Assembly (NCBI GenBank): GCA_938031175.1
Contig: CALHGZ010000001.1
Coordinates: 1 to 64,000 of the forward strand
Direction of reading: 5' to 3'
Length of the DNA stretch: 64,000 nt
Origin: Candidatus Kapaibacterium sp.
GTDB taxonomy: Bacteria; Bacteroidota; Ignavibacteria; Kapaibacteriales; UBA2268
Position 1 is the first letter of the stretch. The number at the start of each line of letters is the position of its first letter. This document shows positions 1-64,000 of this stretch, piece after piece. The notes beneath the pieces were generated by a model. The model searched no databases. It was not told the DNA's origin and was given only the letters and a program-made list of their open reading frames with translations. Position numbers and translations under genes: made by a program.

Positions 1-2
1 GC

Positions 3-266
3 AATACTGCAAAAATAAAATTATTCATAAAAGACTATTCATCTGGTAATGCAATAAGCGGTGCTTTAGTTAAAATTTACTCAGAGGAAACACTTATATC
101 TGAAGGCGAATCAAATTCTAATGGCTATTATATTAAAGAGGCACTGAAAGCTCCTGCCACATATAAAATTGTAATAACTAAGAACGGATATAAATCTAAA
201 ACATTTGAAATGAAATTTAAAGAATGCACAGTTATTTCTGAGACAATAAAGCTGGAAACTGACTAA
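3..266 (+). CDS. C-terminal fragment of a carboxypeptidase-regulatory-like domain protein (5' end outside window)
   Basis: The reading frame is open from the first full codon at position 3 to a TAA at 264-266, so about 87 C-terminal residues are visible and the start lies before the window. The visible part reads as one beta-sandwich of the CarboxypepD_reg type: a G-A-L-V-K-I strand, an E-S-N-S-N-G-Y-Y turn, and a final T-Y-K-I-V-I-T-K-N-G-Y strand. In this family such domains are accessory modules of secreted or TonB-linked outer-membrane proteins and have no catalytic role by themselves. The full protein's function cannot be read from the fragment. A strong terminator lies 26 bases after the stop, so this is the last gene of its transcript. 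Confidence 0.6.
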   Translation, partial: NTAKIKLFIKDYSSGNAISGALVKIYSEETLISEGESNSNGYYIKEALKAPATYKIVITKNGYKSKTFEMKFKECTVISETIKLETD

Positions 267-292
267 CAATTAACACATCTTTGTACAAATTC

Positions 293-322
293 AAAAAGAC
301 GCTCAATAAGGAGCGTCTTTTT
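293..322 (+). terminator. Rho-independent terminator
   Basis: AAAAAGACGCTC and GAGCGTCTTTTT form a perfect 12-bp stem around a 6-base loop (AATAAG), and the second arm runs into further T residues. It ends the transcript of the partial gene at the window start. The A-run on the other side would also let it work on the opposite strand. Confidence 0.9.
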
Positions 323-507
323 AATTTTGATAATTTAATTGCCAATTTTTTAAAGGAAAAGAGTGAATGATTTAAAAATTTATTTTTTAGCTTACAAATA
401 GTTTATATTATTTTGATTTATCAATAATCAATTACTATATATCATTATTACGAGTACAATATGGAATATTTTGAGTATAAATTTAATTCATAGCTATTAT
501 TTTTCGC

Positions 508-515
508 TATCTTTG
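508..515 (+). promoter_or_regulatory. TAnnTTTG -7 promoter box (TATCTTTG)
   Basis: TATCTTTG matches the Bacteroidota -7 consensus TAnnTTTG exactly. It ends only 5 bases before the ATG of the antiporter gene at 521, so the transcript would start at or next to the start codon. I see no clear TTTG -33 element at the usual spacing. Confidence 0.55.
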
Positions 516-520
516 TATTT

Positions 521-2488
521 ATGGAACAGTTGCTATATACAATTGGATTAATACTTTTTATTTCGATAGTAATAGTCTATGCATTTAATCGTATAAAACT
601 TCCACCAATGCTTGGTTTCTTCATTGCAGGAGCCTTGATTGGTCCCTATGGCTTTAAATTTGTTAGTGATTATTCCACTGTTGAACTTTTGGCTGAACTT
701 GGGGTAATTTTTCTACTATTTATCATAGGTATCGAATTTTCACTGACAAAACTTTTTAAACTAAAGAAAGTTATATTTTTAGGGGGTTCAATCCAGGTTT
801 TTGGAACAATAATTATAACATCAATTATCTTGATTAATCTTGGTTTTTATTTAAATAAAGCCATATTTATAGGCTTTCTTGTATCGCTCAGCAGTACAGC
901 AGTAGCAATGAAGCTTCTCCAGATGAACCGCCAAGTAGATGCACCTCACGGACGTAACGCATTGGGAATATCAATATTTCAAGACATTATGGTTGTACCA
1001 ATGCTAATGTTTTTACCAATTTTAGCAGGTGTAAATAAGGATTCGACATCATCTGTATTACAGATGAGTTTAAAATTACTTGTTTTAGTTGTATTTGTAG
1101 TAGTTTCAGCGAAATGGATTGTTCCATTTATATTTTATCAAATAACAAAAACTCGCATTAAAGAGTTATTTTTGCTCACAACTATATTACTTTGCTTAGC
1201 AATTGTAGGATTATTTGAATATTTCGGACTATCATTAGCGATAGGTGCTTTTATTGCCGGATTGTTGATCTCTGAATCTGAATATAATCAGGAGGCAATT
1301 GCGAATATTACTCCGTTTAGAGACGTATTTTCGAGCTTTTTCTTCGTTTCGATCGGAATGCTTCTTGATTTACAATTTTTGATAAATAACTGGTTATTAA
1401 TATTAGTATTGGTTATTTTTCTTGTAATAATAAAAACAACAATAACAACATTAGCCTGCCTAATCTCTGATGCAAGTCTTCGGACATCTCTGCATACTGC
1501 TTTGATTTTATTTCACATAGCAGAATTTTCATTTGTAATATCATTAGCTGGAATTCAGTTAGGTTTGATTGATCAAGAAACATATCAAAAATTTTTAGGT
1601 GCATCTATAATATCGATAGCAATAGCACCATTTGCATTTCAGATTGCACCTTCTCTTGCTCAAAGTATTTCTTGCTGGCGAATTTTTCAGAAATATGCAA
1701 ATAGGCAAGATTTCGAGGAAATAAAATCTAATCTGGAAAATCATATAATAATAATTGGGTTTGGTATAAATGGAAGGAATGTTGCGAAAGCAGCAAAAAT
1801 AGCAGGTATTCCGTATATTATACTAGAGATGAATCCAATGACAGTTAAACAGGAAAAACTCCAAGGTGAACCAATTTATTACGCGGATGCATCAAACAGA
1901 GAAATATTGGAGCATTGCAAAATAGAAAAAGCCCGCATTCTTGTAGTTGCTATATCTGACCCCATTTCTTCCGAACGTATTACATCTCTTGCAAAAAAGC
2001 TCAATCCCGGTCTATATATAATTGTCCGCACAAGATACGTCGGTGAAATGCAGGCACTATATAAAGCTGGAGCTGATGAAGTTATACCAGAAGAGTTCGA
2101 AACATCTATTGAAATATTTGTTCGTGTTTTGAATAAATATTTAATACCTAAAAGCGATATTGAAAAATTTGTTAATCAAATAAGAGCCTCTGGTTATGAA
2201 ATGTTTAGATCACTTTCTTTCGAAAATAACAATATTCAAAATTTAAAAGTTTCCCTTCCTGAATATGAAATTAGTGTATATGATTTACCTGAAAACAGCC
2301 AAATTGTTGGTAAATCTTTAGCAGAATTAGATATACGTCAAAAGTATTCAATAACTTTATTGGCGATTAGAAGAGGGAGTGAACAAATAATCAATCCTTC
2401 GGGTGAAGTACATTTGGAAGCAAATGATCAGTTGATATTGTTTGGTAAACCCGAAAAAATTTATGAATTCATCGAGTATGCTAAGTAA
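521..2488 (+). CDS. CPA2-family K+/H+ (or Na+/H+) antiporter with RCK domains, KefB-like
   Basis: A 655-residue inner-membrane cation:proton antiporter. Residues 1-380 are a run of about 12 hydrophobic segments of the Na_H_Exchanger fold, including the conserved L-S-S-T-A-V-A and F-Q-D-I-M regions. Near residue 406 begins a TrkA-N/RCK domain with the Rossmann glycine motif G-F-G-I-N-G, and the last 90 residues form a TrkA-C domain (S-Q-I-V-G-K-S-L-A-E-L-D). This order and length are normal for the KefB/YbaL branch. RCK domains of this family bind nucleotides or other ligands and gate ion flux; here the substrate ion is inferred, not seen. The gene stands alone between a terminator and an AT-rich gap. 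The ATG at 521 is the first codon after the promoter box, which supports this start. Confidence 0.9.
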   Translation: MEQLLYTIGLILFISIVIVYAFNRIKLPPMLGFFIAGALIGPYGFKFVSDYSTVELLAELGVIFLLFIIGIEFSLTKLFKLKKVIFLGGSIQVFGTIIITSIILINLGFYLNKAIFIGFLVSLSSTAVAMKLLQMNRQVDAPHGRNALGISIFQDIMVVPMLMFLPILAGVNKDSTSSVLQMSLKLLVLVVFVVVSAKWIVPFIFYQITKTRIKELFLLTTILLCLAIVGLFEYFGLSLAIGAFIAGLLISESEYNQEAIANITPFRDVFSSFFFVSIGMLLDLQFLINNWLLILVLVIFLVIIKTTITTLACLISDASLRTSLHTALILFHIAEFSFVISLAGIQLGLIDQETYQKFLGASIISIAIAPFAFQIAPSLAQSISCWRIFQKYANRQDFEEIKSNLENHIIIIGFGINGRNVAKAAKIAGIPYIILEMNPMTVKQEKLQGEPIYYADASNREILEHCKIEKARILVVAISDPISSERITSLAKKLNPGLYIIVRTRYVGEMQALYKAGADEVIPEEFETSIEIFVRVLNKYLIPKSDIEKFVNQIRASGYEMFRSLSFENNNIQNLKVSLPEYEISVYDLPENSQIVGKSLAELDIRQKYSITLLAIRRGSEQIINPSGEVHLEANDQLILFGKPEKIYEFIEYAK

Positions 2489-2491
2489 AAT

Positions 2492-2525
2492 GAAATATTG
2501 ATTATCAATATCTCTTTTTGTTTTC
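2492..2525 (+). terminator. Probable Rho-independent terminator
   Basis: GAAATATTGA and TCAATATCTC form a stem with one mismatch around a TTA loop, followed by TTTTTGTTTT. It directly follows the antiporter gene. The stem is AT-rich and therefore weaker than the terminator at 293-322. Confidence 0.5.
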
Positions 2526-2716
2526 TAACTTTATTGGTGATTAATAAGACCTTATTTAATAAAAATGTATTATTTCAACTCTCTGAATTTATTGCATTTT
2601 GGCAATGTAATATTTCTGATATTTTAGTGTTAATAATATTGCAAGGGTTCTTAATTATAATTTAATAATGGACAGATTTAAACGTTTCATATAATTTGTG
2701 AAAATTCGGAAGTAAA

Positions 2717-5700
2717 ATGAAAAATTTAGCTTTATTACTGACATTTTTAATTTTTATATCAACTCAACTCATAAGTCAACCCTCTTTTCAATTGATTGAG
2801 AATAATCCCAAACAAAATTTTTATCAAGTTAAGCAAGCTGCCGAAGAATTTTGGTTAGGATTATCGCCTGAGGAACGTAGGGGATGGAAAAATTATAAAC
2901 GATGGGAGTGGTTTTGGGAACCTCGGGTTGGAGAAAGTGGGGAATATCCTAATGTAGCGAAGCTTTATGAAGAGTGGAAAGTATTAAATTACACGAAAGA
3001 AAAAGACAGAATATTAAGTTCGAAAAAGTGGATTCAGCTTGGTCCAATTGGTGAACCTGTTGTTAAACATATTGGAGCTCAAGGTATAGGTAGAGTTAAT
3101 TCAGTGAGAGTTGTCAATAATAAACCAGGATTAATGTATGCAGGCTCTGCTGGAGGTGGTTTATGGAAAAGCACAAACAATGGCAAAAGCTGGTTCAAAC
3201 TCCCATTCCCTCAATTTTTATCTCTCGGTATAACTGATATTTCAATTTCACCTACAAATCCCAATATTTTATATATTTCAACCGGAGATGCATTTGGTGC
3301 TGGAGCAGTTAGTGTACAAGTCAATAGTATTGGAGTAGTCAAATCAACGGATGGGGGTAATTCATTTTTCCAAACTGGTTTTAGCCAGGAGCTTTCTCAT
3401 TCAAGAATATTAGCCCGCATCATTGTTCATCCAACCAATCCCGATATAGTCTATTTGGCTGCAAGTGATGGTATATATAAGACAACAGACGGAGGTCAAA
3501 GTTGGTCTAATACCATCTCTGGTTCATTTATTGATATGGAGTTTCATCCGAAGAATCCAGAAATAATATATGCTTCGACTCGTAAGTGGTCTCAAAATGA
3601 GATATATAAGACAAGCGATGGAGGTAAAACTTGGAAAGAAGTGCGACGATTCACAAATTCGAGACGTATTGCATTAGCTGTAACTGAAGCTAATCCTAAA
3701 AATGTTTACGCTGTTGTAGCTAGTACTGCTCGTTCATTCCATTCTTTCATAGTTTCATATGATGAAGGAGAAAATTGGACAGTAACAGCAACACAAAAAC
3801 CAAATATTTTAGGTCGAGATTTTGGAACAGATAATGTTGGTCAAGGTGAATATGATTTAGCAATAGCTGTAGCTCCGTACGATGAGAATTTAATTATCGT
3901 AGGCGGTATAAATTTATGGAAGTCAACAAACGGTGGTTACTCTTGGTCTCAAATTTCTCACTGGTATGGTGGAAATAACATACCGTTTGTCCACGCTGAC
4001 CAACATGATATAATATTCGATGATGTTTCCGGCGCGGTTATTGTTGGTAACGATGGAGGAATTGAGATTAGTTATAATGAAGGAAAGACTTGGCAAAAAC
4101 TTAATGATGGTTTAACAATTATGCAACTTTACAGATTTTCAAATTCAGCCACAGTTAATAATTTAATAATAGCCGGCTCGCAAGACAACGGAACAAATAT
4201 GTATCGCAACAATAAGTGGTATAATGTTTATGGCGGCGATGGGATGGAATGTATAATTAATCCAATTGACCCGAATAGGGTTTATCTATCGCTATATAAT
4301 GGAGAATTAAGGCGTTCAGTTGATGGAGGTGAATCTTTTGTAACTATGCTAAATAGTGAAATGACTGGCGAAAGTGGTGCCTGGGTTACTCCTTTTGTAA
4401 TAGATCCTCAAGATCCCTCAACTCTTTATGCCGGTTATCGCAATGTTTTTAGATTAACAAATCATGGAGCCAATTATACCAGAATATCAAATTTTAGTAC
4501 TAATCAACAGTTAATTTCTTTAGCTGTAGCACCTTCGGATAGAAATGTTATATATGCAGGTAGCTATAGCACAATGTATGTAACTTATGATGGTGGAAGT
4601 AATTGGAAGACGATTCCTGGATTGATGGGCGGTTTAACCTATGTTGCAGTAGATCCGAAAAATCCACGTAGAGCCTGGTTTACAAGTGCATCATACAATT
4701 CTAATCGGAGAATTGTTGAATATGACGGTAGCAACGTAATTGATTTAACAGGCAATTTGCCAAATCTTGCAGTTAATACTATCATTTATCAAGATGACTC
4801 ACCTGATAGATTATATATAGGCACGGATGCGGGAGTCTATTACTGTGAAAATTCATCTGGTAATTGGATAAAATATGGAACTGACCTTCCAAACCTTGTT
4901 GTTACTGAACTTGAAATTCAATATAAAGCAAAGAAATTAAGAGCTGCAACTTATGGTGGGGGTGTTTGGGAAATTGATCTCTTGGAGTGTAATCTAAAAT
5001 CACCAACAATTGAAATTCTTGGCAAGGATACGATTTGTCAGGGTGATACAGTAATTTTAAAGTGCGTTTCAGATTATCAAAATATAAAATGGTCGAATGG
5101 TAAAACTTCGAGAGAGATAGCAGTTACTGAGGCTGGTGTCTATTACGTTACAGTTTTTGAAGGGGATTGTCAATCCTCTTCCAAACCAGTTGAAATTAAA
5201 TATTATACATCACCAAAAATGACGATTCGTGCTACAAGCGGTTATCCATTCTGCGAAGGGGACGAAGTTAATGTAACATTACAGGCAACCTCTCTATTGT
5301 TTGAATCATGGCTATGGTCGAATGGAGAGACAACAAGTTCGATAAAAGTTACATCGCCCGGTAAGTACTTCGTACAAGGTGTAACAAAGGATGGTTGCAT
5401 CGTCCGTTCCGATACATTTAATTTAGAACCAAATCCATTACCCGAGAAACCGGTTATAATATGGGCTAATCATAATACACTTATGACAATTGAAACTTAT
5501 TCTGAATATCAATGGTATTTAGACGGTAAGCCAATTCCGGGAGCTACAAATAGATTTTATACAATAAAAGATAGCGGTATGCATTCAGTGCAAGTATATA
5601 ATGAATACAAATGTTCAGCATTTTCAGATGAATTCCATGTTATTTCAAATGTTACTGATCCTATAGAAAGTGAATTTATAATTGTTTTCCCAAATCCCTC

Positions 5701-5899
5701 TACCGGTATATACAAAATTGAAACGAATGATTACAATCCAAAAAATGTAAAAGTAAGGAATATTTTAGGGGTTGAGGTATATTCCGATAAAATATATCAA
5801 TCAAGTCAAATTGATTTGCGAGGATTTCCGGCTGGAATATATTTTCTGGATATTAATCTTGGCTATAAGGGATTAACAATAAAATTAATTAAAGATTAG
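2717..5899 (+). CDS. Secreted sortilin/BNR-repeat beta-propeller protein with T9SS sorting domain
   Basis: A 1060-residue exported protein. Residues 1-20 are a signal peptide (M-K-N-L-A-L-L-L-T-F-L... ending S-Q). Residues about 100-750 carry many Asp-box/BNR repeats of the form S-x-D-G-G-x-T/S-W (for example KTTDGGQSWSN, KTSDGGKTWKE), the pattern of VPS10/sortilin-type ten-bladed propellers. After residue 760 come two Ig-like segments of the gliding-motility/SprB kind with C-x(2)-D-T-V-x-L and W-S-N-G-x-T-T motifs. The last 80 residues are a T9SS type A sorting domain (V-F-P-N-P-S-T-G ... G-I-Y-F-L). Such proteins are exported across the outer membrane and anchored or released; binding partner and enzymatic role are unknown. 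It is monocistronic and converges on the AbgT gene 18 bases downstream. Confidence 0.85.
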   Translation: MKNLALLLTFLIFISTQLISQPSFQLIENNPKQNFYQVKQAAEEFWLGLSPEERRGWKNYKRWEWFWEPRVGESGEYPNVAKLYEEWKVLNYTKEKDRILSSKKWIQLGPIGEPVVKHIGAQGIGRVNSVRVVNNKPGLMYAGSAGGGLWKSTNNGKSWFKLPFPQFLSLGITDISISPTNPNILYISTGDAFGAGAVSVQVNSIGVVKSTDGGNSFFQTGFSQELSHSRILARIIVHPTNPDIVYLAASDGIYKTTDGGQSWSNTISGSFIDMEFHPKNPEIIYASTRKWSQNEIYKTSDGGKTWKEVRRFTNSRRIALAVTEANPKNVYAVVASTARSFHSFIVSYDEGENWTVTATQKPNILGRDFGTDNVGQGEYDLAIAVAPYDENLIIVGGINLWKSTNGGYSWSQISHWYGGNNIPFVHADQHDIIFDDVSGAVIVGNDGGIEISYNEGKTWQKLNDGLTIMQLYRFSNSATVNNLIIAGSQDNGTNMYRNNKWYNVYGGDGMECIINPIDPNRVYLSLYNGELRRSVDGGESFVTMLNSEMTGESGAWVTPFVIDPQDPSTLYAGYRNVFRLTNHGANYTRISNFSTNQQLISLAVAPSDRNVIYAGSYSTMYVTYDGGSNWKTIPGLMGGLTYVAVDPKNPRRAWFTSASYNSNRRIVEYDGSNVIDLTGNLPNLAVNTIIYQDDSPDRLYIGTDAGVYYCENSSGNWIKYGTDLPNLVVTELEIQYKAKKLRAATYGGGVWEIDLLECNLKSPTIEILGKDTICQGDTVILKCVSDYQNIKWSNGKTSREIAVTEAGVYYVTVFEGDCQSSSKPVEIKYYTSPKMTIRATSGYPFCEGDEVNVTLQATSLLFESWLWSNGETTSSIKVTSPGKYFVQGVTKDGCIVRSDTFNLEPNPLPEKPVIIWANHNTLMTIETYSEYQWYLDGKPIPGATNRFYTIKDSGMHSVQVYNEYKCSAFSDEFHVISNVTDPIESEFIIVFPNPSTGIYKIETNDYNPKNVKVRNILGVEVYSDKIYQSSQIDLRGFPAGIYFLDINLGYKGLTIKLIKD

Positions 5900-5917
5900 T
5901 ATTATCAAATTAGTAGA

Positions 5918-7447
5918 TTATTTTAGATACAGCGGTCCATCGGGCCCAAGTGGTAAGCCTAAAACTATCCATATAACTAATAGTATAGTCCAGAAAATAG
6001 TAAAAAAGATAGTATATGGGAGCATAGTTGAAATAATAGTACCAATACCATATTTTTCATCGTATTTTTGTGCAAATGCAACAATCAGAGCAAAATAGCT
6101 CATCATTGGTGTAATTAGGTTAGTGACTGAGTCCCCAATTCTAAAAGCTGCTTGAGTAAGTGCAGGATGATATCCCAAAATCATAAACATAGGAATGAAA
6201 ACAGGTGCCATAATAGCCCATTTTGCGGAGGCACTTCCCATAAACATATTAATAAATGCAGAAAGAATGACAAAAGCAACAATAAGAGGAATTCCCGTGA
6301 GTTCAATGTTTTTAAGGAATTCAGCACCATTTATTGCCAATATTAAACCTAAATTACTATTTTTAAAAAAGTAAACAAATTGCGCCGCAAAAAAAACAAG
6401 AACGATATATGTTGCTAAAGTTGACATAGATTTTATGATGTGCTTCATTACATCTTTATCGCTCTTAATGTTTCCAGTAATTAATCCGTAAACCAAACCG
6501 GGTATAAAAAAGAATAATAAGATACCAGTGATTATCCCATCGAAGAAAGGTGAATGTAAAACATCATTATTCTCGGGATTACGGAATATACCCCATTCTG
6601 GAACAATTGTTAATGTAAATAATACAGATAAAATGATTATGCTTAAAATTGCCCATAGTAAACCTTTTTTCTCAAGAGGAGTTATTTCGTCTAAATTAAC
6701 TGAACTGACATTACCTTCATATTTTTTCAATCTTGGTTCGACTATTTTTTCTGTCACCCAAGTACCGACAATAACAATAATAAAAGCAGAAACAAACATA
6801 AAGTAGAAATTGACTGCAGCACTAATTTTAATCTCTGGATCAATAATTTGAGCAGCAGATTGAGATAAGCCAGCCAAAATTGGGTCAACCGAACCAATCA
6901 GGAAATTAGCTCCAAAACCGCCACTTACTCCGCAAAAAGCAGCAGCAAGACCAGCCATAGGATGGCGACCTAATGCATAAAATATAGTGGCACCAAGTGG
7001 GATTAATATTACATAACCTGCCTCGGAGGCTAAATGTGATAAAATGCCAGCAAAAACGATTGATGCGGTGATGAGCTTTTTGGGGGATTTAAAAACCAAC
7101 GCACGTATTAAAGTGTCAAATAATCCGGAACCTTCTGCTAAACCAATTCCAATCATCACTGCGAGGACATAACCAAGCGGAGGAAAGTTTACAAAATTTG
7201 CTGTTACATTAGTATAAATCCATCTTATTCCGTCTGCATCTAGTAAATTTTTTACATTAATTATTTGTTGTGTTGAAGGGTGAACAACACTCCAGCCAAG
7301 GATTGTTCCAAACCAAGACAATATGGCAACTAATACTGCTAATATTCCAAATAGAGTTGCTGGATGCGGTAGCTTATTTCCAACAATCTCAATAACATCA
7401 AGCGATTTGTTGAAAAGTTTAGAAACAATACTTTTTATTTTCATCAA
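5918..7447 (-). CDS. AbgT-family transporter
   Basis: A 509-residue polytopic membrane protein of the AbgT family, whose members import p-aminobenzoyl-glutamate or export sulfonamide-type compounds by proton coupling. Visible family features are the N-terminal N-K-L-P-H-P-A-T-L-F-G segment, V-I-L-I-P-L-G-A-x-I-F, G-V-S-G-G-F-G-A-N and, near the C-terminus, F-M-G-S-A-S-A-K-W-A and R-I-G-D-S-V-T-N-L-I-T-P-M. Length is normal for the family. No folate or pAB gene is adjacent, so the substrate cannot be narrowed down. A TAnnTTTG box lies 45 bases upstream. Confidence 0.9.
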   Translation of the reverse strand: MMKIKSIVSKLFNKSLDVIEIVGNKLPHPATLFGILAVLVAILSWFGTILGWSVVHPSTQQIINVKNLLDADGIRWIYTNVTANFVNFPPLGYVLAVMIGIGLAEGSGLFDTLIRALVFKSPKKLITASIVFAGILSHLASEAGYVILIPLGATIFYALGRHPMAGLAAAFCGVSGGFGANFLIGSVDPILAGLSQSAAQIIDPEIKISAAVNFYFMFVSAFIIVIVGTWVTEKIVEPRLKKYEGNVSSVNLDEITPLEKKGLLWAILSIIILSVLFTLTIVPEWGIFRNPENNDVLHSPFFDGIITGILLFFFIPGLVYGLITGNIKSDKDVMKHIIKSMSTLATYIVLVFFAAQFVYFFKNSNLGLILAINGAEFLKNIELTGIPLIVAFVILSAFINMFMGSASAKWAIMAPVFIPMFMILGYHPALTQAAFRIGDSVTNLITPMMSYFALIVAFAQKYDEKYGIGTIISTMLPYTIFFTIFWTILLVIWIVLGLPLGPDGPLYLK

Positions 7448-7491
7448 TGCAAATTATTATAAATGATAGAGTATAAATAAAATTTAACTTG

Positions 7492-7499
7492 CAAAATTA
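7492..7499 (-). promoter_or_regulatory. TAnnTTTG -7 promoter box (TAATTTTG) for the AbgT gene
   Basis: On the minus strand TAATTTTG lies 45 bases before the ATG at 7447, giving a short leader. The box is exact, but no convincing -33 element is seen. Confidence 0.4.
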
Positions 7500-7646
7500 A
7501 TGAAATATTGTTAAAAAATAAATTCGCAAACTATTTGAATTAAAGGTAAAGCAGGAAATAGTATTTTAATAAAAATCTGAGTTTAAGAAGGATGAAATTG
7601 AATAATGATAGAATGAAGTAGTTTTTGGACATATGTATTAGCTTTG

Positions 7647-7720
7647 CACACCTGGAGGGACTCGAACCCCCAACCCTCTGATCCGAAGTCAGATGCTCTA
7701 TCCAATTGAGCTACAGGTGC
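7647..7720 (-). tRNA. tRNA-Arg (anticodon UCG)
   Basis: The minus strand folds into a cloverleaf: acceptor GCACCTG with CAGGTGT, D arm with GCTC..GAGC, anticodon stem TCTGA/TCAGA with loop CTTCGGA (anticodon TCG, reading CGA/CGN), and T arm with GGTTCGAGTCC. The discriminator base is G. CCA is not encoded: CAA follows the discriminator, so CCA must be added enzymatically. Confidence 0.95.
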
Positions 7721-7727
7721 ATCTATT

Positions 7728-7735
7728 CAAAATTA
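7728..7735 (-). promoter_or_regulatory. TAnnTTTG -7 promoter box (TAATTTTG) for tRNA-Arg
   Basis: TAATTTTG on the minus strand ends 7 bases before the 5' end of the tRNA, the distance expected for a -7 element. The box is squeezed between the flippase stop (7741) and the tRNA, so the tRNA has its own promoter. Confidence 0.65.
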
Positions 7736-7740
7736 ATGTA

Positions 7741-9219
7741 TTATTGAGTTTTTTCAAAATTTTTTTCAAGTCCAAATATTTTTCTTAAATAATTAAGCTC
7801 TTTGTTATCAAAAAATTTAAGTATTAATAGTAGAAAAAAGAAGAATATTATTAATGCTATTTTCATAAAAATAATATAATTTTCAGGGAATAAATTTATA
7901 AGTTGCTGATCGATAAAATAAATTAAAATTACTGAACATATAACTATTCCAAGTCTTTTAAATTCATACTTAATTGGGTAGTATTTGTTCGAGAAATAGT
8001 ATATTATTAAGGCCGAAATAAGATATGCAAAAAATGTTGCCCATGCAGCCCCCCAAATTCCAAATATTGGTATAAGCAGAAAATTTAGTGCAATATTTAC
8101 TAAACCAGCAATTCCGACTGCGATTGGTAGGTACTTGGTTTTTTTTGCAATATGTATTCCAGCAGCAAAGTTATTAAATACGCCATTAAAGTAATAGCCA
8201 GCTAAAATAATGGGTACAATACCTAACCCTTGCCAATATGCAGGATTGATTAATTTACCTCCAATGAATGGTATCTGAACTATGTAATTAATGAATATTG
8301 AAATAGTAAGAAATAAAATGGCTGAAATAATTGTAAAGTATGTCAAAATACGAGCGAAAAGTTCATTTGCATCTTTATCTTTGTAATTGCTAAGGTAGAA
8401 AGGCTTCCAAGCATATTCAAAAACTGATACTAAAAGCATCATAATAATTCCAAGTTTATAGTTTACAGCATATAATCCTAATTGCTCTGCACCAGCTATT
8501 GCTCTCATAATGGGTTTATCAGCGACTTGTAGTGCTATTGCTGATAGACTTGCTGGTATAGTCGGTATCCCGAATCTAAGCATTGATTTGAATAAGTTTT
8601 GATCTAATTTAAAGCGTATATTATTCAGTAAATTTGGAGATAAGATAATTAGCCCCAGAACAGAAGAAATTAGTTGGGCTAGAAAAATACCATAGGTACC
8701 ATAATTAAAGTATGCAACAAATAATACATTCAGTAAAACGGCAGTAAGTACGATTATAAATCTTGTCAGTGCAAAATGGAAAGCTTTTCTTTCCATTCTT
8801 AATTGGGCATAGGGAATTATAAGCAAAGAATCGAAAAAAGGAACTAAACATGCTAATGTAATTGTTTCAACATTAATAGTCTGTCCTGTTAACAAAAATG
8901 AGAGATTAGATGAATTAAATAATAATATGGATGAGAGAAAACCACTCAGAATTGCAATTGTGAGAAAAGAATGGGTGTAAACTATTTTGGGATCATTTTC
9001 TTTATAGAAGCGGAAAAAGGCACTTTCCATTCCAAATGTATATATAATGTTGATAAATGCTATAATGGAAAAAATATTGGCAATTTCTCCGATTTCATTT
9101 TTAGGTACAAAGTTCGTATATAGTGGATATAATAGGAAAGATAAAAATCTTCCAACAATTGTAAATATGCCATAGATTATAGTATCTGTTCCAAGTGCTA
9201 TTAGCTTTTTTATGATCAT
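7741..9219 (-). CDS. Polysaccharide/lipid-linked oligosaccharide flippase (Wzx/MATE-like)
   Basis: A 492-residue membrane protein with about 12-14 hydrophobic segments in the pattern of the MOP exporter superfamily (polysaccharide biosynthesis protein/RfbX). Typical features are the N-terminal T-I-I-Y-G-I-F-T-I-V-G-R-F-L-S segment, A-F-F-R-F-Y, a central L-R-F-G-I-P-T-I-P-A-S-L, and G-L-Y-A-V-N-Y-K-L-G. Family members flip undecaprenyl-linked sugar units for O-antigen, capsule or peptidoglycan. No sugar-transferase genes are adjacent, so the polymer is unknown. The gene is monocistronic, with its own upstream promoter box and the tRNA-Arg promoter just after its stop. Confidence 0.85.
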   Translation of the reverse strand: MIIKKLIALGTDTIIYGIFTIVGRFLSFLLYPLYTNFVPKNEIGEIANIFSIIAFINIIYTFGMESAFFRFYKENDPKIVYTHSFLTIAILSGFLSSILLFNSSNLSFLLTGQTINVETITLACLVPFFDSLLIIPYAQLRMERKAFHFALTRFIIVLTAVLLNVLFVAYFNYGTYGIFLAQLISSVLGLIILSPNLLNNIRFKLDQNLFKSMLRFGIPTIPASLSAIALQVADKPIMRAIAGAEQLGLYAVNYKLGIIMMLLVSVFEYAWKPFYLSNYKDKDANELFARILTYFTIISAILFLTISIFINYIVQIPFIGGKLINPAYWQGLGIVPIILAGYYFNGVFNNFAAGIHIAKKTKYLPIAVGIAGLVNIALNFLLIPIFGIWGAAWATFFAYLISALIIYYFSNKYYPIKYEFKRLGIVICSVILIYFIDQQLINLFPENYIIFMKIALIIFFFFLLLILKFFDNKELNYLRKIFGLEKNFEKTQ

Positions 9220-9249
9220 TGAACTTTAGATGCAATTCAGTTTAAAATT

Positions 9250-9257
9250 CAAAAATA
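9250..9257 (-). promoter_or_regulatory. TAnnTTTG -7 promoter box (TATTTTTG) for the flippase gene
   Basis: An exact minus-strand match lies 30 bases before the flippase ATG at 9219, predicting a leader of about 25 bases. Confidence 0.4.
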
Positions 9258-9398
9258 TAGTAAACATATTAAATTCATAAAGTATTTTTTGCAGTATGAG
9301 TTTTTAAGTTTTTGATTTTCTAATTCCATTAGAATAAGATGAATTCAGGTAATTATTTATTAGTTAATCTATTTTTCATAATTTAATGATTTTATTAA

Positions 9399-12218
9399 AT
9401 GCGAATTAGCAAAATGTCAATTAATGTGGATAATAAATTTATAACTATAATCGGAGCTAGACAAAATAATCTAAAAAATATTTCTGTTCAAATCCCGAGG
9501 AACTCGATTACGGTAATAACCGGGGTTAGTGGAAGTGGTAAATCCTCGCTAGCATTTGATACGCTTTATGCAGAGGGGCAGAGGAGGTTTGTAGAATCTC
9601 TATCGGCTTATGCAAGACAGTTTTTAGAAAGGATGCAAAAACCTGATGTTGATAGTATTTCTGGACTTCCACCTGCTATTGCAATTGAGCAAAAACCACC
9701 TTCAAAAAATCCACGTTCAACAGTTGGTACTGTTACTGAGATTTACGATTATTTGAGGTTACTTTTTGGCAGAATAGGAATAACTCTTTGCAAAAGTTGC
9801 GGTAAGCAAGTTCAAAAGGACACACCTGAATCTGTAGTTAAAGATATTCAAAAAAATACCATTGATGGGGATAGATTGTACATATTGTTTAAGCTTCAAA
9901 CTCAAATTCGTAATTTGAGAAGTGAATTGCAAAGGTACAAAGAATCGGGTTTCTATCGTATTTTGATTGGTAAATCCGATGAAATAATTGACTTAAATTC
10001 TCAAGAAATACCGGATAATATCGATTTAAAAGACTTACTAATCCTCGCTGATCGGCTAATTTATAATAATGATGTTGAAACAATCAGCAGATTGACTGAT
10101 TCTGTTGAGTCTGCTTTTAGTTCAGGTTTTGGTAAAATCATAATAAGAAATTTGACTCAAAAAACTGAATTTAAATACAGCAATATTTATGAGTGCGCTG
10201 AGTGTGATATTGTTTATGTAGAGCCTGAACCGAGGCTTTTTGCCTTTAACACTCCTTTTGGTGCATGTCCACACTGTCAGGGATTTGGTAGAACTATTGG
10301 TATTGATGAAAATTTAGTCATACCTGAGCCGTATAAAACTTTGAACGAGATGGCAATTCATCCATTCAGAACACCTGCCTTTATGCACCATCATCGTGCA
10401 TTGGTCAAAGTCGCAACTAAATTAGGCATACCACTGAATATACCATTTAATCAGCTTTCAGATGAACATAAACGTATAATCTGGGAAGGCTACGATAACT
10501 ATATAGGTATAAATGGCTATTTCAATATGCTAGAGGAAAAATCCTATAAAATGAATTATCGCATACTTTTGAGCAGATATAGAGGCTACACCACCTGCCG
10601 TCATTGTGGTGGTTCACGCATAAGAACCTCTGCGCGTCAAGTGTTTGTCGATGGGGTTAATATACCATATTTAGTAAAGTTAACTATTGATAAGCTCTAT
10701 ATTTTTTTTGAAAATTTGAATTTGGATGAATATCAGATAAAAATAGTGAATAATGTAATATATCAAATAAAATGGCGCTTGAAGTTATTAATTGATATTG
10801 GATTGGAATATTTATCTTTAGATAGATTAATGCATACATTGTCCGGTGGAGAAGCCCAGCGGATTAATCTTGCTACAGCACTTGGTTCATCTCTTGTCGG
10901 TACGCTATATGTACTTGATGAGCCAAGTATAGGTTTGCATACACGTGATACAAATAGATTGATTAATATACTAAAACGTTTGAAATCTCTAGGTAATACA
11001 GTTGTAGTAGTAGAACACGACCCTGATATTATCAAAAGTTCAGATTATATAATTGATCTGGGACCTCTTGCAGGTGAAAAAGGTGGTGAAGTGATTTTTA
11101 AAGGAACACCCGATGAAATTTGCAAAAATCCTAAATCTTTAACCGGTAAATATATTTGCAATTCATATAAAGAAAATATTCCCAAAAGTTATAAACCTGA
11201 TTTCAAAAATTGGCTCACAATTTATGAGCCGAGAAAACATAATTTGAAAATGGATAAAGTTAAGATACCTCTTAATTGTATAACTGCAATTACTGGAGTA
11301 TCCGGCTCAGGTAAAAGTACTTTAGTTTACGAGGTGTTATATCCTGCATTAAAAAAGAGTTATATTTCAGAAAGCGGTTTTTATAAAAGTATTCGTGGTA
11401 GCGAGCTAATTACCCATGTGGAAATGGTTGATCAGTCCCCTATTGGTAAATCATCACGTTCGACACCTGCAACTTATACTAAAGCTTTTGATGCCATAAG
11501 AGAGATATTTGCTCAAACAACAATAGCACGTCAGTTGGGTTGGAAGCCGGGCCATTTTTCATTTAATGTTCCCGGCGGACGCTGTGATGTTTGTGATGGA
11601 GAAGGAACAGTTACTGTCGATATGCAATTTTTACCTGATGTTATACTTGAATGTGAAGCATGTAAAGGAACCCGTTATAAACGGGAAGTCAGGAATGTAT
11701 TATTCAAGGGTAAATCTATAGTAGATGTTTTAAACATGACTGTTGATGAGGCTTTAGAATTCTTTGATGGCTATCAAAAAGTTACCAAGAAATTGAATTT
11801 ACTAAGTGAGGTTGGACTTGGTTATCTAAAATTAGGTCAACCTAGCGTCATGCTCTCTGGTGGTGAATCGCAAAGGATAAAATTAGCTAATCATTTAGAC
11901 CTTATACCAAATAATCATACTCTTTTCATTTTTGATGAACCTACAACAGGGTTACACCTGCACGACATAGTGAAATTGCTAATTTGTTTTGAAAAATTAG
12001 TTACTGCTGGAAATAGTATTTTGATAATTGAGCATAATCTAACAGTAATATCTTTTGCTGATTGGGTTATAGATTTAGGTCCCGATGCAGGCGATAAAGG
12101 CGGTTATGTAATTGCAGAAGGTACACCGCTGCAAATATCAAAAAATGATAAATCATTTACAGGTAGTGCATTAAAAATATATTATGAAGGAAGGAATCCT
12201 AAGTTTCTTATTTTATAA
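9399..12218 (+). CDS. uvrA: Excinuclease ABC subunit A
   Basis: UvrA, the damage-sensing dimeric ATPase of nucleotide excision repair that loads UvrB at lesions in the cytoplasm. The 939-residue length is standard. Visible in order: Walker A G-V-S-G-S-G-K-S-S near residue 43, the F-D-T-L-Y-A-E-G-Q-R-R segment, zinc-module cysteine pairs (C-x2-C near 130, 265 and 290), ABC signature L-S-G-G-E-A-Q-R near 480, second Walker A near 633, the C-D-V-C...C-E-A-C zinc finger near 728-755, and the second L-S-G-G-E-S-Q-R near 820 followed by F-D-E-P-T-T-G. An alternative start at 9414 (M-S-I-N-V-D-N) is equally possible. No uvrB or uvrC lies nearby. The 3' end overlaps a convergent gene by 6 bases. Confidence 0.98.
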   Translation: MRISKMSINVDNKFITIIGARQNNLKNISVQIPRNSITVITGVSGSGKSSLAFDTLYAEGQRRFVESLSAYARQFLERMQKPDVDSISGLPPAIAIEQKPPSKNPRSTVGTVTEIYDYLRLLFGRIGITLCKSCGKQVQKDTPESVVKDIQKNTIDGDRLYILFKLQTQIRNLRSELQRYKESGFYRILIGKSDEIIDLNSQEIPDNIDLKDLLILADRLIYNNDVETISRLTDSVESAFSSGFGKIIIRNLTQKTEFKYSNIYECAECDIVYVEPEPRLFAFNTPFGACPHCQGFGRTIGIDENLVIPEPYKTLNEMAIHPFRTPAFMHHHRALVKVATKLGIPLNIPFNQLSDEHKRIIWEGYDNYIGINGYFNMLEEKSYKMNYRILLSRYRGYTTCRHCGGSRIRTSARQVFVDGVNIPYLVKLTIDKLYIFFENLNLDEYQIKIVNNVIYQIKWRLKLLIDIGLEYLSLDRLMHTLSGGEAQRINLATALGSSLVGTLYVLDEPSIGLHTRDTNRLINILKRLKSLGNTVVVVEHDPDIIKSSDYIIDLGPLAGEKGGEVIFKGTPDEICKNPKSLTGKYICNSYKENIPKSYKPDFKNWLTIYEPRKHNLKMDKVKIPLNCITAITGVSGSGKSTLVYEVLYPALKKSYISESGFYKSIRGSELITHVEMVDQSPIGKSSRSTPATYTKAFDAIREIFAQTTIARQLGWKPGHFSFNVPGGRCDVCDGEGTVTVDMQFLPDVILECEACKGTRYKREVRNVLFKGKSIVDVLNMTVDEALEFFDGYQKVTKKLNLLSEVGLGYLKLGQPSVMLSGGESQRIKLANHLDLIPNNHTLFIFDEPTTGLHLHDIVKLLICFEKLVTAGNSILIIEHNLTVISFADWVIDLGPDAGDKGGYVIAEGTPLQISKNDKSFTGSALKIYYEGRNPKFLIL

Positions 12219-12545
12219 AGATGATAGAATTTCGTTAAATTTTTTTTTGTATTCTTTTAATTTAAATTTTGCAGTTTTCCAGATTGCTTCTTCTGAAATG
12301 CCAAGTTCATTTAAGAATGAAATTGATATGTTGATGAGAGCATTCCAATCAATTGTTGGATAGAGAATTTTATATTCATCCTGAATATTCTTTACCTCGG
12401 ACGAAATATGTTCGAATATTTCAATTAATTTTATTTTCAATGATTTGTTAAGTCTGAAGTCTTCATAAGCAATACCCTGAAGAGCTTCTTCAATTGCTGA
12501 TATTTGATCAAGTATGTTATAAATTGATTCTTTGAATGATTCCAT
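12213..12545 (-). CDS. HepT-like (DUF86, HEPN) protein lacking the catalytic RNase motif
   Basis: A 110-residue helical protein from the ATG at 12545 (M-E-S-F-K-E-S). An in-frame ATG at 12692 would add an unrelated, low-quality N-terminus and is not preferred. It aligns along its length with my recollection of the DUF86/HepT family: N-I-L-D-Q-I-S-A-I-E-E, I-A-Y-E-D-F, L-I-E-I-F-E-H-I-S-S-E-V-K-N, Y-P-T-I-D-W-N-A-L and a C-terminal I-W-K-T-A-K. Active HepT proteins are HEPN ribonucleases paired with an MntA nucleotidyltransferase antitoxin. Here the R-x(4-6)-H catalytic segment (usually R-N-x-L-I-H-D-Y) is replaced by I-S-I-S-F-L-N-E-L, with neither Arg nor His, and no MntA gene is adjacent. 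It is probably an inactive orphan. Its 3' end overlaps uvrA by 6 bases. Confidence 0.65.
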   Translation of the reverse strand: MESFKESIYNILDQISAIEEALQGIAYEDFRLNKSLKIKLIEIFEHISSEVKNIQDEYKILYPTIDWNALINISISFLNELGISEEAIWKTAKFKLKEYKKKFNEILSSL

Positions 12546-12583
12546 TGCTAAATATTTTAATGAATTATTAATTTTAAAATTAA

Positions 12584-12591
12584 TAATTTTG
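12584..12591 (+). promoter_or_regulatory. TAnnTTTG -7 promoter box (TAATTTTG)
   Basis: An exact match 30 bases before the preferred ATG (12622) of the following membrane-protein gene. It lies inside the longer alternative reading frame, which argues for the shorter start. Confidence 0.45.
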
Positions 12592-12621
12592 ATTTTATTA
12601 TCAGTTAATAAATTGACAATT

Positions 12622-13131
12622 ATGGTAAATGTATTTTTATTGGCTTTTGTAAAATTCGCGATATTAGGTACGACAGGTGAAATAATTGGCAAATTGCTGA
12701 TAAGGAAGAAATTTAAGATATGGACTATTTTTTATTCAGCATTAGTATGGGGTATTCTGGGTGTATTGATAAAATTTTGTTTTACTGGATTTGCTGGGTT
12801 TACATCCATATTAATAGAGCGCGGCTGGTTACCCGAAGGTACCATATTTAGGGCTTTTTTTATGTCATTTTTTACAAATGCAATGTTTGGTCCTTGGGTT
12901 ATTATTTTGCATCGTTTTCTGGATTCATTATCTGAGAGGAAAATTAGTGTTCCTAAAGATGGATTGCGTGGAGCAATGTTCACTTTGTTTTGGTTTTGGT
13001 TACCAGCCCATACAATTACATTTGCTTTGCCTGAAGATTATCAAATTACTCTTGCAGCAATATGGAGCCTTGTATTAGGAGTAATTTTAGGTATTTTCAA
13101 TAAAAAGCGAAATCTGAAAGAAAATCAATAA
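12622..13131 (+). CDS. Conserved-looking membrane protein of unknown function
   Basis: A 169-residue protein from ATG 12622 with about four hydrophobic segments. Notable stretches are L-G-T-T-G-E-I-I-G-K after the first helix, G-W-L-P-E-G-T near residue 75, F-F-T-N-A-M-F-G-P-W-V-I-I-L-H-R, and F-W-F-W-L-P-A-H-T-I-T-F. The W/P/H-rich re-entrant segments suggest a real, structured membrane protein, but I do not recognise the family with confidence. An in-frame ATG at 12532 would overlap the divergent DUF86 start and place the promoter box inside the gene, so it is not used. The gene converges with the HDOD gene 1 base downstream. Confidence 0.7.
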   Translation: MVNVFLLAFVKFAILGTTGEIIGKLLIRKKFKIWTIFYSALVWGILGVLIKFCFTGFAGFTSILIERGWLPEGTIFRAFFMSFFTNAMFGPWVIILHRFLDSLSERKISVPKDGLRGAMFTLFWFWLPAHTITFALPEDYQITLAAIWSLVLGVILGIFNKKRNLKENQ

Positions 13132-13132
13132 A

Positions 13133-14002
13133 CTATTTCATTGTATTTAGAAAGTCTTTTGAATTTGTAAATTCTTCATCAAGTCCTTCAATAAGATATT
13201 CTTCCCCTTTTTCAGCCAAAGGAGGATATGTATTAATTAAAATTTGCCATGCTTCAGTGGAAGTGAGTTGAATTCCATTAATACCTTTGTAAAATCCATA
13301 GCCATTTAGTTCGCATAGAATACCAGCTAAGTTTACTACTGCAACTAAATCCTGATTCATTTCGGATTTGCTGGGAGTGTAATAATTAGTAATAATAGAT
13401 GAAATATCATCGGGTAATTTCCATATTTTGGCTAAACTTGCTCCTACTTCGATGTGATTTAATTTGAATATTTGATACTCAGCTTCAATGTCGCTTATTT
13501 TCTCTTGTTCTATGAGGTTAATGACTTGCTTATATTTCTCTAAATCATATTGCATCATAATCAATTTTCCAATTTGATAAAGTAAACCGCCTATAAATTC
13601 ATTTTCGTTATAATTTTTATTTATTTTCTTAACGATAAATTTAGAGACTGTAGCAGCGGAACATGAGTGTAGCCAAAATTTATTCATAAGTTCCTCAGCA
13701 CCGGGTTTAGTACTGAGCCAAAATTTTGAGAATATCGAAATACCAAGTATAATATTTATCAATTTGTTAAAACCAATAAGCATTACAGCTTGCTGAATTG
13801 ATGTGATTTCACGACGTGTAGCATATAAAGGAGAATTTGCTATTTTTAGAATTTTGATACTGAGAGCGGGGTCTGATTGTATGACATTGGCAATATCTCT
13901 GATATCAGTATTATCACTTTCTAACATCCTCAATACATTTGTGGCTATAGTTGGTAAAGTTACCAATTCTTTGGTATTAACTATTGCATCTACTGTTGTC
14001 AT
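13133..14002 (-). CDS. HDOD domain protein
   Basis: A 289-residue cytoplasmic protein that is essentially one HDOD domain, an HD-related output fold that lacks metal-binding His/Asp and usually acts as a protein-protein module in signalling. Visible hallmarks are L-P-T-I-A-T-N-V-L-R-M-L near residue 17, I-Q-S-D-P-A-L-S-I-K-I-L-K-I-A-N-S-P-L near 42, the T-S-I-Q-Q-A-V-M-L-I-G helix near 68, and an H-I-E-V-G-A-S-L-A segment near 170 in place of the usual H-x-x-x-G. No receiver or cyclase domain is fused. It may belong with the minus-strand gene just upstream (14055-14969, gap 52 bases). The pathway is unknown. Confidence 0.85.
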   Translation of the reverse strand: MTTVDAIVNTKELVTLPTIATNVLRMLESDNTDIRDIANVIQSDPALSIKILKIANSPLYATRREITSIQQAVMLIGFNKLINIILGISIFSKFWLSTKPGAEELMNKFWLHSCSAATVSKFIVKKINKNYNENEFIGGLLYQIGKLIMMQYDLEKYKQVINLIEQEKISDIEAEYQIFKLNHIEVGASLAKIWKLPDDISSIITNYYTPSKSEMNQDLVAVVNLAGILCELNGYGFYKGINGIQLTSTEAWQILINTYPPLAEKGEEYLIEGLDEEFTNSKDFLNTMK

Positions 14003-14054
14003 AAAATTTCTACGGAATTGTTATATATTAATTTTTAAATTAATAAATTTTATC

Positions 14055-14969
14055 TTATTGTTGAATTAATTCAAAAGCTTTTTTATCATAAAATCCTTTG
14101 CTCATTTGAACTAATTCATCATGTGGTAGATTTTGGAAAAAAGCATATTTTTCCATTAGCACTTTATGTTTTCTTCCCAATTTAGAAATACAATGGAAAT
14201 ACATCAATAATAATTCATAATTGGATAATTGTGCTCTTATCAGTTCAATATGAAATAATTTATCTTTTGGATTTGTAGTATCAACATATTTGATTATTGC
14301 AAAAAGGTTCCGGAAATAGTGTCCTAAATTAGCTTGAGATTCTTCGAAGAATAAAATATATGAGTTATCGAGTAATTCTTGTATCATTTCGAAATCCAAG
14401 TCTTTCAATCTTATTTCCTCGGTAGAAAAATGGAAATATCTTTTAAATAGATTATAATATTGTACAAAGCATTCACGTCCAGTCACAACTTTTGTTTTTG
14501 GGGTTCCATCTTCATTAAACGCACCTGGTTCATTAATTTCCATATTTAGGGACTCTACTATTTCGTTATGTAGAGTCATCATCTGGAAGAAAGTATTTTC
14601 AAACGCCTGATAAGCTAAGGTAATATTTTGTAAACGTTGTTGTTCTGTTTGTTCTATTATTTCGTGTCTTTGTAATTCAAGTTCGTGCCTTTGCATTTTA
14701 AGTTCAGTCCTTTGAAATTTTAATGCTTCATAAAATAAAAGAACACTGGCTAAACTCCATAATGAACCTACGATACCTCCAATAAGTTCTCCGTAATCTC
14801 CAAATCGTTCTGAAAAGAATTGTTTAAGCGATGGAACCGAATAAGTGAATGTTGTAAAAATTATTATTATAACGCCAATCCAAATCAATAAAAATGCTGA
14901 TCGTTCAAACGATATCCAGTGTTCAGGTTGGCTTCTTTTCGCTTCCCTTATTTTTTGTTGCTCTTTCAT
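14055..14969 (-). CDS. Putative phage abortive-infection membrane protein (AbiC-like, putAbiC family)
   Basis: A 304-residue protein with two N-terminal membrane segments (about residues 27-47 and 60-82), then a charged coiled coil of near-repeats (Q-R-T-E-L-K-M, Q-R-H-E-L-E-L, Q-R-H-E-I-I-E) and a cytoplasmic helical domain. That domain carries the signature of the putative phage abortive-infection family: F-E-N-T-F-F-Q-M-M-T-L-H-N-E-I-V at about 127-142, Y-Y-N-L-F-K-R-Y-F, L-G-H-Y-F-R-N-L-F, and Y-E-L-L-L-M-Y-F-H. By family analogy it would act as a membrane-anchored phage-defence effector; no activity can be shown from sequence. No other defence gene is adjacent except the degenerate HepT homologue about 1.5 kb away. 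Confidence 0.75.
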   Translation of the reverse strand: MKEQQKIREAKRSQPEHWISFERSAFLLIWIGVIIIIFTTFTYSVPSLKQFFSERFGDYGELIGGIVGSLWSLASVLLFYEALKFQRTELKMQRHELELQRHEIIEQTEQQRLQNITLAYQAFENTFFQMMTLHNEIVESLNMEINEPGAFNEDGTPKTKVVTGRECFVQYYNLFKRYFHFSTEEIRLKDLDFEMIQELLDNSYILFFEESQANLGHYFRNLFAIIKYVDTTNPKDKLFHIELIRAQLSNYELLLMYFHCISKLGRKHKVLMEKYAFFQNLPHDELVQMSKGFYDKKAFELIQQ

Positions 14970-15099
14970 ACATTCATAATTTTCGTCATTTCATCCGAAA
15001 AATTTATTGCAAAGCAAATATGTTCGAAGTTTTTCTGATGATTATGTTATTTTTGAGTTAACTAAATTTGTTTTTTTTTAAATTCTTTTATCAGTATTT

Positions 15100-16467
15100 A
15101 TGATTGTAATGAAGTTTGGAGGAACATCTGTTAAAGATGCTGAATCAATAATTAGAGTTTTTGAGATTGTCAAAAATCATAATAACAAGAAATTTGTTGT
15201 TGTTTCTGCTCAGGCAGGTGTTACAGATAAAATTGTAGATCTAATCAATAATTTAAAAAATAATCATATAGAGAATGCATACGATTTAATTGAACAAATC
15301 AGAAATCAACATATTTTGACTGCACAAAAACTAAAACTCAAAAAGAGCGTTATCTATGAGCTAGAAAAAAAAATTGATGAACTAAAAAATATAATTTTTG
15401 CACTCAGCATTTTAGGTGAGCTTAGCCCTAAATCTCAGGCAAAATTACTAAGCTTTGGGGAAGATTTGTCGGTATTAACAATATTTGAATATTTTAAAAA
15501 GGGGTACGACCGAGTAAAATTCTTAGATTCCAGACTTTTGATCAAAACTGACAACGAATATACATCAGCGAATGTTGATTTCAGATTAACAAAAGAATCA
15601 GTAGGAAAACAATTATCAAAACATTCAGATTACAATGTTTACTTAACACAGGGTTTTGTAGCTTCTAATAAATACGGTGAAACAACTACACTAGGGCGTG
15701 GTGGCTCGGATTATTCAGCTTCAGTGATAGCATCAGTTATCGGAGCCAATGAACTCAAGATTTACACAGATGTTGATGGAATAATGACTTCAGATCCTCG
15801 TTTTATTAAAAATGTTAAATTAATAAAGCGTTTGTCTTATGATGAAGCTTCTGAACTTGCTTTTTTTGGTGCAAAAGTTTTGCATCCCAAAACTATAACT
15901 CCTGCTATTGAAAAAAATATACCTGTAGTTGTGCTAAATACGTTTAATCCCAACAAATCCGGAACTACTATAATTAGATCTAAATCCGGAATAAATATTG
16001 TAAAAGCAATAGTTTTCAGGAAAAATGTTACCATAATTAATATCATATCAAATCGGATGCTTGGAACCTATGGCTTTCTTAGTAAAGTATTTGAAATTTT
16101 TAATAAATATTGTACACCTGTTGATATAGTTGCAACAAGTGAAGTGAGTATATCGCTCACAATTGATGATATAAAAAATTTGAAATCTATCGTTGACGAA
16201 TTGAGGAAAATTGCAAAAATATCTCTCAAAAGAAATATGGCTATAATTTCAGCAATAGGAGAAGGTATAAGGGATACAGCAGGAATTGCAGCAAGATTTT
16301 TCGGTATTTTGCGAGGCATTAATATTACAATGGTCTCAATTGGTGCGTCAGAGGTAAATCTAAGTATAGTTTTATCAGAAAAAGATTTGTTTAAAGCTGT
16401 GCAGCTTCTTCACGATGAATTTTTAACTGATACAGAAAACTATGATATTTTTTCACATTTAAATTGA
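15100..16467 (+). CDS. lysC: Aspartate kinase (lysine/threonine/methionine pathway)
   Basis: Monofunctional aspartokinase, catalysing ATP-dependent phosphorylation of L-aspartate, the first step toward lysine, threonine, methionine and diaminopimelate. The 455 residues begin with the kinase motif M-K-F-G-G-T-S-V. L-G-R-G-G-S-D-Y-S-A near residue 198 and Y-T-D-V-D-G-I-M-T-S-D-P-R near 223 are the aspartate/ATP-binding segments. Residues 300-455 form two ACT domains (V-T-I-I-N-I-I-S and A-I-I-S-A-I-G-E-G), the usual site of feedback inhibition by lysine or threonine. It is followed by lysA after 7 bases, so the pair is an operon for diaminopimelate/lysine supply. Confidence 0.95.
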   Translation: MIVMKFGGTSVKDAESIIRVFEIVKNHNNKKFVVVSAQAGVTDKIVDLINNLKNNHIENAYDLIEQIRNQHILTAQKLKLKKSVIYELEKKIDELKNIIFALSILGELSPKSQAKLLSFGEDLSVLTIFEYFKKGYDRVKFLDSRLLIKTDNEYTSANVDFRLTKESVGKQLSKHSDYNVYLTQGFVASNKYGETTTLGRGGSDYSASVIASVIGANELKIYTDVDGIMTSDPRFIKNVKLIKRLSYDEASELAFFGAKVLHPKTITPAIEKNIPVVVLNTFNPNKSGTTIIRSKSGINIVKAIVFRKNVTIINIISNRMLGTYGFLSKVFEIFNKYCTPVDIVATSEVSISLTIDDIKNLKSIVDELRKIAKISLKRNMAIISAIGEGIRDTAGIAARFFGILRGINITMVSIGASEVNLSIVLSEKDLFKAVQLLHDEFLTDTENYDIFSHLN

Positions 16468-16474
16468 CTTGTTT

Positions 16475-17695
16475 ATGGATAATATTAATGGATTGGATGT
16501 AAAGCACTTAGCAGAAGAATTTGGAACGCCTATATACATCTATGATTGCGAACAGATTAAGATTAATTACACTAAATTAAAAAAGAGCCTTGACCGATAC
16601 TATTCAAAGAATTCCATTCATTATTCTTTAAAAGCAAATTCTAACCTAAGAATACTTGAATACATAGCAACGCTCGGAGCAGGTGCTGATTGTTCATCTC
16701 CGGTAGAGCTTGAATTAGCTCAAAGATCCGGTTTTACAAACTCAAAGATACTCTACACTGGTAATTATGAAAGCGAAGAGGATTTAAAAAAAGCAATAGA
16801 ATTTAGTGTTCGAATTAATCTTGATGATATATCATCATTTAAGAGATTAATAAAATTAACTGTACCAGAAATATTATCCTTTCGAATTAATCCGGGAATT
16901 GGTAAAGGAGGATTCGAGGGTATAACCACAGCCGGTAGCGATGCAAAGTTTGGTGTACCTTATGAAATGGCTTATGATGCTTATAAGCTTGCAAAAGATG
17001 TCGGAGTGAAAAGGTTCGGGATACATATGATGACTGGTTCAAATAATTTAGAACCTTATTATTTTGCTGAAATAGTTGAAAAGCTTATGACAATAGCAGG
17101 TAAAATTTTTATCCCGCTCGATATTCAGCCCGAGTATGTCGATATAGGTGGTGGGTTGGGGGTACCGTATTATGATGACGAGAAGGAACTTGATATTGAA
17201 CTTACAGCTAAATTAATCTCTGAAGCATTGAAGGAAAAGTCAGCTAAATTTGGATTTGGCGAGCCGGAGTTGATACTTGAACCTGGTAGATATATAATTG
17301 CTAATGCCGGCTACTTGATTGCTAAAGTAACGGGGGTAAAAAAAAGTTATAAAACGTTTGTTGGCTTGGATGCTGGTATGAATACTCTCATAAGACCTGC
17401 TCTTTATGGCGCTTTTCACAAGGTTGATGTTTACGGAAAAACTAACAAAACAAATCTCGTAACACTATGTGGTCAAATATGCGAAAATTCGGATATTTTT
17501 GCTAAAAATTTACCTTTTCCCGAAGTAGAGGATGGTGATATTGTAATTTTTCATAATTCAGGTGCCTATGGTTACTCAATGTCCTCGAATTACAATAACC
17601 GTATGCGTCCAGCTGAAGTAATGATAATAAATGGTAAACCGCAGTTAATTAGAAGAAGAGAAACACTCGATGATATTTTGACAGGAATTATCTAA
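16475..17695 (+). CDS. lysA: Diaminopimelate decarboxylase
   Basis: PLP-dependent enzyme converting meso-diaminopimelate to L-lysine, the last step of lysine synthesis. From ATG 16475 it is 406 residues, normal for the family; a TTG two codons upstream is less likely. The PLP lysine is K53 in H-Y-S-L-K-A-N-S. Further landmarks are D-I-G-G-G-L-G-V-P-Y near 222, E-P-G-R-Y-I-I-A near 268, and the C-terminal G-A-Y-G-Y-S-M-S-S-N-Y-N substrate loop. It is co-transcribed with lysC and ends 2 bases from the convergent surface-lipoprotein gene. Confidence 0.95.
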   Translation: MDNINGLDVKHLAEEFGTPIYIYDCEQIKINYTKLKKSLDRYYSKNSIHYSLKANSNLRILEYIATLGAGADCSSPVELELAQRSGFTNSKILYTGNYESEEDLKKAIEFSVRINLDDISSFKRLIKLTVPEILSFRINPGIGKGGFEGITTAGSDAKFGVPYEMAYDAYKLAKDVGVKRFGIHMMTGSNNLEPYYFAEIVEKLMTIAGKIFIPLDIQPEYVDIGGGLGVPYYDDEKELDIELTAKLISEALKEKSAKFGFGEPELILEPGRYIIANAGYLIAKVTGVKKSYKTFVGLDAGMNTLIRPALYGAFHKVDVYGKTNKTNLVTLCGQICENSDIFAKNLPFPEVEDGDIVIFHNSGAYGYSMSSNYNNRMRPAEVMIINGKPQLIRRRETLDDILTGII

Positions 17696-17697
17696 CT

Positions 17698-18792
17698 TTA
17701 TTCAATACTATAGAATACAATTTTATTGGGATTGACTCCAACAGCAAATTTGCGATAAATATTATAAGCGGACGGTGAAGTATAGATAATCAATTCACCA
17801 GCTACAACATAGTTTTTTGCATTACCAATCCAAATGGAAGCATTATCTGATGAATAATTAAGGCAATACCATATTTCATTCTTATTGGGATTAGCGATTA
17901 TTCTCTTAATATCAGTCTTAGAAATATTTAATTCAATTAAAGCTACATCGTTATCGTTTAAAAAAAGCAAAGAGTCACCTGATTGGGAAATCACCAAAGA
18001 TCGAGGATTACATCTCCAATGACGTATAATTTCGTATGAATTTGCGTCGTATTCAATGATTCCACCGAGTGAATCATACCTTTCCCGCAAAGATGGTAGA
18101 TTTAAATAAGCAACATAAAAGCTATGACGATTTTGATTATATAGAATCTCAATTGGATTAGTTCCGGTTGGAATAGATTTTATTTCGGTATCAGAATTAA
18201 TATCAATTACAGAAATAGTTGATGCTTTGGGATAATTTGCGAGATAATCGCCATAACCTGAATTTATTATGAGCACTTTTCCGTCAATTGATGTTATACC
18301 TTCAGGTGCAGGTCCTACTTGAATATCATCGGATAAAATTTCTAATGTTGTAGGGTTGAATTTTGATATGCTATGAGAAGTAAGGCGTGTTACATAGCCA
18401 ATAGAATCATTTATAATCACAATTCTCCGAGGTTCTCCCTTGCTGGGGAAAATTATCCTGCCTTTATTTTCCCCTGTACTTATGTCGAATACTTCGATTG
18501 TACCTGAGCTTGATACAGCGATGTACCCCAAAGTTTTATGAATTACTAAATCGTTAGCTAAATCTCCTAATTTTAAACCATTATTAATATTTTCATAGAA
18601 GTTATTGTAAATATTATCTTCTGAAAATGAATATTTTGCAAGTGAAGCATTATTCATACCCCACAAACCTTCGCAAAGAATATAAACTGCGGTATTTTCT
18701 GATTTAGGGGCGTTATTTATTGGTCCAATTGGCTCTTTGACGCAGGAACAAATTGTAAACACAATGAGTATGAGATGTAAAATCTTAATCAT
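17698..18792 (-). CDS. YncE/BtuG-like surface beta-propeller lipoprotein
   Basis: A 364-residue lipoprotein. The signal peptide M-I-K-I-L-H-L-I-L-I-V-F-T-I-C-S-C gives a lipobox with lipidated Cys17. The rest is a chain of short beta-blades of the YncE type (G-Y-I-A-V-S-S-S-G-T-I-E-V-F-D, S-I-P-T-G-T-N-P-I-E-I-L-Y, F-A-V-G-V-N-P-N-K-I). In Bacteroides the surface lipoprotein BtuG has this propeller fold, binds cobalamin very tightly and passes it to BtuB. Here the gene is the last of four behind a cobalamin riboswitch and a TonB receptor, so a BtuG-like role is a reasonable inference from context. It overlaps the upstream gene by 8 bases. Confidence 0.75.
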   Translation of the reverse strand: MIKILHLILIVFTICSCVKEPIGPINNAPKSENTAVYILCEGLWGMNNASLAKYSFSEDNIYNNFYENINNGLKLGDLANDLVIHKTLGYIAVSSSGTIEVFDISTGENKGRIIFPSKGEPRRIVIINDSIGYVTRLTSHSISKFNPTTLEILSDDIQVGPAPEGITSIDGKVLIINSGYGDYLANYPKASTISVIDINSDTEIKSIPTGTNPIEILYNQNRHSFYVAYLNLPSLRERYDSLGGIIEYDANSYEIIRHWRCNPRSLVISQSGDSLLFLNDNDVALIELNISKTDIKRIIANPNKNEIWYCLNYSSDNASIWIGNAKNYVVAGELIIYTSPSAYNIYRKFAVGVNPNKIVFYSIE

Positions 18793-19669
18793 ATTTTATA
18801 TATTTTAAACATACATTGATTTCTGAAGTTTTAACAACAATAAAATAAATACCACGAGGATAATGATAAAAATTTAACACAGTTGGATATTGTCCGCTGT
18901 AGTGAAATAAATTTTTACCCTCGATACTGATAATATCTAAATGAAATTGTCTTTGCAAATTGATAATGAGCTTATTGTTAGTCAGAGTCAGAAGTTTGTT
19001 TGTATTATTTTGATCTACAGATATTTCTTTTGTTAATGCTAATCCAACAATAGCGTCTAAGTCAAAACCGCTTACAGTTGGATCATAGTAAGGATGATTT
19101 TTGTTGTTTTTTATAACTTTGGTAATATCTTTAATTTTAATGTATTTGATATATTCAAGTCCGAGCACGTCTAAATCGAAACTATCTCCTCCACTAATAA
19201 GTGGATCAAAAGGATTATTTTTCCCATTTGTTGGGGTTTTGCCAGCACATCCTTCCAAAGTAAAAGTATCGCAAGGGAAGTCAATGAAATTAATCCCATC
19301 AATGCTGACAGAAACTATTGCTGGTTCGGCAAATACTTTCCCATTTGCTGGATTTATAAAAGCATTTTCGAAAACAGTGAAATCCGGTCCAGGGATATTG
19401 TAAAGCCAATAACCGCTAAATCCTACAGCAATTTCACCATCCAATCCAAGCGAACATATTTGCCATGGACTAGCGGATGGGGCATTCTTAGATGCATTTG
19501 TATCGGGTAATCCAAATATATTATTCGGGAAATATGGCTCGTTTTGCCCAAATGATTGACCTTTACCCGGGTTAAAATATAACAATTCGTCGCAACCTTT
19601 CATTGTCCATTGCGGAAATGCCGGGGTAATTATTAGAAGTAAGTTCAATATTAGAATTTTTATTCTCAT
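18785..19669 (-). CDS. Secreted surface protein with T9SS sorting domain, B12-operon member
   Basis: A 294-residue exported protein with signal peptide M-R-I-K-I-L-I-L-N-L-L-L-I-I-T-P-A-F-P. The middle matches the cell-surface family often found beside cobalamin TonB receptors: F-N-P-G-K-G-Q-S-F-G near the start, S-L-G-L-D-G-E-I-A-V-G-F, P-G-P-D-F-T-V-F-E-N-A-F, and A-E-P-A-I-V-S-V-S-I-D-G followed by F-P-C-D-T and G-C-A-G. The last 65 residues are a T9SS type A sorting domain ending Y-P-R-G-I-Y-F-I-V-V-K. Function is not established; position suggests help in surface capture of cobalamin. Its start overlaps the TonB receptor stop by 4 bases, so translation is probably coupled. Confidence 0.75.
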   Translation of the reverse strand: MRIKILILNLLLIITPAFPQWTMKGCDELLYFNPGKGQSFGQNEPYFPNNIFGLPDTNASKNAPSASPWQICSLGLDGEIAVGFSGYWLYNIPGPDFTVFENAFINPANGKVFAEPAIVSVSIDGINFIDFPCDTFTLEGCAGKTPTNGKNNPFDPLISGGDSFDLDVLGLEYIKYIKIKDITKVIKNNKNHPYYDPTVSGFDLDAIVGLALTKEISVDQNNTNKLLTLTNNKLIINLQRQFHLDIISIEGKNLFHYSGQYPTVLNFYHYPRGIYFIVVKTSEINVCLKYIKYD

Positions 19670-21636
19670 AAAACTTCAGCATTGATAGTTAAATTCCAGG
19701 TTCTTCCAGTCATTGGATAATTCTTAATAATTTCATATTGAGTATCGAATAAATTGCAGATTTCGAAACGTGTTTTGAGAATAATCGAATTAAATTTGAA
19801 CTCTTTGAATAAGAATATGTTGCTAATCATATATGATTTTAGCATTGATTCATAGTGATTGTCTGGTAAAGAGAAACGATGACTAACATAAATAGCCCTA
19901 AATCCTGGATTTAAGATGCTATTTCTAAAATAAATATAACCTGATAACAATTCTTTTGGCATATAGCTAATCAATTTACCTTTTGTAGGCGAGTTTGGAG
20001 TTTGGTCTGTAGGATTTTGTAATGTATATGATAAACTGAGGTTAATATATTGAAATAATTGTATTTCATTATTGAATTCGATTCCATAATTTTCAGTATG
20101 TGACAGATTCTTTACCGTCCAACTAATAGGATTTTTGGGAATCGAGACAATCTGATCTTGTAAAGAACTGTAGAAAAATGTGATGTTTGAATTTATTTGT
20201 CTAGTAAATGCATAGTCGAAACTCAAACTGATTGTAGAGGATTTTTCTGATTTTAAATTTTGATTTCCATAATTTAGGTAGTACATTTCATTGAATGAGG
20301 GAATGCGATAATTGACTGAAGTAGCTGTTTTTATTATCAAAGGTAAGTCTGAAAAAATGAATTTTGTACCTATTGATGCAGAATAATGAGGCTTAAATTT
20401 CTTTATGTATTCATTACGAAACGATAAAAAAGTTGAGAATTTACCATTGATTAAATTTAAAAAATCGTAACTTAAATTTACTGCAAATGCTGAGGAATAC
20501 CGGTCAACGAAAGATTCAGCATCTGGTTCAAGCATATCTCCGTTTAGTGTAGCATAGTTAGATTCTAACTGGAAAGATGATTTAAATTGGTGTATGTATG
20601 TTGAATATCTGAGATTGAAATTTAATTCTTTGTTATAATATTTGTTATCTAATCCCAAGGGAGAAATATTAAGTTCCTCAGGATCTGAAAAATGTATATA
20701 ATTGTAATTGGCGTTCATTGCTATAGATATACTTTTAGTGGAGTCAAATTTGTTTTCAGTATTGACAAGTGCCAATATATCAAATTCATCCATTTTTGCA
20801 GTAGTTGATTCAATTTTTCCCTGAACAACAGCGCCTGGTATTCCTTGTTTACTTTTGGACACAAATGTACTAGCATTCATGTACCAATTGCCGATTTTTT
20901 TATTTACTTTTAATGTGCTATAATACTGTTGATAATATCCATTAGTGCGACTTGCATGTAAATTATTTCCGAACTGATTTGTCAGGAATTTATAATTACC
21001 TTTAGAACTGTTCATACCTATTGAAAATGATGTTGGCATTCCAGGCAATTCAGTATTTACTTTAATATGAAATTTATAGTCATCGTAAGAAGCCATAGAT
21101 GAATTTAATATCAATTTGTTTGAAGTCTCAAAAGCTGTATTCAATTGTACAATTCCAGCAGAAGCATTGTTGCCAAAAAAAGCTGAATTACCGCCACGAT
21201 AAACAATTACATTTTCAATCAAAAATTCGGGAATTTTATTCAAATTAAATGTACCACTTTGTGTGTGATTAAGTCTTACTCCATCAAATAGAATGAGTGT
21301 ATTTTGAGAAGTAAAACCACGCAAAGATACAGTTTTAAGTCCACCCATTCCGCCATAGTTCTGTAAATATAGACCCGGTACAAATTGTATTGCTTCGGTT
21401 ACAGTATTAGCAATTTCATTAATTATGCTATTTTTCAAATGAAATTTTGGGAAATAATCTAATTCGGTGTAGAATAATCTCTCAGATTCAATAGTTACTG
21501 GTTGTAATTGATAAATGCTGTCTTGGTTTGAAGCTAAAATATTAAGATTATTTAGCAGGAAAAAGCAGAGAAAGCAGAATATAGACGCATTTAGTGTTTT
21601 ATGAGATTTGTGACTATTATATATTCCTTTTTGCAT
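19666..21636 (-). CDS. TonB-dependent outer-membrane receptor, probably for cobalamin (BtuB-like)
   Basis: A 656-residue outer-membrane receptor. After an unusually long N-terminal signal region (hydrophobic core at about residues 18-33) comes a plug domain: Q-L-Q-P-V-T-I-E-S near 45, V-P-G-L-Y-L-Q-N-Y-G near 85, V-S-L-R-G-F-T-S-Q-N-T-L-I-L-F-D-G-V-R near 103, and G-N-N-A-S-A-G-I-V-Q-L. The rest is a 22-stranded barrel ending in an aromatic-rich strand. This size and plug are those of BtuB-type receptors. The upstream cobalamin riboswitch in the same transcription unit makes B12 or cobinamide the likely ligand. It lies downstream of the T9SS propeller gene, separated by a strong hairpin. Confidence 0.85.
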   Translation of the reverse strand: MQKGIYNSHKSHKTLNASIFCFLCFFLLNNLNILASNQDSIYQLQPVTIESERLFYTELDYFPKFHLKNSIINEIANTVTEAIQFVPGLYLQNYGGMGGLKTVSLRGFTSQNTLILFDGVRLNHTQSGTFNLNKIPEFLIENVIVYRGGNSAFFGNNASAGIVQLNTAFETSNKLILNSSMASYDDYKFHIKVNTELPGMPTSFSIGMNSSKGNYKFLTNQFGNNLHASRTNGYYQQYYSTLKVNKKIGNWYMNASTFVSKSKQGIPGAVVQGKIESTTAKMDEFDILALVNTENKFDSTKSISIAMNANYNYIHFSDPEELNISPLGLDNKYYNKELNFNLRYSTYIHQFKSSFQLESNYATLNGDMLEPDAESFVDRYSSAFAVNLSYDFLNLINGKFSTFLSFRNEYIKKFKPHYSASIGTKFIFSDLPLIIKTATSVNYRIPSFNEMYYLNYGNQNLKSEKSSTISLSFDYAFTRQINSNITFFYSSLQDQIVSIPKNPISWTVKNLSHTENYGIEFNNEIQLFQYINLSLSYTLQNPTDQTPNSPTKGKLISYMPKELLSGYIYFRNSILNPGFRAIYVSHRFSLPDNHYESMLKSYMISNIFLFKEFKFNSIILKTRFEICNLFDTQYEIIKNYPMTGRTWNLTINAEVL

Positions 21637-21668
21637 TATAAAAACAGTTTTACTTTATTAAGACATTA

Positions 21669-21697
21669 TTTGCCGGGACTTTATAAGTCCCGGCAAA
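21669..21697 (-). other. Perfect 13-bp hairpin inside the B12 operon
   Basis: TTTGCCGGGACTT and AAGTCCCGGCAAA pair perfectly around a 3-base loop, between the T9SS propeller gene and the TonB receptor gene. In the minus direction there is no T-run after the stem, so it is not a standard terminator. It is much richer in G+C than its surroundings. A role in mRNA stability or partial attenuation is possible. Confidence 0.7.
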
Positions 21698-21771
21698 AAT
21701 TAGTTTAGGTTATTATTTTTCGATAATTACAGACTATTTTTATTGACAACCAATCAATCTAATTTATAAGT

Positions 21772-23118
21772 TTATTTAATTAATATAAAGGGTTGATTGA
21801 CAATTTGGTTATCTGAGATAATTTTAAGAATATATAAGCCGTTAGAAAGTTGAAATTTATTTAAATTAATCAGAATGTTTTTTGCGTTAATATCGTTTTG
21901 AATTTTTTCGATAAATAGTCCCTTCGAATCGTAAAGTTCGATTACTTTAATTATATTGTTTTCATCATTTGATATTTGTAAAATTCCCGATGTAGGATTG
22001 GGATAAATTTTCAAATCAAAACTGCTATTTTTTTGGATTGAAGTAAATGGATTAAATAAAATGTATAAACTTTTAGCGGAATTATAATCAGCATCAAATG
22101 AGCTTAAAGCACAAAGATTCGGACCTAAGAAAGCTAAACTTTCAATTTTATAATCAAATTCATCTAATAATGTAATTTCCTGATTTTTATGAGAATAAAT
22201 TTTATTATCATATGTTGATACAATGAACTCTCCAAAAGCCTCTTTTCTGATATTGTCATTACCAGTGAATATGATTTCTCGAGGACCATTCCAGGGTTCA
22301 CCGGGAATGTCAAAAGATTTGTATATTCCAAATGTGTTCAAATCAAAGAAGTGAATTTTATTAGAACCGCTGGATACAATTGCAATAATGTTTTCATATT
22401 GAGCTAAGTAATTGCCACCAGAACCTATATCAATAACTTGAATTTCGTTTAAACGCATATTTTCATATTTAAAAATTTGGAGTTTGCTGTCATCACTACC
22501 GAAATTCCCTTCGTTTAGTACGAACAAGTAAAAATTATTACCCCACATTACGGGTAATGTTTGCTGAACGAAATCGTAAGCCTCTAAAGTATCTAAAAAT
22601 CTTTTTGTTTGTAATTCATAGACTATAACGAAATTATCATCAATCATATAATCATAATCGTAATCGTATCTTACGCTTATAAATAAAAAGTTATCAAAAA
22701 TAGATAATGCGCTGGCTGAAATTTCCAGAAAATTATTGTCAAGTATGGTTTTTGACTCTAAATCGCATATAATAATTTTATTTTCAAGTGGTACGTAAAG
22801 TAAATTACCTTTTCTTGCGGGCCTAAATGGAAATTGAATAAAACCATCGAAATCAAGAATGTGTTGAGTTTCAAAATTATTCGGAGGATTAAGTTTAAAA
22901 AAGTACCAAGATGCGGGTTCTTCTCCTAAATCAGTATTTAATTCACCGTCGAAATCAGAGTCGTATCCAGCAAAGAATATGTGCAGACTATTCTCATCTG
23001 TATTAATCAATCCTGCACCAGTGGCTCCTAATTGGAATTCTGCTTTGAAAAATTCGCTTTTAAGATTGAACGAAAAGCAAATTAGAAACAATCCGAAAAT
23101 TATAAATCTTCGAAACAT
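21772..23118 (-). CDS. T9SS-secreted beta-propeller protein, first gene of B12 operon
   Basis: A 448-residue exported protein starting at ATG 23118, which has a clear GGAGGT ribosome-binding site 5 bases upstream and opens with the signal peptide M-F-R-R-F-I-I-F-G-L-F-L-I-C-F-S-F. An in-frame ATG at 23202 would put 28 extra residues before the signal peptide and is rejected. The body is a run of short blades with I-I-C-D-L, V-I-V-Y-E-L and I-H-F-F-D-L repeats, compatible with a seven-bladed propeller. A D-S-D-F-D-G-E-L stretch near residue 40 could bind calcium. The last 80 residues are a T9SS sorting domain (Y-P-N-P-T-S-G-I ... G-L-Y-I-L-K). Following a cobalamin riboswitch, it is a candidate second surface B12-binding protein. 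Confidence 0.75.
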   Translation of the reverse strand: MFRRFIIFGLFLICFSFNLKSEFFKAEFQLGATGAGLINTDENSLHIFFAGYDSDFDGELNTDLGEEPASWYFFKLNPPNNFETQHILDFDGFIQFPFRPARKGNLLYVPLENKIIICDLESKTILDNNFLEISASALSIFDNFLFISVRYDYDYDYMIDDNFVIVYELQTKRFLDTLEAYDFVQQTLPVMWGNNFYLFVLNEGNFGSDDSKLQIFKYENMRLNEIQVIDIGSGGNYLAQYENIIAIVSSGSNKIHFFDLNTFGIYKSFDIPGEPWNGPREIIFTGNDNIRKEAFGEFIVSTYDNKIYSHKNQEITLLDEFDYKIESLAFLGPNLCALSSFDADYNSAKSLYILFNPFTSIQKNSSFDLKIYPNPTSGILQISNDENNIIKVIELYDSKGLFIEKIQNDINAKNILINLNKFQLSNGLYILKIISDNQIVNQPFILIK

Positions 23119-23197
23119 AAGACCTCCATGAAATGATTGATGGAATAAAATAAATATAGGAAATATAATATGGTACTTGATTTTAGTTTCATAATTT

Positions 23198-23234
23198 CTC
23201 ATTCATCTGTTGGCGCAGATGTTTTATTAATGAG
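23198..23234 (-). promoter_or_regulatory. Hairpin between cobalamin aptamer and first gene
   Basis: Directly after the aptamer the minus strand forms an inner stem CATCTG/CAGATG with an outer CTCATT/AATGAG pairing. There is no U-run, so it is unlikely to be a terminator. It may be part of the switching region, although the GGAGGT site lies about 70 bases further on. Confidence 0.5.
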
Positions 23235-23235
23235 C

Positions 23236-23404
23236 ATTACAGGCAGGTCTTCTGACTCCGGAGTCAACCTCCCTTGCATCCTTCCCATTTCTTACGAAAA
23301 AGTGGATACCTTTCGGTGTTGCAAGTTCGTCGTCCGTTACAGCGGCGCAACCGTTCCCGATTTTCACGGGATTCCCTATTAAATTGACAAGCAATACCTG
23401 TAAT
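23236..23404 (-). promoter_or_regulatory. Cobalamin (AdoCbl-class) riboswitch
   Basis: Read on the minus strand, the leader shows the conserved cobalamin aptamer elements in order: GGGAATCCCGTGAAAATCGG near the 5' end, then GCGCCGCTGTAACGGA, a central variable arm, GGGAAGG, and the B12 box GGAGTCAGAAGACCTGCC near the 3' end. Closing stem P1 pairs ATTACAGG (23404-23397) with CCTGTAAT (23243-23236). By family knowledge, adenosylcobalamin binding lowers expression of downstream uptake genes. It controls the T9SS propeller, TonB receptor, T9SS surface protein and YncE/BtuG-like lipoprotein. No terminator follows, so control is probably at the level of translation or RNA stability. Confidence 0.93.
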
Positions 23405-23697
23405 CTTTACAAATATAGTTAATTTTTCTAAAATTATATTTGTTTTCTTTAACTATAATTCCGAGTAAAAATCCGACGATAGTGAATTCAAATATGCTTG
23501 TTAAAAACCAGGCCAATGCAAGCATATATGTTATATGCAAATATGAGTATGTTCTAAAACCTGCAGGAAGTCCCCATTTTATGCACTAATTAATCCATAG
23601 TAAATACCATTTTGAATTGATTTTCCCTTTGCGTGCTAAAGAACAAGTAGTTAAAAAAGACGATGGAAAGAATTAATAAAGCTACTTCAGAATTGTA
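23379..23697 (-). pseudogene. Decayed membrane-protein gene (3' part)
   Basis: Minus-strand frames in this gap contain recognisable but broken membrane-protein sequence. One frame gives S-E-V-A-L-L-I-L-S-I-V-F-F-N-Y-L-F-F, the next gives Q-N-G-I-Y-Y-G-L-I-S-A, and after a one-base shift a third continues K-W-G-L-P-A-G-F-R-T-Y-S-Y, then L-A-L-A-W-F-L-T-S-I-F-E-F, then G-F-L-L-G-I-I-V-K-E. The order (Y-G-L, G-L-P-A-G, A-L-A-W-F-L, E-F, G-L-I-V-K-E) recalls a family of small four-helix membrane proteins I have seen in Bacteroidota. At least one frameshift plus in-frame stops indicate decay. The residual 3' end runs into the cobalamin riboswitch, overlapping its promoter and 5' edge. Confidence 0.55.
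23410..23417 (-). promoter_or_regulatory. TAnnTTTG -7 promoter box (TATATTTG) of the B12 operon
   Basis: TATATTTG on the minus strand ends 5 bases before the first paired base of the riboswitch P1 stem, so transcription would start at the aptamer's 5' edge. The exact match at the expected place gives good confidence. Confidence 0.7.
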
Positions 23698-23757
23698 AAC
23701 AATTGATTTATGATAACTTATGTAATAAATTTAAAATTTAAAAAAGGTCAGGATAAT

Positions 23758-24639
23758 TTATCTCATAAATAAAAGAGCAACGCCTGTAACAGCAATAATA
23801 GCACCGATAATAGCTTTAGAATTTAATTTTTCCTTGTAAACATAACGAGCAATAGGCAGCATAACTATTGGTGTTGTTGACATAAGAGTAGATGCAATAC
23901 CGACTTCTGCATTGGTTACAGCTATGAAACTGAGGGTTATTCCTAAATATGGTCCAATGAAGGAACCTAAAATTAATAATCTGAATGATTTTTTATTTTT
24001 TTTGAGAAGTTTTAGTGGATTTGAAATTTTTTTTATTATTATACTAAGCGGTATAAATAATATTATTGCAGAAGCAAGTCGTATGAAGGTGGCGATAAAC
24101 GGATCGATGTTGTTATTAATGAAGGCTTGCTTCGCAAAAATTAAGCCCACGGCCTGCCCGCTTGCAGCTAAAAGTGCATAAATAATACCCCAAATGGAGA
24201 TTTTATTAATTGAATTTTGATGTTCTTTTTGAAGTATGACAATTGCGATCCCGAGTAAAGTAATTATAATGCCCGTTATTTCGATAAGTGATAATTTTTC
24301 TGATAATACGAAATAAGCAATGACTGCAGCAATTCCGGGATTAAGTGACATAATAAGCATACCAATTCGGGCGCCGAGTAGGGAAAATGATTTAAACAGG
24401 AATGTATCACCTATTAACAAACCAATGATGCCACTCAAGCTCAGGAAAAATAACTGATAAAGTGAGATTTCAAATTTTATTCCGAAAATTAGTATTGTGA
24501 GATAAATTAATAGAGCGGCTAAAAGCATACGATATATATTAAGTTGGATAGACCCGATTTGCTTGGATAAATCTGTAAATATGAATGATGAAATTGACCA
24601 GAGTAAAGCAGTAACTAAAGCCGTGAGTTCACCGATCAA
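23758..24639 (-). CDS. EamA/DMT-family transporter
   Basis: A 293-residue inner-membrane protein with ten hydrophobic segments in two repeated halves, the EamA (drug/metabolite transporter) arrangement. Repeat landmarks are A-L-V-T-A-L-L-W-S-I-S-S-F-I-F at the N-terminus, L-N-P-G-I-A-A-V-I-A-Y-F-V-L-S-E near residue 100, G-I-I-Y-A-L-L-A-A-S-G-Q-A near 152, and T-P-I-V-M-L-P-I-A-R-Y-V-Y-K-E near 255. Family members export or import amino acids, nucleotides or other metabolites; the substrate is unknown. It stands alone, with the membrane pseudogene downstream on the same strand. Confidence 0.88.
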   Translation of the reverse strand: MIGELTALVTALLWSISSFIFTDLSKQIGSIQLNIYRMLLAALLIYLTILIFGIKFEISLYQLFFLSLSGIIGLLIGDTFLFKSFSLLGARIGMLIMSLNPGIAAVIAYFVLSEKLSLIEITGIIITLLGIAIVILQKEHQNSINKISIWGIIYALLAASGQAVGLIFAKQAFINNNIDPFIATFIRLASAIILFIPLSIIIKKISNPLKLLKKNKKSFRLLILGSFIGPYLGITLSFIAVTNAEVGIASTLMSTTPIVMLPIARYVYKEKLNSKAIIGAIIAVTGVALLFMR

Positions 24640-24805
24640 ATTTGTTCTTCTCTATAGAATATAACATTTGTTTATTGACTGCTCAAAACAAATATTAGTC
24701 TTTAGTAATCAATCTAATTGATAATTTAATATATCTTTACGATTAGCCGATAAATTTTAATAGATATAATAAATGAAAATTACTATTAATGATGATTAAA
24801 TAAAA

Positions 24806-26008
24806 ATGAATAAGTTAATGAAATTTTTTGTATTCGATTCAGATGAATCAGTGATACAGCAGTTAAGCTATTACATAAAAATTATATATCCGAATGCTGA
24901 AATCGTAAGTGCTATGGATGGTGAACAAGGATGGAATCTTTTATTAAGTCACAATTCTCAATCATTTATAATTTCTGAAGTTTATCTTAATAAATTGAAT
25001 GGATTGCAGTTACTACAAAATATAAAAGCGAAAGAAAATCTCAAAGATTCATTTGTTATAATGACATTTGATGGAATAAGTAAAGAAGAATCTCTCAAAG
25101 CATTAAAGTTGGGTGCCGATGCTCTTTTTCAAAAACCAGTAACAATTGATGGATTGATTTCAATTTTGAAAACTGCTTCAAAAATACTCAATCTTCAACA
25201 GCAATTGAAAACAGCAGAAGCGAAAATACAAGAATTTAATCAGATAATAAATGAAGACATCCTCAAAATGAGTGAAATCTTGTATAAATTTCAAGAGCTT
25301 AGAATTCCTAATATCGAGAAGAAATCGACTTTTATAGCAGAAGCTGTTTCCTGGATTGCACGTAAACTTGGTGATGTAAGTGATTTTGAAATTGAACAAT
25401 TCGTAAATGCAGCTAAATTGAGCTATCTCGGTAAGGTTGGCTTACCAGATAAAATTATTGATAAACCTGTCACTAAAAGTGGTTTGATTTATGGCGAAAA
25501 TATGTCAAATGTACCCATTTTAGCACGCGATATGGCAAATTTAGTCAGAAATTATGAAGAGGTGGCTAATATATTATATCATGTTTTTGAGAACTTCGAT
25601 GGTAGTGGCTATCCGAAAAAACTTAAAGGATGGCAAATACCATTAGGTTCGAGGTTAATAAGAGTTGCTTTTGATTATATTGAATATCTCGAAGAAACTA
25701 AAAATGATTATAGTAAATCAATACAAGCTCTTTACCACGAGAGTAAAAGGCTTTATGATTACAAAATTGTAGCTTTTTTCGATCAATTCTTAGGCTCAAA
25801 AAGTCTAAATAGTACAAAAATGCGTGAGAAGGCAATAAGTTTTAAAGAATTAACTGATGGATTAGTTTTATCACGTAACATAATTTTGGAATCTGGCATC
25901 GTTTTACTTGGAGAGGGGACTTATATTAAATCTGAACATGTTGATAAAATCCTACAAATTAAAAAGTCAGACCCTTATATCGGCGACATATATATTTATA
26001 TTCGGTAA
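24806..26008 (+). CDS. Response-regulator-like protein with degenerate receiver and pseudo-HD-GYP domain
   Basis: A 400-residue protein. Residues 6-125 are a receiver fold with the acidic pair (F-D-S-D-E) and the conserved Lys (F-Q-K-P-V), but the phospho-acceptor Asp is Glu (I-S-E-V-Y-L-N near residue 57). A coiled coil at about 130-165 leads to an HD-GYP-type domain at 170-300. There the metal-binding L-H-D-I-G-K is replaced by L-S-Y-L-G-K and H-H-x-E by H-V-F-E, while F-D-G-S-G-Y-P and L-K-G-W-Q-I-P-L-G-S-R remain. Active HD-GYP proteins hydrolyse cyclic-di-GMP; this one has lost most metal ligands and is probably a binding or scaffolding protein. The remaining 100 residues are unassigned. 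Monocistronic. Confidence 0.8.
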   Translation: MNKLMKFFVFDSDESVIQQLSYYIKIIYPNAEIVSAMDGEQGWNLLLSHNSQSFIISEVYLNKLNGLQLLQNIKAKENLKDSFVIMTFDGISKEESLKALKLGADALFQKPVTIDGLISILKTASKILNLQQQLKTAEAKIQEFNQIINEDILKMSEILYKFQELRIPNIEKKSTFIAEAVSWIARKLGDVSDFEIEQFVNAAKLSYLGKVGLPDKIIDKPVTKSGLIYGENMSNVPILARDMANLVRNYEEVANILYHVFENFDGSGYPKKLKGWQIPLGSRLIRVAFDYIEYLEETKNDYSKSIQALYHESKRLYDYKIVAFFDQFLGSKSLNSTKMREKAISFKELTDGLVLSRNIILESGIVLLGEGTYIKSEHVDKILQIKKSDPYIGDIYIYIR

Positions 26009-26215
26009 TCTTTTATCCTCATTATTTTCTATTTATAACTTTTAAAAGTGAAATAATTTCCTGCCTTAATCATCACTGATATGTTAAATTTGCAATATCA
26101 TTTCTAATCAATTTTATAAGTTGTATCTAATACAATTAATTTACAAGGGAAGATAGATAAATTTTCCATTGACATTAAAAAGATTTGAGAATTTTTGGAT
26201 TAATATTTTAAGTTT

Positions 26216-26980
26216 ATGGCATTATTCAAAAAGAAGAAGAAAACCGAAGAGGATAAATCCGATATGAGTTTTCTCGACCATTTGGGAGAACTCAGAAAAC
26301 GTATAATTTGGGCATTGATTTGGTTAATTATTGGTTCGATTATAGCAGGTGTATTGGTTTTTGAATATAAATTTATTGACAAAATTTTTTTACGTCAGGC
26401 TTTGGATGCTGGCTTAAATTTGCAAAACTTAAAACCTTTTGGTCAACCATTCTTATTTTTCAAGGTGACTGTTGTTATGGGAATAATAATTTCCTTTCCA
26501 ATGATGTTATTTCAATTATGGAAATTTGTGGCTCCGGGTTTATATGAAAATGAGAAAAGATGGGTAAGGGTCATAACATTTTTTACTTCTTTGTGTTTTT
26601 TAAGTGGTGTATTTTTTGCATATTTTGTATTGATTCCTTCGATGCTGGCATTTGCTGCTTCATTTGGTTCAGAACAAATCAAAAATATGATTGATATAAA
26701 TGAATATTTTGGATTTGTAACAATGATACTACTTGCTTCAGGCATATTATTTGAGATGCCTATGGTTAGTTTTGTATTATCAAGAGCAGGTATATTAACG
26801 CCCAAACTTATGCGAAAATACCGTCGTCATGCTATAGTTGGGATCTTGATTTTAGCAGCAATTTTAACACCAACTCCTGATCCGATAAGCCAATTAATTT
26901 TTGCCTCGCCACTTTTTATTCTATATGAATTGAGTATTTTAATTGCTGTTTTCGGTCAGAAAAAATATGAAAATACATAA
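26216..26980 (+). CDS. tatC: Sec-independent protein translocase TatC
   Basis: TatC is the polytopic receptor of the twin-arginine translocase, which exports folded cofactor-bearing proteins across the inner membrane. The 254 residues have six membrane segments. Family signatures are the N-terminal M-S-F-L-D-H-L-G-E-L-R-K-R-I, F-W-K-F-V-A-P-G-L-Y-E-N-E-K after helix 2, F-E-M-P-M-V near residue 183, and I-L-T-P-T-P-D-P-I-S-Q near 220. No tatA/tatB gene is adjacent. A likely client encoded in this window is the Tat-signal-bearing molybdoenzyme subunit at 41187-43373. Followed by a polyprenyl synthase 77 bases downstream. Confidence 0.95.
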   Translation: MALFKKKKKTEEDKSDMSFLDHLGELRKRIIWALIWLIIGSIIAGVLVFEYKFIDKIFLRQALDAGLNLQNLKPFGQPFLFFKVTVVMGIIISFPMMLFQLWKFVAPGLYENEKRWVRVITFFTSLCFLSGVFFAYFVLIPSMLAFAASFGSEQIKNMIDINEYFGFVTMILLASGILFEMPMVSFVLSRAGILTPKLMRKYRRHAIVGILILAAILTPTPDPISQLIFASPLFILYELSILIAVFGQKKYENT

Positions 26981-27057
26981 AGATATATTATTTATTTTTG
27001 TTATATTTTTTTTCAAAAATTTAATTTTTTTCTTGTTTATCTATTTTCTTTCATTGA

Positions 27058-28032
27058 ATGAATATTAAAGATATAAGCAATCCGGTAGCATTACATTTGA
27101 ATGAATTTAATAAGTATTTCAAAGAAATTTTGAGGTCAGATAATTCATTACTAAATATAATTTTAAATTATATAGCAAATCGAAAAGGTAAGCAAATCAG
27201 GCCTATGCTTGTATTTTTATCAGCAGAATTATGCGGTGGCGTGACACAACGTTCCTATCCGGGAGCAGCAATGACTGAGTTACTTCACATAGCTACATTA
27301 ATACACGACGACGTAGTTGATAATGCAATCCAGCGCCGTGGTATGCCCTCGATAAATGCTATTTGGAAGAATAAGATTTCTGTTTTAATAGGTGATTATT
27401 TGCTCGCACGTGGTTTGTTGGTTGCTCTAAATAATGACGAATTTGGTTTTTTAAAAATTACATCAAATGCAGTCAAACGTATGAGTGAAGGAGAACTTTT
27501 GCAAATTCAAAAGAGCAAAACGATAAACATCGATGAACCAACATATTTTAATATCATTGCAGATAAAACAGCATCTCTAATTTCTGCTTGTTGCGAAATT
27601 GGAGCTTTAAGCGCAAGTGTGAATGAACGACATCATATTGCGTTAAGAAATTATGGTGAATATTTAGGAATTGCATATCAAATCAGAGATGATATATTTG
27701 ATTATAGAAGTAAATCAGCAGTTATCGGAAAACCCACGGGTAATGATTTAAAAGAAAAAAAATTGACCTTACCGCTCATTTATTCATTTACGAAAGTTAA
27801 AAAGACTCAGGCAAAAGAAATTATCAAATTGATAAAATCAGGTAATTTAAAATCTAAAGATATAAAATTTATTGCAGATTTTGTCATAGAGAATGGTGGA
27901 ATAGATTATGCCGAACAAAAAGCTGAAGAATATGCACAAAAAGCTTTACAGGAAATTCAATTATTTGATGAATCTCCGGCTAAACAATCATTAATAGAAC
28001 TTACTCGTTTTGTTATCAAAAGAGAGTCTTAA
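27058..28032 (+). CDS. Polyprenyl (octaprenyl-type) diphosphate synthase
   Basis: A 324-residue trans-isoprenyl diphosphate synthase that extends allylic diphosphates with isopentenyl diphosphate, usually to make the quinone side chain. It has both Asp-rich motifs: D-D-V-V-D near residue 83 (L-I-H-D-D-V-V-D) and D-D-I-F-D near 213 (Y-Q-I-R-D-D-I-F-D-Y), plus G-K-Q-I-R-P-M-L near 45 and the conserved K-T-A-S-L region near 170. Product length cannot be read from sequence with certainty; the small residues before the first motif fit a long-chain product. It may be co-transcribed with tatC and the Bax-inhibitor-1 gene. Confidence 0.92.
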   Translation: MNIKDISNPVALHLNEFNKYFKEILRSDNSLLNIILNYIANRKGKQIRPMLVFLSAELCGGVTQRSYPGAAMTELLHIATLIHDDVVDNAIQRRGMPSINAIWKNKISVLIGDYLLARGLLVALNNDEFGFLKITSNAVKRMSEGELLQIQKSKTINIDEPTYFNIIADKTASLISACCEIGALSASVNERHHIALRNYGEYLGIAYQIRDDIFDYRSKSAVIGKPTGNDLKEKKLTLPLIYSFTKVKKTQAKEIIKLIKSGNLKSKDIKFIADFVIENGGIDYAEQKAEEYAQKALQEIQLFDESPAKQSLIELTRFVIKRES

Positions 28033-28071
28033 TTTTTTTAATTGTTTTTTATTATTAATGGAGAATAAATA

Positions 28072-28770
28072 ATGAAGCCTCTTGTAAATGAGCAATTAAT
28101 TCATTCAGCAATAGCTGAAGCCCAACAAAGCTATATGACGAAGGTATATGCTTGGATGTTAGTTGGATTGCTAATAACGGGTTTCACATCATATTTAGCA
28201 AATATTAACCAGTGGGATTTATCAATTGTTGCTAATGGTTTATTCTGGATTGTGATAATAATGCAATTAGGTTTGGTTATAGCATTATCAGGATGGATAT
28301 ATAAAATGCCTGTGCCTGTAGCTGCTATGTCATTTTTTATTTATTCTTTTCTTACGGGGCTAACTTTTGCAATGATTTTCAGGGTTTATACAACTGAATC
28401 GATTTACAATACATTTTTCATAGCAGCCGGTATGTTCGGTGCTTTGAGCTTTTTTGGATATGTCACCAAGAAGAACTTATCGGCTATTGGAAGTTTTATG
28501 TTTATGGGATTGATAGGATTGATACTTGCTTCAATTGTAAATATATTTCTTGTCAATTCAGCTTTGCATTTTGTCATCAGCATAATCGGAGTTATTGTTT
28601 TTGCAGGTTTAACTGCTTATGATACTCAGCAAATCAAGGAGATGTATGTTTTAGATGCTGAAGGCTCAGATATAGCTACAAAGGGGGCAATCATAGGTGC
28701 TTTAAAACTTTATCTCGATTTTATTAACTTATTTTTGTTTTTACTGCGAATTTTCGGAAGAAGAAATTGA
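28072..28770 (+). CDS. Bax inhibitor-1/YccA family membrane protein
   Basis: A 232-residue protein with seven membrane segments, in the BI-1 (TMBIM) family of putative pH-sensitive calcium channels. Visible signatures are Y-M-T-K-V-Y-A-W-M near residue 24, S-F-L-T-G-L-T-F near 95, the G-L-T-A-Y-D-T-Q-Q-I-K loop near 182 with the conserved Asp, and A-L-K-L-Y-L-D-F-I-N-L-F-L near 212. A GGAG ribosome-binding site precedes the ATG by 8 bases. Its stop codon overlaps the TTG start of the following TPR gene, so the two are probably translationally coupled. Confidence 0.92.
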   Translation: MKPLVNEQLIHSAIAEAQQSYMTKVYAWMLVGLLITGFTSYLANINQWDLSIVANGLFWIVIIMQLGLVIALSGWIYKMPVPVAAMSFFIYSFLTGLTFAMIFRVYTTESIYNTFFIAAGMFGALSFFGYVTKKNLSAIGSFMFMGLIGLILASIVNIFLVNSALHFVISIIGVIVFAGLTAYDTQQIKEMYVLDAEGSDIATKGAIIGALKLYLDFINLFLFLLRIFGRRN

Positions 28771-29543
28771 AAGAATTTGATGAGAATATAACTCCCTTTT
28801 TTGCCATAGAAGCAGAAAAACTGCTAAGTGAAGGTAGAATTTCGGAGGCTATTGAATTATGTAAAAATGGAATTAACATTTATCCTGACTATCAGACTGC
28901 TTATATTGTTCTATTCAGAGCTTATTTAAAAAATAATGAACTAATCAGTGCAAAAGAATTAATAACCCATTTTAATAACTTATTTCCAACAAGTAAACAA
29001 TTCCATAAATTAAAACTTGAATTAAGCCAATACATAGCACAGGAAATGAGAAATGAAGAAAAGGTCAAAAGTGATTTATCAATGGCTGATTCTGCAATTA
29101 TATCCGATTTAATTATCAATACAAAAGATGTAGAGAAACGAAAATTTCTTAAAATGTTTACTGAATATCAATCAGATGCAAATTACCAAATAAATATTAA
29201 AGCATCTGATTTGAGTCTAATCCCAGGGTTGGAAATATCTATGTATCAATTGAACAGACAGAAAGTATCGGCAAGAGATTATGTAAAGGCAGAAATTGAT
29301 TTTTCAAGCAAATCTGATTTCCAATCGATTGAATCTGTAAAAGTTGATGAAAAATCAAACGATCAAATAGAAGATTTACAACAAACTCCACTTATAACAG
29401 AAACGCTAGCGGGTATTTATGAAAGTCAAGGAGCCATAGCCGAAGCGATTCGAGCTTATGAAGTGTTGTCATTAATGTATCCCGAAAGAATAGAAAAATA
29501 CAAGATCAAAATCGAAAATCTTCAAAAAAAAATCAATCAGTAA
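28767..29543 (+). CDS. TPR-repeat protein of unknown function
   Basis: A 258-residue cytoplasmic protein starting at a TTG that overlaps the upstream stop (TTGA). Residues about 12-80 hold two tetratricopeptide-like units (A-E-K-L-L-S-E-G-R-I-S-E-A-I-E-L-C, then N-E-L-I-S-A-K-E-L-I). A further TPR lies near the C-terminus (L-A-G-I-Y-E-S-Q-G-A-I-A-E-A-I-R-A-Y). The middle is low-complexity and charged. Such proteins serve as scaffolds; no partner can be inferred beyond coupling to the BI-1 gene. The 3' end overlaps the convergent fbp gene by 11 bases. Confidence 0.8.
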   Translation: MKEFDENITPFFAIEAEKLLSEGRISEAIELCKNGINIYPDYQTAYIVLFRAYLKNNELISAKELITHFNNLFPTSKQFHKLKLELSQYIAQEMRNEEKVKSDLSMADSAIISDLIINTKDVEKRKFLKMFTEYQSDANYQINIKASDLSLIPGLEISMYQLNRQKVSARDYVKAEIDFSSKSDFQSIESVKVDEKSNDQIEDLQQTPLITETLAGIYESQGAIAEAIRAYEVLSLMYPERIEKYKIKIENLQKKINQ

Positions 29544-30585
29544 TTTTATTCATTAATTGATATGGATGTTTGTTTTCAAGAAATAACATTAATTCATCAA
29601 TATTTTCAGGGCTACCCATAAAAATAGGTGTTGTCTGGTGTAAGTTATTTGGAACAATATCCAGGATACGATTTTTACCATCAGTGGCTTTACCGCCGGC
29701 ATTTTCAATAATCATTGCCAAGGGGTTTACTTCGTAAAGTAATCTGAGTTTTCCATTTGGAAGATTTTTTTCAGCAGGGTACATATATATACCGCCGTAG
29801 TGCAAGGTTCGGTGTATATCGCCAACAGCTGTAGCTATATATCTCATAGTGTATGGTTTATCACTATCAATTCCGGGAGTTTTTATGTAATTAATATATT
29901 GACGGACTCTATCATCCCATTTGAAATAATTACCTTCATTGCAACTATAGTATCTACCTTTTTTAGGGATTTTAAGATTTTCATAAGTGAGTAAAAATTC
30001 GCCAATAGTGGGGTCATAGGTGAACACATTAACACCATTGCCCGTTGTATATACTAATATAGTGCTGCTTCCATACAGCACGTATCCGGCGGCTTTCTGT
30101 CGGTATCCCGGTTGAAGAATATCTTCAAGTGTGGGTTCGTTGGTATTATTAATATCAATTTTTTGGTAAAGCGAAAAAATGGTTCCAATAGTTATGTTAA
30201 CATCAATATTTGAAGAACCATCGAGTGGGTCGAAAGCTAATATATATTTCCCTCTTTTGTACTTTGATGGGATTTGGATAAGCTCATCGTTTTCCTCGCT
30301 AATCATTGCACAAAGATGTCCCGAATGATTCATAGCTCTATATATAACTTCGTTTGCATAGACATCGAGCCTTCTCACCATTTCTCCGTGAATATTTGTT
30401 GACTCGGTAAGTCCAAGGATATCATTTAAACCTGCTCTTCTAACATCTCTCGATATTATACGAATTGCAAACATTAAGTCACGCAAAAGTGATGTGAATT
30501 CACCAGTTGCTTCTGGGTGCAAATCTTCTTGTTCTGTAATATAGCGATCTACTGTGTAAAGTTTTGAAATGTTAATTGGTGGCAT
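29533..30585 (-). CDS. fbp: Fructose-1,6-bisphosphatase, class 1
   Basis: Gluconeogenic Mg-dependent phosphatase converting fructose-1,6-bisphosphate to fructose-6-phosphate. The 350-residue length is normal. The metal-binding signature is present: S-E-E-N-D near residue 96, F-D-P-L-D-G-S-S-N-I at 118-127, and the substrate-binding M-R-Y-I-A-T-A-V-G-D-I-H-R-T-L-H-Y-G-G segment near 240-262, followed by E-V-N-P-L-A-M-I-I-E-N-A-G-G-K-A. Its presence implies a gluconeogenic or autotrophic phase. Its own promoter box lies 30-40 bases upstream. Confidence 0.95.
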   Translation of the reverse strand: MPPINISKLYTVDRYITEQEDLHPEATGEFTSLLRDLMFAIRIISRDVRRAGLNDILGLTESTNIHGEMVRRLDVYANEVIYRAMNHSGHLCAMISEENDELIQIPSKYKRGKYILAFDPLDGSSNIDVNITIGTIFSLYQKIDINNTNEPTLEDILQPGYRQKAAGYVLYGSSTILVYTTGNGVNVFTYDPTIGEFLLTYENLKIPKKGRYYSCNEGNYFKWDDRVRQYINYIKTPGIDSDKPYTMRYIATAVGDIHRTLHYGGIYMYPAEKNLPNGKLRLLYEVNPLAMIIENAGGKATDGKNRILDIVPNNLHQTTPIFMGSPENIDELMLFLENKHPYQLMNKITD

Positions 30586-30613
30586 TTTTTAATTTCTCTT
30601 TTGTTAAAAAAAA

Positions 30614-30621
30614 CAAAATTA
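30614..30621 (-). promoter_or_regulatory. TAnnTTTG -7 promoter box (TAATTTTG) for fbp
   Basis: An exact minus-strand match 28 bases before the fbp ATG, predicting a leader of about 22 bases. It shows fbp need not depend on the upstream stress-protein gene. Confidence 0.45.
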
Positions 30622-30652
30622 TAAATAAATAAATAAAATATTCCGAATGATT

Positions 30653-31096
30653 TTAATTTGTAATTCTAAGAGCTAATACAGGGCATTTTGCTTTTCTAAG
30701 AACTTTTTCAGTGGTGCTTCCAAAAATTAGATGCTCAAAACCTTTACGACCGTGAGTAGCGATACAAATAAGATCAATAGAGTTTTTTTCAGCATAATAT
30801 GTAATAATATCCCCGGCTTTGCCAAGCAAAACTTTAGTAAGTCTGTTGATTTTTTCAGGGATTCGTTGTGATAATTTATCTAATTCGTCAGAATAATGAT
30901 TTTGCAAATTAGTAGTCAGGTCTGCAGGATTAATTGCAGGAAAGCCAGGAGTCGCAGGTAAAATAATAGGTTCAATTACATGAAGAAGATGAATTGTAGA
31001 GTTGAACATTACGGATATTTTGATTGCATAGTTGAAAGCAGACTCCGAACCGATTGAAAAGTCTATGGGTACCAATATATTTTTAAAAATTTCCAT
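30653..31096 (-). CDS. Universal stress protein (UspA family)
   Basis: A 147-residue single-domain universal stress protein. The fold markers are I-L-V-P-I-D-F-S-I-G-S-E-S-A at the N-terminus, I-H-L-L-H-V-I near residue 35, and the ATP-binding loop G-R-K-G-F-E-H-L-I-F-G-S-T-T-E-K-V-L-R near residues 115-133, a G-x2-G-x(9)-G-(S/T) type motif that in this family indicates nucleotide binding. It lies upstream of fbp on the same strand, 67 bases apart. The biological trigger is unknown. Confidence 0.92.
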   Translation of the reverse strand: MEIFKNILVPIDFSIGSESAFNYAIKISVMFNSTIHLLHVIEPIILPATPGFPAINPADLTTNLQNHYSDELDKLSQRIPEKINRLTKVLLGKAGDIITYYAEKNSIDLICIATHGRKGFEHLIFGSTTEKVLRKAKCPVLALRITN

Positions 31097-31187
31097 AGTT
31101 TAATGACTAAATTAAAAAAAATAAAGCACGAAAATATAGTAAATACGAATTTACTTTGAATATAAAAAAAATACAATTATATTTACG

Positions 31188-31209
31188 TTACCCGATATCC
31201 TTCGGGTAA
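31188..31209 (+). other. 8-bp inverted repeat in the leader of the PAS gene
   Basis: TTACCCGA and TCGGGTAA pair perfectly around a 6-base loop, 26 bases before the ATG at 31236. It could be a protein operator or an RNA hairpin. It lacks a T-run, and the divergent stress-protein gene begins 92 bases away. Confidence 0.5.
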
Positions 31210-31235
31210 ATTAACTATTAAGACCGGAGGATAAA

Positions 31236-32051
31236 ATGAAATCAAAAAAACAGCAGTTACCAATAAGTAAATCCAGAGTCGAAAGTCAATATTTTTGGGA
31301 TAGTGAGATAGACACAATTGAAAAGAGACATTTGGAATTAGAGAAAGCATTAAAAGATAGCAATGAGCGTTTCAAGGCGATAGCTGATTATACTTTTGAC
31401 ATGGAATTATGGCACGCACCGGATGGTAGGCTCCTTTGGGTTAATAAATCAGCCGAGAGAATTACTGGTTATACAGTTGATGAATGTATGAAAATGGATA
31501 GATTCCCTTTGCCGCTTGTTTATTACGAAGACTTACAGAAAATTGAAACTTATTATAAGAAAGCTTTAGTTGACCCAACTACAGAGCATGATATAACATT
31601 CAGGGTGCGTCGTAAAAATGGCACTTTAATTTGGGTTTCGGCTTCTTGGCAACCAATTTATGATGAATATGGAAATTGTAATGGATTAAGAACAAGTATA
31701 AGAGATATTTCAAAAAGAGTGCAAGCCGAAGAGTTACTTAAAAGAGTGATTGAAGAAATGAGAAAATCAAATGAAACAATCAACAAACAAATTTATAAGA
31801 TGAACGAATTAAAATTCAAACATGATTCTATTGAAAGAAAATACAAAGAATTAGAAAATAAAAGAGATAGATTCCTATCAATGATTTCACAGGATTTAGT
31901 AAAAATATTTATTGGCTTACAAACAGTAAATGAGTTAATTGAAAGTATCAATGAGGAGAAAGCAAACCGTGCGAAAGAAAAAATTGATGAAATAAAGGAA
32001 TTTATCCAGGATTGCCTCAAAGAAGTCAATACATATTTTATAAATCTTTAG
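31236..32051 (+). CDS. PAS-domain protein with truncated, inactive kinase remnant
   Basis: A 271-residue cytoplasmic protein with a strong GGAGG ribosome-binding site. A short coiled segment leads into one PAS domain at about 45-160 (L-W-V-N-K-S-A-E-R-I-T-G-Y, then H-D-I-T-F-R-V-R-R-K-N-G-T-L-I-W-V-S-A, then R-D-I-S-K-R). A long coiled coil follows. Near residue 210 is R-D-R-F-L-S-M-I-S-Q-D-L, the HisKA dimerisation motif with the phospho-accepting His changed to Gln. The protein ends without an ATPase domain. It cannot autophosphorylate and is probably a sensor/adaptor or a decayed kinase. Its 3' end overlaps the convergent Mor-like gene by 14 bases. Confidence 0.8.
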   Translation: MKSKKQQLPISKSRVESQYFWDSEIDTIEKRHLELEKALKDSNERFKAIADYTFDMELWHAPDGRLLWVNKSAERITGYTVDECMKMDRFPLPLVYYEDLQKIETYYKKALVDPTTEHDITFRVRRKNGTLIWVSASWQPIYDEYGNCNGLRTSIRDISKRVQAEELLKRVIEEMRKSNETINKQIYKMNELKFKHDSIERKYKELENKRDRFLSMISQDLVKIFIGLQTVNELIESINEEKANRAKEKIDEIKEFIQDCLKEVNTYFINL

Positions 32052-32328
32052 CTCGTACGCTTTTTCTGTTCCTTTTTTGTAATACTCTTAAAAAATATTC
32101 AGAAACATTCAACTCGCGAGCTATCTGTTTCTGGCTTTTTTCCTTGTTTTGAGATAGGTATTTTAATATAAATTTATCGAGGCGGGAAATTTTTGGTATA
32201 TAAAAATTTAAGCCCCCAAAAAATTTGAGCATCTTTCTAACTGTATCTAACCCGCAAGCTTCAGCAAGCATTTTCAAATCCTCAGTTAAATCTTCAAATT
32301 CAATTTGTTCGAAAATATCAGTTTTCAT
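32038..32328 (-). CDS. Mor/C-like transcriptional activator (HTH)
   Basis: A 96-residue DNA-binding protein resembling the Mor activator family of Mu-like phages: D-L-T-E-D-L-K-M-L-A-E-A-C-G-L-D-T at 13-29, F-F-G-G-L-N-F-Y-I-P-K at 36-46, then a helix-turn-helix S-Q-K-Q-I-A-R-E-L-N-V-S-E-Y-F-L-R at about 65-81 and a basic tail. Mor proteins activate phage middle promoters. No phage structural genes are nearby, so it is a domesticated or orphan regulator. A GAGGTG ribosome-binding site lies 8 bases before the ATG. Divergent to the XRE gene across a 121-base region with a shared palindrome. Confidence 0.65.
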   Translation of the reverse strand: MKTDIFEQIEFEDLTEDLKMLAEACGLDTVRKMLKFFGGLNFYIPKISRLDKFILKYLSQNKEKSQKQIARELNVSEYFLRVLQKRNRKSVRAKDL

Positions 32329-32367
32329 TTAACACCTCAAAAGTTTTGATTTTTAGTATTATTATAT

Positions 32368-32407
32368 TATTTTTGTATTGTTAATACAAAATTACCGTAA
32401 TAATTAC
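32368..32407 (+). promoter_or_regulatory. Divergent promoter pair with palindromic operator
   Basis: Two TAnnTTTG boxes face outward: TATTTTTG on the plus strand (32368-32375, toward the XRE gene) and TAATTTTG on the minus strand (32394-32387, toward the Mor-like gene). A perfect inverted repeat, TTTTGTATT and AATACAAAA around GTT (32371-32391), overlaps both boxes. A second short palindrome, GTAAT-A-ATTAC, follows at 32397-32407. A dimeric repressor bound at the first repeat could block both promoters. Confidence 0.65.
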
Positions 32408-32449
32408 GTCAAATTTAAATAAATAATTTATAAATAAAAAGTAAATCTT

Positions 32450-32836
32450 ATGGAAATAAATCAAAATGAAATAGGGAAAAGATTGAGATTTATACGTGAG
32501 AATTACATTATGCCGGGTATAAAATTATCAGCTAATCAAGTTGCAAAACTACTCAATTCAACTTCAGACAAAATCTTAAATTATGAACGTGGATTATCGA
32601 ATATTCCAAATGCGATACTTATCTCGCTGTATCAATTAGGGATTAATCCTGTTTACATATTGACAGGGGAAGAAAATGTTTTTGCTAATAATACGAACGG
32701 TAAGTTATTAGCTGAGAAGTACAAGATAATTTCAAAAAATCAATCCCTGTACATTAAAAAATTGAGTGATGATAATTTTAAAACAGTAAAAGCTGCTGCT
32801 AAGGATCTAAGAGAAAATTTTGATGAAAAAAGATGA
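32450..32836 (+). CDS. XRE-family helix-turn-helix regulator
   Basis: A 128-residue protein whose first 65 residues are a Cro/CI-type HTH: I-G-K-R-L-R-F-I-R-E-N-Y at 7-18, L-S-A-N-Q-V-A-K-L-L-N-S-T-S-D-K-I-L-N-Y-E-R-G at 25-47 (recognition helix), then I-P-N-A-I-L-I-S-L-Y-Q-L-G-I-N-P-V-Y-I-L-T-G-E. The C-terminal half is helical and charged and probably dimerises. It overlaps the following S24-peptidase gene by 14 bases, so the two are co-translated. Together they resemble a CI/LexA-type repressor split into two chains. The probable target is the palindrome just upstream. Confidence 0.85.
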   Translation: MEINQNEIGKRLRFIRENYIMPGIKLSANQVAKLLNSTSDKILNYERGLSNIPNAILISLYQLGINPVYILTGEENVFANNTNGKLLAEKYKIISKNQSLYIKKLSDDNFKTVKAAAKDLRENFDEKR

Positions 32837-33473
32837 GTATATAAAAAGTCTTCTACAATTAAATAATGATGAGTTTATTCAGGAGATTAAATCAATAATA
32901 ATAAAATCTCATTTTGATATTAATGTTCCTAAATGGAAACAAGAGTTATTATTTGACGATCTGGATGATGAGAAGCAAAAATTACTTCAGCAAGCTGTTT
33001 ATGAAGCTTATTCATATATTGAATTGCTTGAAAGTGATATTTTCAGAAAATCTACAGATATTCCAATAAATTTTGATAGGCTTAATGAAGTAGAAATTGA
33101 ATTAATTGAGAAATTTTTCAAGAGTAACAAGATTAATAACTACGCATTTGAAAATTCGGGAGAGAGTTTATCAAAAATTCTTGATTTGGAAAACCATAAA
33201 ATGTTATTTGCACGGGTTTCCGGAAATTCTATGATTGGAGCTAATTTAAATGATAATGATATTATTATTATTGATACTTCATCAAAACCAATCAATGGAG
33301 ATATTGTTTTAATTAATTTAGGAGGGGAATTTATTGTAAAAAGGCTCAAAATAATTAATACAGAAATTTATTTTGTTTCAGAAAATGCTGAAATGCCACC
33401 TTATAAAATTGATTTTGCAGGAGATTTTAGGATTATTGGTGTGGTCAAATATTATATAAAATCAGTCGAATAG
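32823..33473 (+). CDS. S24-family (LexA/CI/UmuD-like) autoprotease domain protein
   Basis: A 216-residue protein from ATG 32823; a TTG one codon earlier is possible. The N-terminal 110 residues are helical with no recognisable HTH. The C-terminal domain is an S24 peptidase: R-V-S-G-N-S-M with catalytic Ser136, N-D-N-D-I-I-I-I-D, then G-D-I-V-L-I-N and F-I-V-K-R-L with catalytic Lys173. In LexA, UmuD and CI, such domains cleave themselves when stimulated by RecA filaments. Here the DNA-binding part is a separate overlapping gene (XRE). Whether a cleavable Ala-Gly or Cys-Gly peptide exists is unclear. It converges on mobA with a 12-base overlap. Confidence 0.85.
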   Translation: MKKDEYIKSLLQLNNDEFIQEIKSIIIKSHFDINVPKWKQELLFDDLDDEKQKLLQQAVYEAYSYIELLESDIFRKSTDIPINFDRLNEVEIELIEKFFKSNKINNYAFENSGESLSKILDLENHKMLFARVSGNSMIGANLNDNDIIIIDTSSKPINGDIVLINLGGEFIVKRLKIINTEIYFVSENAEMPPYKIDFAGDFRIIGVVKYYIKSVE

Positions 33474-34070
33474 ACTTTTTAAATATTGAGCATAATCCTC
33501 TTGGGTATTGATATTCAAAAGAATATTTTTTTTGTATGTATTCATTTTTGAAGCTTCTACAATAAATGGCTTAATTAAATTGATAAAATTATACATACTT
33601 AATGTTCTTTTGTCTGTTTTACTTTTTTCTGAATTTATTATTTGTTCAATTATCGAAACATTTTCATTATGATAGATTGCACATAGCGGTTGTATCCGGT
33701 TATCAACTTTAAGAATAGAATTACGATATTTTAAAGTAATTTCTACAAATTCACGGATGAAATCACTGTTAATATTGGGCAAATCGCAGGAAATGACAAA
33801 GATTTTTTCATTCGATGAATGTAATAAAGCAGAATGGATACCCCCCAGGGGACCATAGGATTTGAAAATATCTTTTACCTGCCTTTGTTTGATGAAATCA
33901 TAATAAATGTTACCGGTAGAAACAAGAATTTCAGAAAAAACGGATTCCAACTGATTAATTAAATATTGAATTAGAGGTATTCCGTCCTTATTGATTAACG
34001 CTTTATTACTTCCAAATCTACTACTTTTGCCACCTGCTAATATAACACCGCTAATGGAATATAAATTCAT
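33462..34070 (-). CDS. mobA: Molybdenum cofactor guanylyltransferase
   Basis: MobA attaches GMP from GTP to molybdopterin, making the guanine-dinucleotide form (bis-MGD) used by DMSO-reductase-family enzymes. The 202 residues carry the family signature I-L-A-G-G-K-S-S-R-F-G-S-N-K-A near residue 10, then G-P-L-G-G-I-H-S-A-L near 74, the metal-binding V-I-S-C-D-L-P-N, Q-P-L-C-A-I-Y near 127, and a C-terminal N-I-N-T-Q-E-D-Y. It is the last gene behind the Moco-like leader and overlaps the NTPase gene by 20 bases. The PsrA-type enzyme 7 kb upstream on the same strand is a natural consumer of its product. Confidence 0.9.
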   Translation of the reverse strand: MNLYSISGVILAGGKSSRFGSNKALINKDGIPLIQYLINQLESVFSEILVSTGNIYYDFIKQRQVKDIFKSYGPLGGIHSALLHSSNEKIFVISCDLPNINSDFIREFVEITLKYRNSILKVDNRIQPLCAIYHNENVSIIEQIINSEKSKTDKRTLSMYNFINLIKPFIVEASKMNTYKKNILLNINTQEDYAQYLKSLFD

Positions 34071-34575
34071 TTATTAAACTTTCTGAGTATTCATCATTAT
34101 CGACATCGAAAATAAATGAATCATTCAAATTATATTTAATGATTATCTCGTTGAGTAAATTTTTGCGTACTACAAGAAATAAAAATTTAATATTAGATGT
34201 AATCAATAAACAAAGACATTTGTGCCATCCGATATTGGATGTTTCAAGAATACCTATTTCATCTAATAAAATAATATCTATTTTTCTTTTAATTGACTCG
34301 AAAATTTCTAATGTTGCAAAGTCGAACGAAGATTTTCTATATCGGAAATCACCACATTGATCTGATGAAAACTCTGGGTCTTTTCTCATTAATTCGAGTT
34401 TTCTTCTATTTTCCAAATTGACTATATCATATCCAATTAACTTGTCATCCCTGTAAACTGGTTCAGATAAAAATCCGCTAAATTTAATATTGTTTTTTCT
34501 AAGGAAATTTGCAACATTAAGTAGACTTTTTGATTTACCTTTTCCTTTAGCACCTGTTATAATAAATACTTTCAT
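34051..34575 (-). CDS. THEP1-like nucleoside-triphosphatase (NTPase_1)
   Basis: A 174-residue P-loop protein: Walker A G-A-K-G-K-G-K-S-K-S at 8-17, G-F-L-S-E-P-V-Y near 34, G-Y-D-I-V-N-L-E near 48, a Walker-B-like I-D-I-I-L-L-D-E-I-G near 99-108, and F-L-F-L-V-V-R-K near 130. The layout matches THEP1-type NTPases, which hydrolyse NTPs slowly and whose physiological role is unclear. It is not an ABC ATPase: no ABC signature is present. Between a TonB receptor and mobA, it might act as a MobB-like helper in cofactor maturation or energise the adjacent transporter; both ideas are inference. Overlaps the TonB gene by 4 bases and mobA by 20. Confidence 0.75.
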   Translation of the reverse strand: MKVFIITGAKGKGKSKSLLNVANFLRKNNIKFSGFLSEPVYRDDKLIGYDIVNLENRRKLELMRKDPEFSSDQCGDFRYRKSSFDFATLEIFESIKRKIDIILLDEIGILETSNIGWHKCLCLLITSNIKFLFLVVRKNLLNEIIIKYNLNDSFIFDVDNDEYSESLINEFIFH

Positions 34576-36533
34576 AATTTAATATCGGATGAAAAAAGGT
34601 TTATTCCGATTATAAACTGTCTTCCTGGTTGCGGGAATCCATATTCAGTTTCGTAATATCTGTCATACAAATTGTTAATCCTTAGAAATAATTCAATTCG
34701 GTTAAATAATTTTTGTGCGACTCTTAAGTTTTGGATAAATTGATCTTGCAAGCGAACCTGTAAACGATTATCCGGATTGGTACCATAAATCAATCCTACA
34801 AAGCTTGTCTCAATGTTCCAGGAAAAGCCAAATTCATAGGCTTGATGTAGAAAAATATTAAAAAGGTGACGTGGCCTATTATCAAGTATTTTTGAATTCG
34901 CATCTGAGCTTGTATTTTCTGAATATAAATAGGTATAATTAATATCAGTTTCAATATCAAATAATCGAGATATAAAGGACAATTCAAATCCTCTGAATTC
35001 AGCTCTACCAATATTTTGAAATTGACGTTTATTATCAGGTAAATTTTGCAAGTAAATCAAATCCTTAATACTATTATTATAGATGGCAAATTTTAAATTT
35101 CCATTGTTAAATAAATTAATGCCGGTGCCAATTTCCAAATTAATTGAATTTTCAGGTTTTAATAGAGGATTGGCAAGGTTTGTACCTATTAATTCAGAGT
35201 AGAATTCTTTTAATGTTGGAAAACGATTTTTGAGAGTAAGATGTGTATATAGATATATTTCATTTGTGATTTGATAGTTTGCTCCAATGAGTGGGTTAAT
35301 TGAATTTGATGGATTCCTTAATTCCCCGGCATTGGCATAAATTGGTTGTAGAATATCGTAACTAATGCCAGCAACCAGTGAGAGTGATTTAATTAGTTCC
35401 AGATCCTGTTCAACTCCGAAAGATAATGTACGTGCTTCAAAATTTTTGAATGGTTGATTGGAATTCCCTTGCTCATTGTGTGTGTCGTGTCTTAAATTAA
35501 TTGATAATTTAGTTTTTCCATTAAGGGTACCATCTTTTGTTAAAAGTAATAAAGCTCCGTAAGAGAAATCATCATAAGTAGAGGTAAAGGCATACCGTTC
35601 TTTCTGACTATTAAAATTTGCATCGTCATAGGAATTCAAAACGTTATAATAGGTGTCATAGTAAGCTATAAATTTCATATTAAATAAATTTGAATTTGTA
35701 TATTCACTGTTAAGGCTGAAAGTGTTTTTTTTCCATTCTGTAAATTTCCAGTAGCGTGGTCTATTTGTATAGATATTAAGTGGTAAATCTTTGGGGTTAT
35801 TATTGTGGGTAAATAGAAGCGAAAAAGTTAGATTGTTTATCGGATAAATTGTAGTTTTTAAGGAGAGTGCTTGCCTATGATAGGAACTATTATCACGTAT
35901 TCCACCATTTTCATTTTTTTGCTCAGTAAAATTTTTAGGTAGTGAATATCCATCAGAACTTTCGCTAAGCATAGAAATTAGCCAACTAATAAATTTAAAT
36001 TTACCATTGTGTGTCAGTGAAAAAGCCTTGGCTTCACCATAATGTACGGAAGCTTTGAAATCAAGGATATCTTCAAAAACATTATTTGTTATTACATTAA
36101 TAGTGCCGCCCATTGAATTTGCACCATATACAACTGATGGCATACTTTTTGTTATGTTTATTTTTGATAAATTATTTGTGGTAATACCACTATAATCTAG
36201 CGAACCATCGTAAGGTGAAGAAATAGGTACTCCATCGTAAAACAATAATGTCTGACGCTGTTCAAATCCCCTGACATTAATTACAGCTTCGTTTCGTGTG
36301 TTCCGTGAGATATAAATACCAGATAAGAATTTCAAAGCGTTTTCTAATGATAGAGCATCAAGTTGATTAAGTTTTTTTTGTTCGATATCAATTATATTCG
36401 AAATCTTGCTTATTTTCTCATTTGTTCCTGTTACTATTAGTTCTCCTAAATAATAATGTTTTAAACTGTCATTACTTCTTGCTTGTAACAAAGATAGACA
36501 AGAGAGGATTAGTAAAAAATGGATTGTTTTCAT
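34572..36533 (-). CDS. TonB-dependent outer-membrane receptor in the Moco-type operon
   Basis: A 653-residue outer-membrane receptor with signal peptide M-K-T-I-H-F-L-L-I-L-S-C-L-S-L-L-Q-A. The plug shows Y-L-G-E-L-I-V-T-G near residue 28, I-N-V-R-G-F-E-Q-R-Q-T-L-L-F-Y-D-G-V-P near 84, and Y-G-A-N-S-M-G-G-T-I-N-V near 138; the rest is a beta-barrel ending P-G-R-Q-F-I-I-G-I-N-L-F. The size is that of siderophore/cobalamin-type receptors. The ligand is unknown. Placement with MobA, two ECF-like membrane proteins and a Moco-like RNA suggests a molybdenum or tungsten complex or a cofactor precursor. Its start codon shares the base at 36533 with the upstream gene's end. Confidence 0.85.
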   Translation of the reverse strand: MKTIHFLLILSCLSLLQARSNDSLKHYYLGELIVTGTNEKISKISNIIDIEQKKLNQLDALSLENALKFLSGIYISRNTRNEAVINVRGFEQRQTLLFYDGVPISSPYDGSLDYSGITTNNLSKINITKSMPSVVYGANSMGGTINVITNNVFEDILDFKASVHYGEAKAFSLTHNGKFKFISWLISMLSESSDGYSLPKNFTEQKNENGGIRDNSSYHRQALSLKTTIYPINNLTFSLLFTHNNNPKDLPLNIYTNRPRYWKFTEWKKNTFSLNSEYTNSNLFNMKFIAYYDTYYNVLNSYDDANFNSQKERYAFTSTYDDFSYGALLLLTKDGTLNGKTKLSINLRHDTHNEQGNSNQPFKNFEARTLSFGVEQDLELIKSLSLVAGISYDILQPIYANAGELRNPSNSINPLIGANYQITNEIYLYTHLTLKNRFPTLKEFYSELIGTNLANPLLKPENSINLEIGTGINLFNNGNLKFAIYNNSIKDLIYLQNLPDNKRQFQNIGRAEFRGFELSFISRLFDIETDINYTYLYSENTSSDANSKILDNRPRHLFNIFLHQAYEFGFSWNIETSFVGLIYGTNPDNRLQVRLQDQFIQNLRVAQKLFNRIELFLRINNLYDRYYETEYGFPQPGRQFIIGINLFSSDIKL

Positions 36534-37105
36534 TATTCCTCCGAAGAAATATATTTATGGTTATTAAATTTTTTCATTGAATTATGTATAAAATTTGCAA
36601 GAACTTCTGAAAAAAAATGTATTGGGTGCAGTAGAGCATACTTTATAGTAATTTTTTTATTATTCATAATTGAATTTTGTAAAGAATCAATTGCGCTAGG
36701 CATAAGTTCATTGCTAATTCTGTACACTTCATCGAATGATCTGACACCCATTTTTTGCCAAAATTTGTTAATATTAAAATTTTTTGAAAGTACAATAAAG
36801 AGATTGAATGAAATGAGTATCAGTGTAGCTCGTACAATAATTTTTGTAGCTTGAATTAATGAGCTACTTGAATAATTAATTAATAGTAAAGTTGAATCCT
36901 TTTGGCTTGTTAAAAGTGGATAAAAAATCAAGCTGATCAAAATAATTATAAGGAAAAATTTGTTAAAAATTTTTTTCAATAAATAGGGATATGCCAAAGA
37001 AATTGTTATTATTGAAATAGTGCAAACGATACTGGAGTATTCCAGGGGTAAAAATGCAGAAATCAGAAAGATTAGCGGTAATATTTTTATAATTGTTTTA
37101 TTCAT
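36533..37105 (-). CDS. EcfT/CbiQ-like membrane protein (atypical)
   Basis: A 190-residue protein with four or five hydrophobic segments in the first 115 residues, then an amphipathic C-terminal part (W-Q-K-M-G-V-R-S-F-D-E-V-Y-R-I-S-N-E-L-M-P). The arrangement resembles the transmembrane T component of ECF vitamin/metal transporters, where helices after the membrane region couple to ATPases through A-R-G motifs. I see no A-R-G motif and no ATPase gene nearby, so the assignment is tentative. It overlaps the preceding S-like gene by 8 bases, so coupling to it is strong. Confidence 0.5.
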   Translation of the reverse strand: MNKTIIKILPLIFLISAFLPLEYSSIVCTISIITISLAYPYLLKKIFNKFFLIIILISLIFYPLLTSQKDSTLLLINYSSSSLIQATKIIVRATLILISFNLFIVLSKNFNINKFWQKMGVRSFDEVYRISNELMPSAIDSLQNSIMNNKKITIKYALLHPIHFFSEVLANFIHNSMKKFNNHKYISSEE

Positions 37106-37703
37106 TCTTACTCATAAATTCTAATTTAGCAAAGGTTTTTTGAAAAATTCTGTCAGCTAAAAAGCCGGCAAATATTCCAGCGATTAGATAAAGAATGATA
37201 AGAAATGATAAGAAGTAATAAATATTAGCAATATTAATTCCTAAAATTCCAGATAATTCCTGAGCAATGAAATTGTAAACAGAGATGATGTCTATACCGA
37301 AAATGAAAATCTGTGCAATTAAGCCATGTGCTAAAGTATAGAGCATAATACTAATTCCTGCGATTATAGATGAAAATAGATTTGTTTTCATTAAAATAAA
37401 AATGAATTCAGCTATAATAGCTTCCATAAGGATAGCTATTATGGGAGTGATGACAAATCCACCAGCAGATAATGCTTTTAAAGATGAGGTAACAATTGCC
37501 ATAAGTAGTAAAGCACCACGCTTACGAATAAATTTATTAGCGATATTTAAAATTATGGCAGCAAAGAATGTTAAAAGCGTACCGCGAAATGGAATTTTTA
37601 ATAGGTGTAGATAGTTCCCAATTAAAATTTCAACAGCAGCCCAGATAGCTGAAAATATGGCTATCAAAACAAGTTCTTCCTTATTTAATTTTAAATTTTT
37701 CAT
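37098..37703 (-). CDS. ECF-type S component-like membrane protein
   Basis: A 201-residue, six-segment membrane protein resembling substrate-binding S components of ECF transporters: a charged N-terminus K-L-N-K-E-E-L-V-L-I-A-I-F-S-A-I-W-A-A-V-E, then I-P-F-R-G-T-L-L-T-F-F near residue 37, a central S-S-L-K-A-L-S-A-G-G-F-V-I-T-P-I near 73, and an A-G-I-F-A-G-F-L-A-D-R-I near the C-terminus. The substrate cannot be read. It is the first gene after the Moco-like leader, and the terminator T-run of that leader touches its ATG, so its expression depends directly on the switch. Confidence 0.65.
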   Translation of the reverse strand: MKNLKLNKEELVLIAIFSAIWAAVEILIGNYLHLLKIPFRGTLLTFFAAIILNIANKFIRKRGALLLMAIVTSSLKALSAGGFVITPIIAILMEAIIAEFIFILMKTNLFSSIIAGISIMLYTLAHGLIAQIFIFGIDIISVYNFIAQELSGILGINIANIYYFLSFLIILYLIAGIFAGFLADRIFQKTFAKLEFMSKNE

Positions 37704-37705
37704 AT

Positions 37706-37736
37706 AAAAAAAGCCTCATGGAAAGTGAGGCTTTAA
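37706..37736 (-). terminator. Rho-independent terminator (riboswitch expression platform)
   Basis: On the minus strand AAAGCCTCA and TGAGGCTTT form a perfect 9-bp stem followed by TTTTTTTA, 22 bases after the structured leader and ending 2 bases before the ATG at 37703. It would stop transcription before the S-component gene unless the leader prevents it, so it looks like an attenuator. Confidence 0.85.
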
Positions 37737-37758
37737 TAAATTGTTTATAATATTTAAA

Positions 37759-37868
37759 CACTCCTTTCCAATTGCGTTCACGACGCAGGGAGGCGTAAAA
37801 GTTTCCTTTTGCACCCTATCGGCTTGAAATCATAGCTTTATAAGCCTTAGATTTTCAAGCTCGGAGTT
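37759..37868 (-). promoter_or_regulatory. Structured leader resembling the Moco/Tuco riboswitch
   Basis: About 110 bases on the minus strand fold into a closed multi-stem RNA. P1 pairs ACTCC (37867-37863) with GGAGT (37764-37760). P2 (37860-37822) is GCTTGAAA..TTTCAAGC and contains CTAAG..TATG, very close to the 11-nt GAAA-tetraloop receptor. A separate stem AAAAG-GAAA-CTTTT (37810-37797) presents a GNRA tetraloop. Then GCCTCCC, a TGCGT/ACGCA hairpin (37787-37773) and GGAAAGGAG follow. The order CTCCGAGC...GCCTCCC...GAAAGGAG and the tetraloop/receptor pair match my recollection of the Moco family, and downstream mobA fits. The class is inferred and needs a covariance-model search. Confidence 0.65.
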
Positions 37869-37888
37869 TTGTATATTTCAAATAACAA

Positions 37889-38524
37889 TTAGCAACCTTC
37901 TCTTTTTGGTTTACCTTTTTTCTCACCACTCGATGGAGGTGGTTGAACTTTGGGTAAATTTGTTTTCGGTAATTCCCGAGAAACAGCAATTTCTGAGGTT
38001 GCACCAACTAATGGGGTACCCCCAAAATGTTTACTTATTTCAATAAGTTTTTCTTGATTTTTTGAATCTGATATAATTGGGAAAATAATACTTTTTTTCC
38101 AATTATCTATGCCTCCTTTGAGCATTAAGATGTTTTTGTATCCTAAGGTTTTTAAAAGTAACCAACTTTGAGCGGTCTTCAGTTCGTCATCTGAATAAAT
38201 CAAAATTTTTTCATTTCTTAATAATTCAGAAGTTTTGATTTTGGTCAAAGGTATGTTTTCAGCGCCAGTTATAAAATAATCCTCGTATTGCTTTTCATCA
38301 CGAACATCAATTAGTCTAAAATCAACTTTGCCTTGAATGAGCCATTCGGCTAGTTGTATAGGTGCTATTATGTTATTTGAATCAATAATGTTAAGCGCCA
38401 GTTCATCGACATTGATGATTGCTTTGTTACTTTCATAAGGAGTATTGAAGAATATTGCAAAAAACCCTGATATAAGAGCAATAATTGCCAATTTATTATT
38501 TGTGGATAGATTAATTTTTTTCAT
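37889..38524 (-). CDS. Membrane-anchored rhodanese-like protein, catalytic Cys replaced, with C-terminal Cys
   Basis: A 211-residue protein with one N-terminal membrane anchor (about residues 11-27), so the domain is probably periplasmic. Residues 55-145 are a rhodanese fold: R-L-I-D-V-R-D-E-K-Q-Y near 70 and the late L-G-Y-K-N-I-L-M-L-K-G-G-I-D-N-W. In active sulfurtransferases the loop after I-L-I-Y begins with Cys; here it is Ser111 (Y-S-D-D-E-L). The only Cys in the protein is the last residue, C211, after a flexible Pro/Lys/Gly tail (G-K-P-K-R-E-G-C). It overlaps the YeeE-like gene by 14 bases and is the last gene before the Moco-like leader. A sulfur-carrier or structural role is possible but unproven. 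Confidence 0.85.
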   Translation of the reverse strand: MKKINLSTNNKLAIIALISGFFAIFFNTPYESNKAIINVDELALNIIDSNNIIAPIQLAEWLIQGKVDFRLIDVRDEKQYEDYFITGAENIPLTKIKTSELLRNEKILIYSDDELKTAQSWLLLKTLGYKNILMLKGGIDNWKKSIIFPIISDSKNQEKLIEISKHFGGTPLVGATSEIAVSRELPKTNLPKVQPPPSSGEKKGKPKREGC

Positions 38525-39131
38525 CTTTCACCTCAACATTTTTTGATGCTAAACGCTTTTCAACCCATTCTGCGGCTATAAACCCACCTAAAGCCATAAG
38601 TACAACAAAAAATATAACAATTCCATATGGTATATGCAAAACATCGGACAGATTGAGTTTACCCATTGCGGTTGAATAGTAAAAAGGTTCAATTGCAGAA
38701 AATATTAAGCTAAGTCCAAAGGTACCTGCAATTACTCCAAGTAAAAAGAAAATTGCATCCAATTTTCCTGTGCTTGCAGCAACGAGCGAAGTACCGGGAC
38801 AATATCCGCCAATAATAAATCCGAATCCAAGAATTAATCCACCAACTATTTGGGGCACTAAAAATGTATCATTGCGATAAATGAGATTATAATCTAAAAA
38901 TCCGATGAGTGATAAATAATAAACACCGATCATAGCAGTGACAATTGCTGTGAACATAACTTTAAAAACTGCCATATCTGTAAAATAAAATTGTGAAGTC
39001 AATTTTTTTGCACTACCAAAACCGGCACGTTCGAGGAAAAAACCGAACCCAATCCCGATAATAAATGCAATAATGAAGCTAAATTCTTCGCTGAATAAAT
39101 CAAATTTATAAAATGGTGCCATCATCTCCAT
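38511..39131 (-). CDS. YeeE/YedE-family membrane protein (C-terminal-half type)
   Basis: A 206-residue membrane protein with five or six hydrophobic segments. The family signature G-F-I-I-G-G-Y-C-P-G-T-S-L-V-A near residue 105 contains the conserved Cys of YeeE/YedE (TsuA-type) thiosulfate/sulfur transporters. A G-F-F-L-E-R-A-G-F-G-S-A near residue 28 is also typical. Full-length YeeE proteins have about 350 residues with two such cysteine loops; this gene and its upstream neighbour each carry one, so they probably act as a heterodimer. The substrate is likely thiosulfate or another reduced-sulfur species, from family and context. Overlaps the upstream gene by 10 bases. Confidence 0.85.
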   Translation of the reverse strand: MEMMAPFYKFDLFSEEFSFIIAFIIGIGFGFFLERAGFGSAKKLTSQFYFTDMAVFKVMFTAIVTAMIGVYYLSLIGFLDYNLIYRNDTFLVPQIVGGLILGFGFIIGGYCPGTSLVAASTGKLDAIFFLLGVIAGTFGLSLIFSAIEPFYYSTAMGKLNLSDVLHIPYGIVIFFVVLMALGGFIAAEWVEKRLASKNVEVKDEKN

Positions 39132-39667
39132 TGCCTCCTTAAAAAATAAGCTAACATATAAGCACCAGCAAAAACAGAAAGCATAAAAGCCCAGGAGCCG
39201 AAATTAAGTAGAGCACCACCACTAAGTGCTTGCCCACTAGTACAACCCCTTGCTAATTTAGCGCCAATACCCATGAGCGAACCACCTAAAAATGCGAATA
39301 ACAATCGCTTTTTATCAGTAAAGTTAGGTCCGCGTTCTATGCTATATTTCACTCTACCAGCTAAAATACCTGAGATAAATCCTCCGAAAAGCACACCCAA
39401 TACCTCAAACACAAGCCAATCTTTTAAGGGATTTGTATTATCCTCTAGATATGATTTGTAAAAAGCATTGTTATGAGCAAATTCAGTATCAATTGAGTTT
39501 ACGATTGCTGCTAAAGTTGAAGAAAAAGCACCTGAAGCTCCAAGACCGCGTCCCATAATAATGAAAGTCAAAAGGAGAACCAACCCAAGTCCTATTCCTG
39601 CAAGATATGGATTAGAGTATGGTTTTGGTGGTGAATAAAATCGTTCATTTTTTTGATTTGATTCCAT
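39122..39667 (-). CDS. YeeE/YedE-family membrane protein (N-terminal-half type)
   Basis: A 181-residue membrane protein with four or five hydrophobic segments and the family loop L-A-R-G-C-T-S-G-Q-A-L-S-G-G near residue 139, containing one conserved Cys. Together with the following overlapping gene it makes up a two-chain version of the YeeE/YedE transporter. The N-terminal G-L-V-L-L-L-T-F-I-I-M-G-R-G-L-G-A-S-G-A segment is also characteristic. It follows the NrfD-like membrane subunit by 12 bases in the reductase operon, which points to supply or removal of sulfur compounds for that enzyme. Confidence 0.85.
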   Translation of the reverse strand: MESNQKNERFYSPPKPYSNPYLAGIGLGLVLLLTFIIMGRGLGASGAFSSTLAAIVNSIDTEFAHNNAFYKSYLEDNTNPLKDWLVFEVLGVLFGGFISGILAGRVKYSIERGPNFTDKKRLLFAFLGGSLMGIGAKLARGCTSGQALSGGALLNFGSWAFMLSVFAGAYMLAYFLRRQWR

Positions 39668-39679
39668 TTTAAGCCTCGC

Positions 39680-40636
39680 TTATTTTATTATATCATAAAT
39701 AGCTGTATTCCATTGTGAGTTCTGTCCCATTGAGACAATAATGAATCTGAGTATTAGACCTCCTGTAATTACTAGAATTGGGGCAACAGGCGTATGGCGA
39801 ATTTTAAGATTGACTGCAAGCAATTGAATAAAAAGGGGAATAACTATACCTATAAATACAACAAAAATCCAAAATGTAGCAGTATATTCTCCACCTAAAA
39901 TTAGGTTAACAGCCTGGATGTGAACCTTTGAAGAGGTTAAAAATCCAATGAGAATGAGACAAATTATAATTAATTCAGCCACTAAAAATCCATTATCAGC
40001 TTTAGCAAGCATTCTTCTTTCTTCTGCATCTCGGCCAACTAGATGGACGAAAGCAGCTGCTGTTGAAAGTCCAGATACTAAAAATAAAATCCAAAGCATA
40101 GAGTTGTTCCAAGCTGGTCTTGCAACAAATGAACTTAGTAAAATGCCGGTATAAGTACCAAGTAATCCGCCAACAATCATAGATGCCGAACCGATAATTT
40201 TTATTAAAAATGGTCTTTTATTAAGTTTTTCTGAAAAATTTGTCAATAATTTTAATTTTCCTTTAATTTCATCGGGTATTCTGATTAATGCATTAGCGAT
40301 CAAGATTGGATATACGAGAAATAATATCCAAGCACCCCATGACATAGGAGACCACCACTGGAATGTAACATACATTCGCCAGAAATGTTCCTTATAGCTC
40401 AAATCAAGGAATAAAGCCAACATACCAATTGATAATAAAAAGATAGCAACAATAGGTACAAGAAAACAAGAGCATTTTGTGTTTTTGGTTCTGCCGGTTA
40501 ATATGAAGTAACCGGATATCATCATCATTCCAGCGACAAATCCACCAAGAAATAGATATACAGCAATTTCCCAACCCCAAATATGAATCGCAGGGTCAAT
40601 CAAAGGGTTATTTCTTGTTATGACTAATTCATGCAT
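39680..40636 (-). CDS. NrfD/PsrC-type membrane subunit of a molybdoenzyme
   Basis: A 318-residue membrane protein with eight or nine hydrophobic segments. The start I-H-I-W-G-W-E-I-A-V-Y-L-F-L-G-G-F-V-A-G is the NrfD family signature, and T-F-Q-W-W-S-P-M-S-W-G-A-W near residue 90 is also conserved. NrfD/PsrC subunits bind menaquinol and exchange electrons with an iron-sulfur subunit without haem. Here it would link the quinone pool to the FeS protein encoded just upstream, as in polysulfide reductase. It lies 10 bases after the ferredoxin gene and 12 bases before the YeeE-like pair. Confidence 0.9.
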   Translation of the reverse strand: MHELVITRNNPLIDPAIHIWGWEIAVYLFLGGFVAGMMMISGYFILTGRTKNTKCSCFLVPIVAIFLLSIGMLALFLDLSYKEHFWRMYVTFQWWSPMSWGAWILFLVYPILIANALIRIPDEIKGKLKLLTNFSEKLNKRPFLIKIIGSASMIVGGLLGTYTGILLSSFVARPAWNNSMLWILFLVSGLSTAAAFVHLVGRDAEERRMLAKADNGFLVAELIIICLILIGFLTSSKVHIQAVNLILGGEYTATFWIFVVFIGIVIPLFIQLLAVNLKIRHTPVAPILVITGGLILRFIIVSMGQNSQWNTAIYDIIK

Positions 40637-40646
40637 CGCATCACCT

Positions 40647-41186
40647 TTAAATTAGATAATAGACATTTGGTTCAGTTCCTGCTTCAGGAATTAGTGTATG
40701 ATATTTTCTGGCTTTTAGAAGTTGAGCAACATCACTCATTGGGTCATCCAAATCACCAAAATACATACAATGAGTGGGGCAAACTTCTACACAAGCAGGT
40801 TTACCGCCATGTTTGACTCTGTGTTCGCAAAATGTACATTTTGAAGCATAACCAACTGGATGAATAAAACGAGCATTGTAAGGACAGGCTGCTATACAAG
40901 CTTTGCATCCACTGCATTTGTTTTGATCAACAAGAACGATTCCACCTAAACTCGAAATGTAACTAGCACCACAGGGGCAGCAATAAACACAGGGAGGATT
41001 ATCACAATGATTGCAACGCTCGCTTCTGTTTTCCTGATGTAAATTAGGAAATTTACCTATTGTTTCGTAAGCAAGCCAGTCCCTATTGAAACCTTCTGGT
41101 ACGTCGTTTTCAGTTTTGCAAGCTACAACGCAATCCATACAACCGACACATTTTTTTGTATCAATAACCATAGCAAAGCGAGCCAT
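40647..41186 (-). CDS. Four-cluster ferredoxin subunit (PsrB/PhsB-like)
   Basis: A 179-residue electron-transfer subunit with four [4Fe-4S] cysteine sets of the DmsB/PsrB/PhsB type: C-V-G-C-M-D-C-V-V-A-C at 14-24, C-N-H-C-D-N-P-P-C-V-Y-C-C-P near 59-72, C-S-G-C-K-A-C-I-A-A-C-P near 90-101, and C-T-F-C-E-H with C-V-E-V-C-P-T-H-C near 118-140. There is no signal peptide, as usual for a partner that is co-exported with the Tat-bearing catalytic subunit. It would carry electrons from the NrfD subunit to the molybdopterin subunit. Adjacent to psrA-like gene with no gap. Confidence 0.92.
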   Translation of the reverse strand: MARFAMVIDTKKCVGCMDCVVACKTENDVPEGFNRDWLAYETIGKFPNLHQENRSERCNHCDNPPCVYCCPCGASYISSLGGIVLVDQNKCSGCKACIAACPYNARFIHPVGYASKCTFCEHRVKHGGKPACVEVCPTHCMYFGDLDDPMSDVAQLLKARKYHTLIPEAGTEPNVYYLI

Positions 41187-43373
41187 TTAATCCTCCATAA
41201 GAATAGTAACAAAATTGACATTCATACCAGTTCCGCCCATAATCGGGTCAATTTTATATTTTGTAATAAGTTCGGCATCACTTGCACCTCTCATATATGC
41301 TCCGCTCAGAGCTTTAGATCGATGTCCAAAACCATGAACCATATATACACAATCACCGCGAATTTTTTGAGTTGCTTTGACTTTCACCTTGTTGCTAATA
41401 ATTCCATCTTGATTTTTTAATCTGATGTAATCGCCGGATTTTATCCCAATTCGATTTGCAATATCTGAGTTTATCCAAACTTCATTTTCATTCATCATGT
41501 CCCTTAAAATTCTATTAGTCTGAGTTTGACTGAAGGTATGAACAGGTGCTCTTCCAAATAGCAAGCGAAAATATCCCGGAGGTGGATCATCAGGTGGAAT
41601 ATAGCGTGGAATAGGGTCAAAGCCATATTCAGCAAGCTGATTTGAATAAAATTCAACTTTTCCGCTTGGTGTGAAAAATTCCTGCTTTACACCTTCATTA
41701 TCGTAGATAGGCTGTTTTTCTCCGAAGATAATTCCTTTTGATTTAAATTCATCATAAGAATATCCGGCAGATTCAATTCTATATTTTAGGTATTCTTCAA
41801 TATCAGTCCAAGGGAAATATTCGTTTAAATTTAGTTTTTCAGCTAATTTTTTGGCAATCCACCAGCCGGGTTTTTGTTCATTGGGTGGATTTACAACTGG
41901 TTGCCTAATGAGAGCAAAGGGTAGATAGAAAGAATTTACACTTATATCGTCAAATCTTTCTAAATAGACAGCTTCTGGAAGTACAACATCAGCCCATGAA
42001 GTAATTTCGGATGGGATAACATCAATTGCTACAAGTAAATCCAATTTATTAATTGCCTCAATCGTTTCCAGCTGATTTGGCATTGATTCAATTAAATTTG
42101 TACCATATACGAACCATCCTTTTATTGGGTATGGCTTTTCGGTAAGTGTTGCTTCACGGATACCGTTAGTTAAACCTTCTTCACTTATAAATGGATACTT
42201 ATTATCTGGATTGTCTGCTTTTTCTCTTTGTGATTCAGGGTAAGGTGGATATGGGTATTTAGGAATCTTCATTTCAGCAGGTTTAAAGAAACCACCTTTT
42301 CTATTCCAATTACCAAGTAAGGCATTTACAAGAGCAATTGCTCTACTTCTTTGAGTGTCGTTACCATACCAATTTACATGCCTTCCCGGATGAACAAGTG
42401 ATGCAGGTTTATGAAGTGCGAGTTCCCTAGCTGTGTTACGAATTTGTTCAGGTGTAATTCCAGTTTGTATATACGCCCATTCTGGAGTATAAGCAGAAAT
42501 TTCATTTTTAAATGATTCAAAGCCCCAGCCATATTTATCAACAAAATCTCTATCATAAAGATTTTCGGTGACAAGGACATTCATCCAGCTTAATAATAGA
42601 GCCAGATCGGTACCAGGTTTAATAGGTAGATAGTATTTTGCCTTGCCAGCGGCTATTGAAAATCTTGGGTCAACGACAATTATACTCGCTCCGTTTTCAA
42701 TTGCTTTTGCAAAATCCTGAACCTGAGTATTATGCATATTTTCTCCCAAGTGACTGCCAATTAAAGCAAGGCATTTTGTATTACGGATGTCAGTACGTTC
42801 GGGTGAACCGATATAATCGCCAAAAGTTAATTCAAATCCTATTTCGCGTGGACCACGGCATTGTGCAAATGATGGGGCAACTATATTGATTACTCCAAAT
42901 GCTCTCAAGGTGTGTTTCAGGAAGTTTCCACCAATGCCATGATTGAAAAGAGCGATTGATTCGGGTCCGTAAGTTTCTTTTATTTTTAGCATTTTATCTG
43001 CTATATAATTCAAAGCTTCATCCCATGTAGCTACAACCCATTTTTCGTCGCCTCTGTTGCCTTTGCGGATAAGTGGAGCTTTCAAACGATCTGGGTCATA
43101 GTGCATGCCAACACCACCAGAGCCTCTCGGGCAAAGTCTTCCATTACTCAAAGGGTCAAGTGGATTACCTTCAATCTTCCATAGTTTACCATCTCTGACG
43201 TAAGCAATTGCTCCACATTTCCAGAAGCAGATATTGCAATATGTCGGCACTTTTCTGATACCTAGTTCATCTGTGTCATTGCTTTTTATGTTGCTTATTA
43301 GATTTTGTGAAAGTGCAGCGCCTGCAAAAGTTGCTGAACTAATTTCGAGAAATTTTCTTCTTGTCAGTTTCAT
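41187..43373 (-). CDS. Molybdopterin-containing oxidoreductase, PsrA/PhsA (polysulfide/thiosulfate reductase) type
   Basis: A 728-residue periplasmic catalytic subunit of the DMSO reductase superfamily. The twin-arginine signal T-R-R-K-F-L-E at residues 4-10 is followed by a hydrophobic stretch. The [4Fe-4S] ligands are C46, C49, C53 and C81 (C-N-I-C-F-W-K-C and L-C-P-R-G). A Cys at 170 (F-A-Q-C-R-G) sits where the Mo ligand is expected. The C-terminal dinucleotide-binding domain includes G-R-A-P-V-H-T-F-S-Q-T and V-Y-M-V-H-G-F-G-H. It needs bis-MGD, made by MobA encoded downstream, and TatC encoded at 26 kb. Polysulfide, thiosulfate or tetrathionate could be the substrate; the nearby YeeE and rhodanese genes favour a sulfur compound. 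Overlaps the MerR gene by 4 bases. Confidence 0.9.
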   Translation of the reverse strand: MKLTRRKFLEISSATFAGAALSQNLISNIKSNDTDELGIRKVPTYCNICFWKCGAIAYVRDGKLWKIEGNPLDPLSNGRLCPRGSGGVGMHYDPDRLKAPLIRKGNRGDEKWVVATWDEALNYIADKMLKIKETYGPESIALFNHGIGGNFLKHTLRAFGVINIVAPSFAQCRGPREIGFELTFGDYIGSPERTDIRNTKCLALIGSHLGENMHNTQVQDFAKAIENGASIIVVDPRFSIAAGKAKYYLPIKPGTDLALLLSWMNVLVTENLYDRDFVDKYGWGFESFKNEISAYTPEWAYIQTGITPEQIRNTARELALHKPASLVHPGRHVNWYGNDTQRSRAIALVNALLGNWNRKGGFFKPAEMKIPKYPYPPYPESQREKADNPDNKYPFISEEGLTNGIREATLTEKPYPIKGWFVYGTNLIESMPNQLETIEAINKLDLLVAIDVIPSEITSWADVVLPEAVYLERFDDISVNSFYLPFALIRQPVVNPPNEQKPGWWIAKKLAEKLNLNEYFPWTDIEEYLKYRIESAGYSYDEFKSKGIIFGEKQPIYDNEGVKQEFFTPSGKVEFYSNQLAEYGFDPIPRYIPPDDPPPGYFRLLFGRAPVHTFSQTQTNRILRDMMNENEVWINSDIANRIGIKSGDYIRLKNQDGIISNKVKVKATQKIRGDCVYMVHGFGHRSKALSGAYMRGASDAELITKYKIDPIMGGTGMNVNFVTILMED

Positions 43374-43822
43374 TTTAGTGTTGTTATTTTTATTATTTCT
43401 GATTTAATTTTTTCACAAGTAGTAAATTCATTGTAAACAGTGCAATCTCTACAATTTAAATTTTCGCAGATATTGTTTCTGTGTTTAAAACTCCAGCAAG
43501 GTGATGAGTGTGATTTGTAAGCTTCGCAATTTTCCCGATCTTTTTCGGAACATTTGACAATGTTCCAGCAAGGAATCATTGAATAAATCAATTTTATTGC
43601 TGGAATTGATAATTTTAAATTTTTGATAGCATCTTGTATGCACTTTAACCGCTCTATATCAGATTCGGAATATAAGCGATGAGAACTTTCAGATTTAAAG
43701 GGTATGATTAGGTTTTCACGTTCATACATTCTGAGTGTATGAACTGATAAATTTAATAATCTTGATACAGAGCCAATTGTATATATTGGAACTCTTGAAG
43801 GGCTAACATTCATTGATACCAT
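43370..43822 (-). CDS. MerR-family regulator with C-terminal two-CW cysteine domain
   Basis: A 150-residue regulator. Residues 13-80 are a MerR winged HTH (Y-T-I-G-S-V-S-R-L-L-N-L-S-V-H-T-L-R-M-Y-E-R, then R-L-Y-S-E-S-D-I-E-R-L). From residue 84 the protein is cysteine-rich: P-C-W at 84-86, then C91, C99, P-C-W at 108-110, C119, C124, C127 and C136, the spacing I associate with two-CW domains. Such a domain could bind a metal or iron-sulfur cluster or form persulfides and report sulfur or redox state. ATG at 43822 or 43813 (M-N-V-S) is possible. It is the first gene of the reductase operon and overlaps the catalytic-subunit gene by 4 bases, so it is probably autoregulatory. Confidence 0.85.
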   Translation of the reverse strand: MVSMNVSPSRVPIYTIGSVSRLLNLSVHTLRMYERENLIIPFKSESSHRLYSESDIERLKCIQDAIKNLKLSIPAIKLIYSMIPCWNIVKCSEKDRENCEAYKSHSSPCWSFKHRNNICENLNCRDCTVYNEFTTCEKIKSEIIKITTLK

Positions 43823-43839
43823 AATATTTAATATTTCAA

Positions 43840-43860
43840 AGTATTAAAAAATTTGATACT
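43840..43860 (-). promoter_or_regulatory. Possible MerR operator
   Basis: AGTAT and ATACT form a 5-bp dyad spaced by 11 bases, 18 bases before the MerR start codon. MerR regulators bind dyads between promoter elements, and the position fits autoregulation. The arms are short and AT-rich, so this is a weak call. Confidence 0.3.
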
Positions 43861-44197
43861 CAAAATTATAGATTTTATAAAGTATGTTACAAGAATCAAG
43901 ATAATTCTATCCCCTTTGTGTTGTTAGACTTACATAACTCATAATTTAGTTTTACCTATATTTTTATTTAATTATTTTAGGTTATTGGCTAAAAAAATTT
44001 TTAATTTCTAAATAATTGATTGGAATAGATTAGAATTTTTAAGCAAGTTTTTGAAGAATTACTAGGGTGTTTTTTTTCTATTTGTCATTATTTGAGAATT
44101 TTTATCTATTATTTATAACTTATTTTTGATTTGAATGAGCTTGAACCTAACTCTTTGTTTTTTATCATATTTTGATGTACTTTTTAAGTTTTTGATG
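43861..44197 (-). other. AT-rich gap with no recognisable gene
   Basis: About 340 bases between the divergent MerR promoter region and the end of the GT10 gene. Both strands are full of T- and A-runs and stop codons. I see no tRNA, strong hairpin, terminator or promoter box here. Confidence 0.6.
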
Positions 44198-45202
44198 TTA
44201 TTTGATTTCAAGTTTATTTTTATGTAGTTTTAAAATCAATTTTTTAAATGTAAAATATTTAATTTTTCTTTTGATTGTATTAAATAAATAAACAATTTTC
44301 TTCAAACTTTTTGCATAAAAACTCAATAGTGTGTTATTATGAAATATTAATGAATCCTTACTTACAGGTTGTTTATTTGATTCAATTGCATTTTGTAAAA
44401 AGCACAAAATATTTTCTCTTTTAACGTATTGATTCAGCTTATTATTAATGAAATAAGGTTGAAGTAGCATTTCGATATACTTTGATTCATCTTTGTCAAT
44501 TTCGATAACTTTTTCAATTAATAATTCATCGGAATTATAATCATAATAGTTTAAAAAACTTTTTGTATTAAAGTCCAGATGAATTAGAGGATTTCCCCAG
44601 TAGATGGGTATGCTATTTACAAGCATTGGTTCAAAAATCTTTTCTGTAGTATAGCCATTACTTTCCTCATTTTCAAATGCAATAGTAAATTTATATTCTC
44701 GAATAAATTCTAGTTTGTTTTTGGGGCGAAATCCAAGATTATTATATAAACGACCGGCAGAATCAACTTTTTTATACTTATTCAATTTTTTGAAAAAATT
44801 ATTTCGTTTTTTGCAATAGGGATTAGAATAAATAAAATTGCAAAATTTCTTTTTCTCACTCATAATATGAGAAATATCAAAATTTTGTTTTATTATCTTA
44901 TTGACATCATCGAATAATGCATAAAGAGGCAATCGATAGTGCTTTTCTGAATCAATAAAGTGGAATGATAAGGAATAATCACATTCTTTGTAATTTGGTA
45001 ATATGTTTTCTCCAGAGAAAAAAAATTTTACACAGTCATATAGGTAATGTTTAGTTCCGAAAACAGAATAGAACAAAAATTCAGGTTGATTTTCATCAAT
45101 TACTACTTCGTATATATCACGAAGAATGTCAGTGAAATAGTTGTTTTTTGGATTGAATTCAGGCCAAAAATCTACGAACGCAACTTTAATTTTTCTTTTC
45201 AA
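44198..45202 (-). CDS. Glycosyltransferase family 10 (alpha-1,3-fucosyltransferase-like)
   Basis: A 334-residue cytoplasmic glycosyltransferase. The donor-binding motif of GT10 is clear at about residues 172-205: F-T-I-A-F-E-N-E-E-S, then G-Y-T-T-E-K-I-F-E-P-M, then N-S-I-P-I-Y-W-G-N-P. N-terminal V-A-F-V-D-F-W-P-E-F-N-P and I-Y-S-N-P-Y-C-K-K-R also fit. Family members move L-fucose from GDP-fucose to GlcNAc-containing surface glycans, as in Helicobacter Lewis antigens; the acceptor is unknown here. The C-terminal 40 residues are very basic (K-R-K-I-K-Y-F, K-L-H-K-N-K), as in membrane-associating bacterial GT10 enzymes. The gene stands alone in AT-rich DNA and may have been acquired. Confidence 0.85.
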   Translation of the reverse strand: MKRKIKVAFVDFWPEFNPKNNYFTDILRDIYEVVIDENQPEFLFYSVFGTKHYLYDCVKFFFSGENILPNYKECDYSLSFHFIDSEKHYRLPLYALFDDVNKIIKQNFDISHIMSEKKKFCNFIYSNPYCKKRNNFFKKLNKYKKVDSAGRLYNNLGFRPKNKLEFIREYKFTIAFENEESNGYTTEKIFEPMLVNSIPIYWGNPLIHLDFNTKSFLNYYDYNSDELLIEKVIEIDKDESKYIEMLLQPYFINNKLNQYVKRENILCFLQNAIESNKQPVSKDSLIFHNNTLLSFYAKSLKKIVYLFNTIKRKIKYFTFKKLILKLHKNKLEIK

Positions 45203-45236
45203 TCTTATTCAATCAACTTTTGAATGTAATTAAATT

Positions 45237-45244
45237 CAAAATTA
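45237..45244 (-). promoter_or_regulatory. TAnnTTTG -7 promoter box (TAATTTTG) for the GT10 gene
   Basis: An exact minus-strand match 34 bases before the GT10 ATG at 45202. Confidence 0.45.
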
Positions 45245-45348
45245 TCAAATTAAATAGATCCAAAATTAAAATAAAAATTTTTTAGGGCACTTGGAAAAGT
45301 GCAAGCAATGGATAAGTCTAAAATTTAGCTAATTTTTCATGGAATACG

Positions 45349-45381
45349 AAAAAAAATCCGTCGCTATGAGGACGGATTTTT
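45349..45381 (-). terminator. Rho-independent terminator after tRNA-fMet
   Basis: AAAATCCGTC and GACGGATTTT form a strong stem around an 8-base loop; on the minus strand a T-run follows. It ends the tRNA-fMet transcript 3 bases after the tRNA. A/T runs on both sides make it potentially bidirectional. Confidence 0.88.
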
Positions 45382-45383
45382 AG

Positions 45384-45456
45384 TAGCGGGGACAGGACTT
45401 GAACCTGTAACCTTCGGGTTATGAGCCCGACGAGATACCAATTACTCCACCCCGCG
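45384..45456 (-). tRNA. Initiator tRNA-fMet (anticodon CAU)
   Basis: On the minus strand the acceptor CGCGGGG pairs with CCCCGC, leaving position 1 (C) unpaired with 72 (T), the initiator hallmark. The anticodon stem TCGGG/CCCGA has three G-C pairs next to the loop CTCATAA (anticodon CAT), a second initiator hallmark. The T arm contains GGTTCAAGTCC. CCA is not encoded. Confidence 0.95.
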
Positions 45457-45468
45457 ATAATCGGATTA

Positions 45469-45476
45469 CAAATATA
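45469..45476 (-). promoter_or_regulatory. TAnnTTTG -7 promoter box (TATATTTG) for tRNA-fMet
   Basis: An exact minus-strand match ending 12 bases before the tRNA 5' end. The tRNA therefore appears as a single-gene unit between this box and its terminator. Confidence 0.65.
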
Positions 45477-45539
45477 CAAAAAATTATTAATTTGTAAAAA
45501 CTATATTCTGTTTTAACGTGAAATTCAGAGAATTATTAT

Positions 45540-48500
45540 ATGCAAGAGTTGATTAATACGCGTGAACAAGAACTTTCCTTGCTTTTAGATCGGCATTTAG
45601 CAATAACAGCTAACGCTGGCTCCGGTAAAACCCGCACTTTAGTGAATCGTTATTTAGCCATAATTGATATGGGTGTCTCTACTGATGAAGTAGTTGCAAT
45701 AACATTTACGAGAAAAGCAGCTAATGAGATGCTGGCAAAAATCATACATGCTATCGAGAATAAAATCAGGAAAATTGATGATGATCCAGCCGAGATGAGA
45801 CGTTTAATGAAAATTAGGGAAAAGCTCTCATCAGCAAGAATTATGACTATACACAGTTTTTGTAGTTCATTATTAAGAGAATATCCAGCAAAAGCTAATG
45901 TGAATCCATTTTTTGTTGAATTGAATCAGGCTGAACTTTACAGAATTAAGCAGGATAATATTGTTTATGTTTTAGAAGAAATGCTAAAGGATGAAAGATA
46001 CAAAGAAAATGTAAAATACCTTCTTCTGAGGTTAGGGATTAATCGTGTTGTAAGATTCATTGATGAAATTTTGAATAGAGCTGAAATTTTTGAGGATTTG
46101 AAAGATTTTTATTTTAATCAAGAGCCGGAAGAATATCTGGAGAGGGTAAATATAATTTTTTTTAAAATGATATATGAACCTTTGACACAAGCGATTGAAC
46201 GTCTAAATGAGATTATTGTTTACATTGAAAAAATAAATTTAACAAGAAATGAACTTTTAGCTTACAATGATTTTTCTAATGTCCTAAGTAATATAAATGC
46301 GTTAATTTCTAAGATTTTAGAGATACAAGGAAGCAAGGAATTATGGCATCTTATGGAGAGATTATTTAAGATTAAGCCATCAATTATTACAAATGATTTC
46401 AAAATAAATCAAAAACTGCTGAATAAAATGAATTTTCAAGTCTTGCTGAGTAAAATCAGTCTTGAATACGTTAAAGAATCAGAAAAATTATTTTCGATAT
46501 TTAGATATGTTAGAGATTTGATTCCAGCAATTGGAAAAGATAAATATGAACTTGAGTTGTTTAAATTCAATCAACTATTATTTCAAATAAGTGAGAAAAT
46601 TATTGAGGAAATTGAAAATGAAAAACAAACAATTGGTGGAATTGATTATAATGATATGCTCATTAAAGCTGATAAATTATTAAGTGATCAAGATGTCGCT
46701 GATCAAGTTAGGAAGAAAGTTAAATATCTTTTAATTGATGAATTTCAGGATACCAATGATTTGCAATTCAGAATAATACAAAAACTTGTACCTTCGCTTA
46801 ATGGTAAAATCTACCAAAAAGAGCCTGTAAATTTATATGTGGTAGGAGATGCAAAACAAAGTATTTATGCTTTTAGAAATGCTGATGTCCGTGTTTTTAA
46901 AGAGGTTATAAGGAAAATTACAGGTATAAATAATCTGCGTTTAAAAGTAGATGCAATTTCAAAACGAGTAGATATACATTCAAAAACTTATGAACTGAGT
47001 GATATCGAGGCAGAAGGCAAGATCATTTTATCAGCTTCATTTCGTTTATTCCCAGCAATCGCAGCATTTGTTAATAAAGTTTGTGGTTATGCTTTTGGTA
47101 TGGACAATACAGAATTTGATGTTGAATACGAGGATTTAGTATGTACAAAGTGTGTAGAAATTATAAATAATCCGAATGCAAATATAAGAAATATTGGTAC
47201 AATATCTTTATTATTAGTTGAAAAAAGTAAATCTCAAAAAATAGAAAATGAAACAAACGAGACTGGTAATTTTGATGAGGCCTTGGATAATCAGGAAGCA
47301 CATTTATTAGCAAGATATCTTCTAAAAATAGTTGAAGGTAAAGAACTGTTTACCATTGATGATAATGGTATTAGGCGAAGAGTAAAATGGGGCGATATCT
47401 GTGTACTTGCAAGAACAAAGGCATTTTGTAATGAATTAGCCGAGTATTTTTTGAGTTATAATATTCCCTATTTAATTCATTCTGGAAGCGGTTTTTTTGA
47501 ATCTGTTGAGATTCGTGATTTAATTGGATTTCTCAAATTTTTGGATAATCCTTATAATGATGAGGCTTTTCTGGGTATTTTAAAATCATACTTTTTCAGA
47601 TTTGATGATGATTTTCTTTTAAAATTGAAATTATCTTCTGAAAAAATGACATTTTGGGAAAAGTTTATTGAATTACCAACAACAGAGACATTTAACGAAT
47701 TGTCTATTGCAAAACAGAAAAAAATCAAATATTCTATATCATTATTGCAAAAAGCGATTAATAGTTCCAATCGAATATCTATCTCGCAATTGATAATGGT
47801 ATTTTTAGAGGATACGCATTGGTATGGTATAGCAAGAGTTAATCCGAGATTCCGTCAAATGGTATCAAATGTAAATAAATTCATTGAAATAACCCGTAAT
47901 TTTGAATCACGTGGATTCCGCAATCTTAGTGATTTTGTAAATGAACTGAAGTCAATCGAGAGTTCGAACTTACTTGAAGCTGAAGCACCATTTATTTCTG
48001 ATGAAGATGCTGTTAATATTATGACAATCCATAGTGCTAAAGGTTTAGAATTCCCTGTTGTAGCTATATACAAATCTTCTGAATTCAAAGATAAAAGCCC
48101 AGAATTATTTTTATCAAAAGAAAATGGTGTAAGTTACAAATTACCAGTTTATGAAGATAATATTTATAAAGAAATCAACACATTATCATATACATTTGAT
48201 AAAATAAGATATAAAGAAGCTACTAAAGCCGAAGAGAAGCGATTGCTCTATGTTGCACTTACTCGAGCAAAAGAACATTTAATTATAACTTCTTCAAATA
48301 TAAATGATCCAAGCTATTTTTGGAAATATATATATGAAAGTATTATCAATGAGTTTATTATTAATATTGTGAAAAAAATAAACCAAGAATTACTTATTGA
48401 TTCTGAACTTACTTTTTATGTTGACGGTAAGAATGTCAAATCTAAAATTAAATATCCCTTAAATTTGATATTCAATTTAGATGAAGTTGAACTCTGCAGC

Positions 48501-49322
48501 AAACTAATAGAAGCTAAATCAGCGGAGAAAATCATTTTAACTGGAGATTTAGATGCCTGTCCAACGGAGGAATTTTATTCAGCGACCAAATTTAATTTTT
48601 TTGATAGCAATAAAGATGAATTTGTCGAATTTTACAGGCTCGGGTTAGATAATAAACTAGACTTGAGAATGTTGAATGCAGATGAGAATGAAAAAATTGA
48701 AGATTCAATAATTCAGGGTGTTGGTTTTGGTGTTGTTATTCATAAGCTTTTTGAAAAGATCAATTTTTGGTTAGAAAATGGGAAAATTAACAAGTCAATT
48801 TTCGATGTTATTACAAATAAGATAGTTTCTGAGATGAATCTAATTCTCGATGAAAATTTAATGCAAGATTTAACAGAGGTTTGCCAAAGTGTTGTCAATT
48901 CTCAATTTTTAATCAGCAGATTAGAGGAATTGAAAAATGCAAATTTTGAATATGAATTATATCTACCATTAGGTACTGAAATTTTAAATTGTGTAGTTGA
49001 TGTTTTAATAAGGGATAAAACAGGGCAGTATGAAATCTGGGATTGGAAATCAAATAAAATAAAAAATTTTAATGATTTAGAACGTTTAACGAATGTTTAT
49101 AAACTTCAGATGAAAATATATGCATTTATAGTATCAAAACTGTTTCCTGAACAAAAAGAATTCTCTACACGATTATTATTTGTGAGAGCCGCGAAGGAAT
49201 TTAGCGAGAAAGATCATTGGATAAAGACTTTTCGTTTCACCATACAAGAACTCGAAAGCTTTGAAGAAGAACTAATTTCTAAAACTAATGAAATGAAAAC
49301 TGCTTTATATTTTCTTAGGTGA
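45540..49322 (+). CDS. addA: AddA-type UvrD/Rep helicase-nuclease
   Basis: A 1260-residue helicase-nuclease of the RecB/AddA type that processes double-strand breaks for recombination. Walker A T-A-N-A-G-S-G-K-T lies near residue 24 after the Q motif (N-T-R-E-Q-E). Motif Ia reads A-I-T-F-T-R-K-A-A-N-E-M, motif II L-L-I-D-E-F-Q-D-T near 400, motif III V-G-D-A-K-Q-S-I-Y-A-F, motif V M-T-I-H-S-A-K-G-L-E-F near 828, and motif VI E-E-K-R-L-L-Y-V-A-L-T-R-A near 895. The C-terminus carries a PD-(D/E)xK nuclease core: V-V-D-V-L-I near 1150 and W-D-W-K near 1166. AddB, usually adjacent, is not in the window. Converges on the DUF202 gene 5 bases away. Confidence 0.9.
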   Translation: MQELINTREQELSLLLDRHLAITANAGSGKTRTLVNRYLAIIDMGVSTDEVVAITFTRKAANEMLAKIIHAIENKIRKIDDDPAEMRRLMKIREKLSSARIMTIHSFCSSLLREYPAKANVNPFFVELNQAELYRIKQDNIVYVLEEMLKDERYKENVKYLLLRLGINRVVRFIDEILNRAEIFEDLKDFYFNQEPEEYLERVNIIFFKMIYEPLTQAIERLNEIIVYIEKINLTRNELLAYNDFSNVLSNINALISKILEIQGSKELWHLMERLFKIKPSIITNDFKINQKLLNKMNFQVLLSKISLEYVKESEKLFSIFRYVRDLIPAIGKDKYELELFKFNQLLFQISEKIIEEIENEKQTIGGIDYNDMLIKADKLLSDQDVADQVRKKVKYLLIDEFQDTNDLQFRIIQKLVPSLNGKIYQKEPVNLYVVGDAKQSIYAFRNADVRVFKEVIRKITGINNLRLKVDAISKRVDIHSKTYELSDIEAEGKIILSASFRLFPAIAAFVNKVCGYAFGMDNTEFDVEYEDLVCTKCVEIINNPNANIRNIGTISLLLVEKSKSQKIENETNETGNFDEALDNQEAHLLARYLLKIVEGKELFTIDDNGIRRRVKWGDICVLARTKAFCNELAEYFLSYNIPYLIHSGSGFFESVEIRDLIGFLKFLDNPYNDEAFLGILKSYFFRFDDDFLLKLKLSSEKMTFWEKFIELPTTETFNELSIAKQKKIKYSISLLQKAINSSNRISISQLIMVFLEDTHWYGIARVNPRFRQMVSNVNKFIEITRNFESRGFRNLSDFVNELKSIESSNLLEAEAPFISDEDAVNIMTIHSAKGLEFPVVAIYKSSEFKDKSPELFLSKENGVSYKLPVYEDNIYKEINTLSYTFDKIRYKEATKAEEKRLLYVALTRAKEHLIITSSNINDPSYFWKYIYESIINEFIINIVKKINQELLIDSELTFYVDGKNVKSKIKYPLNLIFNLDEVELCSKLIEAKSAEKIILTGDLDACPTEEFYSATKFNFFDSNKDEFVEFYRLGLDNKLDLRMLNADENEKIEDSIIQGVGFGVVIHKLFEKINFWLENGKINKSIFDVITNKIVSEMNLILDENLMQDLTEVCQSVVNSQFLISRLEELKNANFEYELYLPLGTEILNCVVDVLIRDKTGQYEIWDWKSNKIKNFNDLERLTNVYKLQMKIYAFIVSKLFPEQKEFSTRLLFVRAAKEFSEKDHWIKTFRFTIQELESFEEELISKTNEMKTALYFLR

Positions 49323-49327
49323 TAGTA

Positions 49328-49645
49328 TCAATCCATTTCTTTCTCGAAGTGTATATGCTCAATTTCAAGACTCCAAATTAAATTTCGCATTCTGATATAA
49401 CGATAAATTCCCAAAATTATAGTTAATAAAGCAATTGGCAGAAATAAAAATCCTATAATTAAAAAAAATAGGTCTTGGAAAAATTTTATAAATGTAAAAC
49501 CAGCGATAAATAGTGTTAAGGCGGTTCGCTGATAAGATAGGAAAGTACGTTCATTTGACAAAATTGATCGAACTGCGGCTAATTGGTCGGTTAAGCATAA
49601 GTCCTTTTCTATGAATTTGGCATATAGACTTTTCTCTATACTCAT
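49328..49645 (-). CDS. DUF202 small membrane protein
   Basis: A 105-residue protein with two membrane segments (about residues 40-58 and 62-82). The hallmark of DUF202/YidH proteins is present: A-A-V-R-S-I-L-S-N-E-R-T-F-L-S-Y-Q-R-T-A-L-T, followed by helix L-F-I-A-G-F-T-F-I. The function of the family in bacteria is not established. Its own promoter box lies 39 bases upstream; no operon partner. Confidence 0.88.
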   Translation of the reverse strand: MSIEKSLYAKFIEKDLCLTDQLAAVRSILSNERTFLSYQRTALTLFIAGFTFIKFFQDLFFLIIGFLFLPIALLTIILGIYRYIRMRNLIWSLEIEHIHFEKEMD

Positions 49646-49683
49646 TTTGCTTACATCATTAAAAAATTAAACATTTGATAATA

Positions 49684-49691
49684 CAAAATTA
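49684..49691 (-). promoter_or_regulatory. TAnnTTTG -7 promoter box (TAATTTTG) for the DUF202 gene
   Basis: An exact minus-strand match 39 bases before the ATG at 49645, in the gap after the YgjP-like gene. Confidence 0.45.
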
Positions 49692-49698
49692 ATTTTTT

Positions 49699-50397
49699 TT
49701 ATAATCCAATAAAATGTTCGTTTTGTCTCAACCATTTAATGGAGTTTGGAAAATCAGGGAATATAGAATTTACATATGTCCAAAATTTTTTAGAATGATT
49801 AAGTTCACAGGTATGGACTAATTCGTGGACTATAACATAATCAATGACATAATCGGGAGTCATAATTAATTTCCAATTCAAATTAATTTTTTTATCCGAA
49901 GAGCAGGAACCCCATCTTTTTTTGGCATTTGATAACCTGAAACTATTGTAAATCAAACCACTCATTTTTGAATAATAATTGAGGCGTTTATGGAAATGAT
50001 TATATGCTTCAGTTTTGTACCAATTAATAAATAGTTTTTCCACCTGTTCTATATAATCAAGTGATAGTACAAATGAGTCTCCATTAAAATAAAAGGGAAT
50101 TTCAGAGTTATTTGTGTACTTCAATGGATACTTTTCTCCCAAGTACATAAATTGCTCATTATAGCTGAATCGATTTCTATTTAATATATTTATTGACTGA
50201 AAATATTTCTTCCTGTCCTTGATCCAATCGGCTTTTTTAATGATGAAATGCCTAATGTAATTTAGTGGTGTGCCTATTGGAGCTTTAACTATTACTTTTG
50301 CTTCATAATTGACTGATATGCATAGACTTTTTCTTTTTGACAAAATTAGCTGATCAATTATTATATCTTTAACAGAAAATTTTCTTTTATTCTTCAT
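49699..50397 (-). CDS. YgjP-like zinc metallopeptidase (M48/DUF45, WLM-related)
   Basis: A 232-residue cytoplasmic protein of the YgjP family. The zinc site H-E-L-V-H-T near residue 189, with a third ligand in L-N-H-S-K-K-F-W, is the family signature. The preceding K-K-R-W-G-S-C-S-S-D-K-K-I-N-L-N-W segment near 162 is equally diagnostic. Substrates are not known for most family members. It starts inside the end of the UPF0158 gene (11-base overlap) and belongs to a run mtgA-mutS-UPF0158-ygjP. Confidence 0.9.
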   Translation of the reverse strand: MKNKRKFSVKDIIIDQLILSKRKSLCISVNYEAKVIVKAPIGTPLNYIRHFIIKKADWIKDRKKYFQSINILNRNRFSYNEQFMYLGEKYPLKYTNNSEIPFYFNGDSFVLSLDYIEQVEKLFINWYKTEAYNHFHKRLNYYSKMSGLIYNSFRLSNAKKRWGSCSSDKKINLNWKLIMTPDYVIDYVIVHELVHTCELNHSKKFWTYVNSIFPDFPNSIKWLRQNEHFIGL

Positions 50398-50812
50398 ACA
50401 TCAATTCGTTTTTTTTGCACCAGTTAATCGCAATTTTTTTGAATGCAATAAATCTAAATTCCAACCATTCTTTTTCTAAACCGTAGTTTTTAATATTGGA
50501 TAAAAATTTTTTATAAGCACCACTACCGCTTAGAGCATTTAGCAGAACACTTGATATATTTTTATTTTTTATTGTTGAAGCAAAATTTTTCATTATGTTA
50601 AATTCCTGAATTTCGATTTTCGAGGGGATTCTTATAAGTTTTTGATATTCTTGAATGTGATTTTCAGAATCATCAATGCCAAAATCTTTAATAAATTCCT
50701 CATTCGATGCAACAACAAAAAATTCATTAATTTTATCATAGCAATAATAAATCTCATTGCTTTGGAGATCCATTAATTTTATTAACCTATTGATATTAAT
50801 AAGTTTTTTCAT
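50387..50812 (-). CDS. UPF0158-family protein
   Basis: A 141-residue soluble protein. The family pattern is clear in the C-terminal two thirds: Y-Q-K-L-I-R-I-P-S, N-I-M-K-N-F-A-S-T-I, L-L-N-A-L-S-G-S-G-A-Y-K-K-F near residue 90, G-L-E-K-E-W-L-E-F-R near 111, and A-I-N-W-C-K-K-N near the end. The N-terminus D-L-Q-S-N-E-I-Y-Y-C-Y-D also matches. The function of this family is unknown. It overlaps mutS by 4 bases (ATGA), so translation is probably coupled. Confidence 0.85.
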   Translation of the reverse strand: MKKLININRLIKLMDLQSNEIYYCYDKINEFFVVASNEEFIKDFGIDDSENHIQEYQKLIRIPSKIEIQEFNIMKNFASTIKNKNISSVLLNALSGSGAYKKFLSNIKNYGLEKEWLEFRFIAFKKIAINWCKKNELMYEE

Positions 50813-53442
50813 TTATTAAATTTTGCCTCATTTTGTAATTCAGCTAAAATTTGCATTGCTTGAATAGGTGTAATCATTTCTAATTTTAGATTCAGTAAAC
50901 GTTCCCTAAGTTTGTCATCACGAAATTCAAATATTGCTAATTGAGAAGATTTATCTTCGGGTTTGATTTTCCTTACTTTTTGAACGAGATTTTTGTTTTT
51001 TGTATTTAAGACTGATTGTTCATCTTCTAATGATTTCATAATATTTTTAGCTCTTTCTATGACTGATTGTGGAATTCCGGCAATTTTTGCAACGTAAATG
51101 CCAAAAGAATGGTCTGTACCACCTTTTAATACATTGTGAGTGAAAAGGATTGTGCTTCCAGCATCAATCACTTCAATGTGATAATTAACTATTCTTGGAT
51201 AAATATCAGCTAGATGGTTTAACTCGTGGAAATGAGTAGCAAAGAGAGTTTTAGCACCAATATTGTTATGTATATATTCAGTAACAGCCCAAGCAATTGC
51301 AAGACCATCGGAGGTTGCTGTTCCTCTTCCTAATTCGTCTAGTAGAATAAGGCTTTTATTTGTAGCGTTATTTAAAATATTTCCAGCTTCTTGCATTTCT
51401 ATCAAAAATGTACTTTCACCTCCAGCAATATTATCATGTGCACCGACTCTTGTGAAAATCCTGTCAACGATACCGATTTTGGCATTTTTAGCTGGGACAT
51501 AACTGCCAATATGTGCAAGCAATGTAATGAGAGCGACCTGTCGTAAGTAACAGGATTTGCCTGACATATTTGGGCCTGTTATAATATGGATTTGTTCATG
51601 TTGATTGCTTAAAAAGGTGGAGTTGGGAGTATAGCTGATATGTTGTGGGAGTGATTTTTCTACAACAGGGTGTCTTCCGTCAGTGATTATAATCTCGTCG
51701 AAATCTCCTATTTCAGGTTTGTTATAATTATTCTCCAGAGCACTTAGGGCAAAACTATGCAGGCAATCTAATTGAGCGATGTAGAAAGCATTCTTTTGTA
51801 TTATTTGTGTATAGTCGATAATTTTTTCTTTAATGCTTGCGAATAATTTTTGTTCCAATTCTGCAATTTTTTCTTCTGCAGTGAAAATTTTGCTTTCGAA
51901 TTCTTTTAATTCAGTGCTTGTATATCTTTCGGCGTTGGTCAGTGTTTGTTTTCTTTCTAAATATTGAGGCACTTTTTTATTGTGAATTTTGGTTATCTCT
52001 ATGTAATAGCCAAAGACATTATTAAATCCAATTTTTAATGTAGGAATTCCTGTTTCATTTCTCAACTTTTCCTGGTATGAGTTGAGCCATTTTTTTGCAG
52101 AGAATTTAGCTTCAACATAAGAATCTAATTCTGAAGAAAATCCTTTTTTAAAGACATTTCCGGTTCCAAGATTACTTGTTGGATCCTCGATAATGGCTTC
52201 CTCAATTATTTGAACTAACTCGTCGAATGAATTCAAATTTTCAGTGATGAGAGAAAAATTGCTTAAACCCAGGAGTAGATTTTTAATTTCAGGTATAACT
52301 TTTAAGCTATTTTTCAGATAGATTATATCTCTGGGATTGGATTTATGGAAAGCAATTTTGGAGATTAATCTTTCTAAATCACCAATTTTTGAGAGGGAAT
52401 TAGAAATGCTTTCCAGCAGTGATTTATTATTTATAAATTGCTCGACAATGTTCAATCTTGTTTTTATCATATCAAGATTTTTTAGTGGCATGTTAATCCA
52501 TTTTCTCAAGAGTCTTCCGCCAGCGGCGGTTTGAGTTTTATCAATTACAGAAAAAAGGGTAGCAGTTGTTGATTCACCGATTATTGTATTAGTTATTTCA
52601 AGATTTCTTTTAGTAGGTGCATCGAGAATCATAAAATCGCCGGGATGGAAAACACTTATTTTTTGAATATGTTGTAATTGATTGTGTTGTGTTTCAGATA
52701 GGTAATAGATGATTGCACCACAAGCAGAAATAATTTCATTGTGTTCCTCGATACCGAATGCTTTTAAATTTAATACTCCGAAGTGATTGATTAATTTGTC
52801 TTTACCGAAGGAATGATCAAAAATCCATTCTTCTAATTTTGTTAATGATGGTTTTATTGAAAGCTGATTAATAAAAATGTTTATATCCTCTTTTTGAGCT
52901 TTGTTTATCAAAATTTCAGATGGCTGGAAAGATTCCAATACCTCGATTATCTGATCAATGGGGACTTGGCAAACCGAAAATTCTGCTGTTGAAATATCAC
53001 AAAAGCTTAAAACAGCAGAGTTGAAAATTGATTTATATTTAATCAGGAGTAGGGAGGCTAAGTAATTATTTTGTTTGGAATCGAGTAATTTATCATATAT
53101 TGCAACACCGGGAGTAACAACTTCAACGACACCACGCTTGACAATTCCTTTAGCATATTTGGGGTCTTCGAGTTGTTCACAGACAGCAACACGATAGCCG
53201 GCTTTTATAAGTTTTGGAAGATATGTGTCTAATTGATGATGTGGAAAACCGGCTAAAGGGCTTTCGCCTGCTGCACCATTATTTCTTTTAGTTAATGCAA
53301 TTCCACAAACTTTAGCTGTAATAGCCGCATCTTCATCAAATGTTTCGAAGAAATCGCCCATTCTGAAAAGTAATATCATTCCAGGATATTTTGCTTTGAT
53401 TGAATAGTATTGCTTCATTAATGGTGTTAACTTTTCTTTCAT
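50809..53442 (-). CDS. mutS: DNA mismatch repair protein MutS
   Basis: MutS recognises mismatches and small loops and recruits MutL. The 877-residue length is normal for MutS1. The N-terminal mismatch-binding motif is M-G-D-F-F-E-T-F near residue 28 (F-x-E present). Later come Walker A T-G-P-N-M-S-G-K-S near 620, Walker B L-I-L-L-D-E-L-G-R-G-T near 695, T-L-F-A-T-H-F-H-E-L near 733 and the C-terminal D-D-K-L-R-E-R-L helix-turn-helix region. It lies 13 bases after mtgA and is followed with overlap by UPF0158. No mutL in the window. Confidence 0.97.
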   Translation of the reverse strand: MKEKLTPLMKQYYSIKAKYPGMILLFRMGDFFETFDEDAAITAKVCGIALTKRNNGAAGESPLAGFPHHQLDTYLPKLIKAGYRVAVCEQLEDPKYAKGIVKRGVVEVVTPGVAIYDKLLDSKQNNYLASLLLIKYKSIFNSAVLSFCDISTAEFSVCQVPIDQIIEVLESFQPSEILINKAQKEDINIFINQLSIKPSLTKLEEWIFDHSFGKDKLINHFGVLNLKAFGIEEHNEIISACGAIIYYLSETQHNQLQHIQKISVFHPGDFMILDAPTKRNLEITNTIIGESTTATLFSVIDKTQTAAGGRLLRKWINMPLKNLDMIKTRLNIVEQFINNKSLLESISNSLSKIGDLERLISKIAFHKSNPRDIIYLKNSLKVIPEIKNLLLGLSNFSLITENLNSFDELVQIIEEAIIEDPTSNLGTGNVFKKGFSSELDSYVEAKFSAKKWLNSYQEKLRNETGIPTLKIGFNNVFGYYIEITKIHNKKVPQYLERKQTLTNAERYTSTELKEFESKIFTAEEKIAELEQKLFASIKEKIIDYTQIIQKNAFYIAQLDCLHSFALSALENNYNKPEIGDFDEIIITDGRHPVVEKSLPQHISYTPNSTFLSNQHEQIHIITGPNMSGKSCYLRQVALITLLAHIGSYVPAKNAKIGIVDRIFTRVGAHDNIAGGESTFLIEMQEAGNILNNATNKSLILLDELGRGTATSDGLAIAWAVTEYIHNNIGAKTLFATHFHELNHLADIYPRIVNYHIEVIDAGSTILFTHNVLKGGTDHSFGIYVAKIAGIPQSVIERAKNIMKSLEDEQSVLNTKNKNLVQKVRKIKPEDKSSQLAIFEFRDDKLRERLLNLKLEMITPIQAMQILAELQNEAKFNK

Positions 53443-53455
53443 TTTTTCATTAATT

Positions 53456-54136
53456 TTATTTTGGTAATGCTATGGCATTCAATCTTGATTGAATAAAATT
53501 CGCTCTTTTTTCTATATATTTAGTAGGTTTTGCAGCAGACCAGCGTCTTGGGTTAGGTAAAATGGCGGCAATAAGAGCTGACTGGCGTTTGCTTAACTCA
53601 AAACAATTTTTATTGAAATAAAACTCAGCAGCGGAAGCTATACCATAAATGCCATTTCCAAGTTCGATAACATTGACATATATTTCGAGAATGCGTTTTT
53701 TCCCCCAAATGAATTCAATTAGATATGTAAAATATATTTCAAGTGCTTTTCTGAAATAATTTCTATCTTGCCAAAGGAAAGTGTTTTTTGCTGTTTGCAT
53801 AGAAATTGTGCTTGCACCTCTTAATCTTTTCCCTTTTTTTGCTTGGTTATATTTTTGTGCGGCTTCGACTGCTTTCCAATCAATTCCCTGATGGGATAAG
53901 AATCTTGCATCTTCAGCTGAAATAACTGCCCGTAAAAAGTGTTGTGATACTTCTGCGTAGTTTACAATTTGATAATCTAGTTGGACTAGTTCTCCTTTTT
54001 TTAAACCTTCAATAACACGTATTATCATAAGTGGTGTTACTGGTGGGATAATAAACTTATAAATTATTACGAAAATTATGCTTGTTGTTGTAAATCCAAT
54101 GATAAATTTTATGATTAATTTGAGAATTAATTTCAT
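53456..54136 (-). CDS. mtgA: Monofunctional biosynthetic peptidoglycan transglycosylase
   Basis: MtgA polymerises lipid II into glycan strands outside the inner membrane. The 226 residues begin with an N-terminal membrane anchor (about 7-30), followed by a GT51 domain: A-V-I-S-A-E-D-A-R-F-L-S-H-Q-G-I-D near residue 70 (catalytic Glu), R-G-A-S-T-I-S-M-Q-T-A-K-N near 102, K-R-I-L-E-I-Y-V-N-V-I-E-L-G-N-G near 146, and a C-terminal A-A-I-L-P-N-P-R-R-W. No penicillin-binding transpeptidase domain is present. It is the first gene of the mutS run. Confidence 0.95.
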   Translation of the reverse strand: MKLILKLIIKFIIGFTTTSIIFVIIYKFIIPPVTPLMIIRVIEGLKKGELVQLDYQIVNYAEVSQHFLRAVISAEDARFLSHQGIDWKAVEAAQKYNQAKKGKRLRGASTISMQTAKNTFLWQDRNYFRKALEIYFTYLIEFIWGKKRILEIYVNVIELGNGIYGIASAAEFYFNKNCFELSKRQSALIAAILPNPRRWSAAKPTKYIEKRANFIQSRLNAIALPK

Positions 54137-54379
54137 ATTTTAATTTTTGTTTGTTTAAGAAATAAATTATAAATTTTTAAAGTATTAACGAATAAAATAA
54201 AATTTTTTTACAACATGAAGTATTTTACTGAATTATATATAAATATGGAATATAGTTTTAAACTTAGCAAATTAATCACAAATTAGGTAACGAAATAATG
54301 ATTTAAAATTTATAGTTTTAGAAATCATTTTTTGAATGTAATTAAATTTATAGAGGAATAAATCAACAAAAAGAGTGTT

Positions 54380-55354
54380 ATGCTAAATTTGAATAAGGAC
54401 AAATTTGAATCGGACGAGAATGAAAAGAAATTACTTAAACAAGGGATTTATCATTTTTACAATTCCGAGTTTAAAGAAGCAATAAATTTATTTCAAACTA
54501 TATTATCATTTAATCCAAGTTCAATAGATGCACGGATTTATCTTAGCATCTGTTATTTGGCGATAAGGGATTACGATTTTGCTGAAAAAGAGTTGAGTAT
54601 AGTTGAAGAACTTAATTCAAATAAACCTGTACTATTATTTTCACTTGGAAATTTAAATTTTAAACGGGGTAGATATTATCAAGCTATTGAGTTTTACGAT
54701 AAATTAATCAATCAATATCCTAAATTCGAGCGGGCTATATTTAACAAGGCAATATCATTAATTAAAACAGGTTCGGTTGTTGGCGTAGATAAATTATTAA
54801 AAGATGCTATTATAATTAATCAAGATGATTATTTGTATCATTTTGCTCTAGCTTCTTTTTTGAGTTTTAACAAACTTTTTTCAGAAGCAACAATAGAGTA
54901 TCGAATTTCAAATGATTTGAATAGTGATTATGTACCTATCAAAATTAATACTGGTTTTAATTTTGTAGGTTTAAAAATGTATGATTCAGCATTTCAAATA
55001 TTCGAACAAACCAAAAACAGCGATTTGTATGCCAGTGATTCATATTTTGGTATAGCTTTAGTCTATTATGAATTGCATCATTATCGCTTGGCTATTGATA
55101 ATCTCTCGGTTTCTATTAATTTAAATCCCTTGGATGCAAAGAGCTATATTTTAAGAAGCAATTCTTTTTCAGAGTTGGGTGAGTTAAAATTGGCTCTTGA
55201 TGATTATAAAAAAGTGCTTACATTTTCTCCTGATTCAATAAAAAAGTATTTTCTGAAGAATGCAAAGGATAGATTTCATTTAACAATTGAGGACTATTTT
55301 AAATACATAGATATATATATTGATGATAATCGAACTTATGTGATGTTTTTATAA
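54380..55354 (+). CDS. TPR-repeat protein
   Basis: A 324-residue protein consisting almost entirely of tetratricopeptide repeats, about eight: K-Q-G-I-Y-H-F-Y-N-S-E-F-K-E-A-I-N-L-F, L-S-I-C-Y-L-A-I-R-D-Y-D-F-A-E-K, L-G-N-L-N-F-K-R-G-R-Y-Y-Q-A-I-E-F-Y, and later L-R-S-N-S-F-S-E-L-G-E-L-K-L-A-L. There is no signal peptide, so it acts in the cytoplasm as a protein-interaction scaffold. It precedes the sensor kinase gene by 115 bases and might belong to the same unit, but I see no direct evidence of shared function. Confidence 0.85.
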   Translation: MLNLNKDKFESDENEKKLLKQGIYHFYNSEFKEAINLFQTILSFNPSSIDARIYLSICYLAIRDYDFAEKELSIVEELNSNKPVLLFSLGNLNFKRGRYYQAIEFYDKLINQYPKFERAIFNKAISLIKTGSVVGVDKLLKDAIIINQDDYLYHFALASFLSFNKLFSEATIEYRISNDLNSDYVPIKINTGFNFVGLKMYDSAFQIFEQTKNSDLYASDSYFGIALVYYELHHYRLAIDNLSVSINLNPLDAKSYILRSNSFSELGELKLALDDYKKVLTFSPDSIKKYFLKNAKDRFHLTIEDYFKYIDIYIDDNRTYVMFL

Positions 55355-55469
55355 TTTTGGGCTAAAGATTTATATTTTCCTAGAAATCAATAAAAATTCC
55401 TTGAAAAAAACATAATTCCTGGATTAGTTTCGTCATTTATAAGAGGAAATTAAATTTTAACACTCTCAA

Positions 55470-57551
55470 TTGAGAAAAATCCTTAAAGATATTGAAAGGT
55501 ACCTCAAGAACAACCCACCAGTTCGTGATGGAATTTTAATTGCTAGTGGCGGAATAGTCATATTTATTTTGATTATTCAGTTTAGAATCATATTTCACAT
55601 AGAGGGATTATATTTTAAAGATATTTTTCTCAGCTTCGAAGAGCTTTTCATTTTGCTTCTCATAATAGCTCTTTCCCTTTTTATTTTTTCCTGGCGCCGC
55701 TATCGTGAGTTGAAAAATGAAATAATGGAACGTAAAAAAGCAGTACGCAAGATGCAACAGAGTCGTGCCCAGTTGCAAGCAGTGCTTGATGGCGTACCTG
55801 ATATCATTTTGCAGGTTGATACCAATATGAGAATTCTATGGGCAAACAAAGCCGCAATGACTAAAAATCCAGATTGTATAGGACAGTTATGTAGAGTAGC
55901 TTTTTCAGATATCGAGGGGCTTTCGATAGAAACTTATTGTAAATGGGCAATGGAAACAAGGAAAATAGAAAAAGGCATAAGGTTCCAGCCTTCAAAATCT
56001 GGAATAGGTGGTGATAAATATTGGGAGGGTATAGGAGTACCTTTATTGTTGAGCGATGGAAGGGTATTCGGAGCAATTGCTATAGCGAGAAATGTGACCG
56101 ATCACATGCAGGTTGAAGCTACCAAAAAGATACTTGCATCAATTGTCGAATCAAGTAACGATGCAATATTCAGTGAATCACCTGATGGTACGATTAATTC
56201 CTGGAATACAGGTGCTGTTAACATATTTGGCTATTCAGCAAAAGAAGTTATAGGAAAATCCAGTACTGAAATAATTTTCAAGAATATTAAAGATAGGGTA
56301 GAAGAGTTTAGAGAAAAATTAAAAAAAGGTCGTAGCATTGAAAATTATATTATGGAGTTCACAAATAGAGATGGGGAAACGAAAATATTATCTTTAACTA
56401 TGTCGCCAATACAACATTTATCACACTATGTAATAGGATTTTCGACAATTGCCAGAGATATTACAGCACAGAAAAAGGCTGAAGAAGCCTTGATTTCTTC
56501 AGAGACCAAATATAGAAATCTTTTTGAATATTCTCTCGAAGGTATTGGAATTATTCAAGGCGATAAGTTTATCTCAGCAAATAAAACCTTATTAAGTATA
56601 TTTGGTTTTTCTAAACAGGAACAGTTTATAGGGAAATCAATATTTGATTTTGTTGATGATTATGGTAAGGAAACAATCAGAAAGCGTATGTTAAATAGGG
56701 AAGCCAATATACCACAGGAATCAAAATATGAAATTATTATTTCCCGAAGAGATGGTGAGAAAAGAAATGTTGAAATTTCAGAGGGGACTATACAAATAGG
56801 CTCCGATGAATATATTCAGGCATCATTTCGCGATATTACAGAAAAGAAAAAAGCAGAGGATGAACTAAAGCGTTCACGGGAGCAGTTAAGAAATTTAGCG
56901 ACACACCTTGAAAAAGTAAGAGAAACAGAAAGGAAAGAAATAGCTTACGAGATTCATGATGATTTAGGTCAAGCTTTGACAGCAATGAAAATGGATATTT
57001 TATGGATAGCTCAAAAATTACCCAATTCAGAAAAAAAATTATACGAACGGGCAATGAGTATGTCAACGTTGATTGATGAGACTATCAACAAAATCAGAAT
57101 GATATCAACTCAATTAAGGCCATCAATACTTGACCATTTTGGCATCGGGGCTGCGATTGAGTGGTTGGCTGAAGATTTTCAAAAACGAACGGATATCTCT
57201 TGTAAAATCAAAATTGAACCCAGAGACATCGAACTTGATGAATTCATTTCAACAGGAATTTTTAGAATTTGTCAGGAGGCTTTAACAAATATCACTCGTC
57301 ACGCTAATGCAACAACAGTTGATATTAGTTTGGTTCAGACTAATGGAGAACTAGAACTGATCATAAAAGATGACGGAATAGGCATAAGCGAAGAACAAGT
57401 AAATGACGTCAATTCATTTGGATTGATTGGAATAAGGGAACGTGCATATTTGTCCGGAGGTACTTCATTTATTAAAGGTGAGCCCGGAGAAGGTACGATA
57501 ATAAAAGTAAATATCCCGATTACTAACAATGGAGCAGAAAGAAATGATTAA
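55470..57551 (+). CDS. Membrane-associated PAS sensor histidine kinase (NarL/HisKA_3 family)
   Basis: A 693-residue sensor kinase that begins at a TTG codon; no upstream or nearby ATG preserves the two N-terminal membrane segments (about residues 20-40 and 53-74). Three PAS domains follow: near 100-215 (I-L-Q-V-D-T-N-M-R-I-L-W-A-N-K-A), 225-340 (I-F-S-E-S-P-D-G-T-I-N-S-W-N) and 350-465 (A-S-F-R-D-I-T-E-K-K). The HisKA_3 box is R-K-E-I-A-Y-E-I-H-D-D-L-G-Q-A-L-T near 487-503 with phospho-accepting His. The ATPase domain shows E-A-L-T-N-I-T-R-H-A near 610, D-D-G-I-G-I near 632 and G-L-I-G-I-R-E-R. It phosphorylates the response regulator encoded by the overlapping next gene. The stimulus is unknown. 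Confidence 0.92.
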   Translation: MRKILKDIERYLKNNPPVRDGILIASGGIVIFILIIQFRIIFHIEGLYFKDIFLSFEELFILLLIIALSLFIFSWRRYRELKNEIMERKKAVRKMQQSRAQLQAVLDGVPDIILQVDTNMRILWANKAAMTKNPDCIGQLCRVAFSDIEGLSIETYCKWAMETRKIEKGIRFQPSKSGIGGDKYWEGIGVPLLLSDGRVFGAIAIARNVTDHMQVEATKKILASIVESSNDAIFSESPDGTINSWNTGAVNIFGYSAKEVIGKSSTEIIFKNIKDRVEEFREKLKKGRSIENYIMEFTNRDGETKILSLTMSPIQHLSHYVIGFSTIARDITAQKKAEEALISSETKYRNLFEYSLEGIGIIQGDKFISANKTLLSIFGFSKQEQFIGKSIFDFVDDYGKETIRKRMLNREANIPQESKYEIIISRRDGEKRNVEISEGTIQIGSDEYIQASFRDITEKKKAEDELKRSREQLRNLATHLEKVRETERKEIAYEIHDDLGQALTAMKMDILWIAQKLPNSEKKLYERAMSMSTLIDETINKIRMISTQLRPSILDHFGIGAAIEWLAEDFQKRTDISCKIKIEPRDIELDEFISTGIFRICQEALTNITRHANATTVDISLVQTNGELELIIKDDGIGISEEQVNDVNSFGLIGIRERAYLSGGTSFIKGEPGEGTIIKVNIPITNNGAERND

Positions 57552-58176
57552 GATTATCATAGCTGATGACCATGCAATTGTACGAAAAGGTTTAAGGCAG
57601 ATTGTTGAAGAAACACCTGATATGATAGTTACTGATGAAGCAAGTAATTGCCAGGAAGTTTTAGAAAAAGTGAGGAAGGGAAATTTTGATGTAGTCATTC
57701 TTGATTTAACGATGCCTGGACGAGGTGGCGTTGATACTTTGAAAGAGATAAAATCGGAAAAGCCTGACTTACCTGTGCTTGTTCTTAGTGTTCACCCTGA
57801 AGAACAATATGCTATGCGAGTACTTAAAGCTGGTGCAGCGGGATATGTCAATAAAGAAAGCGCACCTGTCGAATTAATCGAGGCTATAAGAAAAGTAGCT
57901 TCTGGGAGGAAATATATATCTACAACCTTAGCAGAAAATCTTGCACTAAATTTAGATAGCGATTTTGAGAAACCACTGCATGAATCGCTTTCAGATCGAG
58001 AGTTTCAGGTAATGTGTAAAATCGCTATGGGTAAAACTATGACAGATATTGCTAATGAGTTAAATTTAAGTATCAAAACAATAAGCACTTATCGCACCCG
58101 CATTTTGGAAAAAATGAATATGAAGAGTAATGCAGAAATTGCTAGATATGCTATCAAAAATGGTTTAGTTGATTGA
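57544..58176 (+). CDS. NarL/LuxR-family response regulator
   Basis: A 210-residue regulator from ATG 57544, which has GGAG 10 bases upstream; an in-frame ATG at 57529 is the alternative. The receiver (1-120) has I-I-I-A-D-D-H, phospho-acceptor Asp in V-V-I-L-D-L-T-M-P-G, Thr/Ser in V-L-V-L-S-V-H-P and Lys in Y-V-N-K-E-S. The C-terminal LuxR-type HTH reads L-S-D-R-E-F-Q-V-M-C-K-I-A-M-G-K-T-M-T-D-I-A-N-E-L-N-L-S with K-T-I-S-T-Y-R-T-R-I. It overlaps the kinase gene by 8 bases and forms a two-component pair with it. Targets are unknown. Confidence 0.94.
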   Translation: MIKIIIADDHAIVRKGLRQIVEETPDMIVTDEASNCQEVLEKVRKGNFDVVILDLTMPGRGGVDTLKEIKSEKPDLPVLVLSVHPEEQYAMRVLKAGAAGYVNKESAPVELIEAIRKVASGRKYISTTLAENLALNLDSDFEKPLHESLSDREFQVMCKIAMGKTMTDIANELNLSIKTISTYRTRILEKMNMKSNAEIARYAIKNGLVD

Positions 58177-58264
58177 TTTTGTAGGACTTTGACTTACAAA
58201 AAATCATCATTTATTCTTACATAAAATTCAGAATTTACTTATATTTTAATTAAATTTTAAATTT

Positions 58265-58272
58265 TATGTTTG
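58265..58272 (+). promoter_or_regulatory. TAnnTTTG -7 promoter box (TATGTTTG) before hairpin cluster
   Basis: An exact match in the gap after the response regulator, about 46 bases before the first hairpin. It could start a separate noncoding transcript. Confidence 0.35.
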
Positions 58273-58317
58273 CATTCAGTTAGGTTCGTTCTTTCATATA
58301 CACAAAATTTGAAAAAT

Positions 58318-58570
58318 GGGCTTTATATCGCTGTTAAACATTTTGAGAGAGGGTATGTTTAACAGTGCTTTTGCCCTAAGCTTCTACCTAAAAAAATGGT
58401 GGAGCAGAAAAGCCTGAGGTGGCGGAAAGATTGTTGAGATTTCTTGTTTGGGACGCTTGTAAAACTCAAATCAAAGCCTCAGGCTTTATTTTTGCCCGAA
58501 ATCAAACCAACCGTATTAGTGGAACAATACGTTAAATGAAGCGGTGAGATTTCGGGCTTTTTATTTTTCT
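58318..58570 (+). ncRNA. Cluster of four strong hairpins, candidate noncoding RNA or tandem terminators
   Basis: Four stems follow each other in a 527-base gap and are richer in G+C than the flanks. Hairpin 1 (58318-58376): GGGC..GCCC outside, CTGTTAAACAT/ATGTTTAACAG inside. Hairpin 2 (58380-58405): GCTTCTACC with GGTGGAGC. Hairpin 3 (58408-58490): AAAGCCTGAGG/CCTCAGGCTTT outside, GATT-TTGAG/CTCAA-ATC inside, followed by ATTTTT. Hairpin 4 (58494-58568): GCCCGAAATC/GATTTCGGGC with an internal GTATT/AATAC hairpin, followed by TTTTTATTTTT, which makes a terminator. It does not match RNase P, tmRNA, SRP or 6S RNA as I know them. The rest of the gap (58177-58264 and 58571-58703) is AT-rich and empty. 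Confidence 0.5.
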
Positions 58571-58703
58571 GGCATATTTTATGCTATATTAACAAATATT
58601 AAATTATTATTTGAAAAAAGTTAAAGATTCGAAGTAAATATAATAAAATTTGATTTAAATTTAACAAAAATCATATTATTCTTAAAAACAGGTTTGAAAT
58701 TCT

Positions 58704-59138
58704 ATGGAAGTATTAATAGCCGAAGATCATTTTTTAACGGCTCAGCTGCTAGCAAAGACGCTTGCGAAAAATGATGATATAAATGTTATCGGAATTGTGT
58801 CCGATGGTTATAAAGTTATTGAGGTAATTTCCCAAAGGAAAGTTGATATTTGTCTCCTCGATATATCTATGCCAAATTTAAATGGATTGGAGGCACTTAA
58901 AATTTTAGCTCGTAAAAAGAAAAAAGTAAAATTTCTGATTTTATCTGGTCATATCGAGAGTTGGATTATTGAAAAAGCTTTAAAATACGGAGCATATGGT
59001 TATATAACAAAGAAAGCTGACATTGAAGAGGTTATTAAGGCATTACATATAGTTTATTCAGGAGAAAAGTATTTAGATGCTGTTGCTTTAGATTCTCTGA
59101 AAAGTAGTAACAGAACATTATCCCTGCAGATTGTTTAA
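58704..59138 (+). CDS. Stand-alone receiver domain protein
   Basis: A 144-residue protein made of a single NarL-type receiver: V-L-I-A-E-D-H near residue 3, phospho-acceptor Asp in I-C-L-L-D-I-S-M-P-N near 53, Ser in F-L-I-L-S-G-H, and Lys in Y-I-T-K-K-A. It ends with 25 extra residues (Y-L-D-A-V-A-L-D-S-L-K) and no HTH, where NarL relatives usually have a DNA-binding domain. It could be a phosphate sink, an adaptor, or a shortened NarL regulator. Its partner kinase could be the one encoded 1.1 kb upstream. Confidence 0.88.
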   Translation: MEVLIAEDHFLTAQLLAKTLAKNDDINVIGIVSDGYKVIEVISQRKVDICLLDISMPNLNGLEALKILARKKKKVKFLILSGHIESWIIEKALKYGAYGYITKKADIEEVIKALHIVYSGEKYLDAVALDSLKSSNRTLSLQIV

Positions 59139-59429
59139 TTATCAAAACGATAAAACTGATATTTCACTAGTTTTATGAATTTACTCTCTAATATAAATTT
59201 GTTTTTATATAATTTTTCAAATATTTTTATCAAATAAACACCTCATAATACGGTCATGTATCCCACTAAATTTCAATTATGATTATTCCTTGATAAACGT
59301 AATTTCTTAAATTTAATAATTCAAATTATATAGAATTTGAATAATTAAATGGAAATCATGATTTTGGTAATTAATTATTTGTTAATTAATTTATATTTTT
59401 TTTTGTGTAATTAAATAGGTTTAATAGTT
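59139..59429 (+). other. AT-rich gap with one weak hairpin
   Basis: About 290 bases with no gene. ATAAAACT and AGTTTTAT (59150-59176) form an 8-bp stem without a T-run just after the receiver gene. The rest is AT-rich with stops in all frames; I see no other structured element. Confidence 0.5.
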
Positions 59430-60398
59430 TTGGTTTCTTCTGGAGAGCTTATATTATCGATTGGTCTAATAATAATAGGCACGCTAATGTTATATTTTGG
59501 AGCAGAGGGATTGATTGCTGGTAGTTCATCTTTAGCACGTCGGCTTGGTATAACGCCATTAGTAATTGGTTTAACAGTAGTTGCTTTTGGTACGAGCAGT
59601 CCAGAATTAGTTGTAAGTGTAACAGCTGCATTAAAAGAAGAACCAGGTATCGCAATAGGAAATGTCGTCGGTTCAAATATTTGCAATATTGGATTGATTT
59701 TAGGAATTGCAGCTTTAATTAAACCAGTTAAAGTTGATTTAAAGTTAATAAAGATTGATTTCATAATTTTAATTGGTGTAACTCTTTTATTTTTATTAAT
59801 CGTTTCGGATGAATTTATAAGTAGAATAGATGGATTGATTTTATTATCAATTTTGATTGCTTATATTGTAACCACGCTATATATGGCAAATAAGGTGAGA
59901 TTCAAAGAAATTGATCTACCAATCCCAATAAAGCTGAAGAAACATAGCGAATGGATAGATATAATATTTATCACAGGTGGATTATTAATATTGATTTTTG
60001 GAGCGGACTTATTTCTCCAGGGTGCAAAAAAAATAGCGATATATCTTGGTGTATCAAATGTAATAATAGGTTTATCTGTTGTTGCTTTGGGTACCAGCTT
60101 ACCTGAATTAGCTACTTCTGTTGTAGCAATTATAAAAAAAGAAAATGATATTTCATTGGGTAATATAATAGGATCAAATATTTTCAATTTACTTGGCATC
60201 TTGGGCGCTGCTTCGATTATTCATCCAATAAAAACAGTAGATATTGGGATCATTGATTATAGCTTGATGTTGTTTTTAACGTTACTTATTATACCATTTG
60301 CTTGGACAAAGCTACAGGTTTCGAGAATTGAAGCCATTATTTTATTATTGATTTATTTTGGATATTTATATTATTTGTATTTAAATATTCCCAAGTAA
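59430..60398 (+). CDS. CaCA-family Na+/Ca2+ (K+-dependent) antiporter, YrbG-like
   Basis: A 322-residue membrane antiporter of the Ca2+/cation exchanger superfamily, beginning with TTG since no ATG precedes the first helix in frame. The two inverted alpha-repeats are clear: G-T-S-S-P-E-L-V-V-S-V with G-N-V-V-G-S-N-I-C-N-I-G near residues 50-85, and G-T-S-L-P-E-L-A-T-S-V with G-N-I-I-G-S-N-I-F-N near 222-255. The paired acidic residues in these repeats bind Ca2+ and Na+. It is monocistronic and converges on the metalloprotease gene 2 bases away. Confidence 0.92.
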   Translation: MVSSGELILSIGLIIIGTLMLYFGAEGLIAGSSSLARRLGITPLVIGLTVVAFGTSSPELVVSVTAALKEEPGIAIGNVVGSNICNIGLILGIAALIKPVKVDLKLIKIDFIILIGVTLLFLLIVSDEFISRIDGLILLSILIAYIVTTLYMANKVRFKEIDLPIPIKLKKHSEWIDIIFITGGLLILIFGADLFLQGAKKIAIYLGVSNVIIGLSVVALGTSLPELATSVVAIIKKENDISLGNIIGSNIFNLLGILGAASIIHPIKTVDIGIIDYSLMLFLTLLIIPFAWTKLQVSRIEAIILLLIYFGYLYYLYLNIPK

Positions 60399-60400
60399 AA

Positions 60401-62128
60401 TTATCTTTGTAAAACGAACTTACCCCAATAATTTGACTTTGGGTGTTTTATATTGTATATATATATACCAGCACTAATTTGTTCTAATCGGTTAAATCGG
60501 ATTACTCTGCATCCATTGTCAAAGATGACTTCATTTGTATCATAATATATTGTTTCCATTAGATTGTTAAAAATTGTGAGTTCTACCTTTTCGTATAGCA
60601 GTATTTCTTTTGGAACGGGTAAATAAATGGCTGTTTCAAAAGGATATTTGACAGGGTTTGGATATGGATTTTCTACAGTACAAGTGCTTGTGCCTGGATA
60701 AATATATAGATCCTGATCTAAATTACAAAAATTGAACAATTCACTACGTAAACCAATATAATAGTTTATGGATTCAAGATAGATAGCGTTGATGAAATCT
60801 TCAGTGGAAAATTTTAATTCATAATAAGCTCCTTTTTTATTTTGTTTTTTTAATGATTCTAAATCAGCATTGGAAATAATCAGGTCACATGTATCAGCAG
60901 ACTTTTCGCCTGTCCCTTTGAAAAAAGTTCTGAAAGCTCTAATTTCGAATGGATATATAGAACCTGTATCAAGAGTTGTTGGTGGAGTGTACGTGTTTTC
61001 GGAATAAAATTTTATTTCAGGGAAATCTTTAGCGTCATCAAAATATCTTCTATCATCAAATGCTCTTGAACCAGTGAAATACATCCAGCTTTTGAATTTG
61101 CACCATTGTTCTATAAGATTTGTATTTTTTTCTTTATAAACAGAATCGAGAGCAGTGTAAGGATCAATACCAAGAGCAATTATTTCCCACATTCTTTTCA
61201 TAGCAAAATCGCCGAATTGCTTGAACATATACTGTCCGTAAATAGACCAACGGTAGCCATTGTCTGGGTCAGTATTTGCAAAAGGATATCTTTTAAGTCC
61301 GTTAAATAATTGAGGCAAATATTGGTAATAATCTTTTATTTCAGGATAAAGTCTATATTCCATCCATGAACTCGTCAACTCGTAGATTGCTGGTACAGAA
61401 GGCTCGATAAAACCATATACATATTGAATTGCGTGATGAAGTTCATGGGCAGCTGTAATCTTTAAAGCGTCAATACCGGTTGTAAAATAAGAAGGTCTTT
61501 TAACATTATCACTATAAATTGAGGAATCTTCAGGAGAATAATTATTATCAATAACAATATAGCTAGTGTATCTTGGGAAATTGAATCGTGGAAGGATTTC
61601 TCTATCAGCTGTTGTATAGCCGTAACCACCTCTATTTTTGCCAAGCTCGAGAACGTAAATATCGTATTCATCGCCACCGCCATCTCCAAAATCTTTTGGA
61701 GGGGGTAAATAACCTATTTGATTAACCTCTATCTCGTAAGCTTTTTCGAAATAATGTGCGACTGAATCTATATAATCTGGAATGCCATTGTCATTGTTAT
61801 CTGTTGGGTCAACGGCATTTTCGCCTGTTATGTCATAGTGAATTCTGAATAATCCCTTAGGTGAGAGAACTGAATGAGTTAACTCAAATCTAAGAATTAT
61901 ATTGCTATCTTTTAGTTGTTGTATTTTTTCTTGTCTTGTTTTGGGTTCTAAATTGGGATGATTGAGAAAATGATTTATCAAAATTTCTTGTTGAGTATTA
62001 ATATCGAAGGTAAGGCATTTTGGAGGAAGATGGTTGTTGTAGGAAAAAAGAATGTTTGTTAATAAAAATAGAATGTAGATTTGAGAAAAAATAAAATTTT
62101 TCATCGGGGAAACTTGCTTTTTCATCAA
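60401..62128 (-). CDS. Secreted MXAN_6640-type putative metalloprotease with T9SS sorting domain
   Basis: A 575-residue exported protein. The first ATG (62128) precedes a signal peptide at M9 (M-K-N-F-I-F-S-Q-I-Y-I-L-F-L-L-T), so 62104 is an alternative start. D-N-D-N-G-I-P-D-Y-I-D near residue 108 is a calcium-binding-like loop. The zinc site is A-A-H-E-L-H-H-A-I-Q near 229 (H-E-x-x-H), and the context E-L-T-S-S-W-M-E near 249 fits the MXAN_6640 family. The last 90 residues are a T9SS sorting domain (E-N-P-Y-P-N-P-V ... S-A-G-I-Y-I-Y-N-I). Substrate unknown. It is probably co-transcribed with the small secreted protein gene upstream, 19 bases apart. Confidence 0.85.
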   Translation of the reverse strand: MMKKQVSPMKNFIFSQIYILFLLTNILFSYNNHLPPKCLTFDINTQQEILINHFLNHPNLEPKTRQEKIQQLKDSNIILRFELTHSVLSPKGLFRIHYDITGENAVDPTDNNDNGIPDYIDSVAHYFEKAYEIEVNQIGYLPPPKDFGDGGGDEYDIYVLELGKNRGGYGYTTADREILPRFNFPRYTSYIVIDNNYSPEDSSIYSDNVKRPSYFTTGIDALKITAAHELHHAIQYVYGFIEPSVPAIYELTSSWMEYRLYPEIKDYYQYLPQLFNGLKRYPFANTDPDNGYRWSIYGQYMFKQFGDFAMKRMWEIIALGIDPYTALDSVYKEKNTNLIEQWCKFKSWMYFTGSRAFDDRRYFDDAKDFPEIKFYSENTYTPPTTLDTGSIYPFEIRAFRTFFKGTGEKSADTCDLIISNADLESLKKQNKKGAYYELKFSTEDFINAIYLESINYYIGLRSELFNFCNLDQDLYIYPGTSTCTVENPYPNPVKYPFETAIYLPVPKEILLYEKVELTIFNNLMETIYYDTNEVIFDNGCRVIRFNRLEQISAGIYIYNIKHPKSNYWGKFVLQR

Positions 62129-62147
62129 ATAAAGTTGGATACTTTAA

Positions 62148-62573
62148 TTATCTGAACATTTCTTTAATCATGCCCCAAGTTCTTCGAACAGTACTGACTT
62201 CGTGTGTAACCGTGATTGTATTGGAATAGACGTGAGTGTTATCTTTGTTGATTAATTTGAGACGATAATAGAACACCGTTTTAGAAAGGGGAACATCATC
62301 GCCTGGTTGATTTTTGAAATAAGCTTCGTTGTCAATGTACTTATAGTTTGAAGGTGTACCCTTTGCATCGATTGAAGTTACTCGCTGGAAACCGCTTTTA
62401 TTAGAAGAACGTTCAAGCTCAAATTTTTTTAGATCTTGTTCGCTGATTGAACGCCACTCAATAGTAATAGCACTTCCATCTGAGCGGGCTGTAAATGTTT
62501 CAATTATTCCTTCATATGCTAGAGTAACACTAATGAACAGCATTATTATTAGCATTGGCAGTATGATTTTCAT
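62148..62573 (-). CDS. Small secreted FN3-like protein
   Basis: A 141-residue exported protein with signal peptide M-K-I-I-L-P-M-L-I-I-M-L-F-I-S-V-T-L-A (cleavage after A19). The mature part is one beta-sandwich of fibronectin-III type: A-I-T-I-E-W-R-S-I-S-E-Q-D-L-K-K-F-E-L-E-R-S near residue 35 and Y-Y-R-L-K-L-I-N-K-D near 103. This E-x-D-L-x-x-F-x-V-E-R-S pattern is common in T9SS cargo, but no sorting domain follows: the protein ends with a basic R-R-T-W-G-M-I-K-E-M-F-R tail. It precedes the metalloprotease gene in one transcription unit and may be its partner; this is inference. Confidence 0.75.
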   Translation of the reverse strand: MKIILPMLIIMLFISVTLAYEGIIETFTARSDGSAITIEWRSISEQDLKKFELERSSNKSGFQRVTSIDAKGTPSNYKYIDNEAYFKNQPGDDVPLSKTVFYYRLKLINKDNTHVYSNTITVTHEVSTVRRTWGMIKEMFR

Positions 62574-62615
62574 ACGTGTTTTTTAATTAGTCAACATTTA
62601 TTTGTAACACTGACG

Positions 62616-62623
62616 CAAATATA
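62616..62623 (-). promoter_or_regulatory. TAnnTTTG -7 promoter box (TATATTTG) for the FN3-like/metalloprotease pair
   Basis: An exact minus-strand match 43 bases before the ATG at 62573. Confidence 0.5.
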
Positions 62624-62734
62624 ATACAAATAATTTTAATTACATCAATATATTATCAACATTTTGTTGAAATAAGTTGTTAATAGCAAATTTCAAATGC
62701 TGTATTCAATTATTTTCACTTATTTAAATCAGAA

Positions 62735-62763
62735 TAATAGTATCTTGAGAATTGCTATATTTG
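62735..62763 (+). promoter_or_regulatory. ftsY promoter: -33 TTG and -7 TATATTTG
   Basis: TATATTTG (62756-62763) matches the -7 box exactly and a TTG (62735-62737) lies 18 bases upstream, near the usual -33 spacing. Transcription would begin about 62770, so the ftsY start must lie downstream of that point. Confidence 0.6.
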
Positions 62764-62789
62764 TATATGAACACAACAAGGAAATGATT

Positions 62790-63794
62790 ATGGGATTTTT
62801 TGATAAGATAAAAGAAAAGGTATCCAATGTTGTAAAATCAACTGCCGAGGCAGTGAGTTTTGATAAATTAAAAGAGGGTCTTTCGAAAACCCGAGATAGT
62901 TTTGTAAAAAAAATTCATAAAGCGATAGGTAGCAACAGGAAAATTGATGATAGATTAATAGAGGAAATCGAAGAAATCCTAATTTCAGCTGATATTGGTG
63001 TGTATTCTACCGATTTGTTGATAAATTCATTAAAGGCAAAAGTAAAAAAAGAAGGATATGAGAATCCGGAAGATATAATAGAAATTCTTAAAGACGAAAT
63101 ATATAAAATACTATCAGAATCGAACTCAAAGCTCCCACCGAATCCTTATGAAATAAATATCGTTTCCAAACCATTGACAATTCTTATAGTTGGTGTTAAT
63201 GGAGTTGGCAAAACTACAACAATTGGTAAGTTAGCTTACAATTACACGAAAGCAGGCAAGAAGGTATTAATAGGAGCTGCTGATACTTTTCGTGCAGCGG
63301 CTAATGAGCAATTGGAAATTTGGGCACAAAGAGCTGGGGTGAATATCATTCAACAAAAGCAAGGTGCTGATCCGGCTGCTGTTGCTTATGATACTTTAAA
63401 CTCTGCCATATCAAAAGATTATGATGTTGTTTTAATTGATACAGCGGGTAGATTACACAATAAAATTCACCTTATGTCCGAGCTTCAAAAAATAGGTAAA
63501 GTAATGAAGAAACTGAAAGCTTCTGCCCCTGACGAAGTATTTCTTGTACTCGATGCAACAACAGGTCAAAATGCAATTATCCAAGCAAGAGAATTTTCGA
63601 AAGTTGCAGATTTGACGGGAATTATATTGACTAAATTAGATGGTACTGCAAAAGGCGGTGTCATTATTCCTATTATAAATGAATTGAAAATTCCTGTGCG
63701 ATTTATTGGTGTTGGAGAAAAAATAGATGATTTGCAAGCATTCGACCCTGAAAAATTTATTGTAGCTTTATTTGAGGTTAACGGCAAAAATTGA
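62790..63794 (+). CDS. ftsY: Signal recognition particle receptor FtsY
   Basis: FtsY is the membrane-associated GTPase that docks SRP-ribosome complexes at the Sec translocon. From ATG 62790 it is 334 residues; this start has AAGG 8 bases upstream and follows the promoter. Longer in-frame starts (62697) begin before the promoter and are rejected. The N domain contains I-E-E-I-E-E-I-L-I-S-A-D-I-G near residue 55. The G domain has G-V-N-G-V-G-K-T-T-T near 135, A-A-D-T-F-R-A-A-A-N-E-Q-L near 163, D-T-A-G-R-L near 217, T-K-L-D-G-T-A-K-G-G near 278 and the closing G-V-G-E-K-I-D-D-L-Q-A-F. Ffh is not in the window. Confidence 0.95.
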   Translation: MGFFDKIKEKVSNVVKSTAEAVSFDKLKEGLSKTRDSFVKKIHKAIGSNRKIDDRLIEEIEEILISADIGVYSTDLLINSLKAKVKKEGYENPEDIIEILKDEIYKILSESNSKLPPNPYEINIVSKPLTILIVGVNGVGKTTTIGKLAYNYTKAGKKVLIGAADTFRAAANEQLEIWAQRAGVNIIQQKQGADPAAVAYDTLNSAISKDYDVVLIDTAGRLHNKIHLMSELQKIGKVMKKLKASAPDEVFLVLDATTGQNAIIQAREFSKVADLTGIILTKLDGTAKGGVIIPIINELKIPVRFIGVGEKIDDLQAFDPEKFIVALFEVNGKN

Positions 63795-63795
63795 A

Positions 63796-64000
63796 TTACC
63801 GAGGCTTTTTAAATCTTTTGGATATATCATTTAAACTCCAAGATATTATAGGTAAAAGAGCAATTTTCATCATAGTTTGATACCTTGGCAGAGAGAAAAA
63901 GATAATCGAAATTATGCTGTGATAAACTAAAAAAATAAAAATGTAATTTAAGTTATCTTTATTGGGAATTTTAACCATTCCGTAAATAAACAACATTATC
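63796..64000 (-). CDS. C-terminal fragment of an unidentified membrane protein (5' end outside window)
   Basis: The minus-strand frame is open from the window edge to a stop at 63796-63798, giving at least 66 residues. It has one clear hydrophobic stretch (Y-I-F-I-F-L-V-Y-H-S-I-I-S-I-I-F-F), then L-P-R-Y-Q-T-M-M-K-I-A-L-L-P-I and a basic tail. The P-R-Y-x(5)-L-P pattern recalls the C-terminal end of GT-C/ArnT-type membrane glycosyltransferases, but the fragment is too short for a firm call. It converges on ftsY. Confidence 0.4.
   Translation of the reverse strand, partial: IMLFIYGMVKIPNKDNLNYIFIFLVYHSIISIIFFSLPRYQTMMKIALLPIISWSLNDISKRFKKPR

Follow-up and report, generated by a model that had tools for sequence, protein, structure and literature searches.

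A riboswitch of the Moco/Tuco family precedes a probable cofactor-salvage operon in Kapabacteria and Ignavibacteria

An operon in a Candidatus Kapaibacterium genome, preceded by a riboswitch of the Moco/Tuco family, probably encodes a salvage system that takes up the molybdenum (or tungsten) cofactor, as Moco or as molybdopterin. Eight of nine tested carriers of the corresponding gene cassette encode enzymes that need the cofactor and lack genes for its synthesis. Because these organisms seem unable to convert molybdate to cofactor, uptake of Moco (or molybdopterin) is the best reading. In the proposed mechanism, Moco, or perhaps molybdopterin without its metal, would cross the outer membrane through a TonB-dependent receptor, and a pair of S and T proteins would move it across the inner membrane. 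A THEP1-type NTPase would be the partner of the S-T pair, perhaps as its energy source, and MobA would add GMP to give the bis-MGD form used by PsrA and similar enzymes. When plentiful, the cofactor would bind the leader, so that P1 and then the terminator form and the operon is off. Within this scheme we infer what is transported and in which direction, the part of the NTPase as energy source, and the form of the ligand (Moco or Tuco). The original prediction came with the remark that its author knew of no described system joining these parts; we likewise found none, and the literature searched here yielded no bacterial uptake system for molybdenum cofactor. The window, which is the whole 64,000-nucleotide stretch analysed, includes the following features.

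33462..34070, minus strand: MobA, putative molybdenum cofactor guanylyltransferase (PF12804, 2e-28)
34051..34575, minus strand: THEP1-family NTPase, NTPase_1 (PF03266, 66.4 bits against a cut-off of 23.9)
34572..36533, minus strand: outer-membrane receptor of the TonB-dependent kind, with BtuB as its best profile match (Pfam Plug, 1.7e-17)
36533..37105, minus strand: EcfT/CbiQ-like T component, by predicted fold only
37098..37703, minus strand: ECF S component, a substrate-binding membrane protein (PF09605 and predicted fold)
37703..37734, minus strand: intrinsic terminator, AAAGCCTCA-CTTTCCA-TGAGGCTTT followed by a T-run that reaches the start codon of the S component
37719..37770, minus strand: predicted antiterminator, from folding the transcript only as far as the terminator loop
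37744..37878, minus strand: Moco/Tuco-family riboswitch aptamer (RF01055) without a P3 stem (cmscan, full length)
37889..41186, minus strand: psrB, psrC (NrfD), two YeeE/YedE-like halves and rhodanese, the remainder of the neighboring sulfur-reductase operon (Pfam)
41187..43373, minus strand: PsrA/PhsA-type molybdoenzyme, a likely client (PF00384, 158.7 bits)

The leader was originally proposed to be a Moco-type riboswitch on the strength of a GNRA tetraloop stem and a CTAAG..TATG motif, and the suggested search with RF01055 bears this out. The match scores 76.2 bits against a gathering threshold of 36, spans model positions 1-135 (E 1.2e-16 for the whole window) and contains both the GGAAAC stem, which is of the GNRA type, and the CTAAG..TATG elements; the 2.69-Mb genome has no other RF01055 match. 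Other RNA classes were rejected, as every other Rfam match falls far below its own cut-off; the outcome named beforehand as contrary to the assignment, a clear match to another riboswitch class, did not occur. Covariation in homologous leaders, also proposed as a check, is present: changes on both sides keep the pairing in 13 of 25 consensus pairs among 11 operon leaders, in an alignment whose P2 region is poorly aligned. The P3 stem is absent from the window leader and from all 11 aligned operon leaders. Aptamers that lack P3 have been tied to the use of tungsten cofactor (Regulski et al. 2008, PMC2408646). By this 2008 rule, which is applied here to sequence, the window aptamer is of the Tuco type, and its ligand may therefore be Tuco, Moco or both. 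The predicted riboswitch family thus stands, revised to the P3-lacking, Tuco-type form. The genes that PMC2408646 gives as targets of Moco RNAs are those for cofactor synthesis, molybdate transport and molybdoenzymes; the word "TonB" does not occur in its text.

The terminator comprises a 9-bp stem (37734-37710) whose T-run passes into the ATATG of the first gene, in line with the original observation of a T-run that ends at the next ATG. In the predicted antiterminator, the 3' strand of aptamer stem P1 (37770-37756) pairs with the 5' arm and loop of the terminator (37733-37719), which excludes P1. Of 11 loci scanned strictly, 10 have a terminator downstream of the aptamer, and inspection by eye shows a CCTTTTCC/GGAAAGG pair ahead of a T-run in the remaining one, G412. 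In all ten folded leaders the 5' arm and loop of the terminator base-pair with the aptamer on its 3' side, at the P1 strand or just after it, and the fold of one leader (G246) retains part of P1. Ligand-induced terminators, which act as off switches, have this layout. The models thus favor the off-switch logic first proposed, with a response to ligand that we infer.

The five reading frames overlap their neighbors by 1-20 nucleotides, consistent with the initial description of five overlapping or nearly overlapping genes ending in mobA. Family and fold searches also agree with the protein identities given there, namely, an ECF-like pair, a TonB receptor, a THEP1-like NTPase and MobA. The S component matches the Pfam family Trep_Strep (PF09605) with 32.8 bits against a cut-off of 28.7. 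Its AlphaFold model (pLDDT 89) has as its best PDB matches the ECF S components 5edl and RibU, and the fold search gives a TM score of 0.61, a probability of 1.0 and an E value of 0.012 for 5edl. The T protein, which has no match in a Pfam search, appears to be EcfT/CbiQ-like by predicted fold only: when its model (pLDDT 75) is compared with PDB folds, the top 11 matches are all EcfT/CbiQ proteins (E 0.06-6.8). Searches of PDB sequences with the S and T profiles returned nothing useful. For the receptor, the plug domain is recognised in the window protein and the TonB barrel domain in its ortholog from G007 (2.2e-24). A profile search places BtuB first (7e-35), the PQQ receptor YncD/PqqU at 5e-22 to 7e-22, and heme receptors lower. 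The NTPase has 1ye8 and 2i3b as PDB relatives. The last gene encodes a MobA-like NTP transferase domain (100 bits in Pfam against a cut-off of 27), has MobA proteins as its closest solved relatives, and scores 122.9 with the NCBIfam MobA equivalog, whose cut-off is 164. Among the reading frames of the loci read, which are the extent of this search, none was recognised as an ABC ATPase gene.

A psrABC-type sulfur-reductase operon that includes a molybdopterin enzyme (41187..43373) is encoded upstream of the cassette, in the same orientation. Its product matches NCBIfam PhsA at 2.6e-154, a score under the equivalog cut-off of that model, and is a likely client of the cassette. Besides this PsrA, the genome encodes another PsrA-like enzyme, 954 amino acids long. 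The remaining molybdopterin-fold matches are weak, and their size fits homologs of respiratory complexes.

Profile searches of 395 genomes of the phylum and a pattern scan of a genome collection of 84,980 species revealed the riboswitch and S-T-receptor cassette in 11 further Kapabacteria/Ignavibacteria genomes besides that of the window. The S, T and receptor genes occur in this order at 11 loci (window, G007, G412, G246, G158, G087, G254, G182, G378, L065 and L069), and a twelfth (L070) is broken off within S by the contig end. Most named carriers belong to Ignavibacteria, Melioribacteraceae and Kapabacteria. RF01055 is found upstream at all 12 loci, including L065, where the match lies just under the cut-off of 36 (34.2 bits, E 1.6e-6), and most loci adjoin molybdoenzyme genes of the nap or psr type. 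The NTPase gene stands behind the receptor gene at six loci (window, G007, G412, G246, G254 and G182), and MobA is in the operon at two (window and G007). It had been noted that general occurrence of the ECF/TonB pair apart from mobA or molybdoenzyme genes would speak against the prediction; instead, the riboswitch is present at every locus and all nine tested carriers encode molybdopterin-dinucleotide oxidoreductases.

This distribution bears on whether the cassette might transport another cofactor, such as heme, a corrinoid or a vitamin, with the Moco riboswitch serving to coordinate it with respiration. BtuB is indeed the closest match of the receptor, heme receptors rank lower among its matches, and the S fold resembles vitamin-type S components. 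However, the invariable Moco-family riboswitch, the usual proximity of nap- or psr-type genes, the presence of MobA in two of the operons, and the fact that the loci track a lack of Moco synthesis make this explanation very improbable.

A second S-component paralog, with no T gene, occurs within a cluster of Rieske/cytochrome-like genes near nap-type genes in several carriers (L053 5534-6145, L054 9852-10436, L057 2888-3469, L059 8582-9274, L061 7762-8352, L063 4633-5208 and L065 70-588). Conserved residues of the cassette S protein are E25, H33, R40, H126 and Q131; the paralog retains E25 and H126, but not H33.

The lack of synthesis genes is the main argument for salvage. MoaA, MoaC and MoeA were not found in the window genome, whose sole PF00994 protein is CinA. 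Among the nine tested carriers, MoaC is absent from eight, MoaA from eight and MoeA from six, and MobA is found in all. When the carriers were searched with a concatenated MoaA-MoeA-MOSC-MobA query, six gave MobA only, two (G087 and G378) gave MoeA beside MobA, and one (G182) gave all. Strong MoaA and MoeA matches in producers indicate that this search works. PF00994 was discarded as a marker of MoeA or MogA, as its extra match is CinA-sized and, in the window genome, is CinA by Pfam. No MogA/MoaB-type PF00994 protein is present in the six carriers without MoeA, each of which has one match of CinA size (two sequences were inspected).

The absence of MoaC is associated with the cassette. Among 187 genomes of the phylum with a Molydop_binding match, MoaC is lacking in 8 of 9 carriers versus 13 of 178 non-carriers (Fisher p = 5e-8), and within the class in 8 of 9 versus 8 of 35 (p = 5e-4); neither value is corrected for kinship, and both overstate independence because the carriers are related. 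Among the 40 closest genomes, those with a strong PF00384 match (E < 1e-20) also have MoaC and MoeA, with two exceptions, the window genome (G000) and G007; these same two genomes are the cassette carriers of the set. Contrasts are apparent even within genera: the operon and molybdoenzymes occur together in G007 and G412 and are both missing from their congeners G392 and G017, and G087 combines the operon with a lack of MoaC, whereas in its congener G097 MoaC is present and the operon absent. The genomes are mostly metagenome-assembled, so that gene absences depend on estimates of completeness. Incompleteness was nonetheless rejected as the cause of the missing genes and is unlikely, since the eight absences occur at 97-99% completeness and one genome (G158) is a single contig at 99%.

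MoaE (PF02391) was set aside as a marker of the pathway. It is found in 0 of 14 genomes of the window's class, including the producers G004, G005, G006, G009, G014 and G182, and is hence uninformative. A MOSC-domain gene lies within the moaA/moaC/moeA/mobA cluster of the MoaE-less producers. The absence of MoaE even where moaA, moaC and moeA are present indicates that the pathway of this lineage is unusual, so a route that escapes recognition is possible, and molybdopterin synthase may be unusual in the class.

The original prediction had the operon importing a metal chelate or a pterin precursor. The first of these, import of a molybdenum or tungsten chelate (metallophore) or of molybdate, with a cofactor riboswitch gating metal uptake as for modABC, would suit TonB receptors and ECF systems, for which metals and their complexes are common cargo. 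Molybdate transporter genes are among those known to have Moco RNAs ahead of them (PMC2408646), and G182 has the operon and the synthesis genes together. In most carriers, however, the missing MoaA and MoaC, and usually MoeA, would block the way from metal to cofactor and leave molybdate unusable, so metal-chelate import is unlikely there and in the window genome. Moco-making relatives, moreover, place MOT1- or ChrA-type transporters behind the switch, and not the cassette. Metal import was therefore rejected as the main reading and is improbable overall. In relatives without the operon, the same riboswitch fronts moaA/moaC/moeA/mobA-type loci. In producers, half-size ChrA homologs or a MOT1-type molybdate transporter are found behind it, next to moaA (L012 2243-2770, L018 8384-8905, L019 8392-8910 and L014 3278-4468), and the ChrA homologs may carry molybdate or tungstate.

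The substrate now favored is the cofactor itself or molybdopterin. Perhaps an intermediate (cPMP or metal-free molybdopterin) is imported and the metal is inserted in the cell, an explanation that overlaps the molybdopterin option of the salvage reading. Two carriers (G087 and G378) are consistent with this, as they keep MoeA next to MobA without MoaA and MoaC. Nonetheless, six carriers have neither MoeA nor a MogA/MoaB-type PF00994 protein, and cPMP would also need MPT synthase, although the failure to find MoaE says little here. Import of an intermediate is thus rather unlikely. Under the preferred salvage reading, the absence of MoeA from six carriers tends to favor a metal-loaded substrate over free molybdopterin, whereas the MoeA of G087 and G378 and the moaA, moaC and moeA of G182 suggest either that the substrate could be metal-free molybdopterin or that prototrophs may be served as well. 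Free Moco is unstable outside proteins, which counts against salvage.

Related proteins occur beyond the carriers. Of 13 non-carriers with enzymes but no MoaC, eight carry another, related S-like protein. Two-domain relatives of about 320-370 residues consist of S and then a T-like part, and their genes are often flanked by a CMD-family gene on the upstream side and an NTPase_1 gene on the downstream side. Three-domain fusions have the order S-T-NTPase (L030 and L031) or NTPase-S-T (L034, L036, L044, L047 and L049). In profile comparisons with the operon T protein, the T part of the three-domain fusions gives a probability of 91 (E 1e-6), and that of the two-domain proteins a weak 39. Fused genes are found near psr-type genes or a cluster-ending rhodanese (L039, L088, L093, L096, L098 and L099), xanthine-dehydrogenase-type genes (L090 and L091), or nar genes and mobA (L064). 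No Moco riboswitch scores above the cut-off near fused S-T genes in 20 loci, so the link of the fusions to Moco rests on neighbors and distribution. Fused S-T proteins are also present in genomes that have MoaC and in others that lack any Molydop_binding match, which, like the missing riboswitch, makes it less certain what they transport.

As judged from their sequences, these natural fusions tie the NTPase to the S-T unit. Together with the lack of an ABC ATPase in the operons, this suggests that the NTPase may be the energising part. It is possible, and is proposed tentatively, that the cassette represents a type of Moco importer in which an ECF-like S-T unit is powered by a THEP1-family NTPase instead of ABC ATPases, with its parts encoded separately here and joined into one protein elsewhere in the phylum.

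A carboxymuconolactone-decarboxylase-family (CMD) protein of about 105 amino acids recurs with riboswitch leaders, moeA-mobA, mobA and fused S-T genes. It is found at the G007 leader in L011 (about 9200-9600), after the riboswitch in L012, at L080 4619-4939 (Pfam CMD), L081 7740-8057 and L082 6698-7012, and in L035, L040, L041, L043, L046 and L048.

If the salvage reading is true, Moco would be a shared nutrient in microbial communities, and nitrate and sulfur respiration in these bacteria would rely on neighbors. Predictions from genomes that require moaA, moaC and moeA for molybdoenzyme activity would fail here, and the S-T-NTPase fusions would give ECF-like transporters a new energising partner.

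The leader shares with other Moco/Tuco riboswitches (RF01055) the conserved core, a full-length covariance-model match, covariation and the anatomy of transcription termination, but it lacks P3 and stands before a putative uptake cassette, in genomes that lack Moco synthesis. The inner-membrane proteins have the S- and T-component folds of ECF transporters, whereas the loci read gave no recognisable ABC ATPase gene and NTPase_1 is present in six loci or fused in relatives. The NTPase scores over the family cut-off for THEP1/NTPCR NTPases (PF03266), with 1ye8 and 2i3b as PDB relatives, and differs in being linked to membrane transport modules, to the point of fusion in relatives.

In B12 uptake of the BtuB type, a cobalamin riboswitch represses the TonB-dependent import of a metal cofactor, and BtuM, a membrane protein of the S-component kind, takes up B12. 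The cassette would share riboswitch-repressed TonB import of a metal cofactor and an S-type component with these systems; it differs in its riboswitch and S family, and in having MobA rather than corrinoid genes. The window itself has a cobalamin riboswitch (23225-23416, minus strand, 99.4 bits) upstream of genes for a secretion-sorting-domain protein, a TonB plug receptor (19666-21636) and two further proteins that match nothing in Pfam; these genes probably take up B12 by the same logic. PqqU/YncD is a TonB-dependent receptor with which, according to PMC12124388, bacteria that use but do not make PQQ import it. It thus resembles the cassette in the import of a redox cofactor by non-producers, and in the profile similarity of the receptors (7e-22), but BtuB matches the window receptor better, and the inner-membrane route and the regulation differ. 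By analogy, the logic of salvage proposed here would be one already known for B12 and, at the receptor step, for PQQ (PMC12124388).
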